Both the position numbers and the translations under genes were made by a program. 64,000 bases of DNA from Brevibacillus choshinensis (lineage in GTDB: Bacteria > Bacillota > Bacilli > Brevibacillales > Brevibacillaceae), in contig NZ_CP069127.1 of assembly GCF_016811915.1 (NCBI RefSeq), positions 2,827,001 through 2,891,000 on the forward strand, in the 5' to 3' direction. Under the pieces are notes generated by a model. That model searched no databases. It saw nothing but the letters and a program-made list of their open reading frames with translations, and was not told the DNA's origin. Shown here one piece after another: positions 1 to 64,000 of the stretch (position 1 is its first letter; each line of letters starts with the position of its first letter).

Positions 1-1
1 C

Positions 2-463
2 GGCAATACATATAACAAGCTGGGCAATCGCGCCAACGTCAAGAATCTTTCCTTCTACAAGGCAGCTGATTACGATCCGGAAAAAAACACGGTAGAAGAT
101 CTGGCCAATGCGATCATTCGTTTTGAGAACGGGGCATCGCTCATGGTAGACGTAAGCTATACGCTCCACTCGAAAAAGGAAGAGCTGTCTGTCAAGCTTT
201 ACGGCGACAAAGGCGGTGCCGAAGTAGAGCCGCAGCTTTCCATCGTTACGGAAAAACACGATACGATCCTGAATGTCAGTCCGCAGATGGATAAATTATC
301 GTTTGATTTTAAACAAGGCTTTCAAAATGAAATCGACCACTTTATCTCCAGCGTTCTTGGTGAGAAAGAGACTCTCAGTCCTGTGCAAGATGGCGTAGAG
401 ATGATGAAAATTCTCTGCGGGATTTACGAATCGGCGCAACAAGGACGCGAAATCGAATATTGA
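2..463 (+). CDS. Gfo/Idh/MocA family oxidoreductase, C-terminal part
   Basis: The reading frame is open from the window edge, so only the last about 153 residues are present and the N-terminal Rossmann domain lies upstream. What remains resembles the C-terminal alpha/beta domain of Gfo/Idh/MocA NAD(P)-dependent sugar or inositol dehydrogenases: an 'EDLANAIIRFENGASL' strand, then 'VSYTLHSKKEELSVKLYGDKGG', typical of the sheet that closes over the substrate, and a final 'HFISSVLGEKE...DGVEMMKILCGIYESA' helix common to the family. It lies 76 bp before a substrate-binding protein gene, and two more members of the same family follow at 7.3-9.2 kb, so it probably belongs to the same carbohydrate locus. 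Substrate unknown. Confidence 0.85.
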   Translation, partial: GNTYNKLGNRANVKNLSFYKAADYDPEKNTVEDLANAIIRFENGASLMVDVSYTLHSKKEELSVKLYGDKGGAEVEPQLSIVTEKHDTILNVSPQMDKLSFDFKQGFQNEIDHFISSVLGEKETLSPVQDGVEMMKILCGIYESAQQGREIEY

Positions 464-539
464 GCTAGGCTATTCGAAGTATACCTTGGGACATCCAGAT
501 TTCATCTATCAGATAAAAATTGTAAGGGGGAAAAGGGTC

Positions 540-2147
540 GTGAAAAAAGTGTCCTATTTTCGAGCTGCATCTGTCTTCCTTTTTTCAGTAGCTTTACTAT
601 TTGGGTGTTCCAGCGGTAACAGTCCTACGAGTTCGGGCAGCAGCAGTGGCGGCAATACTGCTCCAAGCACTTCCACTGCACAAGAGAAGCCGTCGACAAA
701 GAAAGATGAGCTGGTGGTGGCGGTCAACGAGAACTTCATCACGATGGACCCGCAAAATACAGGGGACGCTTTGTCATCTGGAGTACAGACGTCGATGTAC
801 GAAGGCCTGATGATTTACGACAAGGATTTGAAGTTAATCCCCGGGCTTGCGACGGAATATTCAGCGAACCAGGATGCTACCGAATACACGTTTAAATTGC
901 GTCAAAACGTTACGTTCCATGACGGTACCCCCTTTAATGCAGAAGCAGTCAAAATCAACTTTGACCGCATGAGCAACAAGGACAACAACCTGCGTGCCTA
1001 TCGGAATTATAAGTATATCAAGAGCACAGAAGTCGTGGATGAATACACGGTAAAAGTGACACTGAACCAACCGTTTAGCGCCATGATCAACAAATTTACG
1101 ACTGGAATCATCAGTCCGCAAGCTTTGCAGAAATACGGAAAAGACATTGCGAAGAATCCAGTAGGTACAGGGCCGTACAAATTTGTAGAGTGGGTCCAGG
1201 GTGACCATCTGTCGGTGGAGCTGAATCCTGATCACTGGAACAAGGGTGCAGCGAAGGTTGCCAAAATTACTTACAAACCCGTTCCAGAAAACGGTTCGCG
1301 AGTAGCGATGCTCAAAACAGGAGAGGCGGACGTCATCTATCCTCTGCCTGAACAGCAAGTGGAGACTTTGAGTGGAGCAGAAGGCGTCAAAGTGGAGCGC
1401 ACGCCATCGACGATTACCCGTTACGTTTCCATCAATATGGTGAAAAAGCCGTTTGACGACCCTCGCGTAAGACAAGCGATTAACTATGCAGTAGACAAGA
1501 ATGCGTTCATCAAAGTAGTGAAAGCAGGCTATGGAGCGAAGCTGGAATCTGTCATGTCGCCAACGATCGCTCACTACGCCAAGCAAGGTGAGTATGAGTA
1601 CAACGTGGAAAAAGCGAAGCAACTGCTCAAAGAAGCTGGCTACGAAAACGGCTTTACTACAGAAATCTGGGGCAATACCAACTCGGATACGATGAAAGGC
1701 ATGCAGTTCATCCAACAGCAGCTGCAAAAGGTCGGCATCACGGTAGAAGTGAAATCGATGGAAGAAGCTACCCTGTCTGACGAAATCTACAACATCAAAT
1801 CTCCAGAAGAAGCAAAAATGCAAATGTGGTACGTAAGCTGGTCTTCTGCAGACCCCGATAATGCTATGCGCTCCTTGTTCAGCAGCGAGAACTTCCCGCC
1901 AGCTGGAGCCAACACGGCTTTCTACAAAAATGATCTGGTAGATAAGAGCATCAAGGAAGCGACACAATCTTCTGACCAAGCGAAGCAAAAAGAACTGTAC
2001 GGAATCGTACAAGAAAATGTATTTAAGGAAGCTCCATGGATTTTCCTCGCTGTCGATGAAATCTTGTATGGAAAACGCAGCAACGTAGAGGGTGTTTACA
2101 TCACGCCAAGCGGCGGCATCTACGTCAGAGAAGCCGAAATTAAATAA
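540..2147 (+). CDS. ABC transporter substrate-binding lipoprotein, family 5 (Opp/Dpp class)
   Basis: A 535-residue extracellular solute receptor. The GTG at 540 is preferred over an in-frame TTG at 486 because it follows a TAAGGGGG ribosome site (about 523-530) and gives a clean lipoprotein signal: a short basic start (VKKVSYFR), a hydrophobic stretch and a lipobox LLFGC, followed by a Ser/Gly/Thr-rich linker. The mature protein has the family-5 signatures 'ITMDPQNT', 'GLMIYDKDLKLIPGLA', 'FKLRQNVTFHDGTPF' and 'NPVGTGPYKFVEW'. It feeds the permease and ATPase genes that follow. Although the family is called peptide/nickel-binding, the neighbours are sugar-type enzymes and ROK regulators, so an oligosaccharide or glycoside ligand is plausible (inference). 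Confidence 0.93.
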   Translation: MKKVSYFRAASVFLFSVALLFGCSSGNSPTSSGSSSGGNTAPSTSTAQEKPSTKKDELVVAVNENFITMDPQNTGDALSSGVQTSMYEGLMIYDKDLKLIPGLATEYSANQDATEYTFKLRQNVTFHDGTPFNAEAVKINFDRMSNKDNNLRAYRNYKYIKSTEVVDEYTVKVTLNQPFSAMINKFTTGIISPQALQKYGKDIAKNPVGTGPYKFVEWVQGDHLSVELNPDHWNKGAAKVAKITYKPVPENGSRVAMLKTGEADVIYPLPEQQVETLSGAEGVKVERTPSTITRYVSINMVKKPFDDPRVRQAINYAVDKNAFIKVVKAGYGAKLESVMSPTIAHYAKQGEYEYNVEKAKQLLKEAGYENGFTTEIWGNTNSDTMKGMQFIQQQLQKVGITVEVKSMEEATLSDEIYNIKSPEEAKMQMWYVSWSSADPDNAMRSLFSSENFPPAGANTAFYKNDLVDKSIKEATQSSDQAKQKELYGIVQENVFKEAPWIFLAVDEILYGKRSNVEGVYITPSGGIYVREAEIK

Positions 2148-2157
2148 ATGGAGAAGT

Positions 2158-2193
2158 GGCGTTGGGTCATTGCCTGTTGCCCAACGCCCTTTT
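2158..2193 (+). terminator. stem-loop between binding-protein and permease genes
   Basis: GGCGTTGGG (2158-2166) pairs with CCCAACGCC (2180-2188) across a 13-nt loop, followed by CTTTTCC. The short T-run suggests partial termination or mRNA stabilisation. This is common after binding-protein genes and lets the receptor be made in excess over the permease. Confidence 0.7.
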
Positions 2194-2216
2194 CCACATT
2201 TAGGAGGAACCGATAT

Positions 2217-3140
2217 ATGTTCCGTTATATCGTGAAGAGGCTTATCGGGATCATTCCGATCATTTTCATCGTGTCATTGCTCATCTTCTTTTTCATTCAC
2301 TTGGTTCCAGGTGATCCTGTGCGTTTAGCTGCTGGAAAAGAGGCGACACTGGAGGAAATCACACGTGTTCGTCAGGAATTGGGTTTAGATAAACCGTTGG
2401 CGGTGCAATACGCCAACTACATGAAAAACTTGTTCACGGGTAATTTGGGCCATTCGTTAAAGACAGGTCTTCCGATTAGCGATATGTTCGAAAATCGGTA
2501 CGAGATATCGTTGAAATTGACATTTATGAGTTTAGGCTGGGCGCTTGTTCTGGGGCTGCTGATCGGCACCATCTCTGCTGTGTTCCGCAATAAATGGCCC
2601 GATTTTTTAGGGATGCTTGCGGCAATTTCAGGCATTTCCTTACCCGGATTCTGGCTGGGACTCATTCTCATACAGGTGTTTTCCGTTCAGCTCGGATGGT
2701 TTCCAACAGGAGGGACCGATAGCTGGAAAAGCTATGTTCTACCTTCCATTACGCTTGGCGCAGGAATCATGTCGATGCTTGCCCGCTTCACTAGATCCTC
2801 TCTGCTAGAAACCTTGAAAGAAGACTTTATTCGGACAGGACGAGCAAAGGGCTTAAAGGAATCCGTAGTGGTACGCAAGCATGCGCTGAAAAATTCAATG
2901 ATTCCAGTCGTCACCATAGCGGGCTTACAATTCGGATTTTTGCTTGGAGGCTCAGTTGTTGTGGAGACCGTGTTCAGTATTCCGGGGATGGGGCGACTTC
3001 TGATTGACTCGATTGCCTTCCGCGACTATCCCGTTGTGCAAGCGGTGATTCTGCTGTTCTCGCTGGAATTCATTTTGGTGAATCTCCTGGTGGATATTTT
3101 ATACAAAGCTCTCAATCCGAAAATTCGCTTTGATAGCTAA
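2217..3140 (+). CDS. ABC transporter permease, DppB/OppB type
   Basis: A 307-residue inner-membrane permease. The ATG at 2217 follows TAGGAGGA and gives the usual start 'MFRYIVKRLIGIIPIIF', the first membrane span. The family-typical periplasmic segment 'HLVPGDPVRLAAGKEAT' follows, then several more spans. The cytoplasmic EAA loop that contacts the ATPases is seen in 'RTGRAKGLKESVVVRKHALKN', and 'VVETVFSIPGMGRLLIDSI' is a hallmark near the end. It pairs with the downstream DppC-type permease to form the channel. An upstream in-frame ATG at 2148 lies inside the stem-loop region without a ribosome site and was rejected. Confidence 0.93.
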   Translation: MFRYIVKRLIGIIPIIFIVSLLIFFFIHLVPGDPVRLAAGKEATLEEITRVRQELGLDKPLAVQYANYMKNLFTGNLGHSLKTGLPISDMFENRYEISLKLTFMSLGWALVLGLLIGTISAVFRNKWPDFLGMLAAISGISLPGFWLGLILIQVFSVQLGWFPTGGTDSWKSYVLPSITLGAGIMSMLARFTRSSLLETLKEDFIRTGRAKGLKESVVVRKHALKNSMIPVVTIAGLQFGFLLGGSVVVETVFSIPGMGRLLIDSIAFRDYPVVQAVILLFSLEFILVNLLVDILYKALNPKIRFDS

Positions 3141-3160
3141 CCAAAAGGGGGGAGACATTC

Positions 3161-4054
3161 ATGGAAGCTGTGAAAGAAGTAAGTCAAGTCTCTTTGGTTT
3201 CCGAGGAAAAGAGGAGCTCGAGGATTAGCGAGTTTTGGACAAAGTGGAAGAAACAAAAGACCGCATTTTGGGCCGGTTTTTTCATCATCATCCTGCTTCT
3301 TGTCGCAATATTCGGACCTCTCATAGCTCCGTATGATCCGTATGAGCCAGATTATGATGCGATTTTGCAAACCCCTTCCAAAGCACATTGGGCAGGTACG
3401 GACGAATATGGCAGGGATATATTGAGCCGGATCATCGTAGGGGCAGGCATTTCGCTCAGTGTCAGCTTCACCTCAGTCTTGGTGGGAGCCGTGATCGGGA
3501 CGATTTTGGGATTGTGCAGCGGTTATTACGGAGGCTGGCTGGATCGCCTCATCATGAGATCCAGCGACGTGATGTTTGCCTTTCCAGATCTCCTTTTGGC
3601 GATTGCGATTGTCGCGATTTTGGGGCCAGGCTTAACGAATGTAGTGGTTGCCGTAGCCGTATTCAGCATCCCTTCCTTTGCTCGTTTGATTCGAGGGAAC
3701 ACACTGGCTGCAAAGGAAGCGGTATTTGTAGAGGTGGCGAGATCCATGGGTGCCAGAAGCAGCCGGATCATTTTTCGTCACATTTTTCCGGAAACCGTCT
3801 CAAGCATGATCGTTTTCTTTTCCTTACGTATCGGAACGTCTATCCTGGCAGCATCCAGCTTAAGCTTTCTCGGTCTGGGAGCAAAGCCTGAGAGTCCAGA
3901 CTGGGGAGCGATGCTGAGCATGGGGCGAGATTACTTGGACACCGCGCCGCACGTCGTGATGATCCCCGGTTTGGTCATCTTCTTGTCGGTGCTGGCGTTC
4001 AATCTGATCGGCGATGGCTTGCGAGATATTCTGGACCCGAAAACGAAGAATTAA
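3161..4054 (+). CDS. ABC transporter permease, DppC/OppC type
   Basis: A 297-residue second permease subunit, 20 bp after the first and behind an AAAGGGGGGAG ribosome site. It has the long cytoplasmic N-terminus typical of DppC/OppC, a first span (AGFFIIILLLVAIFGPLIAP), the motif 'YDPYEPDYDAILQTPSKAHW-GTDEYGRDILSR' and the EAA loop 'VEVARSMGARSSRIIFRHIF'. It ends 'NLIGDGLRDILDPK', a family hallmark. It forms the heterodimeric channel with the product of 2217-3140. Confidence 0.93.
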   Translation: MEAVKEVSQVSLVSEEKRSSRISEFWTKWKKQKTAFWAGFFIIILLLVAIFGPLIAPYDPYEPDYDAILQTPSKAHWAGTDEYGRDILSRIIVGAGISLSVSFTSVLVGAVIGTILGLCSGYYGGWLDRLIMRSSDVMFAFPDLLLAIAIVAILGPGLTNVVVAVAVFSIPSFARLIRGNTLAAKEAVFVEVARSMGARSSRIIFRHIFPETVSSMIVFFSLRIGTSILAASSLSFLGLGAKPESPDWGAMLSMGRDYLDTAPHVVMIPGLVIFLSVLAFNLIGDGLRDILDPKTKN

Positions 4055-4072
4055 TCGAGGGAGTTGGGGCAG

Positions 4073-5065
4073 ATGAGTGAAAACATCATCGAAGTAAAGC
4101 ATCTGCAAACGCAATTTACGAGAGATAACAAAAAGACAGTCGTCCTGGACAATGTCAGCTTTCACATAAAAAAAGGGGAAGTGCTCGGGCTTGTCGGGGA
4201 ATCAGGCTGTGGAAAGAGCGTAACCTCCCTTTCGATCATGCGCCTGTTTAAAGATACGACTGGGGAAATCACGAACGGGGAAATCAAGTACAACGGAACG
4301 AATCTTTTGTCCATCTCGGAAAGCAGTATGCGCGGAATTCGGGGGAAAGAGATTGCTATGATTTTCCAGGAGCCGATGACATCTCTCAATCCCGTGATGA
4401 AAATCGGTGAGCAGCTTATGGAATCCATTCGTCTGCATCTCGGCTATTCTGACAAACAGGCGAGAGAGCACGCGGTGAATATGCTGACCAAGGTAGGAAT
4501 TCCGAGACCACAAGAGATCATGAGCGAATATCCGCACCAATTGTCCGGCGGGATGAGACAACGGATCATGATCGCGATGGCCATGTCGTGTCGACCGAAT
4601 CTGCTGATTGCAGATGAGCCTACAACCGCACTGGATGTCACGATCCAGGCGCAAATCCTCGATGTGATGAAGCAGCTCCAAGCGGAAGAGCATATGTCGA
4701 TGCTCTTGATCACGCACGACTTGGGCGTCGTGGCGGAGATGTGCAATCGCGTGGTTGTCATGTACGCAGGCCGAGTGGTGGAAGAAGCGTCTGTGTACGA
4801 TTTATTCGATGACCCGAAACATCCTTATACAAAGGGCTTGATCGGTTCGGTTCCAAAACTGGGTCAAAAACGTTCCAGGCTCGATTCGGTCCCGGGCAAT
4901 GTACCAAATCCGAACCAGATGCCAAAAGGCTGCAAATTTGCCCCGCGGTGCAAGGAGGTCATGCCTGTTTGCTGGGAGGCAGAACCGGGCATTACAGCCT
5001 CAGGTCCAGAACGCTTCTGCCGCTGCTGGCTCTATCGTGAAGAAAGTAGGGATGTGCATGTCTAA
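4073..5065 (+). CDS. ABC transporter ATP-binding protein, DppD/OppD type
   Basis: A 330-residue ATPase with Walker A (GESGCGKS), Q-loop (MIFQEPMTSLNP), ABC signature (LSGGMRQR), Walker B (LLIADEPTTALD) and H-loop (LLITHDLG). The C-terminal oligopeptide-transporter extension carries the Cys-rich segment 'CKFAPRCKEVMPVC', which in characterised relatives binds an iron-sulphur cluster (family knowledge). The ATG at 4073 is chosen because GAGGGAG lies 10-16 bases upstream; an in-frame TTG at 4064 is less likely. Its last 8 bases overlap the next gene, a sign of translational coupling. Confidence 0.93.
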   Translation: MSENIIEVKHLQTQFTRDNKKTVVLDNVSFHIKKGEVLGLVGESGCGKSVTSLSIMRLFKDTTGEITNGEIKYNGTNLLSISESSMRGIRGKEIAMIFQEPMTSLNPVMKIGEQLMESIRLHLGYSDKQAREHAVNMLTKVGIPRPQEIMSEYPHQLSGGMRQRIMIAMAMSCRPNLLIADEPTTALDVTIQAQILDVMKQLQAEEHMSMLLITHDLGVVAEMCNRVVVMYAGRVVEEASVYDLFDDPKHPYTKGLIGSVPKLGQKRSRLDSVPGNVPNPNQMPKGCKFAPRCKEVMPVCWEAEPGITASGPERFCRCWLYREESRDVHV

Positions 5066-6017
5066 GTCACTAGTGGTTGTAGACGGGATCAAAAAAACCT
5101 TTCCGATAGACAGTGGATTTTTGGGCAGCAAAAAAAGCGTGAAGGCAGTCAATCACGTCTCCTTTGAAATCAAGGAAGGCGAGACATTCAGCCTGGTCGG
5201 GGAGAGTGGATGCGGCAAGTCTACTACGGGACGTTTGGTGACGAGGCTGCTGACCCCCGATGAGGGAAAAATCTGGATCAATCAGGAAGAAATCTCAAAG
5301 ATGAATGAAAACCGGCTGCGGGAAGTGCGTAAGCAAGTGCAAATGATTTTTCAGGACCCGTATGCTTCGCTCAACCCGAGAATGAAAATTCGTGAAGTCG
5401 TAGGGGAGCCACTCGTCATCCATACAAACCTATCTACAGCGGAAAGAGAAAAGATCGTAGCTGAAATGCTGGAAGTGGTCGGGTTAAATAGCTACCATGC
5501 GGACAAATTCGCCCATGAATTCAGCGGTGGACAAAGGCAGAGGATCGGCATCGCGCGTGCCCTCATTTTAAAGCCGAAATTAATCGTGGCGGATGAACCC
5601 GTGTCTGCGCTGGATGTATCCATTCAGTCGCAAATTTTGAATCTGCTCAAAGATTTGCAGGAAGAGTTTCACCTGACGTACTTGTTTATTTCCCATGACT
5701 TGAGTGTGGTGGAGCATATCAGCGATAAAATCGGCGTGATGTATCTGGGCTCTCTGGTAGAATCGGGACCGAAAGAATCCATTTTTGCAAATCCCCAGCA
5801 TCCGTATACCAAGGCACTGCTCTCCTCTGTTCCAATTCCCGACCCGCGAGCAAAAAGGGAGCGTATCCTGCAAGGGGATGTGCCGAGTCCGGTTAACCCG
5901 CCATCAGGCTGTCTATTTCATACTCGCTGTCCGTACAGCATGGATATATGCAAGACCACTGTCCCTCGCTTGCGGGAAACAGCAGAACAAGGTCATTTCG
6001 CGGCCTGCCACTTATGA
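5058..6017 (+). CDS. ABC transporter ATP-binding protein, DppF/OppF type
   Basis: A 319-residue ATPase partner of the preceding gene. It contains Walker A (GESGCGKS), the Q-loop (MIFQDPYASLNPRM), signature (FSGGQRQR), Walker B (LIVADEPVSALD) and the C-terminal Cys motif 'GCLFHTRCPYSMDIC'. The ATG at 5058 lies inside the end of the DppD-type gene and follows AAAGTAGGG; an ATG at 5052 is too close to that site. It completes a five-gene transporter (binding protein, two permeases, two ATPases). A ROK regulator follows after 33 bp, probably in the same transcript. Confidence 0.93.
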   Translation: MSKSLVVVDGIKKTFPIDSGFLGSKKSVKAVNHVSFEIKEGETFSLVGESGCGKSTTGRLVTRLLTPDEGKIWINQEEISKMNENRLREVRKQVQMIFQDPYASLNPRMKIREVVGEPLVIHTNLSTAEREKIVAEMLEVVGLNSYHADKFAHEFSGGQRQRIGIARALILKPKLIVADEPVSALDVSIQSQILNLLKDLQEEFHLTYLFISHDLSVVEHISDKIGVMYLGSLVESGPKESIFANPQHPYTKALLSSVPIPDPRAKRERILQGDVPSPVNPPSGCLFHTRCPYSMDICKTTVPRLRETAEQGHFAACHL

Positions 6018-6050
6018 GCAGTGAATAGCCAAGGAAAAAGGAAGGGTACC

Positions 6051-7253
6051 ATGCGCAGGACGGGTGATTTAAAGCTAATTCAAGAGTTGAATCGATCCAT
6101 CATACTAGACACGATCCGTCATTATGGACCTATCTCCCGAAGCGAAATTGCGAAACGGCACAAACTGAGTCCTACAACCGTTACGTCGGCAGTCGGTGAA
6201 CTGATTCGCGACTCGCTCGTCAGTGAAGTTGGAACAGGGACATCAAAGGGAGGACGAAAGCCGATCCTGCTGCAGTTCTCGCCCGACAGCCATTTTTTAA
6301 TCGGGATATCGATAAGTGGGTCTAAAATAACGATTGCGGAAATGAACCTGGAAGCAAAGGTCCGCAAAAAAGAAGTTTATGCGATTAAGTCCTATCAAGG
6401 TGATCGTGTCATCACGTACTTGCTGGAAATCATGGAGAAGTTCTTTTCGCCCTATGAAAGCTTGGAGAACTGCGTCGGCATTTCCATCGTTACGCAGGGA
6501 ATCGTGGATTCTCAAAATGGGGTCATTCGCTATAATCCAAAGCTGAAATTAAAGGACATCCCGGTGAAAGAGATCGTAGAAAGCCGTTTTCCTATCAAAA
6601 CCTGGCTCGACAACGACACGAATGCCTATTTGCTTGCGGAAAAGAACATCGGTGATTTCTGCCATTTCCAAAACATGCTATACGTAACGATCGGGGATGG
6701 TTTGGGGTCCAGTATCCTGGTAAACGGCTCTATCTATCGGGGATATGCTGGAGGAGCCGGAGAGTTTGGACATACCACGATCGATCGCACGGGTGTTCGC
6801 TGTGATTGCGGAAATATCGGATGTCTCGAGAATTATGTTAGTTGGCCAGCGATTTACGCCAAGCTCTTGTCCGCACTTGCCAAAGGAAAGCAAAGCTCTA
6901 TTTTTGAGCTGGCCGGAAATGACGTCAATCGAATTTCCGCGACTGTTTTTCGGCAAGCACTGGAGCAAAACGATCCGCTTGCCGAGGGAATTTTAGAAGA
7001 AATAGCTTCTTATTTGGCGTCAGGTTTGGTCAATCTCGTCCACCTCTTTAATCCGGAGGCCATCATTCTCGGCGGAGAAATAGCGTTTGATAATAAACTG
7101 CTCGTTTCTAAAGTAACGCAATATGTCCATGAATACGCCCATGGCATTTTAACCGAGGGGCTTGCAATCTGTCTGAACTCGCTTGGAGAAGATGTGGAAG
7201 TGGTAGGAGCGGCAGCGGTCGTGCTGCAGGATACGTTTCAATTTTCTTTATAG
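6051..7253 (+). CDS. ROK family transcriptional regulator (NagC/XylR type)
   Basis: A 400-residue protein. Residues about 5-65 form a winged helix-turn-helix ('RHYGPISRSEIAKRHKLSPTTVTSAV'), followed by an actin-like ROK sugar-binding domain. The ROK zinc motif is intact as 'CDCGNIGCLENYVS', and 'WLDNDTNAYLLAE' and 'EFGHTTIDRTG' match the ligand pocket of sugar-responsive ROK repressors. The ATG at 6051 follows GGAAGGG; an upstream in-frame GTG at 6021 has no comparable site. It sits between the transporter and two dehydrogenase genes and probably represses this locus in the absence of its sugar (inference). Confidence 0.9.
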   Translation: MRRTGDLKLIQELNRSIILDTIRHYGPISRSEIAKRHKLSPTTVTSAVGELIRDSLVSEVGTGTSKGGRKPILLQFSPDSHFLIGISISGSKITIAEMNLEAKVRKKEVYAIKSYQGDRVITYLLEIMEKFFSPYESLENCVGISIVTQGIVDSQNGVIRYNPKLKLKDIPVKEIVESRFPIKTWLDNDTNAYLLAEKNIGDFCHFQNMLYVTIGDGLGSSILVNGSIYRGYAGGAGEFGHTTIDRTGVRCDCGNIGCLENYVSWPAIYAKLLSALAKGKQSSIFELAGNDVNRISATVFRQALEQNDPLAEGILEEIASYLASGLVNLVHLFNPEAIILGGEIAFDNKLLVSKVTQYVHEYAHGILTEGLAICLNSLGEDVEVVGAAAVVLQDTFQFSL

Positions 7254-7292
7254 CACAAAAAGCTAGAAGGTCACTGGAGGTGGGAAAGCCAC

Positions 7293-8219
7293 ATGTGGAG
7301 AGTAGCCATTGCGGATACGACTGGTGGGAGCGGGCAAGAATCAGTTTGGTCGAGCGAGAAAGAGGTAGAGATGGTAGGAGTGGTAGACAGCATAGATGGA
7401 TTGCGAGAACTGCTAAGTGAACAAGAGATAGATGTGGTAGACATCGCATCGACAGTGACGGCACCTGAGAAATGGATCCAGCTGGCTGCCGATGCCAAAA
7501 AGCATGTGATTTGTGATGCAGATGGGCAGATCGGCTTCGAATCGATTCGCGAACTGGAAGCGGTATGTGCGAAACAAAGTACACTGCTGCTGATGGCAAA
7601 TACACTTCGTTTTTCACCGGAGTATGTACAGGCTCGCGAGCACATCTTGCAGGGAGCGATAGGCAAGCCAGGTGTGATCCGGATGCGAAGAAGCACACCG
7701 GTTACGGCAAAAGGTTGCATCTTTGACATTTTGGGTACAGACGTATTCGATTGGCTGCGGTGGACTTTCGGTGATGTTTCGCGTGTCATGGCCAGGCTTG
7801 TCGAGCATACGGACGAAGCCGGTCAAGGAATCCAATATGCACTGGTTGTCCTGAGACATGTCGATGGAACGATTGCTCATGTCGAGCTGTCCTGGACAGA
7901 GGAGGAGCGCTCATCCTTTGAATTGACGGGTGATTCCGGCATGATGCAGCACGACAGTCACGAGAGTCAGCCGATCCTATGGCAAATGAGCGGGAAGCAG
8001 CCACAAACGGAATATGGTATCAACCGTTTGGCTGATGTAGCCCACTCCGATCGTTTGCGAAGCCGCAGAGCGCATTTTATTCGAGTTTTATCCAAACAAG
8101 AGACGCTCCGCATGGCTCCAGAAGATGTGTTTCATGCTCGAAAAATCGCCCAGGCTGCACGACAATCATCTGAGTCGGGGCAGCCGGTCCAGCTCATAGA
8201 TGGAGGTAGCTCCAGATGA
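7293..8219 (+). CDS. Gfo/Idh/MocA family oxidoreductase
   Basis: A 308-residue NAD(P)-dependent dehydrogenase-like protein. The N-terminal Rossmann part is recognisable ('EIDVVDIASTVTAPEKWIQLAADAKKHVIC') and 'HVELSWTEEERSSFELTGDSG' matches the C-terminal sheet, but the fold is atypical. The nucleotide loop near the N-terminus reads 'ADTTGGSGQE' rather than GxGxxG, and the usual E-K-P motif is replaced by 'CDADGQIGFES'. The lysine used by most relatives in catalysis is therefore not evident, so it may be a non-catalytic partner or act on an unusual substrate. Its stop overlaps the next start (ATGA), so the two are coupled. Confidence 0.78.
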   Translation: MWRVAIADTTGGSGQESVWSSEKEVEMVGVVDSIDGLRELLSEQEIDVVDIASTVTAPEKWIQLAADAKKHVICDADGQIGFESIRELEAVCAKQSTLLLMANTLRFSPEYVQAREHILQGAIGKPGVIRMRRSTPVTAKGCIFDILGTDVFDWLRWTFGDVSRVMARLVEHTDEAGQGIQYALVVLRHVDGTIAHVELSWTEEERSSFELTGDSGMMQHDSHESQPILWQMSGKQPQTEYGINRLADVAHSDRLRSRRAHFIRVLSKQETLRMAPEDVFHARKIAQAARQSSESGQPVQLIDGGSSR

Positions 8220-9208
8220 AAGTAGGGATCATCAGTTTTGCTCATATGCACGCCCATAGCTACGCCGCTTATTTGCAAAAGCACCCGGACGTTCAATTCA
8301 CTGCCATCTGGGATAACGATGAGGAGCGGGGGAGTGCGGCAGCAGCAGCCTATCAGGTCGAGTATCATCGCGATCTGCGAGAATTTTTGCAGACAGATGT
8401 GGAGGCGGTCATTGTCTGCTCGGAAAATGCCAGGCACAAAGAGCATGTGATTGCTGCTGCCAAAGCCAAAAAGCAGATTTTATGTGAAAAGCCCATTGCG
8501 ACAGAAGTGAAGGACGCCGAAGAGATGATCCGCACCTGCAGGGAAGAAGGGGTCATTTTGCAAATCGCCTATCCTGTGCGGTTTTCACCGGTGATGGAAC
8601 AAGTGAAGCAGCTGATTGAGTCCCGGGCAATCGGAGAGATTCTGGCGATCAACGGAACGAATCACGGGCAGATGCCTGGCGGATGGTTCATTGATAAAGA
8701 GCTCTCCGGTGGCGGAGCTGCTACCGACCACATCGTGCATGTGATGGATCTCGTCCGCTGGCTGCTGAAGGATGAGGGGAAGAGTGTTTACGCCGAGCTG
8801 GATACCCGGTTTTACGACATTGAGGTGGAGGATTGTGGAATCGTTTCACTGGAAATGGAGTCTGGTGTGATTGTGACCATCGACCCGAGCTGGTCCAGAC
8901 CGAAATCATTCCCTACCTGGGGCGATGTGACCATGCATATCGTAGGGACCAAAGGCACGCTGTGGGTCGATGTGTTTAAGCAGCATGCCCTCTACTACAA
9001 TGATCGAGGCAATAGGCTGCAGTATCTCCCGTGGGCAAAGGATATGGATGAAGGACTCATTGCGGATTTCGTTTCGTGCGTGCAAGAAGGAAGACCTCCG
9101 TCTATACCGGGAGAGGATGGGCTGCGCACGCTTGAAATCGTCAAAGCAGCCTACGAATCGAATCGCTGCAGGCAGGCTGTCATGATCGACAAGGTGACCT
9201 TGTCCTGA
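8216..9208 (+). CDS. Gfo/Idh/MocA family oxidoreductase
   Basis: A 330-residue NAD(P)-dependent dehydrogenase. The N-terminal Rossmann domain begins 'MKVGIISFAHMHAHSYAAYL', where the usual GxGxxG is altered. It has the catalytic E-K-P motif in 'ILCEKPIATEVKDAEEM', and the typical C-terminal pair 'GGAATDHIVHVMDLVRWLL' and 'GDVTMHIVGTKGTLWVD'. It overlaps the upstream paralogue by 4 bp and precedes a TIM-barrel protein; such pairs catalyse oxidation and epimerisation steps on sugars or inositols. The specific substrate is not readable. Confidence 0.87.
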   Translation: MKVGIISFAHMHAHSYAAYLQKHPDVQFTAIWDNDEERGSAAAAAYQVEYHRDLREFLQTDVEAVIVCSENARHKEHVIAAAKAKKQILCEKPIATEVKDAEEMIRTCREEGVILQIAYPVRFSPVMEQVKQLIESRAIGEILAINGTNHGQMPGGWFIDKELSGGGAATDHIVHVMDLVRWLLKDEGKSVYAELDTRFYDIEVEDCGIVSLEMESGVIVTIDPSWSRPKSFPTWGDVTMHIVGTKGTLWVDVFKQHALYYNDRGNRLQYLPWAKDMDEGLIADFVSCVQEGRPPSIPGEDGLRTLEIVKAAYESNRCRQAVMIDKVTLS

Positions 9209-9314
9209 TTGTCATGCTTGGGAAGGAGGGATGGAACCGAACGAGAATGACGAACAGAGCCGGCCGGATGACACGAAACCAAATGATAACGATAAAAAAG
9301 AAGAGGTGGATCTC

Positions 9315-10187
9315 ATGAAAATCGGATTGAGCACATATAGTTTGCTGACCGCAATCAGAGCGGGAGAGATGGATGTACTGGATGTCGTGCAATGGATTGC
9401 CGATCATGGTGGCGAGCATATGGAAATCGTACCTTATGGCTTCACACTGGTCGACAATTATGAGCTGGCTGACGCCGTTCGGGACAAAGCCAAGGCGGTG
9501 GGGATTGAGCTGTCTAACTACTCGATGCCGACAAACTTCATCCAGGAAACAGAAGAAGCCTTCGAGGCAGAGGTTGCGCGTGTAAAAACGCATGTGGATC
9601 TCATTAACCGGATGGGCATCAAGCATATGCGTCACGATGTATCCGCTTTTACGGTTCCAGTGGAGCAAACGACGATCGAATATTTTGAGAACAACCTCGA
9701 AATGATGGTCGAGGGCAGCAGGCAAATTGCAGACTACGCAGCGCAATTCGGTATTACAACGACGATTGAAAACCATGGCTGGCTGGTCCAAGCAAGTGAT
9801 CGCGTACAGCGCGTATTGCAAGCGGTCAATCGCCCGAATTTCAAAACAACCGTAGATATTGGAAACTTTATGTGCGTGGATGAAGACTCGCTGGTTGGTG
9901 TGAAGAAAAATTTACCTTACGCTTCGCTCGTTCATTTCAAAGATTTTTATTTCCGTCCCTATTACCAAGAGCCAGGTGGCGGAAAATGGTTTAAGACCGT
10001 CAACGGCAATTACTTGCGTGGAGCCATCGTCGGACAAGGGGATATCCCTATTCGCGAAGTTGTCAAGCTGGTGAAGCAGTCTGGCTACGACAGCTATATT
10101 ACAGTGGAATTCGAAGGAATGGAAGACTGCCGGGAAGGGTCTAAAATCGGTATGGAGAACTTGCGGCGTTTCTGGGAAGAAGCGTAG
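9315..10187 (+). CDS. sugar phosphate isomerase/epimerase-like TIM-barrel protein
   Basis: A 290-residue protein of the xylose-isomerase-like TIM-barrel superfamily (AP endonuclease 2 fold). The pattern is 'MKIGLSTYSLLTAIRAGEMD' then 'TTTIENHGWLVQASDRVQRV', 'TTVDIGNFMCVDED', 'LVHFKDFYFRP' and 'YITVEFEGMED', giving the metal-binding Glu-Asp-His-Glu set spaced as in this family. The ATG at 9315 has AAGAGGTGGA just upstream. An upstream in-frame ATG at 9231 would add a low-complexity, Asn/Asp/Lys-rich 28-residue extension and lies only 2 nt from its AAGGAGG, so I prefer 9315. Function in sugar or inositol catabolism is inferred from the adjacent dehydrogenases. Confidence 0.87.
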   Translation: MKIGLSTYSLLTAIRAGEMDVLDVVQWIADHGGEHMEIVPYGFTLVDNYELADAVRDKAKAVGIELSNYSMPTNFIQETEEAFEAEVARVKTHVDLINRMGIKHMRHDVSAFTVPVEQTTIEYFENNLEMMVEGSRQIADYAAQFGITTTIENHGWLVQASDRVQRVLQAVNRPNFKTTVDIGNFMCVDEDSLVGVKKNLPYASLVHFKDFYFRPYYQEPGGGKWFKTVNGNYLRGAIVGQGDIPIREVVKLVKQSGYDSYITVEFEGMEDCREGSKIGMENLRRFWEEA

Positions 10188-10200
10188 CGAGCGAATGGGG

Positions 10201-10241
10201 AGAAGCATTGCGATCTGCATCGTGATGCTTCCTTCTGTTTC
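10201..10241 (+). terminator. imperfect intrinsic terminator
   Basis: GAAGCATTGCGAT pairs with ATCGTGATGCTTC (two mismatches) around a CTGC loop, followed by a T-rich CTTCTGTTT. It probably ends the transporter-dehydrogenase transcript. Confidence 0.7.
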
Positions 10242-10282
10242 CGTTTGGAAAATGCCATTGTTTGCAGGAAAGAAGGTTTGTC

Positions 10283-11488
10283 ATGGCCATGTCGTTCTCC
10301 TGGAAAAGAAATCTCGTGGTCCTGTGGATCGGTGTATTTTTCTGTAGTACCGCTTACTCGCTGTCGATCCCTTTTTTGCCACTTTTTATGTACAACACGC
10401 TTGGGGTTCACGAGCATTTGGAGGCATGGTCGGGGATCGCTTTTGGGATTACCTTTTTGACAGGTGCATTCATCGCTCCGTTTTGGGGCTCCCTCGCGGA
10501 TCGATACGGACGCAAGATGATGATGATTCGGGCAGGGTACTGTCTTGTACTGATTTACTTCCTTTACTATCTGGTTACGGACCCATACGTGTTTTTAGGT
10601 GTGCGCATGCTGGAAGGTCTTTTGGCTGGTTTTGTACCTTCTGCCATTGCGCTGGTTGCGACCAATACTCCCGAAGAGAACGCAGGCTACGCGCTGGGGA
10701 TCATGGCGACAAGCGGTGCGACAGGTGGAATTATCGGACCATTGATTGGAGGTGTAGTCAGCCATTTGTGGGGCAATCGGGAGGCTTTTCTTTTTTCCTC
10801 TTGCCTTGTTCTGGTTGCTGCCCTGATCGCTACCTTCTTCGTCCGTGAAGTTCATGTCAAGATGAAGCAGCGATCGAAAGTCCGGGACGATTTGCGATTG
10901 GCGATGTTGAACCGTCGTTTCATGATCGTTCTTGGGATCAGCATGATGGTGACCGTATCCGTTATGCTGCTGGAGCCGCTTCTGACCGTATATGTTTTGC
11001 AGCTAGGGGCTGCCGAACAGGATGCTTCTCTTAGCTCCGGTATCATTTTTTCTGCGATTGGCATCGCGACAGTCTTGGCTGCCCCGCGTTGGGGGAGAGT
11101 AGGAAGTAAAATTGGCTACACCAAGGTTTTGTTCTTCGGGCTGGTAGGCGGAGGAGTCGGAAGTGTGCTGCAATCCTTTTTTACCAATCTGTACGGCTTT
11201 GGCATTCTGCGGTTTTTGTACGGCTTGTTTTTCGCTGCCGTTTATCCGGCAATCAATGCACTGATTGTGAAAGTGATTGAGCCTGATTTTCGCGGGAGAG
11301 CTTTCGGACTGAACCAGTCTGCCATCCAGATTGCCAATATGATCGGACCGGTGCTTGGCGGTTTTCTCGGAGGCATGCTTTCCACCCGGTTCATTTTTAT
11401 CGTAAACGGCGCAGCGCTTCTGCTGACGGCACTGTATATCAAGTACCAAGGGCTGGATGAGACAGCGGTTCACCAATCTTCCAGATAG
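10283..11488 (+). CDS. MFS transporter
   Basis: A 401-residue major facilitator with about 12 membrane spans. The signature between spans 2 and 3 is clear: 'GSLADRYGRKMMMIRAG'. 'GYALGIMATSGATGGIIGPLIGG' in span 5 is the antiporter motif C, pointing to proton-driven export. The protein resembles DHA1-type multidrug/sugar efflux proteins. The ATG at 10283 is preceded by AGGAAAGAAGG; an alternative ATG two codons later is possible. Terminators on both sides suggest it is transcribed alone. Substrate unknown; position suggests sugar efflux. Confidence 0.88.
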   Translation: MAMSFSWKRNLVVLWIGVFFCSTAYSLSIPFLPLFMYNTLGVHEHLEAWSGIAFGITFLTGAFIAPFWGSLADRYGRKMMMIRAGYCLVLIYFLYYLVTDPYVFLGVRMLEGLLAGFVPSAIALVATNTPEENAGYALGIMATSGATGGIIGPLIGGVVSHLWGNREAFLFSSCLVLVAALIATFFVREVHVKMKQRSKVRDDLRLAMLNRRFMIVLGISMMVTVSVMLLEPLLTVYVLQLGAAEQDASLSSGIIFSAIGIATVLAAPRWGRVGSKIGYTKVLFFGLVGGGVGSVLQSFFTNLYGFGILRFLYGLFFAAVYPAINALIVKVIEPDFRGRAFGLNQSAIQIANMIGPVLGGFLGGMLSTRFIFIVNGAALLLTALYIKYQGLDETAVHQSSR

Positions 11489-11520
11489 CAGCCATCCGAG
11501 AGAAACGGGTGGTTGTTTTC
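11489..11520 (+). terminator. weak terminator with G-U pairs
   Basis: CAGCCATCCG and CGGGTGGTTG flank an AGAGAAA loop (two G-U type pairs), followed by TTTTCTG. It follows the MFS gene directly. Confidence 0.6.
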
Positions 11521-11551
11521 TGTGCCGTTGACGAACGCTGGACGGACGGGT

Positions 11552-11584
11552 AGTGTATGGATTACATAGGTAAAAAGATACACT
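11552..11584. promoter_or_regulatory. candidate operator ahead of ROK gene
   Basis: AGTGTAT (11552-11558) and ATACACT (11578-11584) form a perfect 7-bp inverted repeat separated by 19 bp, about 30 bp before the ROK start codon. TTGACG at 11529-11534 could be a -35 element. It may be an autoregulatory ROK operator; there is no second copy in the window to support it. Confidence 0.35.
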
Positions 11585-11614
11585 GGAAAGTCATAGGTAA
11601 GAGGGGTAGCAGCT

Positions 11615-12820
11615 ATGAAAAAAATCGTGAAACAGGATCAGGACGTAACCAAACAGCATAACAAGCAGATGATACTAGACATTATAAAAAAACAGCGGCC
11701 TATTTCCCGAGCCGAAATTACGAAAATCACCAAAATGAGTGCAACGTCGATCGGCAGGTTTGTGAGTGAGCTATGCGAGGAAGGGGTCATTCGCGAAACG
11801 GACCTGACATCTTCCGGTCTGGGCAGGAAAGCCATCATGCTGGATATTGAGCCAGGAGCGATCTACTCGATTGGTGTCGATATCGAAAAAAAGCGAATCA
11901 GCTTTGGATTGATGGATTTTAGTGAAACGGTGACGGTATACCACCGGGTAGACCATCAGGCGCAAAAATCCACACCTGAGGAGACGGCTGACCTGATATG
12001 CAGGGAAATACGCGCGATGATCGAGGAACAAAACATTCCCTATGAAAAAGTGATCGGGATCGGAATTGGAATCCCAGGTGTCATTAATTATGAACAGGGC
12101 ATTGTCCAGCTCTCGGGAACGTTAGGCTGGAATAACGTAGCGTTCGCCAACATGATTGAAGCAGAGCTGCAGATCAGAACAGTGATCGATAACGACCTGA
12201 AAGTAAAAATTCTCTCGGAGTATCTGTACGGCTCCGCGAAAGGATCAAACAAGACCGCACTGATTGGAATCGGCACCGGGATTGGTTCTGCGCTCATCAT
12301 AAATGGGGAGGTCTTCCGGGGTGGCTCCAATAGCGCCGGAGAGCTTGGACATACGACGCTTGATCCAAACGGCAACCTATGCGATTGCGGAAAGCGCGGC
12401 TGCCTGCAGACCTATGTCGATGAGAACTCGTTGATTCAGGAAGCGCGACGTGTAAGTGATATATCGGATGTTCGCCAAGTATATGCAGCCGCGAGAAACA
12501 ACGAGCGCTGGGCAAAAGAGATCGTCTGGCGCACAGCCTTGTACATTGGCATTACGATTAACAACATCGTTTGCATGTACAATCCAGATACCGTCATTTT
12601 AAGCGGTGATTTGGTAGAGCATTACAGGGAAATTATTGACTTGGTTGAAGAACATAGCGAGCAAGTCATTTGGGAGCCTTTTCGGGGCAAATTCAAGGTG
12701 ATTCCATCAGAGTTGAGGGGAGATGCGATTGTCATGGGAGCAGGTGCTTTAGCGATGCAGCATTTCGGCCCCTTAGCGAGCAGGTTGGTAGAGAGGGAAA
12801 TGATTGAAAGATTGCATTAA
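11615..12820 (+). CDS. ROK family transcriptional regulator (XylR type)
   Basis: A 401-residue protein with an N-terminal winged helix ('KQRPISRAEITKITKMSATSIGRFV') and an actin-like ROK domain. The zinc site 'CDCGKRGCLQTYVD' is intact, as are 'VIDNDLKVKILSEYL' and 'GAGALAMQHFG'. It is similar in layout to the ROK protein at 6051-7253 but clearly diverged, so the locus has two sugar-sensing repressors. An AAGAGGGG site precedes the ATG. It is transcribed alone and ended by a strong terminator. Confidence 0.9.
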   Translation: MKKIVKQDQDVTKQHNKQMILDIIKKQRPISRAEITKITKMSATSIGRFVSELCEEGVIRETDLTSSGLGRKAIMLDIEPGAIYSIGVDIEKKRISFGLMDFSETVTVYHRVDHQAQKSTPEETADLICREIRAMIEEQNIPYEKVIGIGIGIPGVINYEQGIVQLSGTLGWNNVAFANMIEAELQIRTVIDNDLKVKILSEYLYGSAKGSNKTALIGIGTGIGSALIINGEVFRGGSNSAGELGHTTLDPNGNLCDCGKRGCLQTYVDENSLIQEARRVSDISDVRQVYAAARNNERWAKEIVWRTALYIGITINNIVCMYNPDTVILSGDLVEHYREIIDLVEEHSEQVIWEPFRGKFKVIPSELRGDAIVMGAGALAMQHFGPLASRLVEREMIERLH

Positions 12821-12877
12821 AACCTATTTATACAAATAACCCTGAACTGGAGAAGTCCAGCAATCGCAAAAAAACAC

Positions 12878-12934
12878 ATGGCATGCGCTCCTATACCGCC
12901 CGTAGGGTGGGAAGGGGCGCATGCCATTTTTTTT
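12878..12934 (+). terminator. strong intrinsic terminator
   Basis: ATGGCATGCGC and GCGCATGCCAT form an 11-bp perfect stem, with an inner loop rich in C and G, followed by eight T. It ends the ROK transcript. Confidence 0.92.
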
Positions 12935-12941
12935 GCCTAAA

Positions 12942-12980
12942 AAAGAAAGCTTTCCTCTTCCGGATAAGATCCACCGGAAG
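12942..12980 (-). terminator. terminator for the GntR gene (minus strand)
   Basis: CTTCCGG (12957-12963) pairs with CCGGAAG (12974-12980). Read on the minus strand it is followed after about 8 nt by CTTTCTTTTTT, so it can end the leftward transcript. Confidence 0.6.
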
Positions 12981-13001
12981 CGTAATGCAAGATTTGCTCT
13001 T

Positions 13002-13679
13002 TCAGTTTCTACTCTCTGATTCCATATTGGACAAGCGGCGTTGAAAACTCTCCTGCCAGTTGGCTTCTATTTGATCGGCAGCAGCTTCAAAGTTTTTTTC
13101 TTTTAACGAAAGAATGATTTTTTTATGTTCCTCAACGGATTGTTCTGCCCCCGAAATACCGTTGAAGTAGGTGATTTCATAACGGCGCAGCTTTTTTTTC
13201 AATCCATCCAGCACATGAATCAGTTCTTCATTTTCCGATAAATGGATAATCACTTGGTGAAAGCGCGCATCATGGTGCTGGGCACCAAGCGCATCCCCTT
13301 GCTGGAGGGCACGATCCAGTTCTTCATTAATCGCTTCCAATTCCTTGATATGCACTGTCTCAATATTCTCTTTGGCGAAAGAAACAGCAAGCTTCTCCAG
13401 CGTCCAGATGATCGGATACAGGCGATGAGCCTGGTTTATATCTACAGGAGCAACTTGTGTCCAGCTATTCGCTTTGCTTTGAATCATTCCTTCTTCTTCC
13501 AGCCTCAACAGGGCTTCACGAATAGGTGTGCGGCTGGCCCCCAACAATTCCGCCAAATCCTGATCTTTTAATCGGTCACCCGGTTTTAATACGCCGCTAA
13601 TAATCCATTCTTGAATCTGATGGTATACTTGCTCGCGAATAGATGAGCGCTTCACTTTTTTGGCATGCTCCACTAGCAA
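13002..13679 (-). CDS. GntR family (FadR/FCD) transcriptional regulator
   Basis: A 225-residue regulator. The N-terminal winged helix spans about residues 8-75 ('IISGVLKPGDRLKDQDLAEL', 'GASRTPIREALLRLEEEGMI'). The rest is an all-helical FCD ligand-binding domain with the metal-binding His/Asp pattern 'HHDARFHQVIIHLSEN' and 'EEHKKIILSLKEKNFEAA'. A TTG start at 13679 is chosen because AGGAGGAGG on the minus strand lies about 9 nt upstream. It is divergent from the diaminopropionate ammonia-lyase gene, and the shared intergenic region contains two copies of one palindrome, so it very likely controls both itself and that operon. Confidence 0.92.
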   Translation of the reverse strand: MLVEHAKKVKRSSIREQVYHQIQEWIISGVLKPGDRLKDQDLAELLGASRTPIREALLRLEEEGMIQSKANSWTQVAPVDINQAHRLYPIIWTLEKLAVSFAKENIETVHIKELEAINEELDRALQQGDALGAQHHDARFHQVIIHLSENEELIHVLDGLKKKLRRYEITYFNGISGAEQSVEEHKKIILSLKEKNFEAAADQIEANWQESFQRRLSNMESESRN

Positions 13680-13711
13680 ATGATACGCCTCCTCCTAATT
13701 ACTGTCTGCAT

Positions 13712-13723
13712 GTAATATATCAC
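13712..13723. promoter_or_regulatory. GntR operator copy 1
   Basis: GTAATATATCAC, a 12-bp near-palindrome (GTRATATATYAC). It covers the -10 element of the leftward GntR promoter, so binding should repress the regulator's own gene. The same 12 bases recur at 13790-13801. Confidence 0.8.
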
Positions 13724-13743
13724 GTGCAATTTGTAGATTTCAA
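13714..13743 (-). promoter_or_regulatory. promoter of the GntR gene
   Basis: On the minus strand TTGAAA (plus 13738-13743), 18 bp, then TATATT (plus 13714-13719). The -10 lies inside operator copy 1. Confidence 0.6.
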
Positions 13744-13759
13744 CATAGGCCATACGAAG

Positions 13760-13789
13760 TTGACATCGATTCATAGCGTTAGGTAGAAT
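13760..13789 (+). promoter_or_regulatory. promoter of the dpaL operon
   Basis: TTGACA (13760-13765), 18 bp, TAGAAT (13784-13789). Operator copy 2 begins at the next base, covering the transcription start. Confidence 0.78.
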
Positions 13790-13801
13790 GTAATATATCA
13801 C
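13790..13801. promoter_or_regulatory. GntR operator copy 2
   Basis: GTAATATATCAC, identical to copy 1, directly after the -10 of the rightward promoter and therefore over +1. The placement fits repression of dpaL by the divergent GntR protein, relieved by an unknown ligand. Confidence 0.8.
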
Positions 13802-13915
13802 ATACTACATTATTCTGCATTCTCTTCTTGCAGCGTTATTTCAATCAAAATGACAAAGGAGGCCGAGTCGAAACAATAGCCAACTTGGATTGCATGGATG
13901 ACAGGGGGAACGAAA

Positions 13916-15142
13916 ATGACAGGCAGCACTCCATTCAGCTACATCGTTAATAAACAAGCCCGTAAATGGGAAACCGAACACATATCCGTACCTTTTCTGG
14001 ACGTGGAAGTGATTGGGAAGGTCAGAAGCTTTCACAAGAGTTTTATGGAATACCAGGTGACGCCTTTGCACAGTTTGAAAGCATTATCAAGTGAGCTGAA
14101 CGTTCAGAATATATGGATAAAGGACGAGTCTTACCGATTTGGCCTCAATGCTTTTAAAGTATTGGGCGGCTCCTATGCGGTTGGAAAATACGTAGCACAT
14201 AAACTGGGAATCGATATTTCGGATCTTACATTTGAGATTTTGAAGTCGAGTGAAATGAAAGAGAGACTTGGCAGCATTACCTTTGTTACCGCTACAGACG
14301 GAAACCACGGCAGAGGGATTGCCTGGGCGGCGAAGCAGTTGGGACAAAAATCAGTCGTGTTCATGCCCAAAGGCTCTTCCGAAAATCGGTTGAACCATAT
14401 TCGAAAAGAAGGTGCCACGGCTTCGATCACCGAGCTGAACTATGACGATTCTGTCAGGATGGCCAAGAAATATGCTGACGAGAATAACGGCGTATTCATA
14501 CAGGACAGCTCATGGGAGGGCTATGAAGAGATCCCCACCTGGATCATGCAAGGATACTGTACGCTCATTGACGAGACGTTTGAACAGTTGCAAGCAGAGG
14601 GAGAGGAATGGCCGACACATGTGTTTTTGCAAGCCGGCGTGGGCTCCTTTGCAGGAAGCATACTTGGATATTTACTAACGAGACTTGGAAAAAACAGGCC
14701 GATCACCATCATCGTAGAACCAAATGAAGCAGCATGTATTTTCAAATCCGTTGAAATCAATGACGGAAAACCTCATGCTGTAACCGGTTTTATGCCAACT
14801 ATCATGGCTGGCCTAGCGTGCGGAGAACCGAGCACTGTGGCTTGGGGGCTTTTAAGAGATTATGCCGATATGTATATTTCCTGTCCGGATTATGTATCGG
14901 CAAAAGCCATGCGGATGCTAGCCAACCCATTGCCAGGAGATCCCCGTGTCATTTCCGGAGAATCGGGCGCAGTAGGATTAGGTGTGCTCAGTCTTATTCG
15001 GGAAGGAAAAGCAATGGACCAACTAGCTGCACAGCTCCAAATGAACGAAGATTCACGAATTCTAATCATTAGTACAGAAGGCGACACAGATCCCGAGGGA
15101 TACAGAAAAATCGTATGGGACGGTATGCATCCGTCCGCATAG
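13916..15142 (+). CDS. dpaL: diaminopropionate ammonia-lyase
   Basis: A 408-residue PLP enzyme of fold type II (tryptophan synthase beta superfamily). It cleaves 2,3-diaminopropionate to pyruvate and two ammonia. The PLP lysine is at about residue 81 in 'FGLNAFKVLGGSYA', with the substrate/PLP motifs 'VTATDGNHGRGIAW' and 'QAGVGSFAGSILGYL'; length agrees with E. coli YgeX. The ATG at 13916 follows CAGGGGGAA with good spacing; an in-frame ATG at 13898 lacks a site. It shares an operon with an M20 amidohydrolase, an arrangement resembling purine/hydantoin catabolic clusters in other bacteria. Confidence 0.92.
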   Translation: MTGSTPFSYIVNKQARKWETEHISVPFLDVEVIGKVRSFHKSFMEYQVTPLHSLKALSSELNVQNIWIKDESYRFGLNAFKVLGGSYAVGKYVAHKLGIDISDLTFEILKSSEMKERLGSITFVTATDGNHGRGIAWAAKQLGQKSVVFMPKGSSENRLNHIRKEGATASITELNYDDSVRMAKKYADENNGVFIQDSSWEGYEEIPTWIMQGYCTLIDETFEQLQAEGEEWPTHVFLQAGVGSFAGSILGYLLTRLGKNRPITIIVEPNEAACIFKSVEINDGKPHAVTGFMPTIMAGLACGEPSTVAWGLLRDYADMYISCPDYVSAKAMRMLANPLPGDPRVISGESGAVGLGVLSLIREGKAMDQLAAQLQMNEDSRILIISTEGDTDPEGYRKIVWDGMHPSA

Positions 15143-15164
15143 CTGGGTTCCATGCCAACCCAGC
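15142..15164 (+). other. intercistronic stem-loop
   Basis: GCTGGGTT and AACCCAGC pair around a 7-nt loop between dpaL and the amidohydrolase. There is no T-run, so it is more likely an mRNA-stability element than a terminator. Confidence 0.5.
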
Positions 15165-15191
15165 CATTCATGTGAAAAGGGGAAATGTGAA

Positions 15192-16448
15192 ATGGCTTAC
15201 GATTCTTCCATCATTTCGATCGATGCTGCACGATTATTGGATAGAATTGAGCAGCTAGGGCAGATTGGCCGTGACGGAGGAGACAGACTCGTCAGACTGG
15301 CGGGTTCAGACGAGGACAAGCGGGGCCGTGATGCTCTCGTTTCCTGGATGAAGGAGGCGAATTTGGAGGTAGCGGTAGACAAAATCGGCAATATTTTTGG
15401 TATCTGGCGAGCTTCCAGTGAAGATGATCAAGCTCCTGTCATGGTAGGATCGCACATTGATACGGTCATCGATGCGGGAGTGTACGACGGGTGCTATGGT
15501 GTGCTCTCCGGTATCGAGGTCATTCAGACGTTGCAGGCAGCTGGCTTTGTTCCGTCTCGCCCGATCGTCGTCGCAGCATTCACAAATGAAGAAGGTGTGC
15601 GCTATACACCCGACATGATGGGGTCGCTCGTGTATGCTGGCGGTCTGTCTGTAGAGGAGGCGCTCTCCTCAGTCGGTACCGATGGCTCCGTGCTAGGAGA
15701 GGAATTGGAACGTATCGGCTATGCAGGTTGTGAGGAGCCAGGGTTTTTGAAACCACATGCGTATGTCGAGCTTCACATTGAACAAGGCCCCGTCCTAGAA
15801 AAAGAGGGAATACAGATAGGTGCGGTGGAGAACCTTCAAGGTATTTCGTGGCAGCGGATTACGATAGAAGGTGTAGCAAACCATGCCGGAACGACACCGA
15901 TATCCATGCGCTCAGATGCGGGATACGCTGCGTCACGAGTCATTTCATTCCTGCGCGACAGGGCGACGAGTTCACAGACGCCTACTGTAGCAACGGTTGG
16001 CTGTATCAGCTTTGAGCCGAATGCAGTCAATATCATCCCGTCTCGCGCCATATTCACGGTTGATCTGCGTGATCCCAACGAACATAGCTTGCAGGCTGAG
16101 GAAGCGGCACTCGCTGCCTTTCTCACAGATCTTGCCGCTGCGGAAGGGGTGAAGATCGCCACAGAACGCATGGCTCGTTTTGAACCTGTCACCTTTGATG
16201 CAACTATCGTCAAAATAGTGGAAGCAGCATCCGAGCAGCGCGGATTGACCTCCAAGCGGATGACGTCCGGTGCCGGACATGATGCTCAAATGATCGCACG
16301 CATATGCCCGGCAGCCATGATTTTCGTACCGAGCATCGGGGGAATAAGCCACAACCCTCGCGAATTTACATCAGGACCGGATCTGGTAGCCGGAGCAAAT
16401 GTATTGTTAGATGTGATCAGCAATCTTGCAAGCGACCATGAAAAATAG
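15192..16448 (+). CDS. M20 family Zn-dependent amidohydrolase (N-carbamoyl-amino-acid hydrolase/allantoate amidohydrolase type)
   Basis: A 418-residue metallohydrolase. Metal ligands and catalytic residues of the family are visible in order: 'MVGSHIDTVIDAG', 'AAFTNEEGVRY', 'YVELHIEQGPVLE' and, near the end, 'SGAGHDAQMIA'. The dimerisation domain lies between ('GVANHAGTTPISMRSDAGYA'). Relatives remove a carbamoyl or ureido group from N-carbamoyl-amino acids, ureidoglycine or allantoate. Next to dpaL it could release 2,3-diaminopropionate or a related amino acid from an N-carbamoyl precursor (inference). RBS AAAAGGGG lies at about 15176. A strong terminator follows. Confidence 0.88.
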   Translation: MAYDSSIISIDAARLLDRIEQLGQIGRDGGDRLVRLAGSDEDKRGRDALVSWMKEANLEVAVDKIGNIFGIWRASSEDDQAPVMVGSHIDTVIDAGVYDGCYGVLSGIEVIQTLQAAGFVPSRPIVVAAFTNEEGVRYTPDMMGSLVYAGGLSVEEALSSVGTDGSVLGEELERIGYAGCEEPGFLKPHAYVELHIEQGPVLEKEGIQIGAVENLQGISWQRITIEGVANHAGTTPISMRSDAGYAASRVISFLRDRATSSQTPTVATVGCISFEPNAVNIIPSRAIFTVDLRDPNEHSLQAEEAALAAFLTDLAAAEGVKIATERMARFEPVTFDATIVKIVEAASEQRGLTSKRMTSGAGHDAQMIARICPAAMIFVPSIGGISHNPREFTSGPDLVAGANVLLDVISNLASDHEK

Positions 16449-16533
16449 GTAAGTGGTGGATTGCTAGGCAGTAACAATCAATGCAGTTGAAACGAAATCC
16501 CGGTACAAAACTCAATGACCTCGCTAAAAACAG

Positions 16534-16580
16534 CGGTCAGACGAAGACTTTTCTTTCACGTCTTCGTCTGACCGTTTTTT
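16534..16580 (+). terminator. strong intrinsic terminator
   Basis: CGGTCAGACGAAGAC and GTCTTCGTCTGACCG form a perfect 15-bp stem with an 11-nt loop and a T6 tail. It ends the dpaL-amidohydrolase operon. Confidence 0.95.
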
Positions 16581-16637
16581 GTTTATCTTGTTACCTATCA
16601 ACGGCTATTTCGAATCTATAACCCTGGTAGAAATGAC

Positions 16638-17152
16638 GTGAATCTCGCCTACGCTGATCTGGAAAAGCAATTTGATTGGGATTTGTTTGCGCGAGGATTG
16701 TCATCCGTGATAGAAACCAAAGTCCCACCCGGTCTGCATATTTTGTTTGAATGCGGCAGATATTTGACCGCATCCTGCGGCTATTATGCAGCTGAAGTGT
16801 TGGATATCAAAGAAAATCACGGAAAGACCTACGCCATCATTCGCGGGGGAACCCACCATTTTCGTCTGCCTTCGTCTTGGCAGCACAGCCACCCTTTTAC
16901 AGTCATCCATACAGATAAGTGGAAGTACCCATTTTCACGACGTGAGGCTCGGGATGAATTGTAACCGTAGTGGGCCAGCTGTGCACGCCGAAAGATGTGT
17001 TGGCTGCCGATGTTTATGTGCCCAGGCTGCGGGTGGGGGATATCATCTGCTTTTTGTATGCCGGAGCCTACGGATGGGCGATTTCTCATTACGACTTCCT
17101 CAGCCACCCCCATCCGGAGCAGGTATATTTGAAAGAAGTGCGCATTCCCTAG
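16638..17152 (+). pseudogene. truncated, frameshifted type III PLP decarboxylase (SbnH-like)
   Basis: This is the C-terminal remnant of an alanine-racemase-fold PLP decarboxylase of the kind found in siderophore loci (SbnH-like). Two pieces in different frames fit one protein. 16638-16964 carries 'FECGRYLTASCGYYAAEV' and 'IIRGGTHHFRLPSSWQ'. After a shift around 16950-16960 the frame of 16970-17152 continues with 'VVGQLCTPKDVL', 'DVYVPRLRVGDIICFLYAG' and 'WAISHYDFLSHPHPEQ'. The N-terminal barrel with the PLP lysine (over 200 residues) is absent, the gene starting only about 60 bp after an unrelated terminator. Non-functional as it stands. Confidence 0.8.
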
Positions 17153-17171
17153 GTGAGGAGGAGTACGAATA

Positions 17172-17941
17172 TTGAAGCAAGTTTTATCTTCCATACAAGT
17201 CATCGAAAGCAGCCGAGTTTGCTTGCACGAAGACCATGAACCATCCAGGTTGAAAGATACCTGCAAAGCCATTCTGGAGCAGGGCGTACTTCTTCACCCA
17301 CCCTTGGCCAAGCGCATGGAGGACGGAAGGTACCTCATTTTAGACGGCGCTCATCGGACGGCAGCCATGCGTGAAATCGGGTGCCACTGGTTGCCAGTAC
17401 AGGTCGTAAATCAAGAACACTTCCAAGTGGAGGCATGGGATCATCTGGTCCCGATGGGGAGCTGGCTCAATGGTTTGCTGCACGATCCCTCCATCTGGTC
17501 GCAGCAGGAAAAGCTGGATCGGCCGTATGTTGCGCAAGTGATCTATCCGAATGGGAAGCGATTCTATCTGTATGCGCTGGAAAGCCAGGAAGAGCCCGAC
17601 TACCTACTGCGGCTGTGGCATCGAATGGTGGCTTCCTATAACAGCAAGTACCGTGTGCACCGCGTCCCGAAAGGCAAGGAGCAGCTGCCGACCGAAGGAA
17701 TGGTCCTCCTGCGGTATCCGTCTTGCACCATGGATGCGATCGAACAAATCGTGTTGTCTGGGCAAGTCACATGCCAGCAGGTGTCACCCGTTTTCTGATC
17801 AGCGGACGATTACTGAATTTAAAGATTCCTCTTTCCCTGCTGTTCCCTACCCGCTTTGATCATGTGGAGTGGGAGAATCACCTAAGGCATTGGGAAGGCT
17901 CCTTGCGGCTCTACGCTGAGGCCGTATATCTCAACGAATAG
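17172..17941 (+). pseudogene. frameshifted ParB/SbnI-like gene
   Basis: The first frame (17172-17798, TTG start behind GAGGAGG) encodes a ParB/sulfiredoxin-fold domain with 'LILDGAHRTAAMREIG', like SbnI, the free L-serine kinase and regulator of staphyloferrin B synthesis (family knowledge). Near 17765 the natural continuation moves to another frame: 'HMPAGVTRFLISGRLLNLKI' through 'LRLYAEAVYLNE', ending at 17941. The in-frame product instead ends 'TCQQVSPVF'. The loss of one base explains it. Lying directly after the SbnH-like remnant in the sbnH-sbnI order, it marks a decayed siderophore locus. Confidence 0.78.
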
Positions 17942-17981
17942 GCATCACTTCCTCTTTTTTCGCTCTAGCATAACGCTCCCG

Positions 17982-18015
17982 AATCCCTATCTGATCAGGA
18001 TAGGGATTAGTTTTT
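17982..18015 (+). terminator. intrinsic terminator
   Basis: AATCCCTAT and ATAGGGATT pair around CTGATCAGG, followed by AG and TTTTT. It closes the SbnI-like remnant. Confidence 0.85.
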
Positions 18016-18073
18016 GCCCAAAAGGTGTTAAAATAGGAAGCAGAATGTTGACAGGGAGATGGTGGTAACGGAA

Positions 18074-18616
18074 ATGGATGAAGTGAGCCATAAAATTCGC
18101 AGCCTTCGCTTGCAGCAAAATTTGACCTTGAAAGAATTGAGCGAGAAAACGGGATTGTCCGTCAGTTTTCTTTCCCAAGTGGAAAGAGGGGGATCTTCGC
18201 TCGCCATCACATCCTTGAAGAAAATTGCAGACGCATTCAATGTGCCCATCACCAATTTCTTTGAGAGCTACAAAAACCAGAACTTCTACGTGAAAAAAAC
18301 GGATCAGAAGCCTTTCCAAATCGAAAGCTCGAGCTTGCTATACACAAGGTTGGCCGGTGAGTTTTCCGGACGATCGCTGGAGCCGATCCTGGTCGTGATG
18401 CCGCCTGGATTAAAACAGGACAACGTTTTCAACCATCCGGGAGAAGAGTTCTTTTACGTCCTGGAAGGCGTCGTCATTTTTAACGTGGATGGCACGGAAT
18501 ATATCGTGAAAGCGGGCGAGTCCATTCACTATCCTTCCCATTTGCCGCACTTCTGGCTGAACCCGCTTGACCATGAAGCGAAAATACTGGGCATAACTAC
18601 TCCCGTCATTTTTTAA
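18074..18616 (+). CDS. XRE-family regulator with cupin domain
   Basis: A 180-residue protein. Residues about 5-62 are a Cro/C1 helix-turn-helix ('LTLKELSEKTGLSVSFLSQV') and residues about 110-178 a small cupin barrel ('HPGEEFFYVLEGVVIFNVDG', 'YPSHLPHFWLNP'). This PuuR-like design senses a small metabolite. The ATG at 18074 is chosen with GGTGGT upstream; an in-frame ATG at 18059 abuts AGGGAG too closely. It may be co-transcribed with the thioesterase gene 49 bp downstream. Its target is unknown. Confidence 0.87.
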   Translation: MDEVSHKIRSLRLQQNLTLKELSEKTGLSVSFLSQVERGGSSLAITSLKKIADAFNVPITNFFESYKNQNFYVKKTDQKPFQIESSSLLYTRLAGEFSGRSLEPILVVMPPGLKQDNVFNHPGEEFFYVLEGVVIFNVDGTEYIVKAGESIHYPSHLPHFWLNPLDHEAKILGITTPVIF

Positions 18617-18665
18617 AAACCATTTTATCTGTAGTACTGCTTGAAGGATATAGAGGAGGATTCTC

Positions 18666-19034
18666 ATGCTGCCAAACGCCAAATTCGAGGTGGTGGTTCC
18701 AGTCGAAGCTGTCCATGGGGGCCACGTCAACAATGTGAAGTACTTGGAGTTTCTAGAGAATGCCCGCAGACCATGGTATGAGTTCTTCTTCGGCTTGGGC
18801 TTTCGCGCGTTCGTGGCGCATTTGGATGTGGAGTACAAAAAAGAAGCCTTTCTCGGTGATCGCCTAGTGATCCATTCGGCTATTGAGCGAGTGGGCAATA
18901 CGAGCTTCGTGCTTGCACAAACGATTCAAAACCAGAATGAAGAAAATGTACTGAAGGCGAAAGTGACATTTGTAGCGATCAGTGTGGAAACCGGAGAAAA
19001 AATGCGAATCCCTGATGAATTGCGCGAAAGCTAA
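18666..19034 (+). CDS. hotdog-fold acyl-CoA thioesterase (4HBT/YbgC-like)
   Basis: A 122-residue single hotdog domain. 'HGGHVNNVKYLEFLENARRP' is the active-site region of 4-hydroxybenzoyl-CoA thioesterase-like enzymes; in this family an Asp usually stands at the 'HVNN' position, and here it is Asn-Asn, so activity on typical acyl-CoAs is uncertain. 'LDVEYKKEAFLGDRLVIHSA' is the conserved central strand pair. GAGGAGGA precedes the ATG. Its substrate is not evident. Confidence 0.8.
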   Translation: MLPNAKFEVVVPVEAVHGGHVNNVKYLEFLENARRPWYEFFFGLGFRAFVAHLDVEYKKEAFLGDRLVIHSAIERVGNTSFVLAQTIQNQNEENVLKAKVTFVAISVETGEKMRIPDELRES

Positions 19035-19050
19035 AGCTAAGACATATGGA

Positions 19051-19088
19051 CCTGTGTATGGCGGTAAAGCCGCTCTGCACGGGTTTTC
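19051..19088 (+). terminator. terminator with G-U pairs
   Basis: CCTGTGTATGGCGG and CCGCTCTGCACGGG pair imperfectly around TAAAG and are followed by TTTTC. Confidence 0.55.
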
Positions 19089-19127
19089 GTGTTACCGGAG
19101 CAAATAAACAGGAACACGAAATTAACG

Positions 19128-19157
19128 TTGACGTAAATGTTATTGTCATGATAATTT
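19128..19157 (+). promoter_or_regulatory. MerR-type promoter/operator
   Basis: TTGACG (19128-19133), then TAATTT (19152-19157) at 18 bp, or GATAAT (19150-19155) at 16 bp. The spacer holds a dyad TGAC-TAA/TTA-GTCA (19129-19148), the arrangement MerR proteins use. It drives the MerR-MFS pair. Confidence 0.55.
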
Positions 19158-19193
19158 TATCCTTATTAACTGGAAAATCAGAGGGGAGATGTC

Positions 19194-19628
19194 ATGAGCA
19201 TTTACAAAATTGAAGAGGTAGCGAAAGAATGCGGCCTCACGAAGCGTACCATCCGTTATTACGAGGAGATCGGTCTGCTGTTCCCGCCAGAGCGAAGTGA
19301 AGGCGGATATCGTTTGTATACCGACCAGCACATCGAGCAGCTCAAGAAGATCATCAGCGCGAGGGACGTCCTCGGCTTTTCGCTGCCGGAACTTTTAGAA
19401 TTCATTCAAATGAGTGACAGCATCAATAACCAACGGGTGGAGGCCAAGCAGACAGACGATATACCACTCAAGCTGGAGAAAATTGCGGAAATGGAGCAGA
19501 CGCTGGAAAAGCAGCTGCACATGATCGACCAGAAGCTGGAAAAGCTCACCATGTTTCGAGCTGAACTTACGGATTTGCAGGAGCGAGTCCAGACAGCCAA
19601 GAACAAATATAGGGCCATTCAGGAGTGA
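19194..19628 (+). CDS. MerR family transcriptional regulator
   Basis: A 144-residue regulator. The winged helix at the N-terminus is classical ('YKIEEVAKECGLTKRTIRYY', 'LFPPERSEGGYRLYTDQHIE'), followed by a long dimerisation helix from about residue 85 with a heptad-like pattern. There is no C-terminal cysteine set, so it is a small-molecule rather than metal sensor. GAGGGGAGATG lies upstream. It is followed after 6 bp by an MFS gene and probably activates it in response to the exported compound. Confidence 0.9.
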   Translation: MSIYKIEEVAKECGLTKRTIRYYEEIGLLFPPERSEGGYRLYTDQHIEQLKKIISARDVLGFSLPELLEFIQMSDSINNQRVEAKQTDDIPLKLEKIAEMEQTLEKQLHMIDQKLEKLTMFRAELTDLQERVQTAKNKYRAIQE

Positions 19629-19634
19629 AACAGG

Positions 19635-20870
19635 ATGTCACGTACAGGAAATGCAGGAGCCAGTGTCAAAGCTGCTCACACCTATGAAGCGGGTCTTTTG
19701 CAGCAGCCGCGATCGGTATGGGCGGTATTTTTTGCCGGGATCATTGCGTTTATGGGAATCGGCCTGGTTGACCCGATTCTGCCTGCGATTGCAGAGAAAA
19801 TGGATGCAACACCCAGTGAAGTGAGCATGCTGTTCACCAGCTATAATGCTGTAATGGCAGTAGCCATGCTGTTCACGGGGATGATTGCTTCCCGATTGGG
19901 AATCAAAAAGACGCTGCTCACTGGAATCGTCATCATTGCGTTGTTTTCGTTTTTAGGTGGATTATCCAACCATATTTGGGTGCTCGGCGGATTACGTGGT
20001 GGCTGGGGCCTCGGGAACGCCCTCTTCGTGGCAACTGCACTGACAGCCATCGTTTCCTTGTCAAAAAGCGGCGTCACGAAAGCAATCATCCTGTATGAAG
20101 CTGCCATCGGACTCGGGATATCCGTAGGGCCGCTGGTAGGTGGGGAGCTGGGAGCCATCTCCTGGCGAGGACCTTTCTTTGGGGTAGCATCTCTCATGGT
20201 GATTGCCTTTATCGCCCTCATCATTTTGATGCCGGCGGAAGCGAAAACGAGTACATCGACTAGAGCCAAAACCTCCGTCCTTGATCCGTTCCGCGCCATG
20301 AAGCACCGTTCCCTGGTGGTTTTTGGGTTGACAGCATGCCTGTACAACTTTGGCTTTTTCACGCTCATGGCCTACGCTCCATTTGTCATGGGATTGGATG
20401 AGCATGGTCTGGGATACGTGTTTCTCGGGTGGGGTGTCCTGCTCGCGATCACTTCCGTATTCATGGCACCAAAGCTCCAGCAACGGTTTGGAACGGTCAC
20501 GTCCATGTCCGTGATGCTTACTCTTTTCGGGCTCACGCTGCTTGCAATGGGCATTTGGACGAACACTCAGGCGGTTGTGATCGCAGCAGTTATTTTTTCC
20601 GGTGCGCTTCTGGGAAACAACAACACCTTGATTACCACAGGCGTCATGAACGCTGCTCCCGTCGAGCGCTCCACTGCTTCAGCGGCGTACAGTTTCTTGC
20701 GTTTTATCGGGGGAGCGATTGCCCCTGTCCTAGCAGGGAAATTGGCGGAGTGGTACAACCCCCACGTCCCGTTTATCGTTGGGGCAGGATTCGTCCTCCT
20801 GTCAGTCGTATTCGTGACCCTAAACCGTCGTCATGTCCAGCACGTGGACCAAGCGGGCTCAGCCCATTAA
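19635..20870 (+). CDS. MFS transporter (DHA1-type efflux)
   Basis: A 411-residue protein with about 12 spans. The start of span 1 ('FFAGIIAFMGIGLVDPILP') and the loop 'TGMIASRLGIKKTLLTGIV' are typical of drug-exporting MFS proteins, and 'AIGLGISVGPLVGGELGAIS' is antiporter motif C. The ribosome site AGGAG overlaps the end of the MerR gene, so both are translated from one message. Likely exports the MerR ligand. Confidence 0.88.
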   Translation: MSRTGNAGASVKAAHTYEAGLLQQPRSVWAVFFAGIIAFMGIGLVDPILPAIAEKMDATPSEVSMLFTSYNAVMAVAMLFTGMIASRLGIKKTLLTGIVIIALFSFLGGLSNHIWVLGGLRGGWGLGNALFVATALTAIVSLSKSGVTKAIILYEAAIGLGISVGPLVGGELGAISWRGPFFGVASLMVIAFIALIILMPAEAKTSTSTRAKTSVLDPFRAMKHRSLVVFGLTACLYNFGFFTLMAYAPFVMGLDEHGLGYVFLGWGVLLAITSVFMAPKLQQRFGTVTSMSVMLTLFGLTLLAMGIWTNTQAVVIAAVIFSGALLGNNNTLITTGVMNAAPVERSTASAAYSFLRFIGGAIAPVLAGKLAEWYNPHVPFIVGAGFVLLSVVFVTLNRRHVQHVDQAGSAH

Positions 20871-20898
20871 ACATGGAGTACAAAGATGAAACAGATGG

Positions 20899-20924
20899 GC
20901 ACCCGATAAGAGGGTGCTCTTTTT
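20899..20924 (+). terminator. intrinsic terminator
   Basis: GCACCC and GGGTGC pair around a 7-nt loop, followed by TCTTTTT. It ends the MerR-MFS operon. Confidence 0.82.
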
Positions 20925-20941
20925 CTGTTTCTGCCTCTGAT

Positions 20942-20978
20942 TTGACATGCAGTCATTTGGTTGCATATAATAAATGTC
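20942..20978 (+). promoter_or_regulatory. promoter and operator of the ArsR-SRPBCC operon, apparently leaderless
   Basis: TTGACA (20942-20947), 18 bp, TATAAT (20966-20971). The expected start of transcription (about 20978-20979) coincides with the ATG of the ArsR gene, and no ribosome site exists between, so the message is probably leaderless. ATGCA (20947-20951) and TGCAT (20962-20966) delimit an imperfect 20-bp palindrome between -35 and -10, a likely ArsR autoregulatory operator. Confidence 0.72.
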
Positions 20979-21299
20979 ATGGACAAGGTATTTAAAGCTC
21001 TCGCAGATGCAACGCGCAGGCAGTTGCTTGACTTGCTGTTTCAGAAAAACGGTCAGTCCTTGGGCGAGCTGTGCGACCACTTGGAAATGACACGGCAGTC
21101 GGTAACCAAGCATCTTCTTATTCTGGAGGAGGCAGAGCTGATTGTGGTGGAATGGCAGGGCAGAAACAAGCTGCACTACTTGAATGCCGCGCCGATCGCC
21201 GATATTTACGATCGCTGGATTGGCAAGTACGAGCGGCAGCGAATCGACGCGCTGCGCACTTTGAAAAGGAAATTGGAGGAGGACAACGATGGCAGATAA
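20979..21299 (+). CDS. ArsR family repressor (SdpR-like, paired with SRPBCC proteins)
   Basis: A 106-residue winged-helix protein ('VFKALADATRRQLLDLLFQK', 'GELCDHLEMTRQSVTKHLLI', 'IVVEWQGRNKLHYLNAAPI'). There is no metal-binding ELCV(C/G)D motif: the equivalent reads 'ELCDHLEM'. It is therefore of the non-metal subgroup normally encoded beside an AHSA1/SRPBCC protein, which is the case here. The ATG at 20979 is preferred over the in-frame TTG at 20961, which lies upstream of +1. Its 3' end overlaps the next gene by 11 bp. Confidence 0.9.
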   Translation: MDKVFKALADATRRQLLDLLFQKNGQSLGELCDHLEMTRQSVTKHLLILEEAELIVVEWQGRNKLHYLNAAPIADIYDRWIGKYERQRIDALRTLKRKLEEDNDGR

Positions 21300-21744
21300 C
21301 GCATTTGTGTACGTTTCCTACATCGCAACGACACCGGAAAAGCTCTGGGAGGCTCTGACCAGCAGCGAATTCACCGAGCAATATTTCTTTGGCAGCAAGA
21401 TCGAGTCTGATTGGAAGGTTGGCTCCAGCATCACGTACTCTCGAGACGGGAAAGTGTCGGATTACGGGACCATTTTGAAATGCGAACCATATCGGGTTCT
21501 TTCGTTTACGTGGACGTACGTTGCTGATCGAGCGACGCGCGAGGAGCCGTCACAAGTGACATTTGAGCTCAAACAAATGGGTTCGGCTGTGAAGCTCACT
21601 TTGAAGCATGAAAAACTGGTCGCAGCTGATATCGTTGAGAAGGAAGACACCTTCGAAGGGCTGAACAACGGCTGGCCGGCTATCCTGAGCAACCTGAAAA
21701 GTCTGTTGGAAACGGGAAAAACTTTGGAGCCGGTCTCCTTGTAA
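21289..21744 (+). CDS. SRPBCC (AHSA1-like) protein
   Basis: A 151-residue START-like/AHSA1 domain with a hydrophobic ligand cavity. The family pattern is 'ATTPEKLWEALTSSEFTEQ-FF', 'VLSFTWTY' and 'SAVKLTLKHEKL'. It begins within the ArsR gene, and the two probably form a sensor-repressor unit. First of three SRPBCC genes in a row. Confidence 0.88.
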   Translation: MADNAFVYVSYIATTPEKLWEALTSSEFTEQYFFGSKIESDWKVGSSITYSRDGKVSDYGTILKCEPYRVLSFTWTYVADRATREEPSQVTFELKQMGSAVKLTLKHEKLVAADIVEKEDTFEGLNNGWPAILSNLKSLLETGKTLEPVSL

Positions 21745-21774
21745 AAACACAATCGAATCGGGGGGCGATACGGC

Positions 21775-22248
21775 ATGACAACACCCATTACGGTACCAGA
21801 TCTGTCAGAGAGGCCGTTTTCTTTGCAGGTTGAGCGGGAAATGACATTGACTCCCGCGGCGCTTTACCTGGCTTGGACGAGGCAATTTGATCGTTGGTTC
21901 GCTGCACCCGGCTCGGTCATCATGCAAGGGGAAGTCGACACAGCCTTCTTTTTCGAAACCGTCTACCAGCCAGACGCTAAGAGTAAGCCCATGCGTCACC
22001 CGCATTACGGACGGTTTCTCAGACTGGAACAAGACCGCTTCGTTGAATTGACTTGGGTCACGGGAACAGGCGGTACCAAGGGAACAGAGACTGTAGTAAC
22101 GATAGAGATCCAAGAGGCTGGGGATGGATCGCGTATTTTTTTGACTCATGCAGGCTTTCCTGATGCAGAATCGAGGGACCAGCATGAGTACGCCTGGCCT
22201 ATGGTGCTGGAGCAGCTCGAACAAAAACTGGGGAAACGGGAGGGATAG
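21775..22248 (+). CDS. SRPBCC (AHSA1-like) protein
   Basis: A 157-residue member of the same fold, quite diverged from its neighbours. The shared elements are 'LTPAALYLAWTRQFDRWFA', 'FVELTWVTGTGGTKGTETVV' and 'HAGFPDAESRDQHEYAWPMV', with the C-terminal helix covering the cavity. GGGGGGCG lies before the ATG. It belongs to the ArsR operon. Ligand unknown. Confidence 0.83.
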   Translation: MTTPITVPDLSERPFSLQVEREMTLTPAALYLAWTRQFDRWFAAPGSVIMQGEVDTAFFFETVYQPDAKSKPMRHPHYGRFLRLEQDRFVELTWVTGTGGTKGTETVVTIEIQEAGDGSRIFLTHAGFPDAESRDQHEYAWPMVLEQLEQKLGKREG

Positions 22249-22252
22249 GATC

Positions 22253-22687
22253 ATGAACAACGTGACCAAAATGAAGATCGCAAAGCCTGCACACGACATT
22301 TACGAAGCGTTTGTGGACCCTCAAAAGATCGGGAATTTCTGGTTCTCCTCCAGCTCAGAGCGCTGGGAGCCCGGCAAGACGATCACACTGAGATACGACG
22401 AGTATAATGCGGAAGGCACCATTCAGGTAGTGGAGGTCGAGGAGGACAAGAAAATCGTCTTTACCTGGGGACCACAGGATGATCCCCACACGGTAACGAT
22501 CTCGCTGCAGGTGCAGGGCGATTCGCATACCATCGTGGAAGTAACAGAAGAGGGCTTTAACGAGAACGATGAAAATCTCATTCCTGACCTGATTGGCAAC
22601 AAGGAAGGCTGGGTGTACATGCTGACTTGCTTAAAGGGTTACATGGAAAACGGCATCAATAACTTGCGGGCAGGTCTGTGGAAATAA
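22253..22687 (+). CDS. SRPBCC (AHSA1-like) protein
   Basis: A 144-residue AHSA1-type protein: 'KPAHDIYEAFVDPQKIGNFW', 'IVFTWGPQDDPHTVTISL' and the final helix 'GWVYMLTCLKGYMENGINNL'. The ATG at 22253 is chosen because GGGAGGGATAGG, spanning the previous stop codon, is its ribosome site. Third and last gene of the operon, closed by a terminator. Confidence 0.87.
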   Translation: MNNVTKMKIAKPAHDIYEAFVDPQKIGNFWFSSSSERWEPGKTITLRYDEYNAEGTIQVVEVEEDKKIVFTWGPQDDPHTVTISLQVQGDSHTIVEVTEEGFNENDENLIPDLIGNKEGWVYMLTCLKGYMENGINNLRAGLWK

Positions 22688-22725
22688 TCGAGGTATGAGC
22701 AAAACATGAGAGAAGGAATGCTGAG

Positions 22726-22760
22726 AAAGATAGCCGCATGGATGTGGCTATCTTTTTTTT
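22726..22760 (+). terminator. strong intrinsic terminator
   Basis: GATAGCC and GGCTATC pair around a 10-nt loop, with a T8 tail. It ends the ArsR-SRPBCC operon. Confidence 0.9.
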
Positions 22761-22815
22761 GTTTGCCACTTTACCAGGGGGGGTGCTCCCTGATTTAGGG
22801 GATATCCCACGCCTT

Positions 22816-22840
22816 AAAAGGGGTAATATTCACCCTTTTT
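22816..22840. other. stem-loop upstream of the monooxygenase gene
   Basis: AAAAGGGGT and ACCCTTTTT pair (one bulged G) 60 bp before the monooxygenase start; a perfect GGGATATCCC lies just before it (22799-22808). This could be a leader terminator or operator; there is too little to decide. Confidence 0.4.
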
Positions 22841-22902
22841 CCAAAATAATAAAATGGAGATACGAACAAAGGCGTCCATTCGGGGGAGAAGGGGGAAGGA
22901 AC

Positions 22903-24570
22903 ATGGCATCTGTACCAAAAGCGGACACGACACAAGCGATCCATTTCGATGCTGTGATTGTGGGGGCTGGTTTTTCTGGGTTGTACATGCTCCATCGGCT
23001 GCGGGAAGCAGGTCTGTCCACCATGGTTTACGAGGCTGGGGATGGCGTAGGGGGTGTGTGGTACTGGAATCGCTATCCAGGCGCCAGGTGTGATTCGGAA
23101 AGCATCTATTATAACTACACGTTTTCGGAAGAACTCTATCAAGAGTGGACTTGGTCATCTCGGTATCCGGGACAGCCGGAAATTCTCCGGTACTTGAATT
23201 TCGTTGCGGACAAATTTGATCTGCGGCGCGATATCCAATTCAAGACGCGCGTTGTTTCCGCGCATTATGATGAGGCGACAACCAAATGGCGCATTCAGAC
23301 GGATGACGGCATAAGTGTATGGGCCACGTATTTCATTTCCGCTGTCGGCTGTCTTTCTGCAGCCAATGTTCCCAAGATCAAAGGAATGGAGAGCTTTCAG
23401 GGGAAGTGGTATCACACGGGGAATTGGCCGCATGAAAAGGTGGAGCTCGGCGGCAAGCGTGTAGGAGTGATCGGAACGGGCTCAAGCGGAATCCAGTCCA
23501 TACCTGTGATCGCAGAAGAAGCTGCGCATCTCACGGTATTCCAACGAACGCCTCAATACAGCTCCCCGGCGAGAAACCACGAGCTGGATGAGGATTATGT
23601 ACAATCAGCCAAGCAACGTTTTCATGAGATGAAACAAGCGATGCGTGAGTCGGCCATCGGATTTCCCATCAAGCGATCGGAGCGTTCCGCCCTGGAAGTA
23701 TCCGAGGAAGAGCGAAATCAGGTATACGAGTCGGCCTGGAACAAGGGCGGGTTGATCTTTACCAGCACGTTCCAGGATTTGATGGTAAATGGAGAGGCGA
23801 ATGAAACGTTGTGCGAGTTCCTCCGAACCAAAATTAAAGAAACCGTCAGAGATGAAAAGGTCGCAGAAATGCTGTTGCCCACCTATTATTTCGCGACCAA
23901 GCGTCCCGTTTTGGATACGCGTTACTTCGAGACGTACAATCGGGATAACGTCACATTGATCAACGTGCGAGATGAGCCGATTGTCGAGATCACTCCGAAG
24001 GGTTTGCGAACAGAGTCTGCCGAATACGAGTTGGACATTCTAGTTTTTGCAACCGGCTATGATGCGATGACGGGGCCGCTTTTGAAAATGGACATTCGCG
24101 GCAAAAACGGACTTGGCCTCAAGGATAAGTGGGCAGAAGGAGCGAAAGTGAAGACGTATTTGGGAATTGCTACGGCAGGTTTTCCCAACATGTTTATGAT
24201 TACCGGTCCTGAGAGCCCAGCCGTTTTGAGCAACATGCCGGTGTCCATCGAGCAGCACGTCGAATGGATTGCAGACTGCATTCAATATCTCCGCGATCAT
24301 GGGCTGGTTCAGATCGAACCGAGGACCGAATCGGAGGATGCCTGGAGCAAGCATTGCTGGGATGTCGCCAATTCGACGCTCTTCACCAAAGCCGAATCTT
24401 GGTATACGGGGGCGAACATCAAGGAAAAGCCGGTCGGATTCCCCATCTATCTGGGAGGAGTGGGCAATTATCGGCAAATCTGCACAGAGATTGCGGCGAA
24501 AGGGTACGAAGGATTCATCTTCCATCCCGCGTCCGAAAGCGGTCAGATAACGTCCACGAAAACAAATTGA
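22903..24570 (+). CDS. flavin-dependent Baeyer-Villiger-type monooxygenase
   Basis: A 555-residue FAD/NADPH enzyme of the cyclohexanone-monooxygenase type. The FAD Rossmann motif GAGFSG is at residues 21-26, with 'GGVWYWNRYPGARCDSES' next. The Baeyer-Villiger fingerprint FxGxxxHxxxWP is intact as FQGKWYHTGNWP (about residues 165-176), and the NADPH motif GTGSSG is at about 193. Length agrees with single-chain type I enzymes. It would insert oxygen into a cyclic or aryl ketone. The ATG at 22903 follows GGGGGAAGGAA. It is transcribed alone between two terminators with no regulator beside it, so the substrate is open. Confidence 0.92.
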   Translation: MASVPKADTTQAIHFDAVIVGAGFSGLYMLHRLREAGLSTMVYEAGDGVGGVWYWNRYPGARCDSESIYYNYTFSEELYQEWTWSSRYPGQPEILRYLNFVADKFDLRRDIQFKTRVVSAHYDEATTKWRIQTDDGISVWATYFISAVGCLSAANVPKIKGMESFQGKWYHTGNWPHEKVELGGKRVGVIGTGSSGIQSIPVIAEEAAHLTVFQRTPQYSSPARNHELDEDYVQSAKQRFHEMKQAMRESAIGFPIKRSERSALEVSEEERNQVYESAWNKGGLIFTSTFQDLMVNGEANETLCEFLRTKIKETVRDEKVAEMLLPTYYFATKRPVLDTRYFETYNRDNVTLINVRDEPIVEITPKGLRTESAEYELDILVFATGYDAMTGPLLKMDIRGKNGLGLKDKWAEGAKVKTYLGIATAGFPNMFMITGPESPAVLSNMPVSIEQHVEWIADCIQYLRDHGLVQIEPRTESEDAWSKHCWDVANSTLFTKAESWYTGANIKEKPVGFPIYLGGVGNYRQICTEIAAKGYEGFIFHPASESGQITSTKTN

Positions 24571-24578
24571 ACCCTGCG

Positions 24579-24612
24579 AAGAGCCAAGGAAACGTTCTTG
24601 GCTCTTTTCTTG
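24579..24612 (+). terminator. intrinsic terminator
   Basis: AAGAGCCAAG and CTTGGCTCTT pair around an 8-nt loop, followed by TTCTTG. It ends the monooxygenase message. Confidence 0.85.
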
Positions 24613-24661
24613 TCACCAGAATGGGAAAGAATCGAATACCAATCGAATGGAGTTTTGTAAA

Positions 24662-24698
24662 ATAAAGCAAAAAGCCCGACGAGTTGAATGATCGGGCT
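24662..24698 (-). terminator. terminator for the sigma-54 activator gene (minus strand)
   Basis: AGCCCGA (24673-24679) pairs with TCGGGCT (24692-24698). On the minus strand the stem is followed by TTTTGCTTTATTTT. It lies just after the stop codon of the leftward activator gene. Confidence 0.82.
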
Positions 24699-24711
24699 CT
24701 TTGGCGTTTCA

Positions 24712-26124
24712 TCACAGTTTGATTCCCAGACTCCGCTTTTTGCGCACCAATGTCGAGATGTTCACTCCCAGCCTGTCAGCGCATTCTTGCATCGTGCCTG
24801 TTTCCTGCAAGAGCCGTTGAATGTACTCCCGCTCAAAGCGATCGACTGCTTCCTTCAATGGCAAGGACTGATCCATTTTGGCCAGCTGCAAAGGGAGAGA
24901 AGATTGCTGAGACTTGCGAATGGAGGCGGGGAGCTGGTCGATCGTGATTTTTCCGTTTTCACACATGTGGTACGAGCGCTCGACGACGTTTTTCAGCTCG
25001 CGGGTATTTCCGGGCCATTCGTATTCCATCAAAGCTTCCAATGCCTCAGGCTCGACCCGCATTTCCTGCTGGTACTTTTTCTCCAGCATTTTTAAAAAGT
25101 AAAAAATCAGGGCAGGTATGTCCTCGCGGCGATCTCTCAAAGGCGGTACCGAGATGGAAAGGACATTGAGACGGTAGTAGAGATCCTGCCGGAATTGCTT
25201 GCGTTCGACCATCTCTTCGAGGTCGCTGTTGGTGGCGGCGATGATTCGCATGTTGACCTGGCGAGCCGTTTTCCCTCCCAGCCGACGGATCTTGCCGTCC
25301 TGCAGGACATTGAGCAGCTTGAACTGAAGCGGAAAGGGCAGATCACCCACTTCGTCGAGGAAGATGGTTCCGCTGTGCGCGAGCTCCAAGAGTCCTTCCT
25401 TTGACTGACTAGCCCCAGTAAATGCTCCCTTTTCATACCCGAACAGCTCAGATTCGAGGAGGTGATCGGGGATAGCGCCACAGTTGATCTTGATGAAATC
25501 TCCCGTTCTTCCGCTTTTGGCATGAATGTAGCTGGCGAGCACGTCCTTGCCCACACCCGATTCTCCCAGCAGGAGGATCGGTGAGTCATTTCGGGCAAAT
25601 CGCTGCGCCAAAGAGACGATCCGGTGCATCACGTTGCTTCGATAGATCAGCTGTCCTTCGAAACCCATCTCGTTTTGGATCTGCTCCAACGCCTGCTGAA
25701 AGGCAGAATTGATCTGGCGCGTCTCCTCCAGCTCTTGCTGCAGCTGATTCAGCTCCGTAATATCGCGGACGTTTCCTACGACAAACAGGAGCTCCTGATT
25801 CTCATCGAGCAAGGGAGTAGCTGTATTGATCGCTTTTCGGCCGTTTGCGTAGTCGATCACCACGCTGTGGATTTGCTTGGTCTGGATGGCACGTGCTGCG
25901 GAGGAATCCGGGACCATATGCATTTCTTTTTGCTCGATAAAGCTGTAACGGTTCAATACCTCGGCCGGAACGCCTGTAATATGCAGGTATGCTTCATTAT
26001 AGAGAAGGACATGGCCATTTTTGTCACAGATGGCAAGCCCGTCGTGGGAAGTATGGAAAATCGTCGTGATCAATTTGACGAGCTCGTCATTGTCGCTGGC
26101 TTGAAAGAATTGGGTTTGGTACAT
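24712..26124 (-). CDS. sigma-54-dependent activator with PAS domain
   Basis: A 470-residue bacterial enhancer-binding protein. A PAS domain at about residues 15-125 ('DGLAICDKNGHVLLYNEAYL', 'VVGNVRDITELNQLQQELEE') senses the signal. The AAA+ core follows, with Walker A GESGVGKD (187-194), the sigma-54 contact loop GAFTGA (233-238) and Walker B TIFLDEVGD. A Fis-type helix-turn-helix ('MQECADRLGVNISTLVRKKR') ends the protein. The ATG has GGGGG upstream. It is divergent from a 2-oxoacid dehydrogenase operon whose promoter is of the -24/-12 type, so it is almost certainly that operon's activator, comparable in role to AcoR or BkdR. Confidence 0.95.
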   Translation of the reverse strand: MYQTQFFQASDNDELVKLITTIFHTSHDGLAICDKNGHVLLYNEAYLHITGVPAEVLNRYSFIEQKEMHMVPDSSAARAIQTKQIHSVVIDYANGRKAINTATPLLDENQELLFVVGNVRDITELNQLQQELEETRQINSAFQQALEQIQNEMGFEGQLIYRSNVMHRIVSLAQRFARNDSPILLLGESGVGKDVLASYIHAKSGRTGDFIKINCGAIPDHLLESELFGYEKGAFTGASQSKEGLLELAHSGTIFLDEVGDLPFPLQFKLLNVLQDGKIRRLGGKTARQVNMRIIAATNSDLEEMVERKQFRQDLYYRLNVLSISVPPLRDRREDIPALIFYFLKMLEKKYQQEMRVEPEALEALMEYEWPGNTRELKNVVERSYHMCENGKITIDQLPASIRKSQQSSLPLQLAKMDQSLPLKEAVDRFEREYIQRLLQETGTMQECADRLGVNISTLVRKKRSLGIKL

Positions 26125-26187
26125 AAAAGCCCCCTTGAACCGCTTGTGTAATCGAAATAATCAGAATTGAGCATCGTAGCGCAAAAA

Positions 26188-26231
26188 TGCATATGCAAAA
26201 TTGATCATTCGCCTATCTCAACAGGATCAAT
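26188..26231. promoter_or_regulatory. candidate activator-binding sites
   Basis: A perfect palindrome TGCATATGCA (26188-26197) and a 7-bp inverted repeat ATTGATC/GATCAAT (26200-26206 and 26225-26231) lie between the activator gene and its target promoter. They are short and close to the promoter, so assignment to the activator is tentative. Confidence 0.4.
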
Positions 26232-26246
26232 CTGGCGAAAATTCGC

Positions 26247-26263
26247 TTGGCATGCTACTTGCT
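26247..26263 (+). promoter_or_regulatory. sigma-54 (-24/-12) promoter
   Basis: TTGGCATG, 4 bp, TTGCT. The GG (26249-26250) and GC (26261-26262) doublets are 12 bp apart as required, and the match to TTGGCACG-N4-TTGCT has one substitution. Transcription should start near 26274, 33 nt before the E1 alpha start codon. Confidence 0.88.
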
Positions 26264-26306
26264 GTAGTATTTTGCTGGAATGAATCGGAAAGAGAGGGAT
26301 GTATCA

Positions 26307-27374
26307 ATGTCTCCATTATATCAGGTATTGACTCCAGAGGGGCAACTGGTGCAAGACATCGCGGGGCTGCCGGACGAAGCCACCATGATCAAGATGCTGG
26401 AAAATATGCTTCTGGTCCGTTTGTTTGACCGTAAATCGATCAACCTGCAGCGCCAGGGACGCATGGGCACCTATGCCCCATTTGAAGGGCAGGAAGCATC
26501 GCAGGTAGGCAGTGCTATGGCGCTCGCACCAGGTGACTGGCTGTTCCCGACGTATCGGGATCACGCCGCAGCGATTGTCCACGGCCAATCCATGATGAGG
26601 GTGTTCCTGTACTGGATGGGACACATGGAAGGTAGCATCAGTCCTAAAAATTTGAATATCATGCCTCCGTGCGTGCCGATCGCGACCCAAATGGTGCATG
26701 CCGTAGGGACTGCATGGGCGAGCAAGCTCCAAAACGAAAAGCATGTGAGCCTCGCGTACTTTGGGGACGGTGCGACCTCTGAAGGCGACTTCCATGAAGC
26801 CCTGAATTTTGCAGGTGTATTTAAGACTCCGACCGTCTTTTTCTGCCAAAACAATGGGTTCGCCATCAGTGTCCCATTTGAGCAGCAATCTGCTTCCAAG
26901 ACAATCGCTCAGCGCGCAGCCGCCTATGATATTCCAGGCGTGCGAATCGATGGAAACGATATCTTCGCCGTTTGGCTCACGATGAAAAATGCAATCGAGC
27001 GTGCACATGCAGGTGAAGGACCAACGCTGATCGAGGCGATGACGTACCGATACGGCGCCCATACCACAGCGGATGATCCGAAAAAATACAGGGATCAGGA
27101 TAGACTGTCGGAAGAATGGCGACAAGAGCGAGACCCCATCCAACGACTTCGCGTGTATTTGGAAAAGCAAGGCCTCTGGAACGAAGAAAAAGAAAGCGAT
27201 TTCATTGCGGGAGCAGGCGTGAAAATTGATGCGGCTCTGGCTGAGGCAGAGAGCTATCCGAAATCACGTCCGGAAGATATGTTCAAGCACGTCTACGCAG
27301 AGCCTACCTGGATGGCTTCGGAACAGGAAAAAGAGCTCGTGAAGCCAGCCAAGCAGGAGGGTATCCCGGCATGA
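26307..27374 (+). CDS. 2-oxoacid dehydrogenase E1 component, alpha subunit (PDH/BCDH type)
   Basis: A 355-residue TPP-dependent subunit. The TPP motif is 'FGDGATSEGDFHEALNFAGV' ending at 'FFCQNNGFAIS', and 'YRYGAHTTADDPKKYR' is the phosphorylation-loop region of pyruvate and branched-chain E1 alpha. It decarboxylates the 2-oxoacid and passes the acyl group to E2. The ATG at 26307 follows AGAGAGGGA. It is the first gene of a compact operon E1 alpha-E1 beta-E2-E3. Sigma-54 control suggests catabolism (acetoin, branched-chain or similar oxoacid) rather than housekeeping pyruvate dehydrogenase. Confidence 0.93.
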   Translation: MSPLYQVLTPEGQLVQDIAGLPDEATMIKMLENMLLVRLFDRKSINLQRQGRMGTYAPFEGQEASQVGSAMALAPGDWLFPTYRDHAAAIVHGQSMMRVFLYWMGHMEGSISPKNLNIMPPCVPIATQMVHAVGTAWASKLQNEKHVSLAYFGDGATSEGDFHEALNFAGVFKTPTVFFCQNNGFAISVPFEQQSASKTIAQRAAAYDIPGVRIDGNDIFAVWLTMKNAIERAHAGEGPTLIEAMTYRYGAHTTADDPKKYRDQDRLSEEWRQERDPIQRLRVYLEKQGLWNEEKESDFIAGAGVKIDAALAEAESYPKSRPEDMFKHVYAEPTWMASEQEKELVKPAKQEGIPA

Positions 27375-28354
27375 AGCGAAAACTGACCATGATTCAAGCC
27401 ATTACAGAAGCCATGGATCAAAAAATGGCGGAAGATTCACGCGTCATGCTCATGGGTGAGGACGTGGGAGTGAATGGCGGCGTGTTCCGTGCTACGGAGA
27501 ACCTGCTTCAGAAATATGGCGCGAACCGTGTCGTGGATACGCCGCTGGCTGAGGCAGGCATCATCGGGGCTGCCATCGGGCTAGCCATGAACGGGCTATT
27601 GCCGGTTGTGGAAATTCAGTTCCTGGCTTTTATTTATCCAGGCTTCGAACAGATTGTGTCCCACGCTGCGCGGATGCGTTATCGGACACGGGGCCAATAC
27701 CATGTGCCGATGGTCATTCGCACGCCATACGGTGCCGGCATTCGGGGGCCTGAGCTTCACTCGGAGAGCGTAGAGTCGTTTTTTGCTCACGTTCCTGGAT
27801 TGAAAGTAGTCGCGCCAAGCAATCCCTACGACGCAAAAGGGCTCCTGATCGCTGCGATGGAAGATCCAGACCCGGTCATTTTTCTGGAGCCTACGAAGCT
27901 GTACCGGGCATTTAAGGAAGAGGTTCCGGAAGAGATGTATCGTGTACCGATCGGCAAGGCAAAGGTTGTACGGGAAGGAACGGATCTCTCTATCTTTGCC
28001 TGGGGGGCCATGCTCCGTGTAGCAGATGAGGCAGCCAAACAGATCGAGCGTGAGCAAGGCGTCAGCTGTGAGGTAGTGGACCTGCGCACGATTTACCCAT
28101 TGGATCGGGATGCCATCGTTCAATCCGTGAAAAAGACAGGTCGTGCGATTGTGGTTCATGAGGCGCACAAGACAGCGGGCATGGGTGCAGAGATTATCTC
28201 GATCATCAATGATGAAGCCTTGATATACCTGAAGGCACCTGTGAAACGGATTACGGGATTTGATGTCCCTGTTCCACAGTTCAGCATTGAAGATGACTAC
28301 CTGCCAACACCAGGCCGTGTGATGAGCGGAATTATGGAAACGGTTACGTACTAG
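27371..28354 (+). CDS. 2-oxoacid dehydrogenase E1 component, beta subunit
   Basis: A 327-residue partner of the preceding subunit; start and stop overlap (ATGA). Typical blocks are 'VMLMGEDVGVNGGVFRATENL', 'DTPLAEAGIIGAAIGLAMNG' (with the Glu that activates TPP) and 'IVVHEAHKTAGMGAEIISII'. Forms the alpha2-beta2 E1 heterotetramer. Confidence 0.95.
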   Translation: MKRKLTMIQAITEAMDQKMAEDSRVMLMGEDVGVNGGVFRATENLLQKYGANRVVDTPLAEAGIIGAAIGLAMNGLLPVVEIQFLAFIYPGFEQIVSHAARMRYRTRGQYHVPMVIRTPYGAGIRGPELHSESVESFFAHVPGLKVVAPSNPYDAKGLLIAAMEDPDPVIFLEPTKLYRAFKEEVPEEMYRVPIGKAKVVREGTDLSIFAWGAMLRVADEAAKQIEREQGVSCEVVDLRTIYPLDRDAIVQSVKKTGRAIVVHEAHKTAGMGAEIISIINDEALIYLKAPVKRITGFDVPVPQFSIEDDYLPTPGRVMSGIMETVTY

Positions 28355-28370
28355 AGAAGGAGCGAGCGCC

Positions 28371-29618
28371 ATGGTGGAGTTTAAGCTTCCCGACGTGGGT
28401 GAAGGCATGCACGAAGGGGAAATCATCAAAATACTGGTAAAGACAGGAGAGGCAGTCGAGCAAGATCAACCCGTGATGGAAGTGCAGACAGATAAAGTAA
28501 ACGCAGAGCTCTCCGCTCCAGTGAAGGGCGTCATCAAGGAAATTCGCATAGCGGAGGGCGAAACTGTCGAGGTGGGCACGACGCTGCTGGTCATCGAGCC
28601 GACAGCAGGATCGGCCAAGTCAGAAACGGCAGCGACTGTGGAAAAGGCATCTCCTCGACCTGTGAGTTCCCAGCCTTTTCGCACACTAGCGACTCCGTAC
28701 GTACGCCAATTGGCTCGAGAAATGAAGATTGATATCGAAAAGGTCAGCGGGACAGGAGCAGCCGGGCGTGTAACCGAGGAAGATCTGCGCCAATACGCAT
28801 CCTCAGCTTCGGCCAAACCTGTTAAAAGATCGATCGCGCCAGCATCAAACAACGAAGCGGCCCCAGCTCCAAGCGAAAAGACATCGATCGGAATGCAGCC
28901 TTCTGCAAGCACGCAGCAAATCGAGCGGATCCCGATGAAAGGCATCCGAAAAAAAATCGCGGAGCACATGACCAAGTCGGTTACCGTGATTCCACATGTG
29001 ACATCCGTGGACGAGATGGAAATGGATCAGCTCCGTGCCCTGCGAGAACAAATGCTGCCTTTTGCCCAAAAGCGGAATATCAAGCTGACATTCCTTCCTT
29101 TCTTCATCAAGGCTTTGGTGATCGCATTGAAAGAATTCCCGGTGCTGAATGCTTCCATCGACGATGCCACGAACGAAATTTTGATGAAGCGCTTTTACCA
29201 TATCGGAGTTGCCACGGATACGGCAGATGGCCTGATTGTACCGGTCATCAAGGACGCAGATGGCAAATCCATCTTTCAGATCGCCGAGGAGATTTCCCGG
29301 CTGGCGGAGCTCGCACGGGTTGGCAAGCTGACACGGGAGCAGATTACGGGCGGGACCTTTACCGTCAGCAATGTAGGGCCGATCGGAGGTCTGCAGGCGA
29401 CGCCGATCATCAACCACCCTGAGGTCGCTATCATCGCCTTGCACAAAATGGAGAAGCGCTGGGTCGTTCGCGAGGATGAAGGAGTCATTCGCTGGATGAT
29501 GAACGTCTCGCTTTCCTTTGATCACCGCCTGATTGATGGTGTGACAGCGGTAAGGTTTACAAATCGAATCAAGGAATTGCTGGAAAATCCTACTCTATTG
29601 TTTGCGGAGATGGTATAG
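28371..29618 (+). CDS. 2-oxoacid dehydrogenase E2 component (dihydrolipoyl acyltransferase)
   Basis: A 415-residue E2 with one N-terminal lipoyl domain (lipoyl lysine at about 42 in 'VQTDKVNAEL'), a peripheral-subunit-binding domain at about 100-145 ('ATPYVRQLAREMKIDIEKVS', 'GAAGRVTEEDLRQY'), Ala/Pro/Ser-rich linkers, and a catalytic domain ending in 'SFDHRLIDG' with the active-site His and Asp. It forms the core of the complex. Confidence 0.95.
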   Translation: MVEFKLPDVGEGMHEGEIIKILVKTGEAVEQDQPVMEVQTDKVNAELSAPVKGVIKEIRIAEGETVEVGTTLLVIEPTAGSAKSETAATVEKASPRPVSSQPFRTLATPYVRQLAREMKIDIEKVSGTGAAGRVTEEDLRQYASSASAKPVKRSIAPASNNEAAPAPSEKTSIGMQPSASTQQIERIPMKGIRKKIAEHMTKSVTVIPHVTSVDEMEMDQLRALREQMLPFAQKRNIKLTFLPFFIKALVIALKEFPVLNASIDDATNEILMKRFYHIGVATDTADGLIVPVIKDADGKSIFQIAEEISRLAELARVGKLTREQITGGTFTVSNVGPIGGLQATPIINHPEVAIIALHKMEKRWVVREDEGVIRWMMNVSLSFDHRLIDGVTAVRFTNRIKELLENPTLLFAEMV

Positions 29619-31061
29619 ATGGTAGTCGGAGAAGTGGCGGTAGAAACAGACGTAGTTGTGATCGGAGGAGGCCCAGGCGGATACGCAGCCGCTATTCGTC
29701 TGGGGCAATTGGGCAAGTCCGTTGTCTTGATCGAAAAGGGAGAGCTCGGCGGAGTCTGTCTGAATCGCGGCTGCATCCCGTCAAAAGCACTCATTCATGC
29801 TGCGGGTGAGTACCACAAGCTCGCGGGTCTGTCGAAGCTGGGGATCGAACTGCCAGCAGGGGATGCCTCGTTTCACATGCCGAAGTGGCAGAGCTGGAAG
29901 GAGTCAGTGGTTTCCCAGCTGAGTCAGGGTGTCGATCAATTATGCCAAGCCAATGGTGTGACGTTGGTGAAAGGCGTGGCGACGTTCTTGTCCAGTGATC
30001 GGATTGGGGTAGAGACAGGCGGAGATTTTGAGACGTACAAGTTCCGCCATGCCATCATCGCCACAGGATCTCGTCCCTATATCCCTCCTTTTTTAGAACC
30101 AGATCATGAGTATTTGCTCGACTCCACCGATGCATTGAAGCTGCAGGTGATACCCCATACGCTCGCGATTGTAGGCGGGGGCTACATCGGGATGGAACTC
30201 GGAATGGCCTTTGCCAAGCTGGGGTCCAAAGTGACGGTCATCGAAGCGGCTGACCGGATTTTGCCGCAGACGGCTTCGCATCTCACGGCGGAGGTGTTGA
30301 AGCAGGCGAGAAAGCTGGGGATGACCGTGAAATCAGGAACCCTCGTGGAGTCGGCAAACGTGAGCGGCGGCCAAGTCGAGCTCGAAATCCGATCCCCTCA
30401 GAATGGGCATGAACGACTATGCACGGACAAAGCTCTCATCACGATAGGCCGTGTTCCCCATACGGCGGATCTTGGGCTCGCGCAAGCCAATGTCAGTGTC
30501 AGCGAACGGGGGTACATCCCTGTCGATAACACGTGCCGCACCAGCCATCCGCATATTTTCGCGATCGGTGATGTGACGCCAGGTCCGGCTTTGGCGCATC
30601 GAGCCTCCAAGCAGGGGATCGTCGCAGCCGAGGTGATCGCAGGACTTCCCAGCAGTGTCGACTCCCCGTATGTTCCCTATGTCATTTTCACCGAGCCGCA
30701 AATCGCTGGAGTCGGCATGACAAAGGAAGAGGCGCAGCAGCAAGGCTACCAGGTGAAGGTGGCATCTTTTCCCTATCGGGCGAATGGTAAGGCGCTGGCT
30801 ATCGATGCAAAGGAAGGCTTCGCTGAGGTGATTGTGGATGAAAAAAGCCATCTGCTGCTAGGCATGCATGTCGTGGGGGGGGACGCCTCCAATCTGATTG
30901 CGGAAGGCACGCTCGCCTTGGAAATGGCAGCACGTGTCGAGGATGTGGTACTTACGATGCATCCCCATCCGACGCTGAGCGAGGTATGGGTAGAGGCGGC
31001 TGAAGCTGCACTCGGTCACGCCATCCATATCGTCAACAAGCCAAAAGTGGCAACTTCATAG
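29619..31061 (+). CDS. dihydrolipoyl dehydrogenase (E3)
   Basis: A 480-residue flavoprotein that reoxidises dihydrolipoyl-E2 with NAD. It shows the FAD motif GGGPGG (16-21), redox cysteines at about 47 and 52 in 'GGVCLNRGCIPSKAL', the NAD motif GGGYIGMELG, and the C-terminal 'HPHPTLSEVWVEAA' with the catalytic His-Glu pair. The start codon immediately follows the E2 stop, with GGAG about 10 nt upstream inside E2. Last gene of the operon. Confidence 0.95.
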   Translation: MVVGEVAVETDVVVIGGGPGGYAAAIRLGQLGKSVVLIEKGELGGVCLNRGCIPSKALIHAAGEYHKLAGLSKLGIELPAGDASFHMPKWQSWKESVVSQLSQGVDQLCQANGVTLVKGVATFLSSDRIGVETGGDFETYKFRHAIIATGSRPYIPPFLEPDHEYLLDSTDALKLQVIPHTLAIVGGGYIGMELGMAFAKLGSKVTVIEAADRILPQTASHLTAEVLKQARKLGMTVKSGTLVESANVSGGQVELEIRSPQNGHERLCTDKALITIGRVPHTADLGLAQANVSVSERGYIPVDNTCRTSHPHIFAIGDVTPGPALAHRASKQGIVAAEVIAGLPSSVDSPYVPYVIFTEPQIAGVGMTKEEAQQQGYQVKVASFPYRANGKALAIDAKEGFAEVIVDEKSHLLLGMHVVGGDASNLIAEGTLALEMAARVEDVVLTMHPHPTLSEVWVEAAEAALGHAIHIVNKPKVATS

Positions 31062-31077
31062 AGACCCTCATCCCTTA

Positions 31078-31116
31078 AGAGTCTGCCTGCATCTGCTGCG
31101 CAGCTCTTTTTCTTTT
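31078..31116 (+). terminator. probable terminator after the E3 gene
   Basis: AGAG(T)CTGC pairs with GCAG-CTCT (one bulge) around a long loop, followed by TTTTTCTTTT. Confidence 0.55.
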
Positions 31117-31186
31117 GGGCGTTTAGAGGTATCATCAGCTATAAGAATCTCGAGAAACGGAATCTGTCGTAAGAGGGAGGGAGAAA

Positions 31187-32569
31187 ATGCAAGAGGAGGC
31201 TAGCAGGGAACGAAAATGGCTATTGCAAGAGGTGGAAGGGCTTCTGTCGTTCATCACCTACCCCATTTTGGTGGTCGATCGCTTTGGGCGAGTCATCCAC
31301 GTGAATCCGGCTGCCGAGCATATTTGGCGGCGGTCACAGGTCGTTTTGCTCAATCAAACCCTGCAAGATTTAGTAGAGTCAGCCAAATTGCTAGAATGGG
31401 TGGGAAAAGGGAAACCGCTCCGTGACTTTCCTGTGGAAATGACAGACGGATCGGGAAAAAAATCCCCCTATCTTTGTCGTTTGCACCCTTTGTTCATCAA
31501 CCGGAAAGCAGAAGGCGCCATTCTTCAGTTCACAGAGCAAATACTCGAAACCGAATTCGAAAAAAACAGAAAATACGTGACGCGTTATACGCTTGAAGAT
31601 GTTCGTGGACATAGTCCCGGTATCATGGCGTTAAAAGAGCAAGCGAGAAAAATCGCAAAAAGTGATTCCACTGTCCTGATTCGGGGAGAGAGTGGCACCG
31701 GTAAGGAGGTACTCGCTCAGTCGATTCACCAAGCTAGCTCGAGAAGCGGAGGGCCCTTCGTCGCCATCAACTGTGCGGCAATTCCCGAGGCTCTACTGGA
31801 GAGCGAGCTGTTTGGATACGATGACGGAGCTTTTACAGGGGCGAAAAAGGGCGGGAAGCCGGGACGCTTTGAGCTTGCGTTGAACGGGACCTTATTCCTG
31901 GATGAAATCGGGGACATGCCTCCCTATCTCCAGGCGAAACTGCTGCGCGTCCTGCAAGAGAAGCGAATAGAGAGAGTCGGCGGTTCGGAGAGCATTCCAG
32001 TCGATACTCGTCTGATTGCGGCGACGCACAAAGACTTGGAAGCCATGATCGTCAGTGGACAGTTCCGAGAAGACTTATTTTATCGTTTGCACGTAATTCC
32101 GCTTTACGTTCCTCCCCTGCGCGAGCGTGGCGAGGACTTGTACGATCTGATTCAGTATTATATGAAATCATTTGGCGATCGACTGGGGAAAGAACCCAAG
32201 CGCTTTACGACACAGGCGATGAAATGCCTTCTGGAGTATCATTGGCCGGGGAATATCCGAGAGCTGGAGAACACACTGGAGTATATCGTAAATCTGGAGA
32301 TTGGCGATCTCGTGACGATCAATAGCTTGCCTTCCTCCATTCGCACGAGTCAGAGCAACGGGGAGGTTCAGCGTGCTGCTGCAGCTTCTGCGCCAGCGTA
32401 TCCGGAGCTCTCGATCGAACAAACGGAGGAGCAGCTGATCCTGCAAGCGGTACAGCGTTTTGGGAGGAGCACCGAAGGCAAGAGAAAAGCTGCGGAGTAT
32501 CTGGGAATCAGCGTCGCGACTCTGTATCGGCGGCTGAGCAAGATCAACCGCAAGCATCCCTTGTCGTAA
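31187..32569 (+). CDS. sigma-54-dependent activator with PAS-like sensor
   Basis: A 460-residue enhancer-binding protein. A PAS-like region at about 20-120 ('[20 protein letters not shown]') precedes the AAA+ core with Walker A GESGTGKE (167-174), GAFTGA (214-219) and Walker [10 protein letters not shown]. The C-terminal HTH is '[20 protein letters not shown]'. The PAS sequence differs from that of the activator at 24712-26124, so it answers another signal. It lies 52 bp upstream of a DUF917/HyuA-like pair. The nearest matching -24/-12 promoter is at 36233, before the intact permease-DUF917-HyuA-racemase genes, the likely target. Confidence 0.93.
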
Positions 32570-32621
32570 TGAGAATCTCAGCAAGCAACGATGACCACCA
32601 TACATGCAAAGGAGGCTCTCG

Positions 32622-33761
32622 ATGGGGCGTTTACTTGATGAAAAAGATGTGGATTCGCTTGCCTGCGGTTGTACTTTTCTCGGCTCAGGCGGTGGAGGCG
32701 ATCCGGCGATCATGGCGATCATGGCGAAGCAAGCCATTCGGGAAATGGGTCCCGTTCGTTTGCTCTCACCCTTTGAGCTTCGGGAGGAGGAGTGGGCTGT
32801 AACCATGTCCTTGATGGGCTCGCAAGCCATTCACTACGAGAAAATCATGTCAGGTAAGGAATTGATGACAGCACTCGGCATCCTTGAAGACGAAATACGA
32901 ATCTCGGCTCAAGCAATCACGCCGCTGGAGATAGGGGGAATCAATGCCATTACACCTCTAGTGGCAGCCTCGTTATCAGGTTTGCCGCTAGTCGATTGTG
33001 ATGCGATGGGTCGAGCTTTTCCGGAGTTTCAAATGACGACCTTCCATGCCTTTGGCTCACAAGCAAGTCCGTTCGTAATGTGCGCCGACAACGGACAATG
33101 CGAGCTTCTCCTGCATGACTCCAATTTTGAAATTGAGAAAGAGGCTCGGCTCACGATGACGAAAATGGGAGGTTCCGTTGCAGCTGCCTCTTTTCCCATG
33201 CGGGCGAGTCTCTTGCAAGAGGTGGCCATCCCTCATACCCTGCTGGCGTGCAAAAGGGTAGGTGAAGCAGTACTCGCAGCCGGATCGGATATTCATCGGG
33301 TTTTTGCCAACCTGTCGCAGGTGCTGCACAACTCCATTTACGGGAAGCCTCACAAATTGATCGAGGGGAAAGTCGTCGATGTGCAGCGTCACTTGCAGGA
33401 GGGATTTTTGCAAGGGGAATTGCTCGTGGAAGGCAGCGGCTATCATCATAGCGAGCACCTTGAGGTCAGGTTTTTGAGTGAATACCTGTTGGCAAAGCAG
33501 GGCGAACGGTTATTGGCTACGGTGCCGGATATCTTGTGTGTGCTCGATGCGGACAACGGACTTCCTGTCATGATTGAAGAGCTGGAGATGCACATGAAGG
33601 TGTGGGTGATTGCAATCCCCAGTCCCCTGTTGCTCCGTCATCCCAAGATGCTGGATGTCGTGGGACCTTGGAACTTCGGGGTGGCTGATGCCTTTGTGCC
33701 AGTCGAGCAGCTACTTGCAGAAGAAGGGAATGGCGGACATCATGTATCGACTCGGAATTGA
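32622..33761 (+). CDS. DUF917 family protein (paralogue 1)
   Basis: A 379-residue DUF917 protein. The family hallmarks are present: a glycine-rich loop near the start ('CTFLGSGGGGDP'), 'LEIGGINAITPLVAAS' and 'VDCDAMGRAFPEFQMTTF'. Compared with the second copy (37696-38793), the segment after 'EEEWAVTMSLMGSQAIHYEK' lacks the 'ASGGMGAP' glycine cluster. DUF917 genes occur beside hydantoinase/oxoprolinase A genes and are thought to work with them, but no reaction is established to my knowledge. AAAGGAGG precedes the ATG. It overlaps the following gene by 20 bp. Confidence 0.87.
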   Translation: MGRLLDEKDVDSLACGCTFLGSGGGGDPAIMAIMAKQAIREMGPVRLLSPFELREEEWAVTMSLMGSQAIHYEKIMSGKELMTALGILEDEIRISAQAITPLEIGGINAITPLVAASLSGLPLVDCDAMGRAFPEFQMTTFHAFGSQASPFVMCADNGQCELLLHDSNFEIEKEARLTMTKMGGSVAAASFPMRASLLQEVAIPHTLLACKRVGEAVLAAGSDIHRVFANLSQVLHNSIYGKPHKLIEGKVVDVQRHLQEGFLQGELLVEGSGYHHSEHLEVRFLSEYLLAKQGERLLATVPDILCVLDADNGLPVMIEELEMHMKVWVIAIPSPLLLRHPKMLDVVGPWNFGVADAFVPVEQLLAEEGNGGHHVSTRN

Positions 33762-35130
33762 CGTAGACAGCGAAACAACCACAGGCCTGGTCATGGACAG
33801 CCTAGGAAAGATCGTATGCTGTGCCAGAGAACGGACAACGGCAGATTTGCTTGGAGGAATGGAGCAGGTCCTGCAAAAGATAGGCAAGCGGCAGCAGGAA
33901 GTATGCGGGAGCATCCGGCAAGTCATCATCGGTACGGATTACTTCGCAAATGCCCTGCTCGAAGGGGAGAATCTATCCAAGGTTTGTTCCATCCGCATCG
34001 GTCAGACTCCCAACTCCATTCCTCCGCTGTATGGAGGGGATGAGGCATTGCTGCTGGCGATCCGCCCTCTCGCACTGCACGTAGCAGGAGGACATGAGCT
34101 TGATGGAAGCGTGGGGAAGAAGGATCCGTCTAGACAGGAGCTGGAGGATCGATTGTTGTCCATCAGGAAGCAAGGCTTTCAAGCATTTGCCATTACAGGG
34201 GCATTCTCGCCAGTCAATCAGGAGCATGAAAACCAAGTGGCTCGATGGGTTCGGGAGCTGTGGGGAGATGAGTGTTCGATCACTACGTCCCACGAGCTTG
34301 GGAGTATCGGTTTCTTGGAGAGGGAAAACTCGGCTATTCTCAATGCTGCCTTGTCCAAGCTCATCACCCATTCGCTCAAAGGTCTCAAATGTCTGATTCG
34401 CCGACACCACATTGAAGCATCCATCTACTTTACGCAAAACGACGGATCTCTCTTATCCTATGAATCTGCCCTTCTCCATCCCATTCGCACATATGGATCA
34501 CGCATTTCCAATAGTTTTCGCGGTGCAGCCCTGCTTACCGAGCTGCAGGAATGCGTCATCGTCGATGTGAGCCGATACCGAGTGAACATTGGAGCGATGG
34601 AAGGTGGATTTCCCAGGGAAAAGCGTCGGAATCCAACCATTGCAGGCGTTCACGTCAACCTCAGAATGCCCGACATTACAACTCTCTCACTAGAAGCGAC
34701 TTCTTCTGTTCGTGACGACCTGCTCGATGCGGTTTATCATGCCATCCAACGATTTCAGCCGCGTTTTGAACCGCTGCCGATCGTTTTTGTAGGAGAGGGA
34801 AGTGAGCGGATCGCTTCTGCATTCAACTTTCCGTGGGCGGATGTCCACCTGCCCGGCCATTATCAGAATGCCAGTGCGCTTGGCGCCTGCATTGCACCTA
34901 TCAGCGGAAGCGTAGATCGCATTTATTGGCTGGAAGAACGAAGCCGTGAAGAAACGATCGGGCTTGCCAAGAAAGAAGCTGTACAAGCAGCGGTCAAAGC
35001 AGGAGCAGCACTTGATTCTGTCGTCGTGCAAAAACTGGAAACCATCCCACTCTCCTATATGCCAACCAAAGCCTTGCGTGTCAAAGCGAAGGCGGTCGGA
35101 ACCCTGAATTTTTTCGAGCAAACCCACTAA
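33742..35130 (+). CDS. divergent hydantoinase A/oxoprolinase-like protein, ATP motifs lost
   Basis: A 462-residue HyuA-family protein aligned along its length with the intact copy at 38790-40355. The nucleotide-binding elements of the actin-like fold are degraded: phosphate-1 is 'GIDVDSETTTGLVMD' instead of 'GIDVGGTHTDAVLLD', and phosphate-2 is 'IVDVSRYRVNIGAM' instead of 'VVDVGGTTTDIGVL'. A block of about 59 residues containing 'GLGGGTIVRI' and 'FGGDTLTATD' is deleted after 'MPDITTLSLEATSS'. 'FVGEGSERI' replaces 'LVGGGSILL'. The frame is intact and other regions (GHELDG, GSIGFLERENSAILNA) are conserved, suggesting a retained non-ATPase role. Start at 33742 by alignment; 33730 is possible. 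Confidence 0.85.
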   Translation: MYRLGIDVDSETTTGLVMDSLGKIVCCARERTTADLLGGMEQVLQKIGKRQQEVCGSIRQVIIGTDYFANALLEGENLSKVCSIRIGQTPNSIPPLYGGDEALLLAIRPLALHVAGGHELDGSVGKKDPSRQELEDRLLSIRKQGFQAFAITGAFSPVNQEHENQVARWVRELWGDECSITTSHELGSIGFLERENSAILNAALSKLITHSLKGLKCLIRRHHIEASIYFTQNDGSLLSYESALLHPIRTYGSRISNSFRGAALLTELQECVIVDVSRYRVNIGAMEGGFPREKRRNPTIAGVHVNLRMPDITTLSLEATSSVRDDLLDAVYHAIQRFQPRFEPLPIVFVGEGSERIASAFNFPWADVHLPGHYQNASALGACIAPISGSVDRIYWLEERSREETIGLAKKEAVQAAVKAGAALDSVVVQKLETIPLSYMPTKALRVKAKAVGTLNFFEQTH

Positions 35131-35321
35131 GTGAATGGAATGGGCTGGGTAAGCAAGCACAATAAAAGGGACCTGGGAATATGATTTGTATGAAAAGCAG
35201 GTACGGTACGGTTGCTAGATTTGTTTGTATGTAAGGGTGAAACTTTGGAAATTGTGGTGAACAGTCTCACCTCACACCGATCTATTTGAGCACGTACATT
35301 GTTAGGTGGGAGGAGTAAGAA

Positions 35322-35792
35322 ATGGATTCACAACATTCATCAAATGATGCAGATAAGAAACAGGCAAACAATCCGCCATCCAATCGCGCGAAAAAGAAAC
35401 AAACAAACAATCAGTCATCCAACCATGCGAAAAAGAAACAAGCAAATAATCGTTCGTCCAATGGCGCAGAAAAGAAGCAGGCAAACAACCACTCATCAAA
35501 AGAGGCCGAAAAGAAAGACCAGGCTAAGGTTCAATCAGCCTTATTGCCTTGTCTGAATGGCAGAAGTTTGGAGCTCATTGTGGCTAGTCTGCTTTTAACG
35601 GGGAAGCTGAGGGTGGATGCTGTTCAATTGTTTAGACAAGCCACGATGATTGTCAGCTTAACGGGAAAGTACCTCACACTGGACGACTTGAACAATAAAA
35701 ATGTAGATAACATGCTGAAATTTCTAAACGATAATGGAAATGTGACGGTTGATGAAATCTTTCAGGCATTTAAAAAGAAAATGGAGAGTTGA
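35322..35792 (+). CDS. small protein with a Lys/Asn-rich tandem-repeat N-terminus, unknown function
   Basis: 156 residues. I do not recognise a family. Residues about 11-65 are four copies of a 13-residue unit with core KKQANNxSSNxAx, very hydrophilic and basic. Residues about 70-156 look folded, with a hydrophobic segment 'LELIVASLLLTGKL' and a helical tail ending 'VDEIFQAFKKKMES'. GTGGGAGGAG precedes the ATG. The repeats and a tiny hydrophobic partner gene 30 bp downstream recall spore-coat or spore-membrane proteins of Bacillota, but that is only an impression. It separates the degenerate and intact DUF917/HyuA pairs. Confidence 0.7.
   Translation: MDSQHSSNDADKKQANNPPSNRAKKKQTNNQSSNHAKKKQANNRSSNGAEKKQANNHSSKEAEKKDQAKVQSALLPCLNGRSLELIVASLLLTGKLRVDAVQLFRQATMIVSLTGKYLTLDDLNNKNVDNMLKFLNDNGNVTVDEIFQAFKKKMES
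35352..35510 (+). repeat. four imperfect 39-bp tandem repeats inside a coding gene
   Basis: The units encode KKQANNPPSNRAK, KKQTNNQSSNHAK, KKQANNRSSNGAE and KKQANNHSSKEAE. Repeats of this kind change copy number by slippage, so the length may vary between strains. Confidence 0.75.
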
Positions 35793-35821
35793 TGATCCGA
35801 TCAGAAAAGGGTGAGAGCGCC

Positions 35822-35941
35822 ATGATTCAGTTTGACGGAGAAAGCTTTTCGGAATCCATCTTGTTCATCATTCTGATTGCATTGGTATTATTTGGATCAA
35901 GAGATATTATGGGTCTGTCCGCGCAGCCAACAAAATCCTAA
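35822..35941 (+). CDS. 39-residue single-span membrane peptide
   Basis: A short gene with ATG at 35822 behind AAGGGTGAGAG. The peptide begins MIQFDGESFSES, has one hydrophobic span of about 14 residues (ILFIILIALVLFG) and ends SRDIMGLSAQPTKS. Similar in size to the small hydrophobic sporulation peptides of bacilli but not recognisably the same. It is closely spaced to the repeat protein, and a terminator follows 70 bp later, so the two probably form one transcript. Confidence 0.6.
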   Translation: MIQFDGESFSESILFIILIALVLFGSRDIMGLSAQPTKS

Positions 35942-36009
35942 GAAATGGAGCGATTACTTAGTGCGCCTAGCACATTGCTACCTAGGCTCATAACCTGCTC
36001 GCGCATAAG

Positions 36010-36043
36010 TAAAACCGTCAGAGTGAAAACTGACGGTTTTTTT
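36010..36043 (+). terminator. strong intrinsic terminator
   Basis: AAAACCGTCAG and CTGACGGTTTT pair around an 8-nt loop, followed by a T-run. It isolates the repeat-protein transcript from the sigma-54 operon. The rest of the 402-bp gap 35942-36343 holds the repeats and promoter listed next. Confidence 0.92.
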
Positions 36044-36063
36044 TATTCTCATTTCATTATCAA

Positions 36064-36121
36064 GTTGAGAAACGGTGCGATTGTTGAGGAAAATAGATAA
36101 AAATAGAGAAATGTTGAGAAA
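36064..36121. promoter_or_regulatory. candidate upstream activator sites, three GTTGAGAAA repeats
   Basis: GTTGAGAAA (36064-36072), GTTGAGGAAA (36083-36092) and GTTGAGAAA (36113-36121), spaced 19 and 30 bp, lie 110-170 bp before the -24/-12 promoter. This is the usual distance for enhancer sites of sigma-54 activators. The likely ligand is the protein of 31187-32569. Confidence 0.5.
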
Positions 36122-36232
36122 TATTTAGATAAATGAATGTAACTTGAAACATCCATCATACATAACCATTCCTAAATTTCAAAATTTTGGTTGATTTAGT
36201 GGGTCATTATGCGAATATTCCGTGCTTTTGCG

Positions 36233-36249
36233 TTGGTACGGCATTTGCA
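36233..36249 (+). promoter_or_regulatory. sigma-54 (-24/-12) promoter
   Basis: TTGGTACG, 4 bp, TTGCA; GG at 36235-36236 and GC at 36247-36248 are 12 bp apart. Transcription should start near 36260. It precedes the permease-DUF917-HyuA-racemase operon. Confidence 0.88.
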
Positions 36250-36343
36250 ACTTAGAATATTCAAACACTTTGGAGGTGAACTTTCCATCTTTCTCTAGTC
36301 TGAGTGCTTACAAGCAAATAGAAGGCAAAGGAGGGGCGATATC

Positions 36344-37666
36344 ATGGCTAGTCATTCAAACATGGCTGACGATTACTCGCTGAGCAGAGTGCCCAAAGAG
36401 GCACGTGTCCCCATGTGGGAAATTCTCGTCATTCGGATCGGTGCGTTTACTTCTCTCAGTCAGTTCATATTGGGTGCATTTCTCGGGTACGGGATGTCTT
36501 TTTGGGATGCTGCGCTTGCCAGTTTTCTGGGAGCGATCATTTTGGAAGTCGTCATTCTGCTCATTGGGATTGCAGGCGCACGTGAGGGACTGTCCACCAG
36601 CATGCTGAGCAGATGGACGGGTTTTGGAAAATACGGATCAAGCATCATCGGATTCGTCATCGCGATTTCTACGATTGGCTGGTTCGGCGTCCAGAATTCC
36701 GTATTTGCCAACGGTATTAATGATGCCTTTGGAGGAGCATTGGGGTTCCCACTGGCCGCCACCCTGACAGGGCTATTTGTCACCGTGATTGTGATTTTCG
36801 GTTTCAAGTGGCTGGGAGTAACGGCCAAGATTGCCGTTCCCGGTTTTTTGCTCACGATCGCTTATGGAATCTACCAGGTGTTTGATAGCCATTCGCTCCC
36901 CGAACTGATGTCGTCGTCGGCGCCAGGTCCCGCACTTTCGCTGGGTGCCGCGGCAACCATGGTGGCAGGAAGCTTCATGGTGGGAGCTGTACTGACGCCG
37001 GATATGACGCGCTATTGCCGAAGCAGCAAGGACGTGCTGTGGTCTACGCTCATCTCCGTGGTGATCGGTGAAATTATCATCAATCTGATTGCGGTCCTCA
37101 TGGCGCACGCTGTGAAAACGAGTGATGTCGTAACCATCGCCTTGCAGACTTCCGGTTGGCTGGGAGCAGCGACAGTTATCTTCGCGACGGTGAAAATCAA
37201 CGATATCAACTTGTATTCCGCATCTTTGGGCTTTACCAATATCATACACGCACTGTTTGGTAAAAATGTGAATCGCGGTCTCATTACTCTCATTGTCGGA
37301 ATGGCGGGAACCATTTTGTCTGTCCTGGGAATCTTGGATCAATTTGTGAATTTCCTCATTTTCCTCGGGGTGTGGATCCCGCCGATCGCCGGAATAATGG
37401 TAGTCGATTATTTCATTTTAAAACGTAGCAGACAAGTGCTGGATGAGAGTCGGATGAATGGTGAACTGCCTGCTGTCTGTGAAACCTGGAATCCGGTTGC
37501 ACTCGTCGCATGGGCTCTGGGCTTTGGAATCGGCTACCTGATTCAATGGGGAATTCCCTCGATCAATTCACTGGCTGTCGCCGGAGTTGTGTACTTCGTT
37601 GGAATGAAGGTTTTCGGGGCAGCTTTGGATCAGAAATGGAATGTGAAGATGGACAAAGCAGGTTAA
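36344..37666 (+). CDS. NCS1-type permease (cytosine permease CodB-like)
   Basis: A 440-residue transporter with about 12 spans, of the nucleobase-cation-symport 1 family (CodB and hydantoin/allantoin permeases). Recognisable parts are 'EILVIRIGAFTSLSQFILGA', 'FGVQNSVFANGINDAFGGAL', 'SFMVGAVLTPDMTRYCRSSK' and 'IPPIAGIMVVDYFILKRSRQ'. It follows GGAGGGG and is the first gene after the sigma-54 promoter. With DUF917, HyuA and a racemase downstream, the substrate may be a hydantoin or other cyclic amide or ureide (inference). Confidence 0.9.
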   Translation: MASHSNMADDYSLSRVPKEARVPMWEILVIRIGAFTSLSQFILGAFLGYGMSFWDAALASFLGAIILEVVILLIGIAGAREGLSTSMLSRWTGFGKYGSSIIGFVIAISTIGWFGVQNSVFANGINDAFGGALGFPLAATLTGLFVTVIVIFGFKWLGVTAKIAVPGFLLTIAYGIYQVFDSHSLPELMSSSAPGPALSLGAAATMVAGSFMVGAVLTPDMTRYCRSSKDVLWSTLISVVIGEIIINLIAVLMAHAVKTSDVVTIALQTSGWLGAATVIFATVKINDINLYSASLGFTNIIHALFGKNVNRGLITLIVGMAGTILSVLGILDQFVNFLIFLGVWIPPIAGIMVVDYFILKRSRQVLDESRMNGELPAVCETWNPVALVAWALGFGIGYLIQWGIPSINSLAVAGVVYFVGMKVFGAALDQKWNVKMDKAG

Positions 37667-37695
37667 ATCTTGAGTGAAAAAGGAGAGAGGTTGTT

Positions 37696-38793
37696 GTGAG
37701 ACGGATAGGAAAACAGGAAATAGAAGACATCGCAATCGGCGCGGCAGTTTTGGGAACCGGAGGAGGGGGAGATCCGTACATCGGCAAATTGATGGCTCTC
37801 CAGGCAGTGGAAGAATACGGACCCATCACCTTGCTGTCTGTAGATGAGGTGCCAGATGAGGCACTCGTCGTTGCCTCCGGAGGCATGGGCGCTCCGACTG
37901 TTCTCATCGAGAAAATTCCCAGCGGGCATGAAGTGGCGCAGACCTTTCAGGCGTTGGAGAAATACATGGGCAAGAAAGTTTTTGCCACTTACCCGATTGA
38001 GGCGGGAGGAATCAACTCGATGCTTCCTTTGGCGCTTGCGGCACAGCTGAGATTGCCGGTGGTGGATGTAGACGGCATGGGGCGCGCTTTTCCAGAGCTG
38101 CAGATGACGACATTTTACCTCGATGGCATTTCTGCGACTCCGATGGTCCTCGCCGACGAGAAAGGGAACGTCACGATCATGGATACCATCGATAATTCCT
38201 GGACAGAGCGCATCGCCCGCAGCGTCACCGTGCAAAAAGGCGGATCTGCCACATGCGCCATCTACCCGATGTTCGGCAAAAACCTGAAGGAGAGCGGCAT
38301 CCACAGCATCCTGCAGCTGGAGGAAAAGATCGGTCGGGCCATTCGCTTGGCGAAGGAAACGAACGTCGACCCTGTTCAGGAAGTGCTGAAATTGACCGAC
38401 GGCTTTGAATTGTTCCGCGGCAAAGTGGTGGATGTTGACCGCAAGACAGAAGGCGGATGGGCGAGGGGAACGGCAAAGATCGAAGGATTGCTGCAGTACA
38501 AGGGTGAGAACCTCGAGCTTCGTTTCCAAAACGAGCATCTGCTTGCACGTACAAAAGATCGCCTGCTCTGCGTGACCCCTGATCTGATCGCTGTGCTGGA
38601 TTCGGAAACGGGACTTCCGATTACCACAGAAGGCTTGCGCTATGGTGCGCGTGCGGTGGTCATCGGGATGCCGTGCCATCCAAAATGGCGAACGGAAAAA
38701 GGGATCGAGACAGTCGGTCCACGTTACTTCCGTTATGACGCGGATTACATCCCCGTTGAACAGCTGGTGGAGAAAGGAAGTGTTGTGAAATGA
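37696..38793 (+). CDS. DUF917 family protein (paralogue 2)
   Basis: A 365-residue DUF917 protein starting with GTG behind AAGGAGAGAGG. All hallmarks are intact: 'AVLGTGGGGDPYIGKL', 'VVASGGMGAPTVLIEKIPSG', 'IEAGGINSMLPLALAA' and 'VDVDGMGRAFPELQMTTFYL'. Its 3' end overlaps the HyuA gene by 4 bp (ATGA), implying that the two products are made together and may form one enzyme, DUF917 taking the place of the HyuB subunit, which is absent here (inference). Confidence 0.88.
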   Translation: MRRIGKQEIEDIAIGAAVLGTGGGGDPYIGKLMALQAVEEYGPITLLSVDEVPDEALVVASGGMGAPTVLIEKIPSGHEVAQTFQALEKYMGKKVFATYPIEAGGINSMLPLALAAQLRLPVVDVDGMGRAFPELQMTTFYLDGISATPMVLADEKGNVTIMDTIDNSWTERIARSVTVQKGGSATCAIYPMFGKNLKESGIHSILQLEEKIGRAIRLAKETNVDPVQEVLKLTDGFELFRGKVVDVDRKTEGGWARGTAKIEGLLQYKGENLELRFQNEHLLARTKDRLLCVTPDLIAVLDSETGLPITTEGLRYGARAVVIGMPCHPKWRTEKGIETVGPRYFRYDADYIPVEQLVEKGSVVK

Positions 38794-40355
38794 ATTACAG
38801 AATCGGGATTGACGTAGGCGGCACGCATACAGACGCGGTACTCCTGGACAGCGAATATCGGGTGCTGTCCAAGACCAAATCTTCTACCACGCAAGATGTG
38901 AGCACCGGTATCTATGAGGCCATGCGTGAAGTGATCGCACAAGCAGGGGTTCCCCGTGAACAGATCACCTACGCGATGCTGGGAACGACCCATTGCACCA
39001 ATGCGATCGTGGAGAGGAAGCGTTTGAATGAAATTGCGGTCATCCGCATAGGGGCTCCAGCTACGTTCGCCATCAAGCCATTGGTGGGTGTACCGGATGA
39101 CCTGCGTGAACATCTGGGGAAACGCGTGTATATCGTTCGAGGTGGACACGAGTTCGATGGGAGAGAAATCGTAAAGCTGGATGAGGAAGAGCTCTATCGC
39201 ATTGCGCGTGAGATCAAAGGGAAGGTGGACTCTGTCGCGGTCGCCTCCGTATTCTCCCCAGTATCCAAGGAGCACGAGATGAGAGCAGGAGAAATCCTGC
39301 GCGAAGTACTCGGGGAAGAAACCCCCATTTCCCTCTCGTATGAGATTGGAAGTGTCGGCTTGCTGGAACGGGAAAACGCTACGATTTTGAATGCTTCCAT
39401 CGTGACTGTGGCAAAAACGACAGCTTACGGCTTTATGGACGCACTCAAAGCGGAAGGCGTCCATGCGCGTGTCTTTTTTGGACAGAACGATGGCACGTTG
39501 ATGAGCATCGAATACGCCATCAAGTATCCGATTCTCACCATCGGCTGCGGCCCTACGAACAGTATCCGCGGAGCCTCTTATTTGTCCGGACTGGCGAATG
39601 CCCTCGTCGTGGATGTAGGTGGGACGACCACAGATATCGGCGTACTCGTCAACTCCTTCCCGCGCGAATCTTCGCTGGCAGTTGAAATAGGGGGAGCCCG
39701 CACGAATTTCCGGATGCCTGACCTGATCTCGATCGGTTTGGGTGGCGGTACGATTGTTCGAATTCAAGAGAATGGACAGTTTACCGTCGGACCGGACAGC
39801 GTCGGCTACCAGCTGCCGCAAAAAGGACTCGCATTTGGCGGGGATACATTGACTGCGACCGATGTCGTGATTGCGCTTGAAAAGGTGAAGCTGGGCGATC
39901 CTCAAAAAGTAGCCCATCTGGATAAAGAACTCCTCGAGAATGTGTACAGCCGCATCGTAGAGATGGCTGAAGAGGCGATTGACAAGATGAAAACCAGCGC
40001 GGAACCTGTTCCCGTCATTCTGGTTGGCGGAGGCAGCATCTTGCTGCCGGACGTATTAAAAGGGGCATCCCAAATCATCCGTCCCGAAAACTTTGGTGTG
40101 GCGAATGCCATCGGTGCGGCTATTGCGCAAATCAGCGGGCAGATCGATCGAGTCTTTTCCCTGGATGAAACCGGCCGGGAAAAAACGCTGGAAACAGCCA
40201 AACGTATGGCGATCGATGAAGCCATCGCAGCGGGTGCGGAGCCGGAAACGATCGAGATCGTCGAGTTCGAGGATATTCCATTGTCCTATCTGGGTAATGC
40301 CACAAGGATTCGAGTAAAGGCAGCTGGAACGCTCGCAGCACCGGTAGAGGTGTGA
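38790..40355 (+). CDS. hydantoinase/oxoprolinase family protein, A subunit
   Basis: A 521-residue HyuA-type protein. The actin-like ATPase motifs are intact: phosphate-1 'GIDVGGTHTDAVLLD', the 'GTTHCTNAIVERK' region, phosphate-2 'VVDVGGTTTDIGVL', 'GLGGGTIVRI' and adenosine motif 'ILVGGGSILLPD'. Such enzymes hydrolyse a cyclic amide (hydantoin, 5-oxoproline or related) with ATP. No B-subunit gene is nearby; DUF917 occupies that position. A racemase follows after 58 bp. Confidence 0.92.
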   Translation: MNYRIGIDVGGTHTDAVLLDSEYRVLSKTKSSTTQDVSTGIYEAMREVIAQAGVPREQITYAMLGTTHCTNAIVERKRLNEIAVIRIGAPATFAIKPLVGVPDDLREHLGKRVYIVRGGHEFDGREIVKLDEEELYRIAREIKGKVDSVAVASVFSPVSKEHEMRAGEILREVLGEETPISLSYEIGSVGLLERENATILNASIVTVAKTTAYGFMDALKAEGVHARVFFGQNDGTLMSIEYAIKYPILTIGCGPTNSIRGASYLSGLANALVVDVGGTTTDIGVLVNSFPRESSLAVEIGGARTNFRMPDLISIGLGGGTIVRIQENGQFTVGPDSVGYQLPQKGLAFGGDTLTATDVVIALEKVKLGDPQKVAHLDKELLENVYSRIVEMAEEAIDKMKTSAEPVPVILVGGGSILLPDVLKGASQIIRPENFGVANAIGAAIAQISGQIDRVFSLDETGREKTLETAKRMAIDEAIAAGAEPETIEIVEFEDIPLSYLGNATRIRVKAAGTLAAPVEV

Positions 40356-40413
40356 CGACCATCCACGTGAATGAAGGCCAATCCACGATTTCATAGAAAG
40401 AGGGATTCAGTTG

Positions 40414-41136
40414 ATGAAAATCAGAGTCTTATTGCCAACCATCATGGATATTTTCAATGAAGAGGTCAAACAGGAATTTGCGCACTATTTGGATGAAACG
40501 ACAGAAGTTCAGGTTTGCAACTTGGATTATGGACCAGCCTCTGTAGAAGGGGAGTACGACGAAGCGTTGGCCATCCCGAACATGCTGGAAAAAGCGATCG
40601 AAGCGCAAAACGAAGGATGCGACGGCATCATCAGCCTGTGTTTTGCAGACCCCGGTGTGAAAGCGGCTCGTGAAGCACTGGACATCCCTGTCATCGGTGC
40701 AGGGGAATCCTCGATGCTATTTGCCAGCATGCTGGCGAAATCCTATTCCGTCGTCACTGTGCTGCCGAATGTCATCTCCATGATTGAAAATGTAACGAAA
40801 TCGGTGGGTGTTCACGGCAAGCTGGCCTCCATCCGCTATGTGGATATCCCTGTTTTGGACCTCGTAGATAAAGAAAAAATGGAACAATCCTTATTCGAAG
40901 AAATGGTGAAGGCGATCGAGCTCGATAAAGCCCACGCACTGATTTTGGGCTGCACCGGAATGATGGGTGTCGCAGAAAATCTCCAGACCAAGCTGAAAGA
41001 ACACGGCTATGACGTACCCGTCATCGATCCATCATTTGCCTCTGCGAAAGTGCTGGAAAGTGTGATTTCCATGAAGGTCAAACAAAGCAAGCTGACTTAC
41101 ATGAAGCCTACGGAAAAGCTCCGTACATCGAGATAA
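40414..41136 (+). CDS. Asp/Glu/hydantoin racemase family protein
   Basis: A 240-residue protein of the aspartate/glutamate/hydantoin racemase superfamily. The two catalytic cysteine regions are 'GIISLCFADPGVKAAREAL' and 'LILGCTGMMGVAENLQ', with an 'IPVIGAGESS' linker. Hydantoin racemases interconvert the isomers of 5-substituted hydantoins before ring opening, which fits the HyuA neighbour. The ATG at 40414 (behind AGAAAGAGGGA) is preferred over the TTG just before it. Last gene of the sigma-54 operon. Confidence 0.88.
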   Translation: MKIRVLLPTIMDIFNEEVKQEFAHYLDETTEVQVCNLDYGPASVEGEYDEALAIPNMLEKAIEAQNEGCDGIISLCFADPGVKAAREALDIPVIGAGESSMLFASMLAKSYSVVTVLPNVISMIENVTKSVGVHGKLASIRYVDIPVLDLVDKEKMEQSLFEEMVKAIELDKAHALILGCTGMMGVAENLQTKLKEHGYDVPVIDPSFASAKVLESVISMKVKQSKLTYMKPTEKLRTSR

Positions 41137-41146
41137 AGCGCACACC

Positions 41147-41190
41147 AACCTGGAAGGATCGAAATTTACTCCTTCCAGGTTGTTTTATTT
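41147..41190 (+). terminator. strong intrinsic terminator
   Basis: AACCTGGAAGGA and TCCTTCCAGGTT form a 12-bp perfect stem with an 11-nt loop, followed by GTTTTATTTT. It ends the permease-racemase operon. Confidence 0.93.
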
Positions 41191-41304
41191 TATGCCCTGC
41201 GAAGGATGAAGGGTACATACGGGCCTGTCGATCTGTACCTTGAAAAAGAGCTTGGATTCACGCAGGAAAAAAGGGGGAATTTACGGAATCTTCTACTGGA
41301 ATAG
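41191..41304 (+). pseudogene. C-terminal scrap of a tyrosine-protein phosphatase gene
   Basis: The 37 codons before the TAG at 41302 read 'MKGTYGPVDLYLEKELGFTQ' and end 'RNLRNLLLE'-like. This resembles the last helices of IphP-type tyrosine phosphatases (pattern YGSVEAYLREELGVT...LRERLLE). The catalytic part is missing and the scrap begins right after the terminator, so it is probably a deletion remnant. Similarity is by eye only. Confidence 0.4.
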
Positions 41305-41337
41305 CCGTTCAAGCAAAGCGCAAAGGACTGGTGGTAG

Positions 41338-42108
41338 ATGATGAGAAATACCGTGAAGCAAAAAATACTAAATGGGGAAAAAGTGGTAGGCGCCTTTCTC
41401 GGCTTCTATAGTCCCGAGATCGTAGAAATGCTGGGATACTCCGGGTTTGAGTTTATCGTCATCGATGATGAGCACGGGGCATTTAGCCCGAGAGATCTGG
41501 AGAACATGATTCGAGCAGCAGAATCGGTCAATCTCGTTCCCATCGTTCGAGTCTCCTATGACCCGTCCTGCATTCAAAAAGCACTGGACCGCGGAGCAAA
41601 AGGAATACAAGTGCCGATGGTCAACACGAAGGAAGAGGCTGAGCTTGTCGTCAAGCGGGTGAAGTTTCCGCCTATCGGACAGAGAGGCGCTGCATTCATC
41701 ACGCGACCCGCACGCTACGGACGGGACCATGGGAAACCTTTCCTTGATGCGGAAGATGAAAATGTACTGATCATCGTCCAGATCGAAACGCCGCAAGCCG
41801 TAGATAACTTCGAGGTGATTATCAGCGTGCCTGGAATTGACATGGCGTTTATCGGGCCTACGGACTTGTCCATTTTTATGGGCTACAAAGAAGAGGGTGC
41901 CAAGCATCCGGAAGTCCAGAAAGTGATCTCGGAGCTGCGCGAGCGGGCTCGCCAAAGGAACATACCCCTTGGTACCATTGCCGGAAGTCATGCGGGAGTA
42001 AGGCAGGAGCTGCAAGATGGAACAGCGTTTGTCGCGGTCATCGTCACCTCTGTCATGATGAATGCTTTCACGGATGTTGTGGAAGTGGGACGCAAACAGA
42101 ATCAGTAG
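41338..42108 (+). CDS. HpcH/HpaI family aldolase
   Basis: A 256-residue class II (metal-dependent) aldolase. 'FIVIDDEHGAFSPRDLENMI' holds the general base, 'GAKGIQVPMVNTKEEAELVV' and 'VQIETPQAVDNFEVIISVPG' the metal Glu, and 'DMAFIGPTDLSIFMG' the metal Asp. Such enzymes cleave 2-keto-3-deoxy sugar acids or 4-hydroxy-2-oxo-diacids to pyruvate and an aldehyde. Two ATG codons lie in tandem; 41338 is 10 nt from AAAGGA. Proximity to the galactitol-type PTS suggests a role in the same sugar pathway, but it has its own transcript start upstream of the sigma-54 promoter. Confidence 0.88.
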   Translation: MMRNTVKQKILNGEKVVGAFLGFYSPEIVEMLGYSGFEFIVIDDEHGAFSPRDLENMIRAAESVNLVPIVRVSYDPSCIQKALDRGAKGIQVPMVNTKEEAELVVKRVKFPPIGQRGAAFITRPARYGRDHGKPFLDAEDENVLIIVQIETPQAVDNFEVIISVPGIDMAFIGPTDLSIFMGYKEEGAKHPEVQKVISELRERARQRNIPLGTIAGSHAGVRQELQDGTAFVAVIVTSVMMNAFTDVVEVGRKQNQ

Positions 42109-42253
42109 GAACATGACGGGAAGACTCCGACTGCACATTGGCGGCTTTGCGTGTCCAGCACCAGCAGCAGCTGCAAAAGGTTGTTCCTCCTCACAGGAAG
42201 GAAAGCCTAGGAGGAGATAGCCTGATTGCTGTGCGAGAAAGGGTGGAGGGCGA

Positions 42254-42808
42254 ATGGAAGTCGTGACCACTGAGCAATGGTCCGAGAGCTTATGGAGCGA
42301 GGCGGAGCCCATTTACTACGCTGCATTTCCTGAGCATGGAAGAAAAAAGCGCGAAATCATTCGGAACATGTTCAGCAAACAGCTGTGCGTGCTGCATCTG
42401 GTTAAAATCGAGGACCAGCCAGTGGCTATGGCTCTGACAGGAAATACGGAGCATAGTCCCGCCTTGATCATCGATTACTTCGCGGTTCGTGAAGATCAGA
42501 GGGGAAAGGGCGTAGGTACGCTTTTTTTGGAATCCATCCAACGCTGGGCGAAAGCACAAGGCACGTACAAACTGCTCTTGATTGAGGTGGAAGCGCAGGA
42601 CAACCAGACCAACCAAAAGCGAGCGCAGTTTTGGGCAAACGTGGGATTTATAGAGACCGCTTATGTACACCAGTATATCTGGGTGCCTGAGCCGTATCGA
42701 GCGATGTATTTGCCCCTTGGGAACGGTCCGTTTTCAACGGAGGGAGAGCATTTGTTTTCGTACATCACGCGATTTCATAAAGAGAGCTTTACAAAAACGC
42801 AAACGTGA
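42254..42808 (+). CDS. GNAT family N-acetyltransferase
   Basis: A 184-residue single GNAT domain. The acetyl-CoA loop is 'DYFAVREDQRGKGVGTLFLE', with 'AQFWANVGFIETAYVHQYIW' as the C-terminal strand-helix. Substrate unknown. GGGTGGAGGGCG precedes the ATG. The terminator that follows separates it from the PTS genes. Confidence 0.85.
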   Translation: MEVVTTEQWSESLWSEAEPIYYAAFPEHGRKKREIIRNMFSKQLCVLHLVKIEDQPVAMALTGNTEHSPALIIDYFAVREDQRGKGVGTLFLESIQRWAKAQGTYKLLLIEVEAQDNQTNQKRAQFWANVGFIETAYVHQYIWVPEPYRAMYLPLGNGPFSTEGEHLFSYITRFHKESFTKTQT

Positions 42809-42861
42809 CTGGGAACATGTGCAAATGATTCTCGCAAAATCATCCACAATCTCTGCTGGAT

Positions 42862-42892
42862 AAAATGTGTGAGGTCATTAGAAAATGTGTGA
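42862..42892. promoter_or_regulatory. candidate upstream activator sites, AAAATGTGTGA direct repeat
   Basis: AAAATGTGTGA at 42862-42872 and again at 42882-42892, exactly 20 bp (two turns) apart, centred about 90 bp before the expected transcription start of the PTS operon. They are placed where LevR-type activators bind (inference). Confidence 0.5.
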
Positions 42893-42901
42893 AAAAGACG
42901 T

Positions 42902-42940
42902 GGACGCCTGCTGCAGCAAGGCGTCCCGCATTTTTATTGG
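42902..42940 (+). terminator. intrinsic terminator upstream of the PTS promoter
   Basis: GGACGCCT and AGGCGTCC pair around GCTGCAGCA, followed by CGCATTTTTATT. It stops transcription from the GNAT gene just before the sigma-54 promoter. Confidence 0.82.
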
Positions 42941-42941
42941 A

Positions 42942-42958
42942 TTGGCATCACTATTGCT
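42942..42958 (+). promoter_or_regulatory. sigma-54 (-24/-12) promoter of the galactitol-type PTS
   Basis: TTGGCATC, 4 bp, TTGCT; GG at 42944-42945 and GC at 42956-42957 are 12 bp apart. Transcription should start near 42969, 34 nt before the IIA start. The only PRD-type sigma-54 activator in the window (51360-54239) is the natural partner. Confidence 0.86.
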
Positions 42959-43002
42959 TTATTTTTAAGCGGAGTGGGGAGGAAAGGAGGTGCAAACCGA
43001 TA

Positions 43003-43485
43003 GTGAGTTTGTCAGAATATATAGGCAAGGATCACATCCGCATATTTGAAGAATCGTTGGATCAAAGAGAGCTGCTGCGGCAATTGGGGGACGCACTCAT
43101 TCGGACGGGGGCCGCGCGCGAGGAGTATATCGATGCCGTGTGTAAACGGGAGCAGGACTATCCTACAGGACTGCAAACCGGCGAAGTGAACGTCGCCATC
43201 CCTCATGCCGACCCGGAGCACCACGTTCTGAAACCGGCCATTGCGATCGGTGTGGCTCGGAGGGGCGTGCCATTTCGAAACATGGCTGACCCGGCCACCG
43301 AGATATCCGTGCAAGTCGTGTTTTTGATCGCACCGGAAAAAGGAGGTACCCAGCTTGCCATCCTGGAACAGATCATGCAGTTGATTCAAGATCAGGCGAA
43401 TATGCGAAAAATGATGAATGCACAAGGAACGGATGAGGTATGGAGCGTGCTGGCTCAACTTGTGCAAGTGGAGGAGAAATCATGA
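43003..43485 (+). CDS. PTS EIIA component (fructose/galactitol class)
   Basis: A 160-residue PTS EIIA type-2 domain. The phosphorylated His is at about residue 68 in 'EVNVAIPHADPEHH'. The GTG at 43003 is chosen because it lies downstream of the sigma-54 start site and AAGGAGGT, and gives 'VSLSEYIGKDHIRIFEESLD', a normal EIIA beginning. It overlaps the IIB gene by 4 bp. It takes phosphate from HPr and passes it to IIB. Confidence 0.9.
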   Translation: MSLSEYIGKDHIRIFEESLDQRELLRQLGDALIRTGAAREEYIDAVCKREQDYPTGLQTGEVNVAIPHADPEHHVLKPAIAIGVARRGVPFRNMADPATEISVQVVFLIAPEKGGTQLAILEQIMQLIQDQANMRKMMNAQGTDEVWSVLAQLVQVEEKS

Positions 43486-43766
43486 ACAAGAAAAAAGTCC
43501 TTGTCATTTGTGGTACAGGTGTGGCTACTTCTACCGTCGTGATGCAAAAATTGAAAGCGTTTTTACGGGACAAAGGAATCGATGCCTCACTCGATCAATC
43601 CAAGGTCATCGATTTATTGAATAAGGCTGAGCAATATGATCTGATTATTTCCACAACGGCAGTGCCGCCGTCTTTGGCAGGGAAAGTCATCAATGCGGTG
43701 CCTTTGCTGACTGGGATCGGAAAAGAGCAAGTCTATGACGAGATCGAAGCCAAATTAAAGGTGTGA
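43482..43766 (+). CDS. PTS EIIB component (galactitol class)
   Basis: A 94-residue IIB protein. The phosphorylated Cys is residue 10 in 'VLVICGTGVATSTVV', with a P-loop-like turn characteristic of the lactose/galactitol IIB fold. The ATG at 43482 follows GGAGGAG. Confidence 0.92.
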   Translation: MNKKKVLVICGTGVATSTVVMQKLKAFLRDKGIDASLDQSKVIDLLNKAEQYDLIISTTAVPPSLAGKVINAVPLLTGIGKEQVYDEIEAKLKV

Positions 43767-43800
43767 CAGTCATTCACTGCCTTATCAAAGGAGGTTCACT

Positions 43801-45147
43801 ATGGACGTCATCAAATACCTCGTCGACCTTGGCCCTTCGGTAGTTTTGCCGGTACTCATCTTCTTATTTGGGATCATCCTGAAAACAAAGCCAGGGGAAG
43901 CCTTCCGGGCAGGTCTGACCGTTGGGATTGGATTTATCGGGATCAACCTTGTGATTGGCTTATTGATGGGGAGCCTTGGACCTGCGGCGCAGGACATGGT
44001 GAAAAATTTGGGCATCCAGCTGACCATCATTGACGTCGGCTGGCCCGCTACATCGGCAATCGCTTTCGGCTCCGCGGTGGGGGCGCTGGCGATTCCCATC
44101 GGCCTGGCTGTCAATCTGGGCATGCTCGTATTGGGATTGACCCGGACATTGAATATCGATTTGTGGAATTTGTGGCACATTGCGTTTACGGGCTCCTTGG
44201 TTGCCGTCATGTCCAACAACATCACGCTCGGGATTCTGACATCGATTGCACACGCGATCATTCTTCTCGTGCTCGCAGATTTGACGGCCAAGCACGTGTC
44301 TGCCTACTACGGATACCCGAATATTTCGTTTCCGCACGGTACATCTACCCCGTACTACTTGATCGCACTCCCCCTGGAAAAGCTGTTTGATCGCATCCCT
44401 GGTTTCCGCAATCTGAAAGCTGACCCTGAGACCATTCAAAAACGCCTCGGACTTTTAGGGGAATCTACCGTTCTGGGACTCATTTTAGGTATTATCATCG
44501 CTCTGTTGGCAGGATGGGATTTGCAAAAAATATTGGATCTAGGTGTGAAAACGGCTGCTGTCATGCTCATTTTGCCGCGAATGGTCAGCATCCTGATGGA
44601 AGGTCTCATCCCGATTTCGGAAGCTGCGAGCGAATTTGTTCGTAAGCGCTTTCCTGGAAGGGAAGTCAATATTGGGATGGACTCCGCACTGGCAGTAGGG
44701 CATCCGGCTACCATCGCTGCCTCGCTCTTGATGATCCCCATCGTATTGGGCTTGGCCGTTTTGATGCCAGGAAACAAAGTCCTTCCTTTTGGCGATCTGG
44801 CTACTATTCCTTTCATTGTCTGCCTGATGGTGCCCATTTTCAAAGGCAATGTCATCCGCACCGTGATTGGCGCGACGATCTCTCTCGCATTCGGATTGCT
44901 TCTGGCGACGTACATTTCTCCGCTGTTTACCCAAGCTGCTAAAAATGCGGGCTTTCAGTTCCCGGAAGGTGCCAATGCGATCTCATCGCTTGTGGATGGT
45001 GCCGTTCCCACTACGGCCATCTTCCTGTTCGGAGCAAAGCTGGGGTATATAGGGATCATCGGCATTGCCGTCATCGCGCTGGCGGTCGCCTATCTGGTAC
45101 AGCGCAAGCAGAAGAGCTCTTCCCAATCAGCGAGCAACACATTTTAG
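43801..45147 (+). CDS. PTS EIIC component (galactitol class)
   Basis: A 448-residue membrane channel of the GatC family ('VDLGPSVVLPVLIFLFGIIL', 'GIQLTIIDVGWPATSAIAFG', 'MDSALAVGHPATIAASLLMI'). About ten to twelve spans. With IIA and IIB it imports and phosphorylates a hexitol, pentitol or related sugar. AAAGGAGG lies before the ATG. A terminator follows; no dedicated catabolic dehydrogenase is in the operon. Confidence 0.92.
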   Translation: MDVIKYLVDLGPSVVLPVLIFLFGIILKTKPGEAFRAGLTVGIGFIGINLVIGLLMGSLGPAAQDMVKNLGIQLTIIDVGWPATSAIAFGSAVGALAIPIGLAVNLGMLVLGLTRTLNIDLWNLWHIAFTGSLVAVMSNNITLGILTSIAHAIILLVLADLTAKHVSAYYGYPNISFPHGTSTPYYLIALPLEKLFDRIPGFRNLKADPETIQKRLGLLGESTVLGLILGIIIALLAGWDLQKILDLGVKTAAVMLILPRMVSILMEGLIPISEAASEFVRKRFPGREVNIGMDSALAVGHPATIAASLLMIPIVLGLAVLMPGNKVLPFGDLATIPFIVCLMVPIFKGNVIRTVIGATISLAFGLLLATYISPLFTQAAKNAGFQFPEGANAISSLVDGAVPTTAIFLFGAKLGYIGIIGIAVIALAVAYLVQRKQKSSSQSASNTF

Positions 45148-45154
45148 GAAATAC

Positions 45155-45195
45155 ACCCCGAGGTAAGCCATTTTGGCTGGTTCGGGGTTTTTCCT
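45155..45195 (+). terminator. intrinsic terminator
   Basis: ACCCCGA and TCGGGGT pair around a 20-nt loop, followed by TTTTCC. It ends the PTS operon. Confidence 0.8.
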
Positions 45196-45212
45196 TTTTA
45201 AGGCGAGTCGTT

Positions 45213-46673
45213 TCAGAGAGTGAGTCTATTCAATTCGAATGCAGTCCGCAAAGCAGATTGAATGGCACCTTGTATCCACCCGTGGTAATCGGAGGCATGC
45301 TCGCCAGCAAAGTGGATGAGTCCCTCGGGTGTCGAAATGTGAGGTCCAAGCTCTGTTTCCTGCAACGGTTTAAACAGCGTGAAGGCACCTGCTGAAAAAG
45401 GGTACAAGTCCCAGTTGTGGGTAACTCCAGTGACGAAGGATTGAAACACCTGTTCACCATGAAGCACAGCCATGTTTTCTAGTGCCTTCATGACTTGCTC
45501 TTCCATGGACATGCTGAGCCAAGGCTGGGCGTCATCCTCCCACGTATAGCTAGCCAATACAACGCCGTACTGCTCACCAAAACCATGACTGGGATAGTAC
45601 GTGAGTCGAATCGGGAGGTCTGTGACGCTCTGGCCGCCATATGTGCCATTTGCTTCCCAGAACCTTGGGGAAAATTGGATACCGATTTTGGTGGAGGCGA
45701 CATAGTGAAGCTGACGAATGGCATTCCATTTTTCATAGGAGAACAGATCGTTGGGTTCTACTTTGACAAATTGCAGCACGGTGAACGGGACCGTAATGAT
45801 CGCAAAATCACCGGATACTTGAAACGGTTCAGAGGTTACCGTATGTTTACCGGAAATCGTGACTTCCCTGCCCTGCTGGGTGAGGTGAGTCATTTTGCAA
45901 TTCAGATGAATATTCTCTCGAAGCTGCGTGAGAAAAGCTTGGGGCAACCGATCAAACCCACCTGAGATTTCATAAAAACGGGTCGTGGGAGTGAAGAGAA
46001 TGAAGTCTCGTAAAATCTCAATAAAGGAAAGCTCGGGAAATCCTTCAAACCCGGACAGAACCTTGATCATATTGACGGCAGCAGCAGATAGGGATGGACC
46101 GACAGGATTAAATCGCAAAAAGGTATCCATGGAATACTTATCAAAATGCTTGATCACGATGGGCCAGTGCTTCTGCGGATCCTGATGGATAAAGTCAACG
46201 ATCGGCTTGACTGCCATGGCTGCAAGCTCATCCGCCGTTTTTCCACGCTCGCTTGGAGAGACAGGAAAGCGGAGCGCATCCGGGTTTTTCTGATAGTTCC
46301 ATCGGCGCGTCCTGATTCCATTTACATAGAGCAAGTCATGGGGCGTGATGTTTATGAATTCCTGAAGAGGCAGACGGAATTTGGAGAGGTATTCCATTGT
46401 CAGCAGATGCGTGCTAGGAATACGCATGGCTCCCGCTTCCATGTATTGACCTCCATAAAAGGGGGAGCGGAGGGTGTAGACCCGTCCGCCTATCCGATCG
46501 GAACCTTCGATGATGACCACTTCATGGCCCGCTTCTTTTAGCAGCGAGGCGGATACGAGCCCAGCCATACCTGCACCGACAATCACGATGCGCTTGGGGG
46601 ATGTCGTCTTGGGGAGGCCGTTTCTGATCAGGGAAAGCAAAAAGGATTCGGATAATGGAGGCGTGGATGACAT
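45213..46673 (-). CDS. flavin amine oxidase (monoamine/L-amino-acid oxidase family)
   Basis: A 486-residue FAD enzyme. The ADP-binding motif is 'IVIVGAGMAGLVSASLLKEA' followed by 'IIEGSDRIGGRVYTLRSPF', the amine-oxidase signature. The C-terminal FAD contact 'GLIHFAGEHASDYHGWIQGA' is intact. It should oxidise an amine or L-amino acid to the imine with H2O2 formation. No secretion signal is evident. It is on the opposite strand to its neighbours. Confidence 0.9.
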   Translation of the reverse strand: MSSTPPLSESFLLSLIRNGLPKTTSPKRIVIVGAGMAGLVSASLLKEAGHEVVIIEGSDRIGGRVYTLRSPFYGGQYMEAGAMRIPSTHLLTMEYLSKFRLPLQEFINITPHDLLYVNGIRTRRWNYQKNPDALRFPVSPSERGKTADELAAMAVKPIVDFIHQDPQKHWPIVIKHFDKYSMDTFLRFNPVGPSLSAAAVNMIKVLSGFEGFPELSFIEILRDFILFTPTTRFYEISGGFDRLPQAFLTQLRENIHLNCKMTHLTQQGREVTISGKHTVTSEPFQVSGDFAIITVPFTVLQFVKVEPNDLFSYEKWNAIRQLHYVASTKIGIQFSPRFWEANGTYGGQSVTDLPIRLTYYPSHGFGEQYGVVLASYTWEDDAQPWLSMSMEEQVMKALENMAVLHGEQVFQSFVTGVTHNWDLYPFSAGAFTLFKPLQETELGPHISTPEGLIHFAGEHASDYHGWIQGAIQSALRTAFELNRLTL

Positions 46674-46749
46674 CGTTTTCTCCTTGAAATTCAGTATATT
46701 TCCACGTTATTCCAATACCCGCCCAGTGGTGAAACATCCTGACTGGGAG

Positions 46750-46798
46750 AAAAAGAAAAAGAGCCAGCCGATCTCACATGAGAAGAAGGCATAGCTCT
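46750..46798 (-). terminator. terminator after the isochorismatase-type gene (minus strand)
   Basis: On the minus strand AGAGC-GCC pairs with GGC-GCTCT (small internal loops) and is followed by TTTTTCTTTTT. An inner TCTCATGTGAGA palindrome may extend it. Confidence 0.6.
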
Positions 46799-46805
46799 CG
46801 CCGCT

Positions 46806-47336
46806 CTATACAAATAGACTTTCAGCGTTTTTTACGGATATCTGTTTTTGTTCCGTACCAAAACCATTCAGGACGGCATTATGATGAGCGATGATTTGCT
46901 CCGCTTTTAATACCGAATTGTCGAAGGTGGAATGGCCATCTCCTACGAGTGTGACACCATAGCCGAATGAAATGGCGCGTCTGCTGGTGGTATCGATGCA
47001 GTATTCCGTTTGCAGTCCACAGATGACAAGGTGATTGATTTCTTTCGACTCGAGTACTTCTCGCAAGGGAGTATCCAGAAAAGAGTCGCAAGCAAATTTT
47101 TGTATGACGGTTTCCTCTTCTGCTGGAGAAAAGGCGGGATGAATTTGCCAGGTAGGGGTGCCGATCGCAAACTCTCCTTCCTTTTCACAATGCTGGATGT
47201 AGATGACGGGGATCTGTAAATCACGGGCGCGTTCGATTACCTTTTGGATCCGTTCCGCCAATTCTTGGCCTTGAAATGCATGCTCGATCAGGAATGTTTG
47301 CGCATCAACAACGAGTAGTGCAGGACGCTGACTCAT
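46806..47336 (-). CDS. isochorismatase-family cysteine hydrolase
   Basis: A 176-residue hydrolase. The catalytic triad is visible as Asp11 ('PALLVVDAQTFLIE'), Lys in 'VIQKFACDSFLDT' and Cys in 'VICGLQTEYCIDTTSR'. Such enzymes act as nicotinamidases or hydrolyse other amides; substrate not assignable. The ATG at 47336 is preferred over an upstream in-frame start at 47429 because GGGTGAT precedes it and it yields the standard 'MSQRPALLVVDAQ' beginning. Confidence 0.9.
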   Translation of the reverse strand: MSQRPALLVVDAQTFLIEHAFQGQELAERIQKVIERARDLQIPVIYIQHCEKEGEFAIGTPTWQIHPAFSPAEEETVIQKFACDSFLDTPLREVLESKEINHLVICGLQTEYCIDTTSRRAISFGYGVTLVGDGHSTFDNSVLKAEQIIAHHNAVLNGFGTEQKQISVKNAESLFV

Positions 47337-47566
47337 GAGAAAATCACCCTTCCCCAGTATGTATGTACTCAAACAGTATAATCGGATTGGAAGAATCAGA
47401 CAAATCGAATTCCTGCCCATATTCTGCAAAAAACTTGCAACAAATCGTCCCTATGTTCACGTTTATATAAGAGTATGGAACCTTTTGCGAAAAATGGTAG
47501 AAGCCTTTTACGGCCAATGCTATGGCTACACTACATCTATGTTGGCTTGTTAGGAGGAAGAAAAAG

Positions 47567-48715
47567 ATGCGAAAGATAGTTTCAGGACTGCTTGTTGGAG
47601 CGATTGTTTCGACTGCCGCGGCAGTATCGGCCGCACCACCCATCACGCTTGTCATGAACGGTCAGGCGGGAAAACCAAATGAGGCAGCGCAAATCGTGAA
47701 TGGTAGGGCTTTCGTTCCTGTTCGTGCAGTGGCGGAGGAATTGGGAGCAGTAGTGAAGTGGGACCCAGCAGAGCGATCGGTTTACGTGTCATCAGGAGAA
47801 CAGGAAAAGGCTGTTTCGTTAAAAAGGGACAAAGAGGATTCTTCCATTTCCGCAATTAGACTCTTCATCGACGGGAAAGAGGTAAAATCCGGGGTGCCGC
47901 CGCAAATCATAAATGGGAGAGCATGGGTATCTGCGCGGTAATTGGCTGAAGGATTAGGGAGCGGGGTGCAATGGAATGCTTCCCGAAATTCCGTGTGGAT
48001 CACAAACAAGATCGTTAACCCTTCGGCAAAGGAATTCAACGGTCAGGCCATGATTACCTTCTCCTATGATGACGGACTGGATACCTTCTATGATTTTGCC
48101 TTGCCTCTGCACGAAAAATACGGGATCCCTGCAACTGACAACGTCATCGCTGGCAAGATCAAAGACGGTGCGCGGACCATGTATCTCGATGCTGGGCAAA
48201 TAAAAGATATGTATGATCGCGGTGTCGAAATCGGTTCTCACAGCTATTCTCACGAGCAGGGGTTAACGACTCTTTCGGATGAGGATTTGGACTTTGAATT
48301 GAGAGAGAGTAAAGCGGTGCTGGAACAGATTGTCCCGAAGGTTCAAACGATCGGCATCCCGTTTTCCATGTATGACGAACGTGTAAAAACGGCAGCGAAA
48401 AAATACTATCAAGCAGCGAGGAATTTTGAACACCTGCAGAATGATATCCCAGCTGCCGACAAACTTTGGCTGCATACAGCCATTGCCGTAACCAATGAGA
48501 TGACTTTCGATCAGATCAAACTGCGAATTGATGAAGCTGTAAAAAACAAGCAATGGTGCATCATCATGCTGCACGGTATCGACCCGGATAACCGTGATCT
48601 TTATGAAATAAAGCCAGCGCTGCTGGAGCAGGTACTAGCCTATGTGGCGAGTTTGGGGAGAGACAAAATTTTGCCGGTTAACACGATGGATGGAGTGTCA
48701 CTTGCCGCGAAGTAG
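47567..48715 (+). pseudogene. secreted copper-amine-oxidase-N/polysaccharide deacetylase, interrupted by an in-frame stop
   Basis: One continuous frame with a single TAA at 47939-47941. Before it: a signal peptide ('MRKIVSGLLVGAIVSTAAAV...SAA') and a copper-amine-oxidase N-terminal-type domain ('IVNGRAFVPVRAVAEELGAV', 'INGRAWVSAR'). After it the same frame resumes with 'LAEGLGSGVQWNASRNSVW' and a NodB-type deacetylase domain ('AMITFSYDDGLDTFYDFALP', 'VEIGSHSYSHEQGL', 'IIMLHGI'). A Tyr or Phe codon is expected where TAA stands, so a nonsense mutation is the simplest reading. TAGGAGG precedes the ATG. Confidence 0.82.
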
Positions 48716-48747
48716 AGAAAATGACCACGCATTGGGGGACTGAGACG

Positions 48748-49616
48748 ATGAAAGTGATACGTGCCGTTTCACTGACAGTCGGATTGACTTTTGGAGTTTT
48801 GGGTATGGTTCATGCAGACGCTAATGCAATTGAACCCCAGTTCACCAGCTCGAAATTGCCTGGGGGAGGGATCGAGGTTCCTCACAACCAGAGATTTCAT
48901 TTCTCCACGGATCAACAATGGATCTACTCACAAGGGCATCTGTCTGATCTTATTCGCTTGCAATGGACGGCCGATCGGGCAAAACCTGCCATCTCCTGGA
49001 TGGATGAAACCGGTCAGGACAAGACGGCAATCGTTTCCCATGCCAAGGCAAATGATCCGAACCAGCAGGATCATAACCACTTATCTATTGAAACGACCAT
49101 GTCTCCAAATGGGAAATATGCGAATCAGCTTTTCACCAGATTCGAGGTTCCATTCGATCAGGACGTAGCGGAAATACGGACTCACTCAGCGAATTTGAAT
49201 GTGATGGACGGGCTCATGAGAATTGCCGGTTCGGAGGGAATGAACCGCGATGTGCAGCTTGCGAAAACCTCAGGCGGAAATGTAACGACCCCGCGGTGGA
49301 CGGTAAGAGCCGATAGTACGCCAGAATCTGGAGCGAACGCCGGTTCGAACTTCCACATCATCCGCTATTCTGATTCAGGGAAGCGATGGACACCCCGTTT
49401 TCCATTAACCGCATGAATGGCAATGTCGGCATTGGCAATACGAATGCCACAGCGAAGCTCGACGTGAATGGTGATCGGATTCGAATCAGGAATTCTGCCA
49501 CCCCTGCATCTTCATCGGCTCCGGGCAATGTAGGAGAGATTGCGTGGGACAGCAGGTATCTGTATATTTGCGTTGCACCGAACAAATGGAAACGGACAGA
49601 ACTGACATCTTGGTAA
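48748..49616 (+). pseudogene. secreted hypothetical protein, frameshifted
   Basis: The first frame (48748-49416) starts with a signal peptide ('MKVIRAVSLTVGLTFGVLGM...VHA') and runs to 'NFHIIRYSDSG', then goes out of frame. The expected continuation 'AMDTPFSINRMNGNVGIGNT' and the C-terminal block 'NVGEIAWDSRYLYICVAPNK' lie in another frame up to 49616. One missing base near 49381-49386 explains it. The C-terminal block resembles a module common in secreted or spore-surface proteins of bacilli. Function unknown. Confidence 0.75.
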
Positions 49617-49643
49617 ATGCCAAAAGCTGTTAATGAAACGTTC

Positions 49644-49680
49644 AAGGAACACTGGCAAAGCTGCCCGTGTTCCTTTTCAT
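49644..49680 (+). terminator. intrinsic terminator
   Basis: AAGGAACAC and GTGTTCCTT pair around a 14-nt loop, followed by TTC. It closes the two disrupted genes. Confidence 0.75.
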
Positions 49681-49786
49681 ATCCTATCTTTGCAAACTCA
49701 TCTTTATCTTCAATCCCGTATACGCAGGCTAGGTGAGATTCGTGTTACTAGTTTTCTGTTCGCAGTTTGAAAAAGAATGAACGAGT

Positions 49787-50265
49787 CTACTGTCGCTGTA
49801 AGATTCTGGCCACAATCTCTTTTCGCTCTGTTTCTTCGAAGGCGAAAATCCTTGGTCTATCGGGGATGTCGAACTGAATGTGAGAGTGCGGAAACTCCAT
49901 GACCAGCGTCCCGATCGGTTCGTCCTGATGATTGGCAAGCACGATCCAAAAGATGCGCATCTCATGTCCGGGGGAACCCCATTCCGCTTTTTCCAAGGAA
50001 TTTCGGAAAAGAAGACAGTCCGCAATCACAAAATCATCGTCTTTGGCGGCATCCACCAATTGAAAGCCATTGCGACGCAGCTCCTGCCAAGCGGGGGGAT
50101 CAACTTGTCGAGATACATACCGTATGTCGCATCCTCATATTCCGGGAACAGAGCAAAAAGCTCATCTCTGCTCGAGGTAAGCACGGCGCTCCAATTGTGC
50201 TCGATATACGCATCGAGTGCCATACCCAATGGTACAATGGTCATATCAGTCTTTAATTCGATCAT
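49787..50265 (-). pseudogene. hypothetical protein, frameshifted
   Basis: Two overlapping leftward frames fit one protein of about 160 residues. The first (from 50265) begins MIELKTDMTIVPLGMALDAY and runs to 'SCVAMAF'. The second continues 'QLVDAAKDDDFVIADCLLFR' and ends 'KEIVARILQRQ' at 49787. They are out of phase by one base around 50057-50065. I do not recognise the family. Confidence 0.6.
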
Positions 50266-50424
50266 CAGGACATTCCTCCATCATCCGTTTAATCTGAAGA
50301 CTTACAACTCAAGTGTATAACATTGAAGCGAATGCAAAGGTTTTGGTAAAAATCAATCGAATTATCTGGAGTACAAACATAAAAGCTTATAAGAACTGCA
50401 GTCTTGATGGAAAACAGGGGAGTT

Positions 50425-51127
50425 ATGAACCGTATCATGCGTCCAGCAGATCTCGCCAAGCAGTTAGGGATAAGTACAAGCTCTCTACGAAACTATGAAA
50501 CCCGTGGGCTTGTACCGCCTGCCAAGAGGGGCCCAATGGATATCGGGGTATACTCCAGAGCATGCTGCCTATTTTTCATGCATCACTGCCATGTCTCCAG
50601 GGTTCGGCATGGAACTTACTTCGTCTGTCCTTGCCTTGCTTCAACGAAAACAGCTTGGTGATGCCCTCTGGTTAATCAATGATGCCCAAGCGGCCACTCA
50701 GAAGGATCGCAGCATGCTGGATAAAGCGGAAGAGCTGCTGATGCAGCTGAAAGAAGGGAAAGGAGAGAACGGCAAACGAGTGACCATAGGGGAAATGGCG
50801 TCAGCTACGAGTCTATCGGCATCCACTCTCCGGTATTGGGAGAAGGAGGGGTACATTCAATCTGAGAGGAACAAAACCAATCGCTATCGTCACTACGACT
50901 TGTTTCAAACCGTGAAAATATGGCTGTTGAAATCCACTCAAAACGCTGTCTACTCGAGTGACGTGGTCCTTCTCAAACAAGCGATGGCAATACTGACAGA
51001 TGGTGATTTGCAGGGATTGCAAGCTTTGATCGGGACTGCACGGGAGGCGCTTGTTCAGCGTAACAGAGAGCAGCTTGGGGGGCTGAATCAATTGCATCAG
51101 CTGTGCATGGTGCTCAAGCTGGTTTGA
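50425..51127 (+). pseudogene. MerR-family regulator with two HTH units, frameshifted
   Basis: Starts with ATG 50425 behind CAGGGGAG: 'MNRIMRPADLAKQLGISTSS' and 'LRNYETRGLVPPAKR'. The expected 'PNGYR' then 'YTPEHAAYFSCITAM' appear in two successive other frames between about 50527 and 50550, so at least two small indels are present. The remainder (to 51127) is intact, with a helical region and a second MerR-like HTH ('VTIGEMASATSLSASTLRYW', 'NKTNRYRHYDLFQTVKIWLL'). A regulator of unknown target, inactive as written. Confidence 0.72.
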
Positions 51128-51142
51128 GGAGGTTATTCAAGA

Positions 51143-51180
51143 GATAGGCAGCGCAGTCGAGTCTGCCGCCGCCTATTCAT
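51143..51180 (+). terminator. imperfect terminator
   Basis: ATAGGC-GCG and CGC-GCCTAT pair with small bulges, followed by TCATTTT. Confidence 0.5.
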
Positions 51181-51359
51181 TTTCTCCGCATCTGATTTCT
51201 GCAAATAATCTGTGGAGACACTCACAAATCCTGCCACAGAATATTCTGATCTATAATGGGGAGTATGGTACGGCATAAATTGTAGAACGGAACAAACGGG
51301 AAAATCACCTAAGGAAGATTGGAACGCTTATTGCTTGTAATAGATTGCGGGGGGATGTT

Positions 51360-54239
51360 ATGGAGGAACGCATCAAGCAGATCATCAATCACGAGGATAA
51401 AAAAGCTCCGTATACCGATGAGCAAATCGCCCGACAGGTAGGGGTCCGACGAGATGAAATCACGCTGCTTCGGCACAAACTCCAGATACCCGATTCCCGG
51501 AAAAGAAGGCAGCCTCTCTTGCTCAAGGAAATGGAGAATCTCTTGCAGACTGAACCAGGCATGACGAGTCGGGAGCTGACTACTCGCTTGAATGAACGAG
51601 GATATGATGTCTCCCGTTTCATGGTGCATCAGCTGCGGAGCAAAATGGAAGCGTTCTCAGAGCCTGTTCAGATTGCAGGAGACCGAGCCCGGCAAAAAAC
51701 GCGAAAGGCCAACCAGACGGTGACCTTTGCAAGTCTGATCGGAGCAAAAAGTACATTGAAGGCGGCCATTCAACAAGCGCAAGCGGCCGTACTGTATCCG
51801 CCAAACGGCCTGCACACCCTCTTTTTTGGGGAAACGGGCGTAGGAAAGAGCAGAATGGCAGAAGCGATGTATCATTTTGCGATCGAACAGCAGGTGATGA
51901 AGCAGAACGCACCATTTGTTATTTTCAATTGCGCGGATTACGCAAAGAATCCGCAGCTTCTGCTCTCCCAGCTGTTCGGGTATGTAAAGGGGGCTTTTAC
52001 CGGAGCCCAGCAAGATAAGCTCGGTTTAGTGGACCAGGCTGACGGTGGCATCCTGTTCTTGGACGAAATCCATCGGTTGCCACCGGAAGGGCAGGAAAAT
52101 CTCTTTTACCTGATCGATAAAGGCGTGTACCGGCGATTAGGAGAGGTTCAATTCCAGCAAAAGGCGACGATTCTGATCGTGGGTGCGACAACGGAAAGAC
52201 CGGAGTCCAGCTTGCTTCTTACCTTGCGCAGGCGAATTCCGATGACCATTGAGCTCCCTTCCTTATCCGAGTGGACGCTGCAAGAACGACTCTCTCTGAT
52301 CTTTCATTTCTTAAACGAAGAGACCGATCGCATCGGCAGGGAAGTCGTTGTTCAAAAAGAAGTGATGGCTTCCCTGTTGACGTACGACTGCCCGGCAAAC
52401 ATGGGCCAATTGCATAGCGACATTCGGGTGCTGCTCGCGAAAGCCTTTTTGAAAACGATTCATCAGGAAGAAAAAGCCGCCGTACAGGTGGATCGATTCG
52501 ACCTGCCCATGCCCATCGCAAGTCAACAAAGTACGGGCCTTTCGCCTGAGCTGCCGATGCTCAAGAAGGAACAGTTTTTGTTCATCCCGGGGCAACGCTC
52601 TGATGCTGGAGGAGGAGAATTGGAGGAAGATTCCACCCAGCACTTGTACGACTGGGTAGTCGAGCGTTACCAAAACCTGAAGAATCAAGGCCAGAGTGAA
52701 GAGCTGATTGAGTTGATCGTGAACAAAGAGCTAGATACACGCATGGAACCGTCGACCGGAGAGCATGAAAAGCGCTCTCTTCGTTTGCAGCAGCTGGTCA
52801 AGCTGGTGGGCGATCAGGTAGTCCAGGCTGTGGAGCAAATGCTGTGGATTGCGGAGCGGCATATGACATTGGATTACCAGAGAATTTCATATGCATTAGC
52901 CATTCATCTGCACGGCTTGCTCAATCGATGGCCGGAAGCAAATGGTCAGCATGGTGTCATCGAAACCGAACATGAATCCATGGAGTACAAAGTAGCGCTG
53001 GAAATGGCCAAGGTCATCCAAACCAGCTATGGCATCCTTCTTCCCGAAAACGAAGTGGCGATCCTCGCCATGTATTTGCAGCAATGCTCCATCTTCACCG
53101 AATCAAAGCCGATGATTGGCGTTGTCGTCACCTCGTACGGTCTGGTCGCGAAAAGCATGGTCGACGTGGCGACTCGTCTGTTCGAACGAAAGCATGCTCA
53201 GGCAGTCGAGCTGTATTGGAACGACGATCTCTCTGTCGCAATCGAGCGGATCTGCACGGCGATCCAGCAGGTAGACCAAGGAAAAGGGGTTGTCCTGCTT
53301 GCCGATATGGGGAGCAATCTCCTGAGTGCACAGGAGTGGGAGAGAAGAAGCGGTGTGGCTGTGCGGGTGCTGTCGAATGTGACAACGACGCTGGTCATCG
53401 AAGTCATCCGAAAATGCCTCTATTCGAGGGAGTCACTGGAGCAAATCACAAACCAGATGAGTCACATGCCGGCTCAAGCCCTTCATCAGGTTCCCACATT
53501 TGCTGCCAAGCCAGTGGCGATTGTCACGATTTGTATCACTGGCGAGGGAGCGGCAAAAAGGCTGGATCCGCTACTTAAGGAAAAGCTTTCGACCACGGAT
53601 GAGCAGGTCACGATTTTGAATGCGAGCTCGCTTTCGATCCGCAAGCAGTACAAGGAATGGCTGGAAAAGTATCACATCTTTGCGGTGGTCGGTACCGTGA
53701 ACCCGATGCTCGACGGAATCCCTTTCATATCCATCAAGGAAATCGTGGACGAATCCGGGATCAGCTTCATGAAACGTTTGTTGATGCTGGCAAGCGGGAT
53801 GCTTCCCGAGTCGTTGATCCCTCCCTCTTTTGAATTACAGGATCTTTTGTATCCGGAGCTGATCTGCGACAACCTCGCGGCAGCCACGAAAGAACAAGTC
53901 ATCGAATCTTTGGCCAATCGTTTGCAAGAGCACGGTTTTGTCGAGTCCACTTTCGCGCACAAGGTGTGGGAACGGGAAAAAATGGGAAACACCTGCTTGT
54001 TCGGAGCGGCCATCCCGCACGCAGACACGCTGCAAACAATCCGACCTGGAATCGCCATAGCTGCATTGGCGCAACCAGTAGAATGGGAACCTGGGCATTC
54101 GGTGCGCCATGTGTTTATGCTGGCGATCACAGAAACCTGCCAGCCGGCTGTTGAGCAGCTCTATCACTTCCTGCAAGAGCGGGAAAACGCAGACGAGCCG
54201 CTTGATTTGCAGAAGCTGATGGGCGGGAAAACGAAATGA
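51360..54239 (+). CDS. LevR-like sigma-54 activator with PRD and PTS domains
   Basis: 959 residues. Order: N-terminal HTH-containing region (1-100), AAA+ sigma-54 domain with Walker A GETGVGKS (157-164), GAFTGA (211-216) and 'ILFLDEIHRL'; a PRD at about 430-580 ('LAIHLHGLLNRW', 'LPENEVAILAMYLQQ', where the second conserved His is Tyr); an EIIA-Man-like domain at about 585-700 in which the phospho-His is replaced ('VVVTSYGLVAKSM'); an EIIB-like domain with its Cys ('IVTICITGEG', about 720); and a C-terminal EIIA type-2 domain (825-959) with active His at about 886 ('AAIPHADTLQ'). Such proteins activate sigma-54 PTS operons according to their phosphorylation state. The galactitol-type PTS at 43-45 kb is the likely target. 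The ATG at 51360 follows GGGGGG. Confidence 0.92.
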   Translation: MEERIKQIINHEDKKAPYTDEQIARQVGVRRDEITLLRHKLQIPDSRKRRQPLLLKEMENLLQTEPGMTSRELTTRLNERGYDVSRFMVHQLRSKMEAFSEPVQIAGDRARQKTRKANQTVTFASLIGAKSTLKAAIQQAQAAVLYPPNGLHTLFFGETGVGKSRMAEAMYHFAIEQQVMKQNAPFVIFNCADYAKNPQLLLSQLFGYVKGAFTGAQQDKLGLVDQADGGILFLDEIHRLPPEGQENLFYLIDKGVYRRLGEVQFQQKATILIVGATTERPESSLLLTLRRRIPMTIELPSLSEWTLQERLSLIFHFLNEETDRIGREVVVQKEVMASLLTYDCPANMGQLHSDIRVLLAKAFLKTIHQEEKAAVQVDRFDLPMPIASQQSTGLSPELPMLKKEQFLFIPGQRSDAGGGELEEDSTQHLYDWVVERYQNLKNQGQSEELIELIVNKELDTRMEPSTGEHEKRSLRLQQLVKLVGDQVVQAVEQMLWIAERHMTLDYQRISYALAIHLHGLLNRWPEANGQHGVIETEHESMEYKVALEMAKVIQTSYGILLPENEVAILAMYLQQCSIFTESKPMIGVVVTSYGLVAKSMVDVATRLFERKHAQAVELYWNDDLSVAIERICTAIQQVDQGKGVVLLADMGSNLLSAQEWERRSGVAVRVLSNVTTTLVIEVIRKCLYSRESLEQITNQMSHMPAQALHQVPTFAAKPVAIVTICITGEGAAKRLDPLLKEKLSTTDEQVTILNASSLSIRKQYKEWLEKYHIFAVVGTVNPMLDGIPFISIKEIVDESGISFMKRLLMLASGMLPESLIPPSFELQDLLYPELICDNLAAATKEQVIESLANRLQEHGFVESTFAHKVWEREKMGNTCLFGAAIPHADTLQTIRPGIAIAALAQPVEWEPGHSVRHVFMLAITETCQPAVEQLYHFLQERENADEPLDLQKLMGGKTK

Positions 54240-54252
54240 AGGAGGACGTACC

Positions 54253-54516
54253 ATGGAAAAGCAAGTAACCATATTGAATAAAAACGGTCTGCATGCGAGG
54301 CCGGCTTCTGAATTCGTCAAATTGGCTTCACGATTCCAGTCAGAGATCCACATCCTCGCGGGTACAAAAGTCGCCAATGGGAAAAGCATCATTAACGTAC
54401 TGTCTTTGGCTGCAGCTGAGGGAACTGTCTTGACCCTCAAGGCTGTCGGGCCGGATGAAACAGAAGCGATCGAAAGACTTTCCACCCTGATCGAACGCAG
54501 GTTTGGAGAAGAGTGA
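54253..54516 (+). CDS. HPr-family phosphocarrier protein (paralogue)
   Basis: 87 residues. The EI-phosphorylated His is residue 14 ('NKNGLHARPASEFVK') and the HPr-kinase Ser site is present at about 45 ('NGKSIINVLSL'), so it keeps both features of Gram-positive HPr, unlike Crh, which lacks the His. It sits 13 bp after the LevR-like gene behind GGAGG, probably co-transcribed, and lies away from any ptsI. A dedicated phosphocarrier for the neighbouring PTS and regulator is plausible. Confidence 0.9.
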   Translation: MEKQVTILNKNGLHARPASEFVKLASRFQSEIHILAGTKVANGKSIINVLSLAAAEGTVLTLKAVGPDETEAIERLSTLIERRFGEE

Positions 54517-54527
54517 GCAATTGTCTC

Positions 54528-54555
54528 TTGACTCGTTTGTCAGAATATTTATAAT
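54528..54555 (+). promoter_or_regulatory. sigma-A promoter of the small-protein/dehydrogenase operon
   Basis: TTGACT (54528-54533), 16 bp, TATAAT (54550-54555). Transcription would start near 54562, inside the 31-bp operator listed next. Confidence 0.7.
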
Positions 54556-54558
54556 GAA

Positions 54559-54589
54559 TTACAAATGTAACGATAAGGAACATTTGTAA
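54559..54589. promoter_or_regulatory. 31-bp palindromic operator, copy A
   Basis: TTACAAATGT, 11 bp, ACATTTGTAA: two perfect 10-bp arms. It covers the expected +1 of the promoter at 54528-54555. A near copy with the same spacing is at 59564-59594. The most likely protein is the SorC-type regulator at the window end, since that family uses long, spaced palindromes (inference). Confidence 0.82.
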
Positions 54590-54610
54590 AAACGTCCGGA
54601 GGTGGCCTGC

Positions 54611-54775
54611 ATGAAGTCCATGGAAAAGATAACTCCCGGAGCGAAGGTATACAAACTGTTTGAACACGAAAAGCTGGTTTGCGAAGGGAAAGACGAGGTG
54701 TTCATCATCTCGGTGACCAAGATGTCGCGTGAGGAATATGAGCGGGATCAAAAGCAATCAGCCGCCAATCACTAA
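54611..54775 (+). CDS. 54-residue protein of unknown function, first gene after operator A
   Basis: ATG 54611 behind CGGAGGTGG. The peptide starts MKSMEKITPGAKVYKLFEHE and continues with KLVCEGKDEVFIISVTKMS, ending in a charged tail (SREEYERDQKQSAANH). It is soluble, with an alternating hydrophobic strand in the middle, and not a family I recognise. It is the first gene of the operon, followed by a terminator before the dehydrogenase genes. Confidence 0.7.
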   Translation: MKSMEKITPGAKVYKLFEHEKLVCEGKDEVFIISVTKMSREEYERDQKQSAANH

Positions 54776-54805
54776 CTTCATATGGAATTTACCGACGCTT
54801 GGACC

Positions 54806-54849
54806 ACGGGTCAGGTGGGGGAACCATCCCTCCATCTGACCCGTTTTTT
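54806..54849 (+). terminator. intrinsic terminator inside the dehydrogenase operon
   Basis: ACGGGTCAG and CTGACCCGT form a 9-bp stem, with further inner pairing, followed by T6. It stands between the 54-residue gene and the E1 alpha gene (start 54885). I see no promoter between it and E1 alpha, so the dehydrogenase genes depend on read-through or regulated antitermination. Confidence 0.88.
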
Positions 54850-54884
54850 CATGATACAAGCTATTTCTCGAGGAGGAGAGGACT

Positions 54885-55871
54885 TTGATTACCAATGTAA
54901 ACGTTCCACCCATGATCACGGAGAAAAAGCTGGTGGAGCTGTTTCATCAAATGTGGCTGATCCGATTTTTTGATGAGAAGGTCGATGAGTTTTTTGCCAA
55001 AGGGCTGATTCACGGGACGACACACCTATGTGTTGGGCAGGAAGCCTCGGCTTCTGGAGCGATCGCCGTATTGGAAGAGCGCGACAAGATCACGAGCACG
55101 CATCGCGGCCACGGTCACTGTATCGCAAAGGGCGCAGAAACCAACCGCATGATGGCTGAGCTTTTTGGGCGTGTTACCGGGTACTGCCGCGGAAAAGGCG
55201 GTTCGATGCACATAGCCGATGTGGAAAAAGGCAACTTGGGGGCAAACGGAATCGTTGGCGGAGGGATTCCGATTGCCGTAGGTTCTGCCTTGACATCGCA
55301 GATGAAAAAGCTCGGCTATGTGACGCTGTGCTTTTTCGGAGACGGGGCTTCCAATGAAGGAAGCTTTCACGAAGCAATCAATATGGCGGCCATATGGAAT
55401 CTCCCGGTCGTTTTTATCTGCGAAAACAACCAATACGGCATGTCAGGACCTGTGAAGGAAATGGTGAAGGTAGCCAACATCGCGGATCGTGCCGCAGCAT
55501 ACGGCATTCCTGGCCAGGTGGTGGACGGAAACGATATTTTTGCCATGATGAACGTTACCCATGAAGCGGTCGAGCGTGCGCGGCGGGGAGAAGGGCCGAC
55601 ACTCGTGGAAGCCAAGACCTATCGCTGGAAAGGCCACTCCAAAAGCGATGCGAAAAAGTACCGGACTCGCGAAGAGGAAATGGACTGGCGCAGCAACCGC
55701 GATCCCATCGAGCGGATGAAGCGTGTCCTGATCAGCGAGGGGATGCTAAGCGAACAAGAGGCAGAGCGGTTGGAAGCAGAGGCTAAAAAGGAAATCGAGG
55801 ACGCTGTGAAGTTTGCCGAGGAAAGCCCGATGCCGCCGATTGAAATTTTGGAAGAAGATGTCTACGCGTAG
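54885..55871 (+). CDS. TPP-dependent dehydrogenase E1 component, alpha subunit (acetoin dehydrogenase-like)
   Basis: 328 residues. TTG start at 54885 behind GAGGAGGAGAGG. TPP motif 'FGDGASNEGSFHEAINMAAI' ending 'FICENNQYGMS'; 'THRGHGHCIAKGAETNRMMA' and 'GYCRGKGGSMHIADVEKGNL' are typical of AcoA-type E1 alpha. Less similar to the E1 alpha at 26307, so a separate complex. It lies in the regulon of the 31-bp operator with a polyol PTS, so its substrate may be an acetoin-like or diketone intermediate of that pathway (inference). Confidence 0.92.
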   Translation: MITNVNVPPMITEKKLVELFHQMWLIRFFDEKVDEFFAKGLIHGTTHLCVGQEASASGAIAVLEERDKITSTHRGHGHCIAKGAETNRMMAELFGRVTGYCRGKGGSMHIADVEKGNLGANGIVGGGIPIAVGSALTSQMKKLGYVTLCFFGDGASNEGSFHEAINMAAIWNLPVVFICENNQYGMSGPVKEMVKVANIADRAAAYGIPGQVVDGNDIFAMMNVTHEAVERARRGEGPTLVEAKTYRWKGHSKSDAKKYRTREEEMDWRSNRDPIERMKRVLISEGMLSEQEAERLEAEAKKEIEDAVKFAEESPMPPIEILEEDVYA

Positions 55872-55889
55872 GCGAGGGAGGGAAATGGC

Positions 55890-56882
55890 GTGTCTACCCA
55901 AAGAGAGCTCACTTATTTGGAAGCGGTCAGGGAATGCATGAGTCAGGAGATGCGCGTCAATGAAGACGTGTTCATCATGGGGGAAGATATCGGGTTGTAC
56001 GGAGGGGCCTTTGGTGTCACGCGCGGCATGATCGAAGAATTCGGCAACGAAAGAGTGCGGAATACCCCGATCTCCGAGGCAGCGATAGCGGGTGCAGCAG
56101 TCGGAGCAGCCATGACTGGCATGCGTCCGATCGTCGAGCTTCAGTTTTCTGATTTCATCACCATCGCAACCGACCAGATCGTAAACCAGGCGGCGAAAAA
56201 CCGATATATGTTTGGAGGAAAAGGCAAAGTGCCGCTCGTACTGCGGACGCCATCCGGTTCGGGGACAGGGGCAGCCGCTCAGCATTCCCAGAGCCTGGAG
56301 GCCTGGATGGCCCATATTCCGGGGCTGAAGGTCATTCAGCCATCCACGGGTTACGATGCAAAAGGCTTGTTGAAAGCCGCGATCGACGACGATAACCCCG
56401 TCATCTTTTACGAGCACAAGCTCCTTTACCGTACAAAAGGGTACGTGCCAGAGGAGCCCTACAGCCTGCCGATCGGCAAAGCGGACATCAAGCGCCAGGG
56501 GACAGATGTGACCATTGTGGCTACAGCGATCATGGTTCACAAAGCTCTGCAAGCGGCAGTCGAGCTCGAGAAAGAAGGGATCAGCGTAGAAATCATCGAC
56601 CCGCGTACGCTGGTGCCATTGGATATCGAGACGATCATCGAATCCGTGAAAAAGACCGGACGAGTAGTCGTGGTGCACGAGGCGGTCAAGCGCGGCGGAT
56701 TTGGCGGAGAGATCGCCAGCCTCATTGCGGAGAGCGAAGCTTTTGATTATTTGGATGCACCCATCAAGCGCTTGGGTGGCAAATCTGTTCCGATTCCGTA
56801 CAATCCGGTCCTCGAAAAAGCAGCCATTCCACAAGAGCGCGATATCATCCAAGCGGTCAAAGAAACGGTATTCCGCCGCTGA
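55890..56882 (+). CDS. E1 component, beta subunit (acetoin dehydrogenase-like)
   Basis: 330 residues, GTG start behind GAGGGAGGG. Typical blocks: '[20 protein letters not shown]', '[20 protein letters not shown]', '[19 protein letters not shown]' and '[20 protein letters not shown]'. Partner of the preceding alpha subunit. Confidence 0.93.
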
Positions 56883-56903
56883 CATAGGAGGGGGTCGATC
56901 ATC

Positions 56904-58130
56904 ATGGCTACTGCCGTATTTATGCCGAAATTGAGCATGACCATGGAGACGGGAACGGTCATTCAATGGTTCAAGCAGGAAGGGGACCACGTTCGAGAAG
57001 GGGACGTCCTCCTGGAAGTGTTGACCGATAAAATCAACATCGAAGTGGAGTCCTATTCAACAGGTACTCTGCTGAAAATCTACTATGGTCACGATCAAGT
57101 CGTTCCCGTCAATCATGTGATTGGCTATGTGGGTGACGCTGGCGAGGCTGTCCCTGATTTACCGCCTTCCTCGGAGTCGAACATCGCCAAAGATTCGACA
57201 GAAGCACAGCATGAGCAAAAAGATCAGCAAGTATCCCATTTTGCAGGGCCAATTACTCAAAAAATCAGAGCCACGCCAGTAGCACGGCGGATCGCCAGGG
57301 AAAACGGAATCGAGCTGGGTGCGGTCATTGGATCAGGACCCAATGGCAGGGTTCAAAAAGCAGATATCGAGCTCGCTGTTGCTGCTCAATCAAAATCTGC
57401 CTCAAGTCTCGCCCCAACGACTGCCAAACAAACGGAAGCCGCAAACCGACGAGTGAAGCTGGATGGCATGCGCAAGGTCATCGCTGAGCGAATGGCAGCA
57501 AGCGCCTACACAGCTCCGCATGTGACACTCACCACAGAAGCGGATATGAGTCGGGTCGTGGAGGTGAGATCTACCCTGCTGCCTACGATTGAGAAGATGA
57601 CCGGTGCGCGGCTCTCTTACACGGAAATCATCGTAAAGGCAGTTGCGTCAGCATTAGCTCGTCATTCAAATGTCAATGTGTCCTTGAAAGAGGATGTCAT
57701 CGAGCACCACGAATCCGTTAACATCGGTTTGGCCGTGGCGGTAACGAATGGATTGGTGGTCCCAGTTTTGAAGCAGGCAGATCGAAAAGGTCTCGCGGAG
57801 CTGACGGTGGAGTCGAAGCGGTTGGCAAGCCTGGCACGGGAGGGACGCTTGCTTCCGGATGATATGCATGGCGGCACCTTTACGATCAGCAACCTGGGGA
57901 TGTACGCGATTGACACTTTTACGCCAATCATTAATCAGCCTGAGAGTGCCATCCTCGGAGTCGGACGAATCCATGAAAAACCGGTGGGGGTGGCCGGTCA
58001 GATCGTTTTGCGTCCGATGATGTCCCTGTCCTTGTCTTTTGATCATCGCGTCATGGACGGAGCCCCAGCAGCTGCATTTTTGCAAGAAATCAAAGAATTG
58101 CTGGAAGAACCCTACCAACTGCTGGCGTAA
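56904..58130 (+). CDS. E2 component, dihydrolipoyl acyltransferase (acetoin dehydrogenase-like)
   Basis: 408 residues. One lipoyl domain with the lipoyl Lys at about 43 ('VLTDKINIEVES'), a subunit-binding domain at about 120-155 ('ATPVARRIARENGIELGAVI', 'GPNGRVQKADIEL'), and a catalytic domain with 'SFDHRVMDG'. GGAGGGGG precedes the ATG. The start 'VFMPKLSMTMETGTVIQWF' is typical of AcoC/PDH E2. Confidence 0.93.
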   Translation: MATAVFMPKLSMTMETGTVIQWFKQEGDHVREGDVLLEVLTDKINIEVESYSTGTLLKIYYGHDQVVPVNHVIGYVGDAGEAVPDLPPSSESNIAKDSTEAQHEQKDQQVSHFAGPITQKIRATPVARRIARENGIELGAVIGSGPNGRVQKADIELAVAAQSKSASSLAPTTAKQTEAANRRVKLDGMRKVIAERMAASAYTAPHVTLTTEADMSRVVEVRSTLLPTIEKMTGARLSYTEIIVKAVASALARHSNVNVSLKEDVIEHHESVNIGLAVAVTNGLVVPVLKQADRKGLAELTVESKRLASLAREGRLLPDDMHGGTFTISNLGMYAIDTFTPIINQPESAILGVGRIHEKPVGVAGQIVLRPMMSLSLSFDHRVMDGAPAAAFLQEIKELLEEPYQLLA

Positions 58131-58148
58131 AAGGAGGAGCACTACACC

Positions 58149-59531
58149 ATGAAAACGTATGATATTGCCGTCATTGGCGGAGGTCCCGCAGGATATGTGG
58201 CAGCCATTCGTGCCTCCAAAGAAGGGAAGCGGGTTGCTCTGATCGAGGCCGATCATGTGGGAGGGACCTGCTTGAATCGCGGCTGCATCCCTTCCAAAAC
58301 CTTGCTCCATGGGGCAGGCGTCATCGATCAGATTCGCAAAGCATCGAGCTGGGGAATCGAGACGGGCGAAGTGACAGTTTCTCTGGAAAGAATGATGGCG
58401 CGAAAAAATCTGGTCATCTCCCGACTGCGCACAGGAATTACTGCCTTGCTGAAAGCGGGAAAAATTGATTTGCTCGCGGGATATGGCGAGGTAAAAGCTG
58501 ACAAAAGCATTTCCGTTCGCGTCGGGGAAGCGGAGCACAGCATACTGGCAAGCTCGATCATACTAGCCACCGGTTCCACACCGGCTGTACCGCCCATTCC
58601 TGGACTCTCTGATGTCCCTTTCCATACCAGTGATACGATATTCGATATCGACCACATACCAGCATCGATCGCCATTCTCGGCGGTGGCTTCATAGGCGTC
58701 GAATTTGCGTGCATCTTTGCCAGCCTAGGAGCAAACGTGACGATCATCGAGATGGCAGATCGTGTGATCCCGCTCGAAGATGCAGATGCATCCCGCGTGC
58801 TTGGCAAGTCACTGCGCAGCAGGGGCGTCAGTTTGGGAACAGGCCTCAAGGTCACGGCGGTCACGAATAGCAAGGAAGGGATTCTGCTGCAAGCGGTAGA
58901 TAAGAAGGGCATTGCTCAGACCATCACAAGTGAAGCGCTACTCGTGGCTGCGGGGCGCAAACCGAATGTGCTTGCTTTCTCCAATCTGAATATGGAAATG
59001 AATGGTCCCTTTGTGAAGGTAAATGAATATTTGGAGACAAGCGTACCGGGTGTGTTTGCGGCTGGCGATCTGATTGGCGGCTGGCAGCTCGCGCATGCGG
59101 CAAGCGCGGAGGGACAGATCGCTGCGGTCAATGCGGCAGGGGGGAGACAAAAGGCCAATGTTCATGCGGTCCCTCGCTGCATCTATACGAGTCCGGAGAT
59201 CGCAAGCGTAGGATTGAGCGAGGAAGAAGCGAAAGCACGCGGTTATACGGTGAAAACCAGCATCTATCAGCATAGTGGAAATGGCAAAGCGTTGGCCTCT
59301 GATGAAAGCGGGGGCTTTACCAAACTGATAGCGGAAGAGACTTACGGTGAGGTGCTGGGGGTCGTCATGGCCGGGCCGCACGTGACGGAAATGATCGCGG
59401 CGGGAACCGCCTTTTTGCAGTTGGAAGCGACGGTGGATGATCTGGCCGAGATGATCTTTCCGCACCCAACTGTATCCGAGAGTCTGATGGAGGCTGCGGC
59501 GCAGTGGCTTGGCCGCGGCATTCACACCTAA
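58149..59531 (+). CDS. dihydrolipoyl dehydrogenase (E3)
   Basis: 460 residues. FAD motif GGGPAG (10-15), redox cysteines at 41 and 46 ('GGTCLNRGCIPSKTLL'), NAD motif GGGFIGVEFA, and C-terminal 'HPHPTVSESLMEAA'. Second E3 in the window. Last gene of the operon; the next promoter lies directly downstream. Confidence 0.95.
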   Translation: MKTYDIAVIGGGPAGYVAAIRASKEGKRVALIEADHVGGTCLNRGCIPSKTLLHGAGVIDQIRKASSWGIETGEVTVSLERMMARKNLVISRLRTGITALLKAGKIDLLAGYGEVKADKSISVRVGEAEHSILASSIILATGSTPAVPPIPGLSDVPFHTSDTIFDIDHIPASIAILGGGFIGVEFACIFASLGANVTIIEMADRVIPLEDADASRVLGKSLRSRGVSLGTGLKVTAVTNSKEGILLQAVDKKGIAQTITSEALLVAAGRKPNVLAFSNLNMEMNGPFVKVNEYLETSVPGVFAAGDLIGGWQLAHAASAEGQIAAVNAAGGRQKANVHAVPRCIYTSPEIASVGLSEEEAKARGYTVKTSIYQHSGNGKALASDESGGFTKLIAEETYGEVLGVVMAGPHVTEMIAAGTAFLQLEATVDDLAEMIFPHPTVSESLMEAAAQWLGRGIHT

Positions 59532-59541
59532 AAGATTGTGT

Positions 59542-59570
59542 TTGACTTGAAAGCGTTTTCAATTTACAAT
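59542..59570 (+). promoter_or_regulatory. sigma-A promoter of the gutM/PTS operon
   Basis: TTGACT (59542-59547), 17 bp, TACAAT (59565-59570). The -10 lies within the left arm of operator copy B, and the spacer holds a cre box. Confidence 0.72.
59548..59561. promoter_or_regulatory. cre box (CcpA site)
   Basis: TGAAAGCGTTTTCA agrees at every position with the catabolite-responsive-element consensus TGWAANCGNTNWCA and is palindromic. Lying between -35 and -10, it should mediate CcpA repression when preferred sugars are present. Confidence 0.85.
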
Positions 59571-59594
59571 TGTAACTAATAAGAACATTTGTAA
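59564..59594. promoter_or_regulatory. 31-bp palindromic operator, copy B
   Basis: TTACAATTGT, 11 bp, ACATTTGTAA. It agrees with copy A at 26 of 31 positions, with an identical right arm and the same spacing. It overlaps the -10 of the gutM promoter and runs up to the ribosome site. Confidence 0.82.
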
Positions 59595-59608
59595 AAGGAG
59601 GTGGTCAC

Positions 59609-60019
59609 TTGGCTTCTTGGGGGTACGTTGTTCTGCTGTTTGCGGGGCTTTGGGTTTTGCAGGTGGTATTCACTCAAAGGCAATCCCGACACTACTACCA
59701 GGAGTTAAGGGAAATGCAGCGGCAACCCAACGGCTACTTGGGAGTCGGAGTGAACAAACGACGGTTTGGCGTCGGTGCCGTTATCATTTTGGTGACGGAT
59801 GTGCAGGGAAAGGTAACTAAATGCAGGCGAATGACTGGCATTAGCGTATTTTCCCGCTTTGGTCCGTATGAAGAGCCAATTGGCAAGGAGCTCGACTACC
59901 TGTATGAACAGGCAACACAGCAAGCAAAGCATCCTGTTCAAACGGCGCTACGAATGGCAATCGACCAAATTCGGGCCGCGCAGTCCAAACAGCAGCACAA
60001 GGAAGAGCAAACTGGATAA
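59609..60019 (+). CDS. gutM: GutM-like protein (glucitol operon activator family)
   Basis: 136 residues, TTG start behind AAAGGAGGTGG. One N-terminal membrane span ('YVVLLFAGLWVLQVVFTQ'), then the GutM domain ('GYLGVGVNKRRFGVGAVIIL', 'VTDVQGKVTKCRRMTGISVF', 'EPIGKELDYL'). GutM is an auxiliary activator of the glucitol operon in enteric bacteria, and its gene accompanies glucitol-type PTS genes in many Bacillota. The mechanism is poorly known. A strong terminator follows before the EIIC gene. Confidence 0.85.
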   Translation: MASWGYVVLLFAGLWVLQVVFTQRQSRHYYQELREMQRQPNGYLGVGVNKRRFGVGAVIILVTDVQGKVTKCRRMTGISVFSRFGPYEEPIGKELDYLYEQATQQAKHPVQTALRMAIDQIRAAQSKQQHKEEQTG

Positions 60020-60037
60020 ACAATGTTGGGCCGCGGG

Positions 60038-60067
60038 CCAGATGGATAACCATCTGGTTTTTTATTT
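60038..60067 (+). terminator. intrinsic terminator between gutM and the EIIC gene
   Basis: CCAGATGG and CCATCTGG pair around ATAA, followed by TTTTTTATTTT. Like the element at 54806-54849, it separates the first small gene of an operon from the structural genes, with no obvious promoter after it. Confidence 0.9.
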
Positions 60068-60122
60068 TCTTTCGAGTCGTATGGAAGAGAAGACAAGTTT
60101 TGATAAGGGAGGTACGGACGTT

Positions 60123-60656
60123 ATGGACTTTTTTGTTCATCTTGCAGAAGGTTTCATCGGCATGTTTCAAGAGGGCGGGAAGACCTTTGTAGGATTGGTG
60201 ACGGGGATCATCCCCACATTGATCTGCTTGATCACAGCTGTAAACGCCTTTATTAAATTCGTCGGAGAGGAACGCATAGAAAGATTCGCTGCCAAATGCA
60301 CAGGCAATATGGTCTTGCGCTATACCATCTTCCCGATCTTATCCATGTTCTTTTTGACCAACCCGATGGCCTACACATTCGGCAAATTTTTGCCAGAGCA
60401 TCAAAAACCGGCTTTTTACGACTCTGCGGTTTCCTTTTGCCACCCGATCACCGGTCTGTTCCCCCATGCAAACGCTTCAGAGCTCTTCGTCTACATGGGG
60501 ATCGCCACAGGGATCACACAGCTGGGTCTCTCACTCGGACCACTGGCCATTCGTTACTTTTTGGTTGCGATCGTCGTCATTTTGATTCGCGGTATCGTAA
60601 CCGAATCCATCACCAAAATGATGATGAAACGCCGCGAAGCGCAGGTCGCGGCATAA
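60123..60656 (+). CDS. srlA: PTS glucitol/sorbitol-type EIIC (SrlA-like)
   Basis: 177 residues, ATG 60123 behind AAGGGAGGT. A membrane protein with 'GIIPTLICLITAVNAFIKFV', 'TNPMAYTFGKFLPEHQKPAF' and 'FPHANASELFVYMGIATGIT', all hallmarks of the split glucitol IIC. It forms the channel with the C-terminal part of SrlE. Confidence 0.9.
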   Translation: MDFFVHLAEGFIGMFQEGGKTFVGLVTGIIPTLICLITAVNAFIKFVGEERIERFAAKCTGNMVLRYTIFPILSMFFLTNPMAYTFGKFLPEHQKPAFYDSAVSFCHPITGLFPHANASELFVYMGIATGITQLGLSLGPLAIRYFLVAIVVILIRGIVTESITKMMMKRREAQVAA

Positions 60657-60680
60657 TGGAGCGGAAAGGGGAGACAGAGA

Positions 60681-61697
60681 ATGAGCAACTATCGTGCGGT
60701 ACTGGTCACAAAAGCGACAAGCGGTTGGGGAGGACCACTGACCATCCTGCCCACTGATGAGAAACCATACATTGCCTCCATCACGGGCGGCGGCATTCAC
60801 CCTGTGGCGGCACGGATCGCTGAGCTGACAGGAGGGATCGCAGTCGATGGCTTTAGCAATAAGGTGGAGCCAGATGAGATGGCATGCGTGATCATTGACT
60901 GCGGGGGGACAGCCCGCTGCGGCGTTTACCCCAAGCTCGGGGTCCTGACTGTCGATGTGATGCCAGCTTCCCCGTCCGGACCCTTGATCAATTTTATCAA
61001 GGAAACGAACTTTGTCTCCGGGGTGAAAGAGAGCCACATCGAACTCTTGAACGAAGTGGCATCAACAGCTGAAAGTACATCTGCAACCAAAAAATCCGCT
61101 CAAGAGCTGAAAGCCGAGGCTCGTGCCAAAGTGGCGAGCATGCAAAGCAATCAACCGACTCGAAAGCCCAATTTCATAGAGAAAATCGGTCGTGCGATGG
61201 GAGGAGTTGTCGGAACGTTCTACCAAGCGGGACGTGACACAGTCGATCAGGTTTTGCGAAACATCCTGCCGTTTATGGCATTTGTCAGCACATTGATCGG
61301 GATCATTCTGTTCACAGGAATTGGCGACATTCTCGCAAATGTCATCAAGCCACTGGCAGGAAACCTGATCGGACTGTTGGTCATCTCCATCGTCTGCGCG
61401 CTCCCGTTTTTGTCTCCTTTGCTCGGTCCTGGAGCGGTCATCGCCCAAGTCGTAGGGGTTTTGGTTGGGGTGGAAATCGGCAGAGGAAACATCCCGCCGC
61501 AATTGGCTTTGCCAGCACTCTTTGCCATCAATCCTCAAGTAGGCTGCGACTTCGTACCGGTAGGACTCACGCTCGGGGAAGCCAAACCGGAGACGATTGA
61601 AGTAGGCGTTCCCGCGGTTCTACTCTCTCGCCAGATTACGGGGCCAGTGGCGGTCATCCTCGCTTACGTGGCAAGCATCGGACTATACACCGAGTAA
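60681..61697 (+). CDS. srlE: PTS glucitol/sorbitol-type EIIBC (SrlE-like)
   Basis: 338 residues. The N-terminal IIB region includes 'KATSGWGGPLTILPTDEKPY', 'SITGGGIHPVAARIAELTGG' and the phosphocysteine loop 'IDCGGTARCGVYPKLGVLT'. The C-terminal half has four to five membrane spans ('LPFMAFVSTLIGIILFTGIG', 'FLSPLLGPGAVIAQVVGVLV', 'NPQVGCDFVPVGLTLGEA'). Confidence 0.91.
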   Translation: MSNYRAVLVTKATSGWGGPLTILPTDEKPYIASITGGGIHPVAARIAELTGGIAVDGFSNKVEPDEMACVIIDCGGTARCGVYPKLGVLTVDVMPASPSGPLINFIKETNFVSGVKESHIELLNEVASTAESTSATKKSAQELKAEARAKVASMQSNQPTRKPNFIEKIGRAMGGVVGTFYQAGRDTVDQVLRNILPFMAFVSTLIGIILFTGIGDILANVIKPLAGNLIGLLVISIVCALPFLSPLLGPGAVIAQVVGVLVGVEIGRGNIPPQLALPALFAINPQVGCDFVPVGLTLGEAKPETIEVGVPAVLLSRQITGPVAVILAYVASIGLYTE

Positions 61698-61719
61698 AAT
61701 CATGATCAGGAGGGTGCGC

Positions 61720-62085
61720 ATGAACACCTTGTTTACCAGCACGATCGTTTCCATCGGGGTGATGGTAACGGATTTTCTCAGAGAAAACACATTGATTTTG
61801 TTCAATGAGGATGCGCCGGAAGAATTGCATGATATCGCCGTGCTGCACACCAAATCCGAGGAAGCACTGACGATCGGACCGGGCGATATTCTCCTGTTGG
61901 GTGAAAGGTCATACAAGGTCACTTCTGTCGGGGAAAAAGCGAATGAAACCTTGCAAACCATCGGTCATTGCACGGTGAAAGCGGATGGCAGCAACGTACC
62001 TCAGCTGCCAGGCACCATCCATGTGGAAGACGCGGACCTGCCTGCCTTGGAGATCGGAGCCAAAGTGGCCTTTATCCGCCCGTAA
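61720..62085 (+). CDS. srlB: PTS glucitol/sorbitol-type EIIA (SrlB-like)
   Basis: 121 residues, ATG 61720 behind AGGAGGG (an upstream in-frame ATG at 61702 overlaps that site). Family pattern: 'STIVSIGVMVTDFLRENTLI', 'ELHDIAVLHTKSEE' with the likely phospho-His, and 'LLGERSYKVTSVGEKANETL'. It completes the PTS. Confidence 0.9.
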   Translation: MNTLFTSTIVSIGVMVTDFLRENTLILFNEDAPEELHDIAVLHTKSEEALTIGPGDILLLGERSYKVTSVGEKANETLQTIGHCTVKADGSNVPQLPGTIHVEDADLPALEIGAKVAFIRP

Positions 62086-62124
62086 ACCACAACATTCATT
62101 TACCAAAAGAGAGGGAGAGACACC

Positions 62125-63414
62125 ATGTTGGGATTCAATAGACGACTGGCAGCTTTAGAAAAAGAAGGAGGCTGCATTCGCGTCGGTCTTGTCGGTGCCG
62201 GGCAAATGGGACGGGGCTTGATCTCACAAATTGAGGGCATGAAAGGAATGTCTGTTGTCATCACGGCTGATCTTTTTCCGGATAACGTCAAGGCTGCCTA
62301 TCGCAAAGCAGGCATTCCGGAAGCCCGAATCACGGAGACGGAGGACATCGACAAAGCTGATAAAGCCATTGCGTCCGGACATTACGTGGTGACGCGTCAT
62401 GCCGAGCTGCTCCCCCAGCTGACGAATGTGGACGTGATTGTCGATGCGACCGGAATGCCCGAGATCGGTGCCAAGGTAGCGTGGGAAGCGATCCGGCATA
62501 AAAAGCATATCGTCATGCTGAATGTGGAAGCTGATGTGACGATCGGTCCGCTGCTGATGCAGCAGGCAAAAGAAGCGGGGGTCGTCTACACGGGATCAGC
62601 GGGAGATGAACCCGGAGCCATCATGGAGCTGTATGATTTTGCAGATGCTCTAGGCTTTGAAATCATCGCGCTGGGAAAAGGAAAAAACAATGCATTGAAC
62701 GTGCATGCCAACCCTGATTCTGCACGGGCGGAAGCGGCCCTCAAAGGGGCGAGCCCCAAAATGCTGGCATCGTTTCAGGACGGTACCAAAACGATGGTGG
62801 AGATGACAGCCGTCGCCAATGCGACTGGGTTTGTCCCCGATAGACCGGGGATGCATGGGCGAAAGGCTAAGTTAGCGGAACTGCCAGGTCTTTTCTCGCT
62901 CGCAGAAAAGGGCGGCATGCTAAACCGCACCAAGATCGTCGATTATGTGGACGGTGTGGCACCCGGCGTCTTTGCGATTATCTCCTCTTCCATGCCGGAA
63001 GTGCACGACACCATGAAATATTTGAAGATGGGTGAGGGCCCGCATTATGTCCTGTACCGCCCTTATCATCTGACCAGCCTGGAGACACCTCTTTCGATTG
63101 CGCGGGCTTATTTCCAGCAAGAAGCCACGATCGCCCCCTACTGCGGATTAGTGGCTGAGACCGTAGCTGTTGCCAAAATGCGCTTGAAGCCAGGGGAGGC
63201 CATGGATGGAATCGGTGGGTTTTCCGCCTATGGCACCATTGTGACCGCAGCGGACAAACGGGAACGAAATGCATTGCCTATCGGTTTGATCGGTTCGAAT
63301 ATTCGGTTGAAGAGAGAGGTTGAGCAAGGCGCAGTGATCACTCTAGATGACATCGAAATTACCGAGCAGTCCACGATTCATCGTCTTCGCGAGCAAATGG
63401 AAAAAGAGAGCTGA
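62125..63414 (+). CDS. NAD(P)-dependent oxidoreductase with C-terminal SAF domain
   Basis: 429 residues. An N-terminal Rossmann domain with 'IRVGLVGAGQMGRGLISQIE' is followed by homoserine-dehydrogenase-like sequence ('VDVIVDATGMPEIGAKVAWE', 'SAGDEPGAIMELYDFADALG') and a C-terminal SAF-type barrel from about residue 340 ('AMDGIGGFSAYGTIVTAADK', 'EVEQGAVITLDDIEI'). Relatives are annotated only as oxidoreductases. As the sole enzyme beside the polyol PTS, it probably oxidises the imported polyol phosphate (inference). A weak terminator follows. Confidence 0.85.
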   Translation: MLGFNRRLAALEKEGGCIRVGLVGAGQMGRGLISQIEGMKGMSVVITADLFPDNVKAAYRKAGIPEARITETEDIDKADKAIASGHYVVTRHAELLPQLTNVDVIVDATGMPEIGAKVAWEAIRHKKHIVMLNVEADVTIGPLLMQQAKEAGVVYTGSAGDEPGAIMELYDFADALGFEIIALGKGKNNALNVHANPDSARAEAALKGASPKMLASFQDGTKTMVEMTAVANATGFVPDRPGMHGRKAKLAELPGLFSLAEKGGMLNRTKIVDYVDGVAPGVFAIISSSMPEVHDTMKYLKMGEGPHYVLYRPYHLTSLETPLSIARAYFQQEATIAPYCGLVAETVAVAKMRLKPGEAMDGIGGFSAYGTIVTAADKRERNALPIGLIGSNIRLKREVEQGAVITLDDIEITEQSTIHRLREQMEKES

Positions 63415-63425
63415 ATAGGACTTGG

Positions 63426-63458
63426 GGAAGACATCCGTGTGTCTTCCTCTTTCCTTTC
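63426..63458 (+). terminator. weak intrinsic terminator
   Basis: GGAAGACA and TGTCTTCC pair around a 6-nt loop, followed by TCTTTCCTTTCT. Confidence 0.65.
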
Positions 63459-63530
63459 TAAAAAGAACAGCAAATCTGTTATAATATGTAAGAAAGAGGA
63501 GTATAGTAACGTTTTTAATGAGGGATACAT

Positions 63531-64000
63531 ATGGATAACTGGACAGAAAAACGTGAAATGGTACGAGTCGCCAAATTATACTATTTGAATGGACTCACAC
63601 AGGCCGAGATCGCCAAAAAGCTCGGGGTTTCAAGACCGGTCATTTCCAAAATGCTGCAGCGCGCCAAGGATACGGGAATCGTGGAAATTTACATCCGCGA
63701 CGAAACAGTGAGTATGGTGGAATTGGAGCAGCAGCTTGAAGCCGCATTGCGCCTGGATGAGGTCATCGTGGTCCCGGCTCACGGGAGCAAAAATGAAGAA
63801 CTGATCAAGCAACAAGTAGCCAAAGCAGCTGCCCAGTATCTTCCCAAGTGGATCCGCAATAAGCGGAGGATCGGAATCTCATGGGGGACGACGCTGTACC
63901 ATCTCGTCAATGAATACCCATTTGAGAGACATCATAAAATGAAAGTATACCCACTGGTTGGCGGCATTGGACGCCACCGGATCGAGATACACTCCAATCA
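63531..64000 (+). CDS. SorC/DeoR-type sugar-binding transcriptional regulator, N-terminal part
   Basis: 156 codons, open at the window end; ATG 63531 behind GAGGGA. The HTH is 'YYLNGLTQAEIAKKLGVSRP' followed by 'ISKMLQRAKDTGIVEIYI', and the start of the sugar-phosphate-binding domain shows 'RIGISWGTTLYHLVNEYPF' and 'KVYPLVGGIGRHR'. SorC-family regulators respond to phosphorylated sugars. TATAAT at 63480-63485 may be its -10. It is the best candidate to bind the two 31-bp operators. Confidence 0.9.
   Translation, partial: MDNWTEKREMVRVAKLYYLNGLTQAEIAKKLGVSRPVISKMLQRAKDTGIVEIYIRDETVSMVELEQQLEAALRLDEVIVVPAHGSKNEELIKQQVAKAAAQYLPKWIRNKRRIGISWGTTLYHLVNEYPFERHHKMKVYPLVGGIGRHRIEIHSN

Follow-up and report, generated by a model that had tools for sequence, protein, structure and literature searches.

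A HyuA paralogue without ATP-site motifs and its DUF917 partner as a candidate co-sensor pair of a sigma-54 activator in Bacilli

Proteins of the ASKHA fold have become regulators in the ROK repressors of the NagC, Mlc, and XylR type, some of which have lost kinase function. In Lactococcus, DhaQ, a paralogue of DhaK, is said to serve as a co-activator. To our knowledge, DhaR is the best worked case in which small-molecule-binding paralogues control a sigma-54-type activator. In that system, DhaR is held inactive by DhaK, which binds to its sensing domain, and is switched on by DhaL in its unphosphorylated form (PMC12821955, which cites Baechler et al. 2005 EMBO J).

Here, we describe a locus of Brevibacillus choshinensis, located in a window of 64,000 nucleotides (the whole stretch of DNA that was analyzed), in which a HyuA paralogue without ATP-site motifs (HYUd) and a DUF917 paralogue (DUFd) lie next to a sigma-54 activator (ACT). 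The locus resembles the DhaR system, in which the kinase proteins of an operon control the enhancer-binding activator of that operon, itself equipped with a sensing domain (PMC12821955). However, DhaK and DhaL are working enzyme subunits, whereas the genes described here form a separate, ATP-site-less paralogous pair beside the activator, whose putative contact with it is suggested by gene linkage and weak correlated divergence. Like DhaQ, which is reported to be a ligand sensor derived as a non-catalytic paralogue of the regulated enzyme, the pair would sense without catalysis, but DhaQ reportedly has another fold, acts as a single protein, and works with a TetR-type regulator. Unlike the ROK repressors, HYUd has no DNA-binding domain, and its effect would be exerted in trans, through a second protein; a role as a ROK-like repressor was rejected because no DNA-binding HTH was present, only Hydant_A_N and Hydantoinase_A being matched, and because nothing precedes the ASKHA strand at the start of the structure model. 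The HyuA subunits of ATP-dependent hydantoinases, caprolactamases, and acetophenone carboxylases share the whole fold of HYUd, but HYUd has neither their ATP motifs nor the segment that would correspond to their two-helix protrusion. Pseudoenzyme co-regulators and ASKHA-fold regulators are already known. None of the papers searched described a regulatory role for DUF917/HyuA paralogues, or a HyuA without its ATP site that is tied, together with DUF917, to a sigma-54 activator.

Layout of the locus and loss of ATP-site motifs in HYUd

In the host genome (6.17 Mb, single contig), the genes follow each other on the forward strand in the order ACT, DUFd, HYUd, terminator-like hairpin, NCS1 permease, canonical DUF917, canonical HyuA, and racemase. 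ACT (31187-32569) is composed of a PAS-like N-terminal region (PAS_4, 2.6e-5), an AAA+ domain with GAFTGA (PF00158, 3.3e-71), and a Fis-type HTH (HTH_8, 3.6e-5). DUFd and HYUd stand close behind it, and an intrinsic terminator-like hairpin of 11 pairs followed by a T run (36011-36040) separates them from the sigma-54 operon, cutting the pair off from the target. This operon encodes an NCS1-type permease of the cytosine/purine/allantoin/hydantoin class (36344-37666; PF02133, 1.7e-30), a canonical DUF917/S-Me-THD-like protein (37696-38793; PF06032 and PF20906, with an NCBIfam S-methyl thiohydantoin desulfurase match of 1.4e-31 that lies below the cut-off), a functional-looking canonical HyuA with all ATP motifs (38790-40355; PF05378, 1.7e-43 and PF01968, 3.2e-34), and an Asp/Glu/hydantoin racemase (40411-41136; PF01177, 7.2e-38). 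A gene for a small protein lies between HYUd and the sigma-54 operon (35322-35792); it contains 39-bp tandem repeats, which encode KKQANN..SSN units, and its product matched no Pfam family.

The window is unusually rich in sigma-54 units. Directly upstream of ACT, the region 24712-31061 holds a pyruvate-dehydrogenase-like E1alpha/E1beta/E2/E3 operon that has a -24/-12 site (26247) and a divergent sigma-54 activator (24712-26124, minus strand) of its own. Regulation of this operon by ACT is unlikely, given that site and that activator; the operon adjoins ACT in only one other locus (L036). Further downstream (51319-54239), a PRD/PTS-type sigma-54 activator of 964 aa with EIIA domains is closely preceded by a -24/-12-like site, found at 51319.

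HYUd (33742-35130) encodes 462 aa, from an ATG at 33742 to a stop at 35130, in an open frame, and its homologues begin at the equivalent position. It belongs to the HyuA/hydantoinase-oxoprolinase family both by profile (PF05378, 2.1e-15, 57.4 bits for a cut-off of 25.2; PF01968, 5.2e-7, 29.6 bits for a cut-off of 22.9) and by its full fold. Alignment with the canonical HyuA at 38790-40355 (521 aa, 35% identity) upheld the altered phosphate loops described in the sequence-only reading: DVGGTHTD has become DVDSETTT in the first loop and DVGGTTTD has become DVSRYRVN in the second, leaving the first Asp of each loop in place but not its Gly and Thr neighbors. The same reading proposed a deletion of about 59 residues covering GGGT and GGDT. 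The net loss is indeed 59 aa, in gaps of about 54 and 8 aa, and the GGDT segment is deleted, but in place of GLGGGT HYUd has the substitution SLEATS, not a clean deletion. In addition, VGGGS reads VGEGS in HYUd. By its motifs, HYUd is a homologue of the ATP-dependent hydantoinases but not itself one, as DxGGTxTD, DxGGT, and the Gly-rich adenosine side are all missing.

The changes were not evenly spread over the protein. Among the 135 columns that are invariant in canonical HyuA copies, HYUd keeps the family residue at 83 and changes it at 52, and the changed columns are enriched in the ATP motifs (13/21 vs 39/114 elsewhere, p = 0.026). At the family-invariant columns, a mean of 5.9 different residues was found in HYUd at ATP-motif positions compared with 2.8 elsewhere. 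HYUd retains the blocks GGH.xDG, S.E.G..G...REN, and QNDG, which are located away from the nucleotide, and shows constraint that is new and specific to its clade at Q336, Q339, P340, F349, and P364-W365. An R-x-Q near residue 337 is common to all activator-linked HyuA proteins, where most canonical copies have K-M-K-T instead.

The AF2 model of HYUd (pLDDT 88.5, pTM 0.88) matched HyuA structures of the PDB over 432-446 aligned residues, almost the full protein, the best matches being 5l9w_b (Z 25.5 over 432 residues), 6yra (Z 23.7), and 9h03 (Z 21.4). In the AF2 model of the canonical HyuA, the segment missing from HYUd forms a beta hairpin and short helices (322-374), and its position in the model suggests that it may be the equivalent of the two-helix protrusion of the relatives.

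DUFd (32604-33761; PF06032, 2.7e-48 and PF20906, 8.8e-45, both domains well above cut-off) is a DUF917/S-Me-THD-like paralogue that overlaps HYUd by 20 bp in the host window. Its start is probably at 32622, just after an AAGGAGG site, and not at 32604. The idea that DUFd had lost a glycine cluster was correct for part of that cluster (ASGGMGAPT to MSLMGSQAI), but its degeneracy is weaker than that of HYUd, with 60 of the 78 invariant columns of the functional DUF917 set kept and 18 changed. On these sequence grounds, DUFd could still be enzymatically active. DUF917 proteins have been described as uncharacterised (PMC11055893), and NCBIfam now names some of them thiohydantoin desulfurases; relatives of DUFd carry the names S-methyl thiohydantoin or thiohydantoin desulfurase, with scores far below the cut-offs of those models.

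Distribution of the HYUd clade and selection

Searches of relatives and of named genomes yielded 18 HYUd orthologues in 17 Bacilli genomes of the genera Brevibacillus, Aneurinibacillus, Ammoniphilus, Paenactinomyces, and Parageobacillus. The carriers include Brevibacillus reuszeri, B. centrosporus, B. parabrevis, B. fluminis (two loci), and B. massiliensis, as well as Paenactinomyces guangxiensis and Parageobacillus thermantarcticus. In a phylum-wide sample of 398 Bacillota genomes, every inspected locus except that of the host was canonical, and no degenerate copy was found beyond the Bacilli in the searched set; a wide distribution across Bacillota was therefore rejected, the degenerate clade being limited to Bacilli in the genomes searched.

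All 18 orthologues have open frames, lengths of 454-466 aa, and the same segment deleted. When compared with 40 intact copies, the P2 motif was intact in none of them, P1 in a single one, and the GGGT/GGDT segment in none, and most members retained the Asp that opens each loop. A deletion common to 18 orthologues in 17 genomes is explained neither by chance nor by sequencing error. In an unrooted HyuA tree, three groups were each well supported. The 18 HYUd proteins were placed on one side of a branch with a support of 100/97-99, and the 40 canonical copies on another (100/100). The copy of locus L105 was on a very long branch.

Pairwise codon models gave omega values of 0.156 (dS 0.25), 0.088 (dS 1.3), 0.193 (dS 0.46), and 0.144 (dS 1.1) for HYUd, and of 0.135, 0.068, 0.122, and 0.126 for DUFd, compared with 0.023-0.09 for canonical HyuA. 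For the close HYUd pairs, the likelihood-ratio statistic against omega = 1 was 84-302. HYUd is thus held by selection, somewhat less tightly than the canonical enzyme, and omega values of 0.09-0.19 in close pairs argue against gene decay. Together with the 18 open frames, these values agree with the earlier view of HYUd as an intact, conserved gene, and they lie far from the dN/dS near 1 that plain decay would leave. HYUd, which has lost its catalytic motifs while purifying selection acts on it, is by these features a candidate pseudoenzyme.

Linkage to the activator, promoter, and putative enhancer array

The order ACT-DUFd-HYUd was found in all 18 loci, and a permease-DUF917-intact HyuA operon then follows in 17 of them. 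Enzyme loci with an ACT orthologue had a paralogous pair in 19/19 cases (17 with HYUd, two with an intermediate pair), whereas enzyme loci without ACT had one in 0/19, a contrast drawn from loci of related species that are not independent. The pair goes with ACT and not with the enzyme, and a DUFd-HYUd pair without the activator was never found among the loci examined.

Several loci depart from this arrangement. In G242 (4.0 Mb, listed as 100% complete), a divergent module comprises ACT'', DUFd'', and a degenerate HYU'', with no other PF06032 gene. This stand-alone module (L105, 9093-13343, minus strand) has the DUF917-HyuA pair itself behind a -24/-12 site and a GAKAAA array, and no other operon with such an array in front of it was found in that genome. 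A second ACT-DUFd-HYUd module of B. fluminis (L044, 3612-7707) has no enzyme genes beside it; the genes that come next encode a chemotaxis receptor, an HD-domain protein, and an ABC transporter. In L048 and L049, a sister module consists of an activator 47-50% identical to ACT, a DUF917', and a HyuA' that keeps P1, P2, and GGGS and has lost most of the GGDT segment; it stands before a different DUF917/HyuA enzyme pair, followed by large frames. Finally, G021 encodes an ACT orthologue of about 77-79% identity (L047, 7641-9050) with neither DUFd-HYUd nor the enzyme, and no DUF917 gene in the genome. This lone ACT is likely a remnant of a lost system.

The N-terminal region of ACT keeps pace with the pair in its divergence, with mean distances of 0.80 for this region, 0.87 for HYUd, 0.72 for DUFd, and 0.27 for the AAA+ domain of ACT. 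Mirror-tree correlations were 0.71 for HYUd-DUFd and 0.41 for HYUd-ACT, but the HYU-ACT control was also positive (0.51). Partial correlations were positive.

Upstream of the permease, a -24/-12 sigma-54 promoter-like site, TTGGTACGGCATTTGCA (36233-36249, forward strand), reached a score of 25 of 27 and has equivalents in other loci. It is preceded by an array of GAKAAA half-sites in 10-bp phase (36067-36133, forward strand), a putative enhancer (UAS) of ACT that is also present in homologous loci. The three-repeat core of this array (36096-36121) occurred once in the 6.17 Mb host genome in a pattern search, before the 36.3 kb operon, and in G016, G032, and G242, with one mismatch allowed, it likewise occurred nowhere but at this module. 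A GAKAAA array lies upstream of nearly all of these -24/-12 sites, and the half-sites are most often spaced by exactly 10 bp (23 cases); 26 spacings fell within 10-12 bp, compared with 0.1 expected from shuffles. GAKAAA counts were not clearly above chance in L034, L041, L043, L044, and L046.

The position of the promoter differs between loci. In the Brevibacillus group closest to the host, the -24/-12 site is found before the permease. In at least nine HYUd loci (type B, from Aneurinibacillus, Ammoniphilus, Paenactinomyces, Parageobacillus, and others), it stands behind ACT and in front of DUFd, which makes the pair itself a target, at the head of the induced operon. This arrangement is compatible with an enzymatic role as well. 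Because the array shifts together with the promoter, it is marked, from its sequence and placement, as the probable binding site of ACT. Sigma-54 is present in all genomes tested, and ACT, with its AAA+ domain carrying GAFTGA, its Fis-type HTH, and a -24/-12 target, is by its predicted features a sigma-54 enhancer-binding activator. The connection between the pair and the adjacent activator, raised as a possibility in the sequence-only reading, gained support from the strict gene order in 18 loci, from the G242 module without a functional DUF917/HyuA, and from the array and the -24/-12 site before the 36.3 kb operon.

Proposed role of the pair and alternative explanations

The motif loss, conservation, gene linkage, array, and promoter reported above form the observed base of our proposal, and we infer from them ligand binding, physical contact with ACT, and the sign of regulation. 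We lean, with some reserve, towards DUFd-HYUd being a dedicated ligand-binding co-regulator, or pseudoenzyme co-sensor, of ACT. A HyuA/DUF917 pair would have been duplicated and then recruited by the neighboring sigma-54 activator. HYUd would have retained the fold of HyuA, together with those conserved surfaces that lie apart from the nucleotide, and lost the beta hairpin and two-helix protrusion that contributes to the ATP site in relatives, the phosphate loops drifting afterwards. It would probably bind the substrate or product of the operon without ATP turnover, and the permease, racemase, and enzyme neighbors suggest a hydantoin-like or thiohydantoin-like ring as the ligand. Together with DUFd, it would alter the activity of the PAS/AAA+ activator, which, from its place at the GAKAAA array, would drive the permease-DUF917-HyuA-racemase operon through its single -24/-12 promoter. 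Against this proposal, the pair is induced with the enzymes in at least nine loci and is, in G242, the sole operon found to have such an array before it, DUFd keeps most invariant residues, G021 has ACT alone, and ACT correlates with HYU to about the same degree as with HYUd.

The main rival, which we consider rather unlikely, is that DUFd is a working hydrolase or desulfurase whose ring substrate requires no phosphorylation, with HYUd as a non-catalytic scaffold, the pair being catabolic or making the true inducer as a "trigger enzyme". The 60 of 78 invariant columns kept in DUFd, the below-cut-off desulfurase labels of its relatives, and the position of the pair as a sigma-54 target in type B loci and in G242 speak for such an enzyme. 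However, in the Brevibacillus group, the pair belongs to the transcription unit of the activator, with a terminator before the induced operon, it was never seen without an activator in the loci examined, and nearly all of these loci have the canonical enzyme pair too.

It is also conceivable, though doubtful, that HYUd and DUFd mix with the intact DUF917/HyuA pair as regulatory or structural subunits and tune its activity. Both pairs share a gene cluster in 17 of the 18 loci, and natural complexes with two HyuA proteins exist in the family (Apc alpha and alpha', PMC5214803), but in G242 the module occurs in the absence of an intact pair, the L044 module has no enzyme beside it, and the 19 enzyme loci without ACT have no such pair.

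A pair that still binds nucleotide in a changed mode, acting as an energy or ligand switch, appears very improbable. Most HYUd proteins retain the first Asp of each loop, and the intermediates of L048 and L049 keep P1, P2, and GGGS; however, the Gly, Thr, and second Asp are lost and drift freely, and in the caprolactamase subunit CapA, the single changes D11A and D295A, which affect the first Asp of either loop, each leave only traces of activity (PMC8453981). Finally, plain decay of a redundant duplicate has next to no credibility and, like an artefact, was ruled out: HYUd does evolve faster than the intact copy (mean distance 0.87 vs 0.23), but the omega values and likelihood ratios, the 18 open frames with their common deletion, and the new clade-specific invariant residues all oppose it.

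Returning to the co-sensor proposal, we hold it an even question whether these genes make up an unreported three-gene regulatory cassette, formed of a PAS/AAA+ sigma-54 activator, a DUF917 paralogue, and an ATP-site-less HyuA. A whole enzyme pair would here have been duplicated and stripped of its ATP chemistry to give a ligand sensor that couples to different target operons or stands alone, with an intermediate (phosphate loops intact, GGDT segment lost) preserved in two genomes. If true, the transition from enzyme to sensor would be visible in its steps in living genomes, from the intact pair through the intermediate pair beside an activator to the ATP-site-less pair beside an activator. Annotation pipelines would label the module as hydantoinase/oxoprolinase family protein, and it would be read as catabolic. 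With one activator, one enhancer array, and one promoter, the locus would offer a testable system for the control of sigma-54-type activators by small-molecule-binding paralogues, and a handle on the substrate of the DUF917/HyuA operons.
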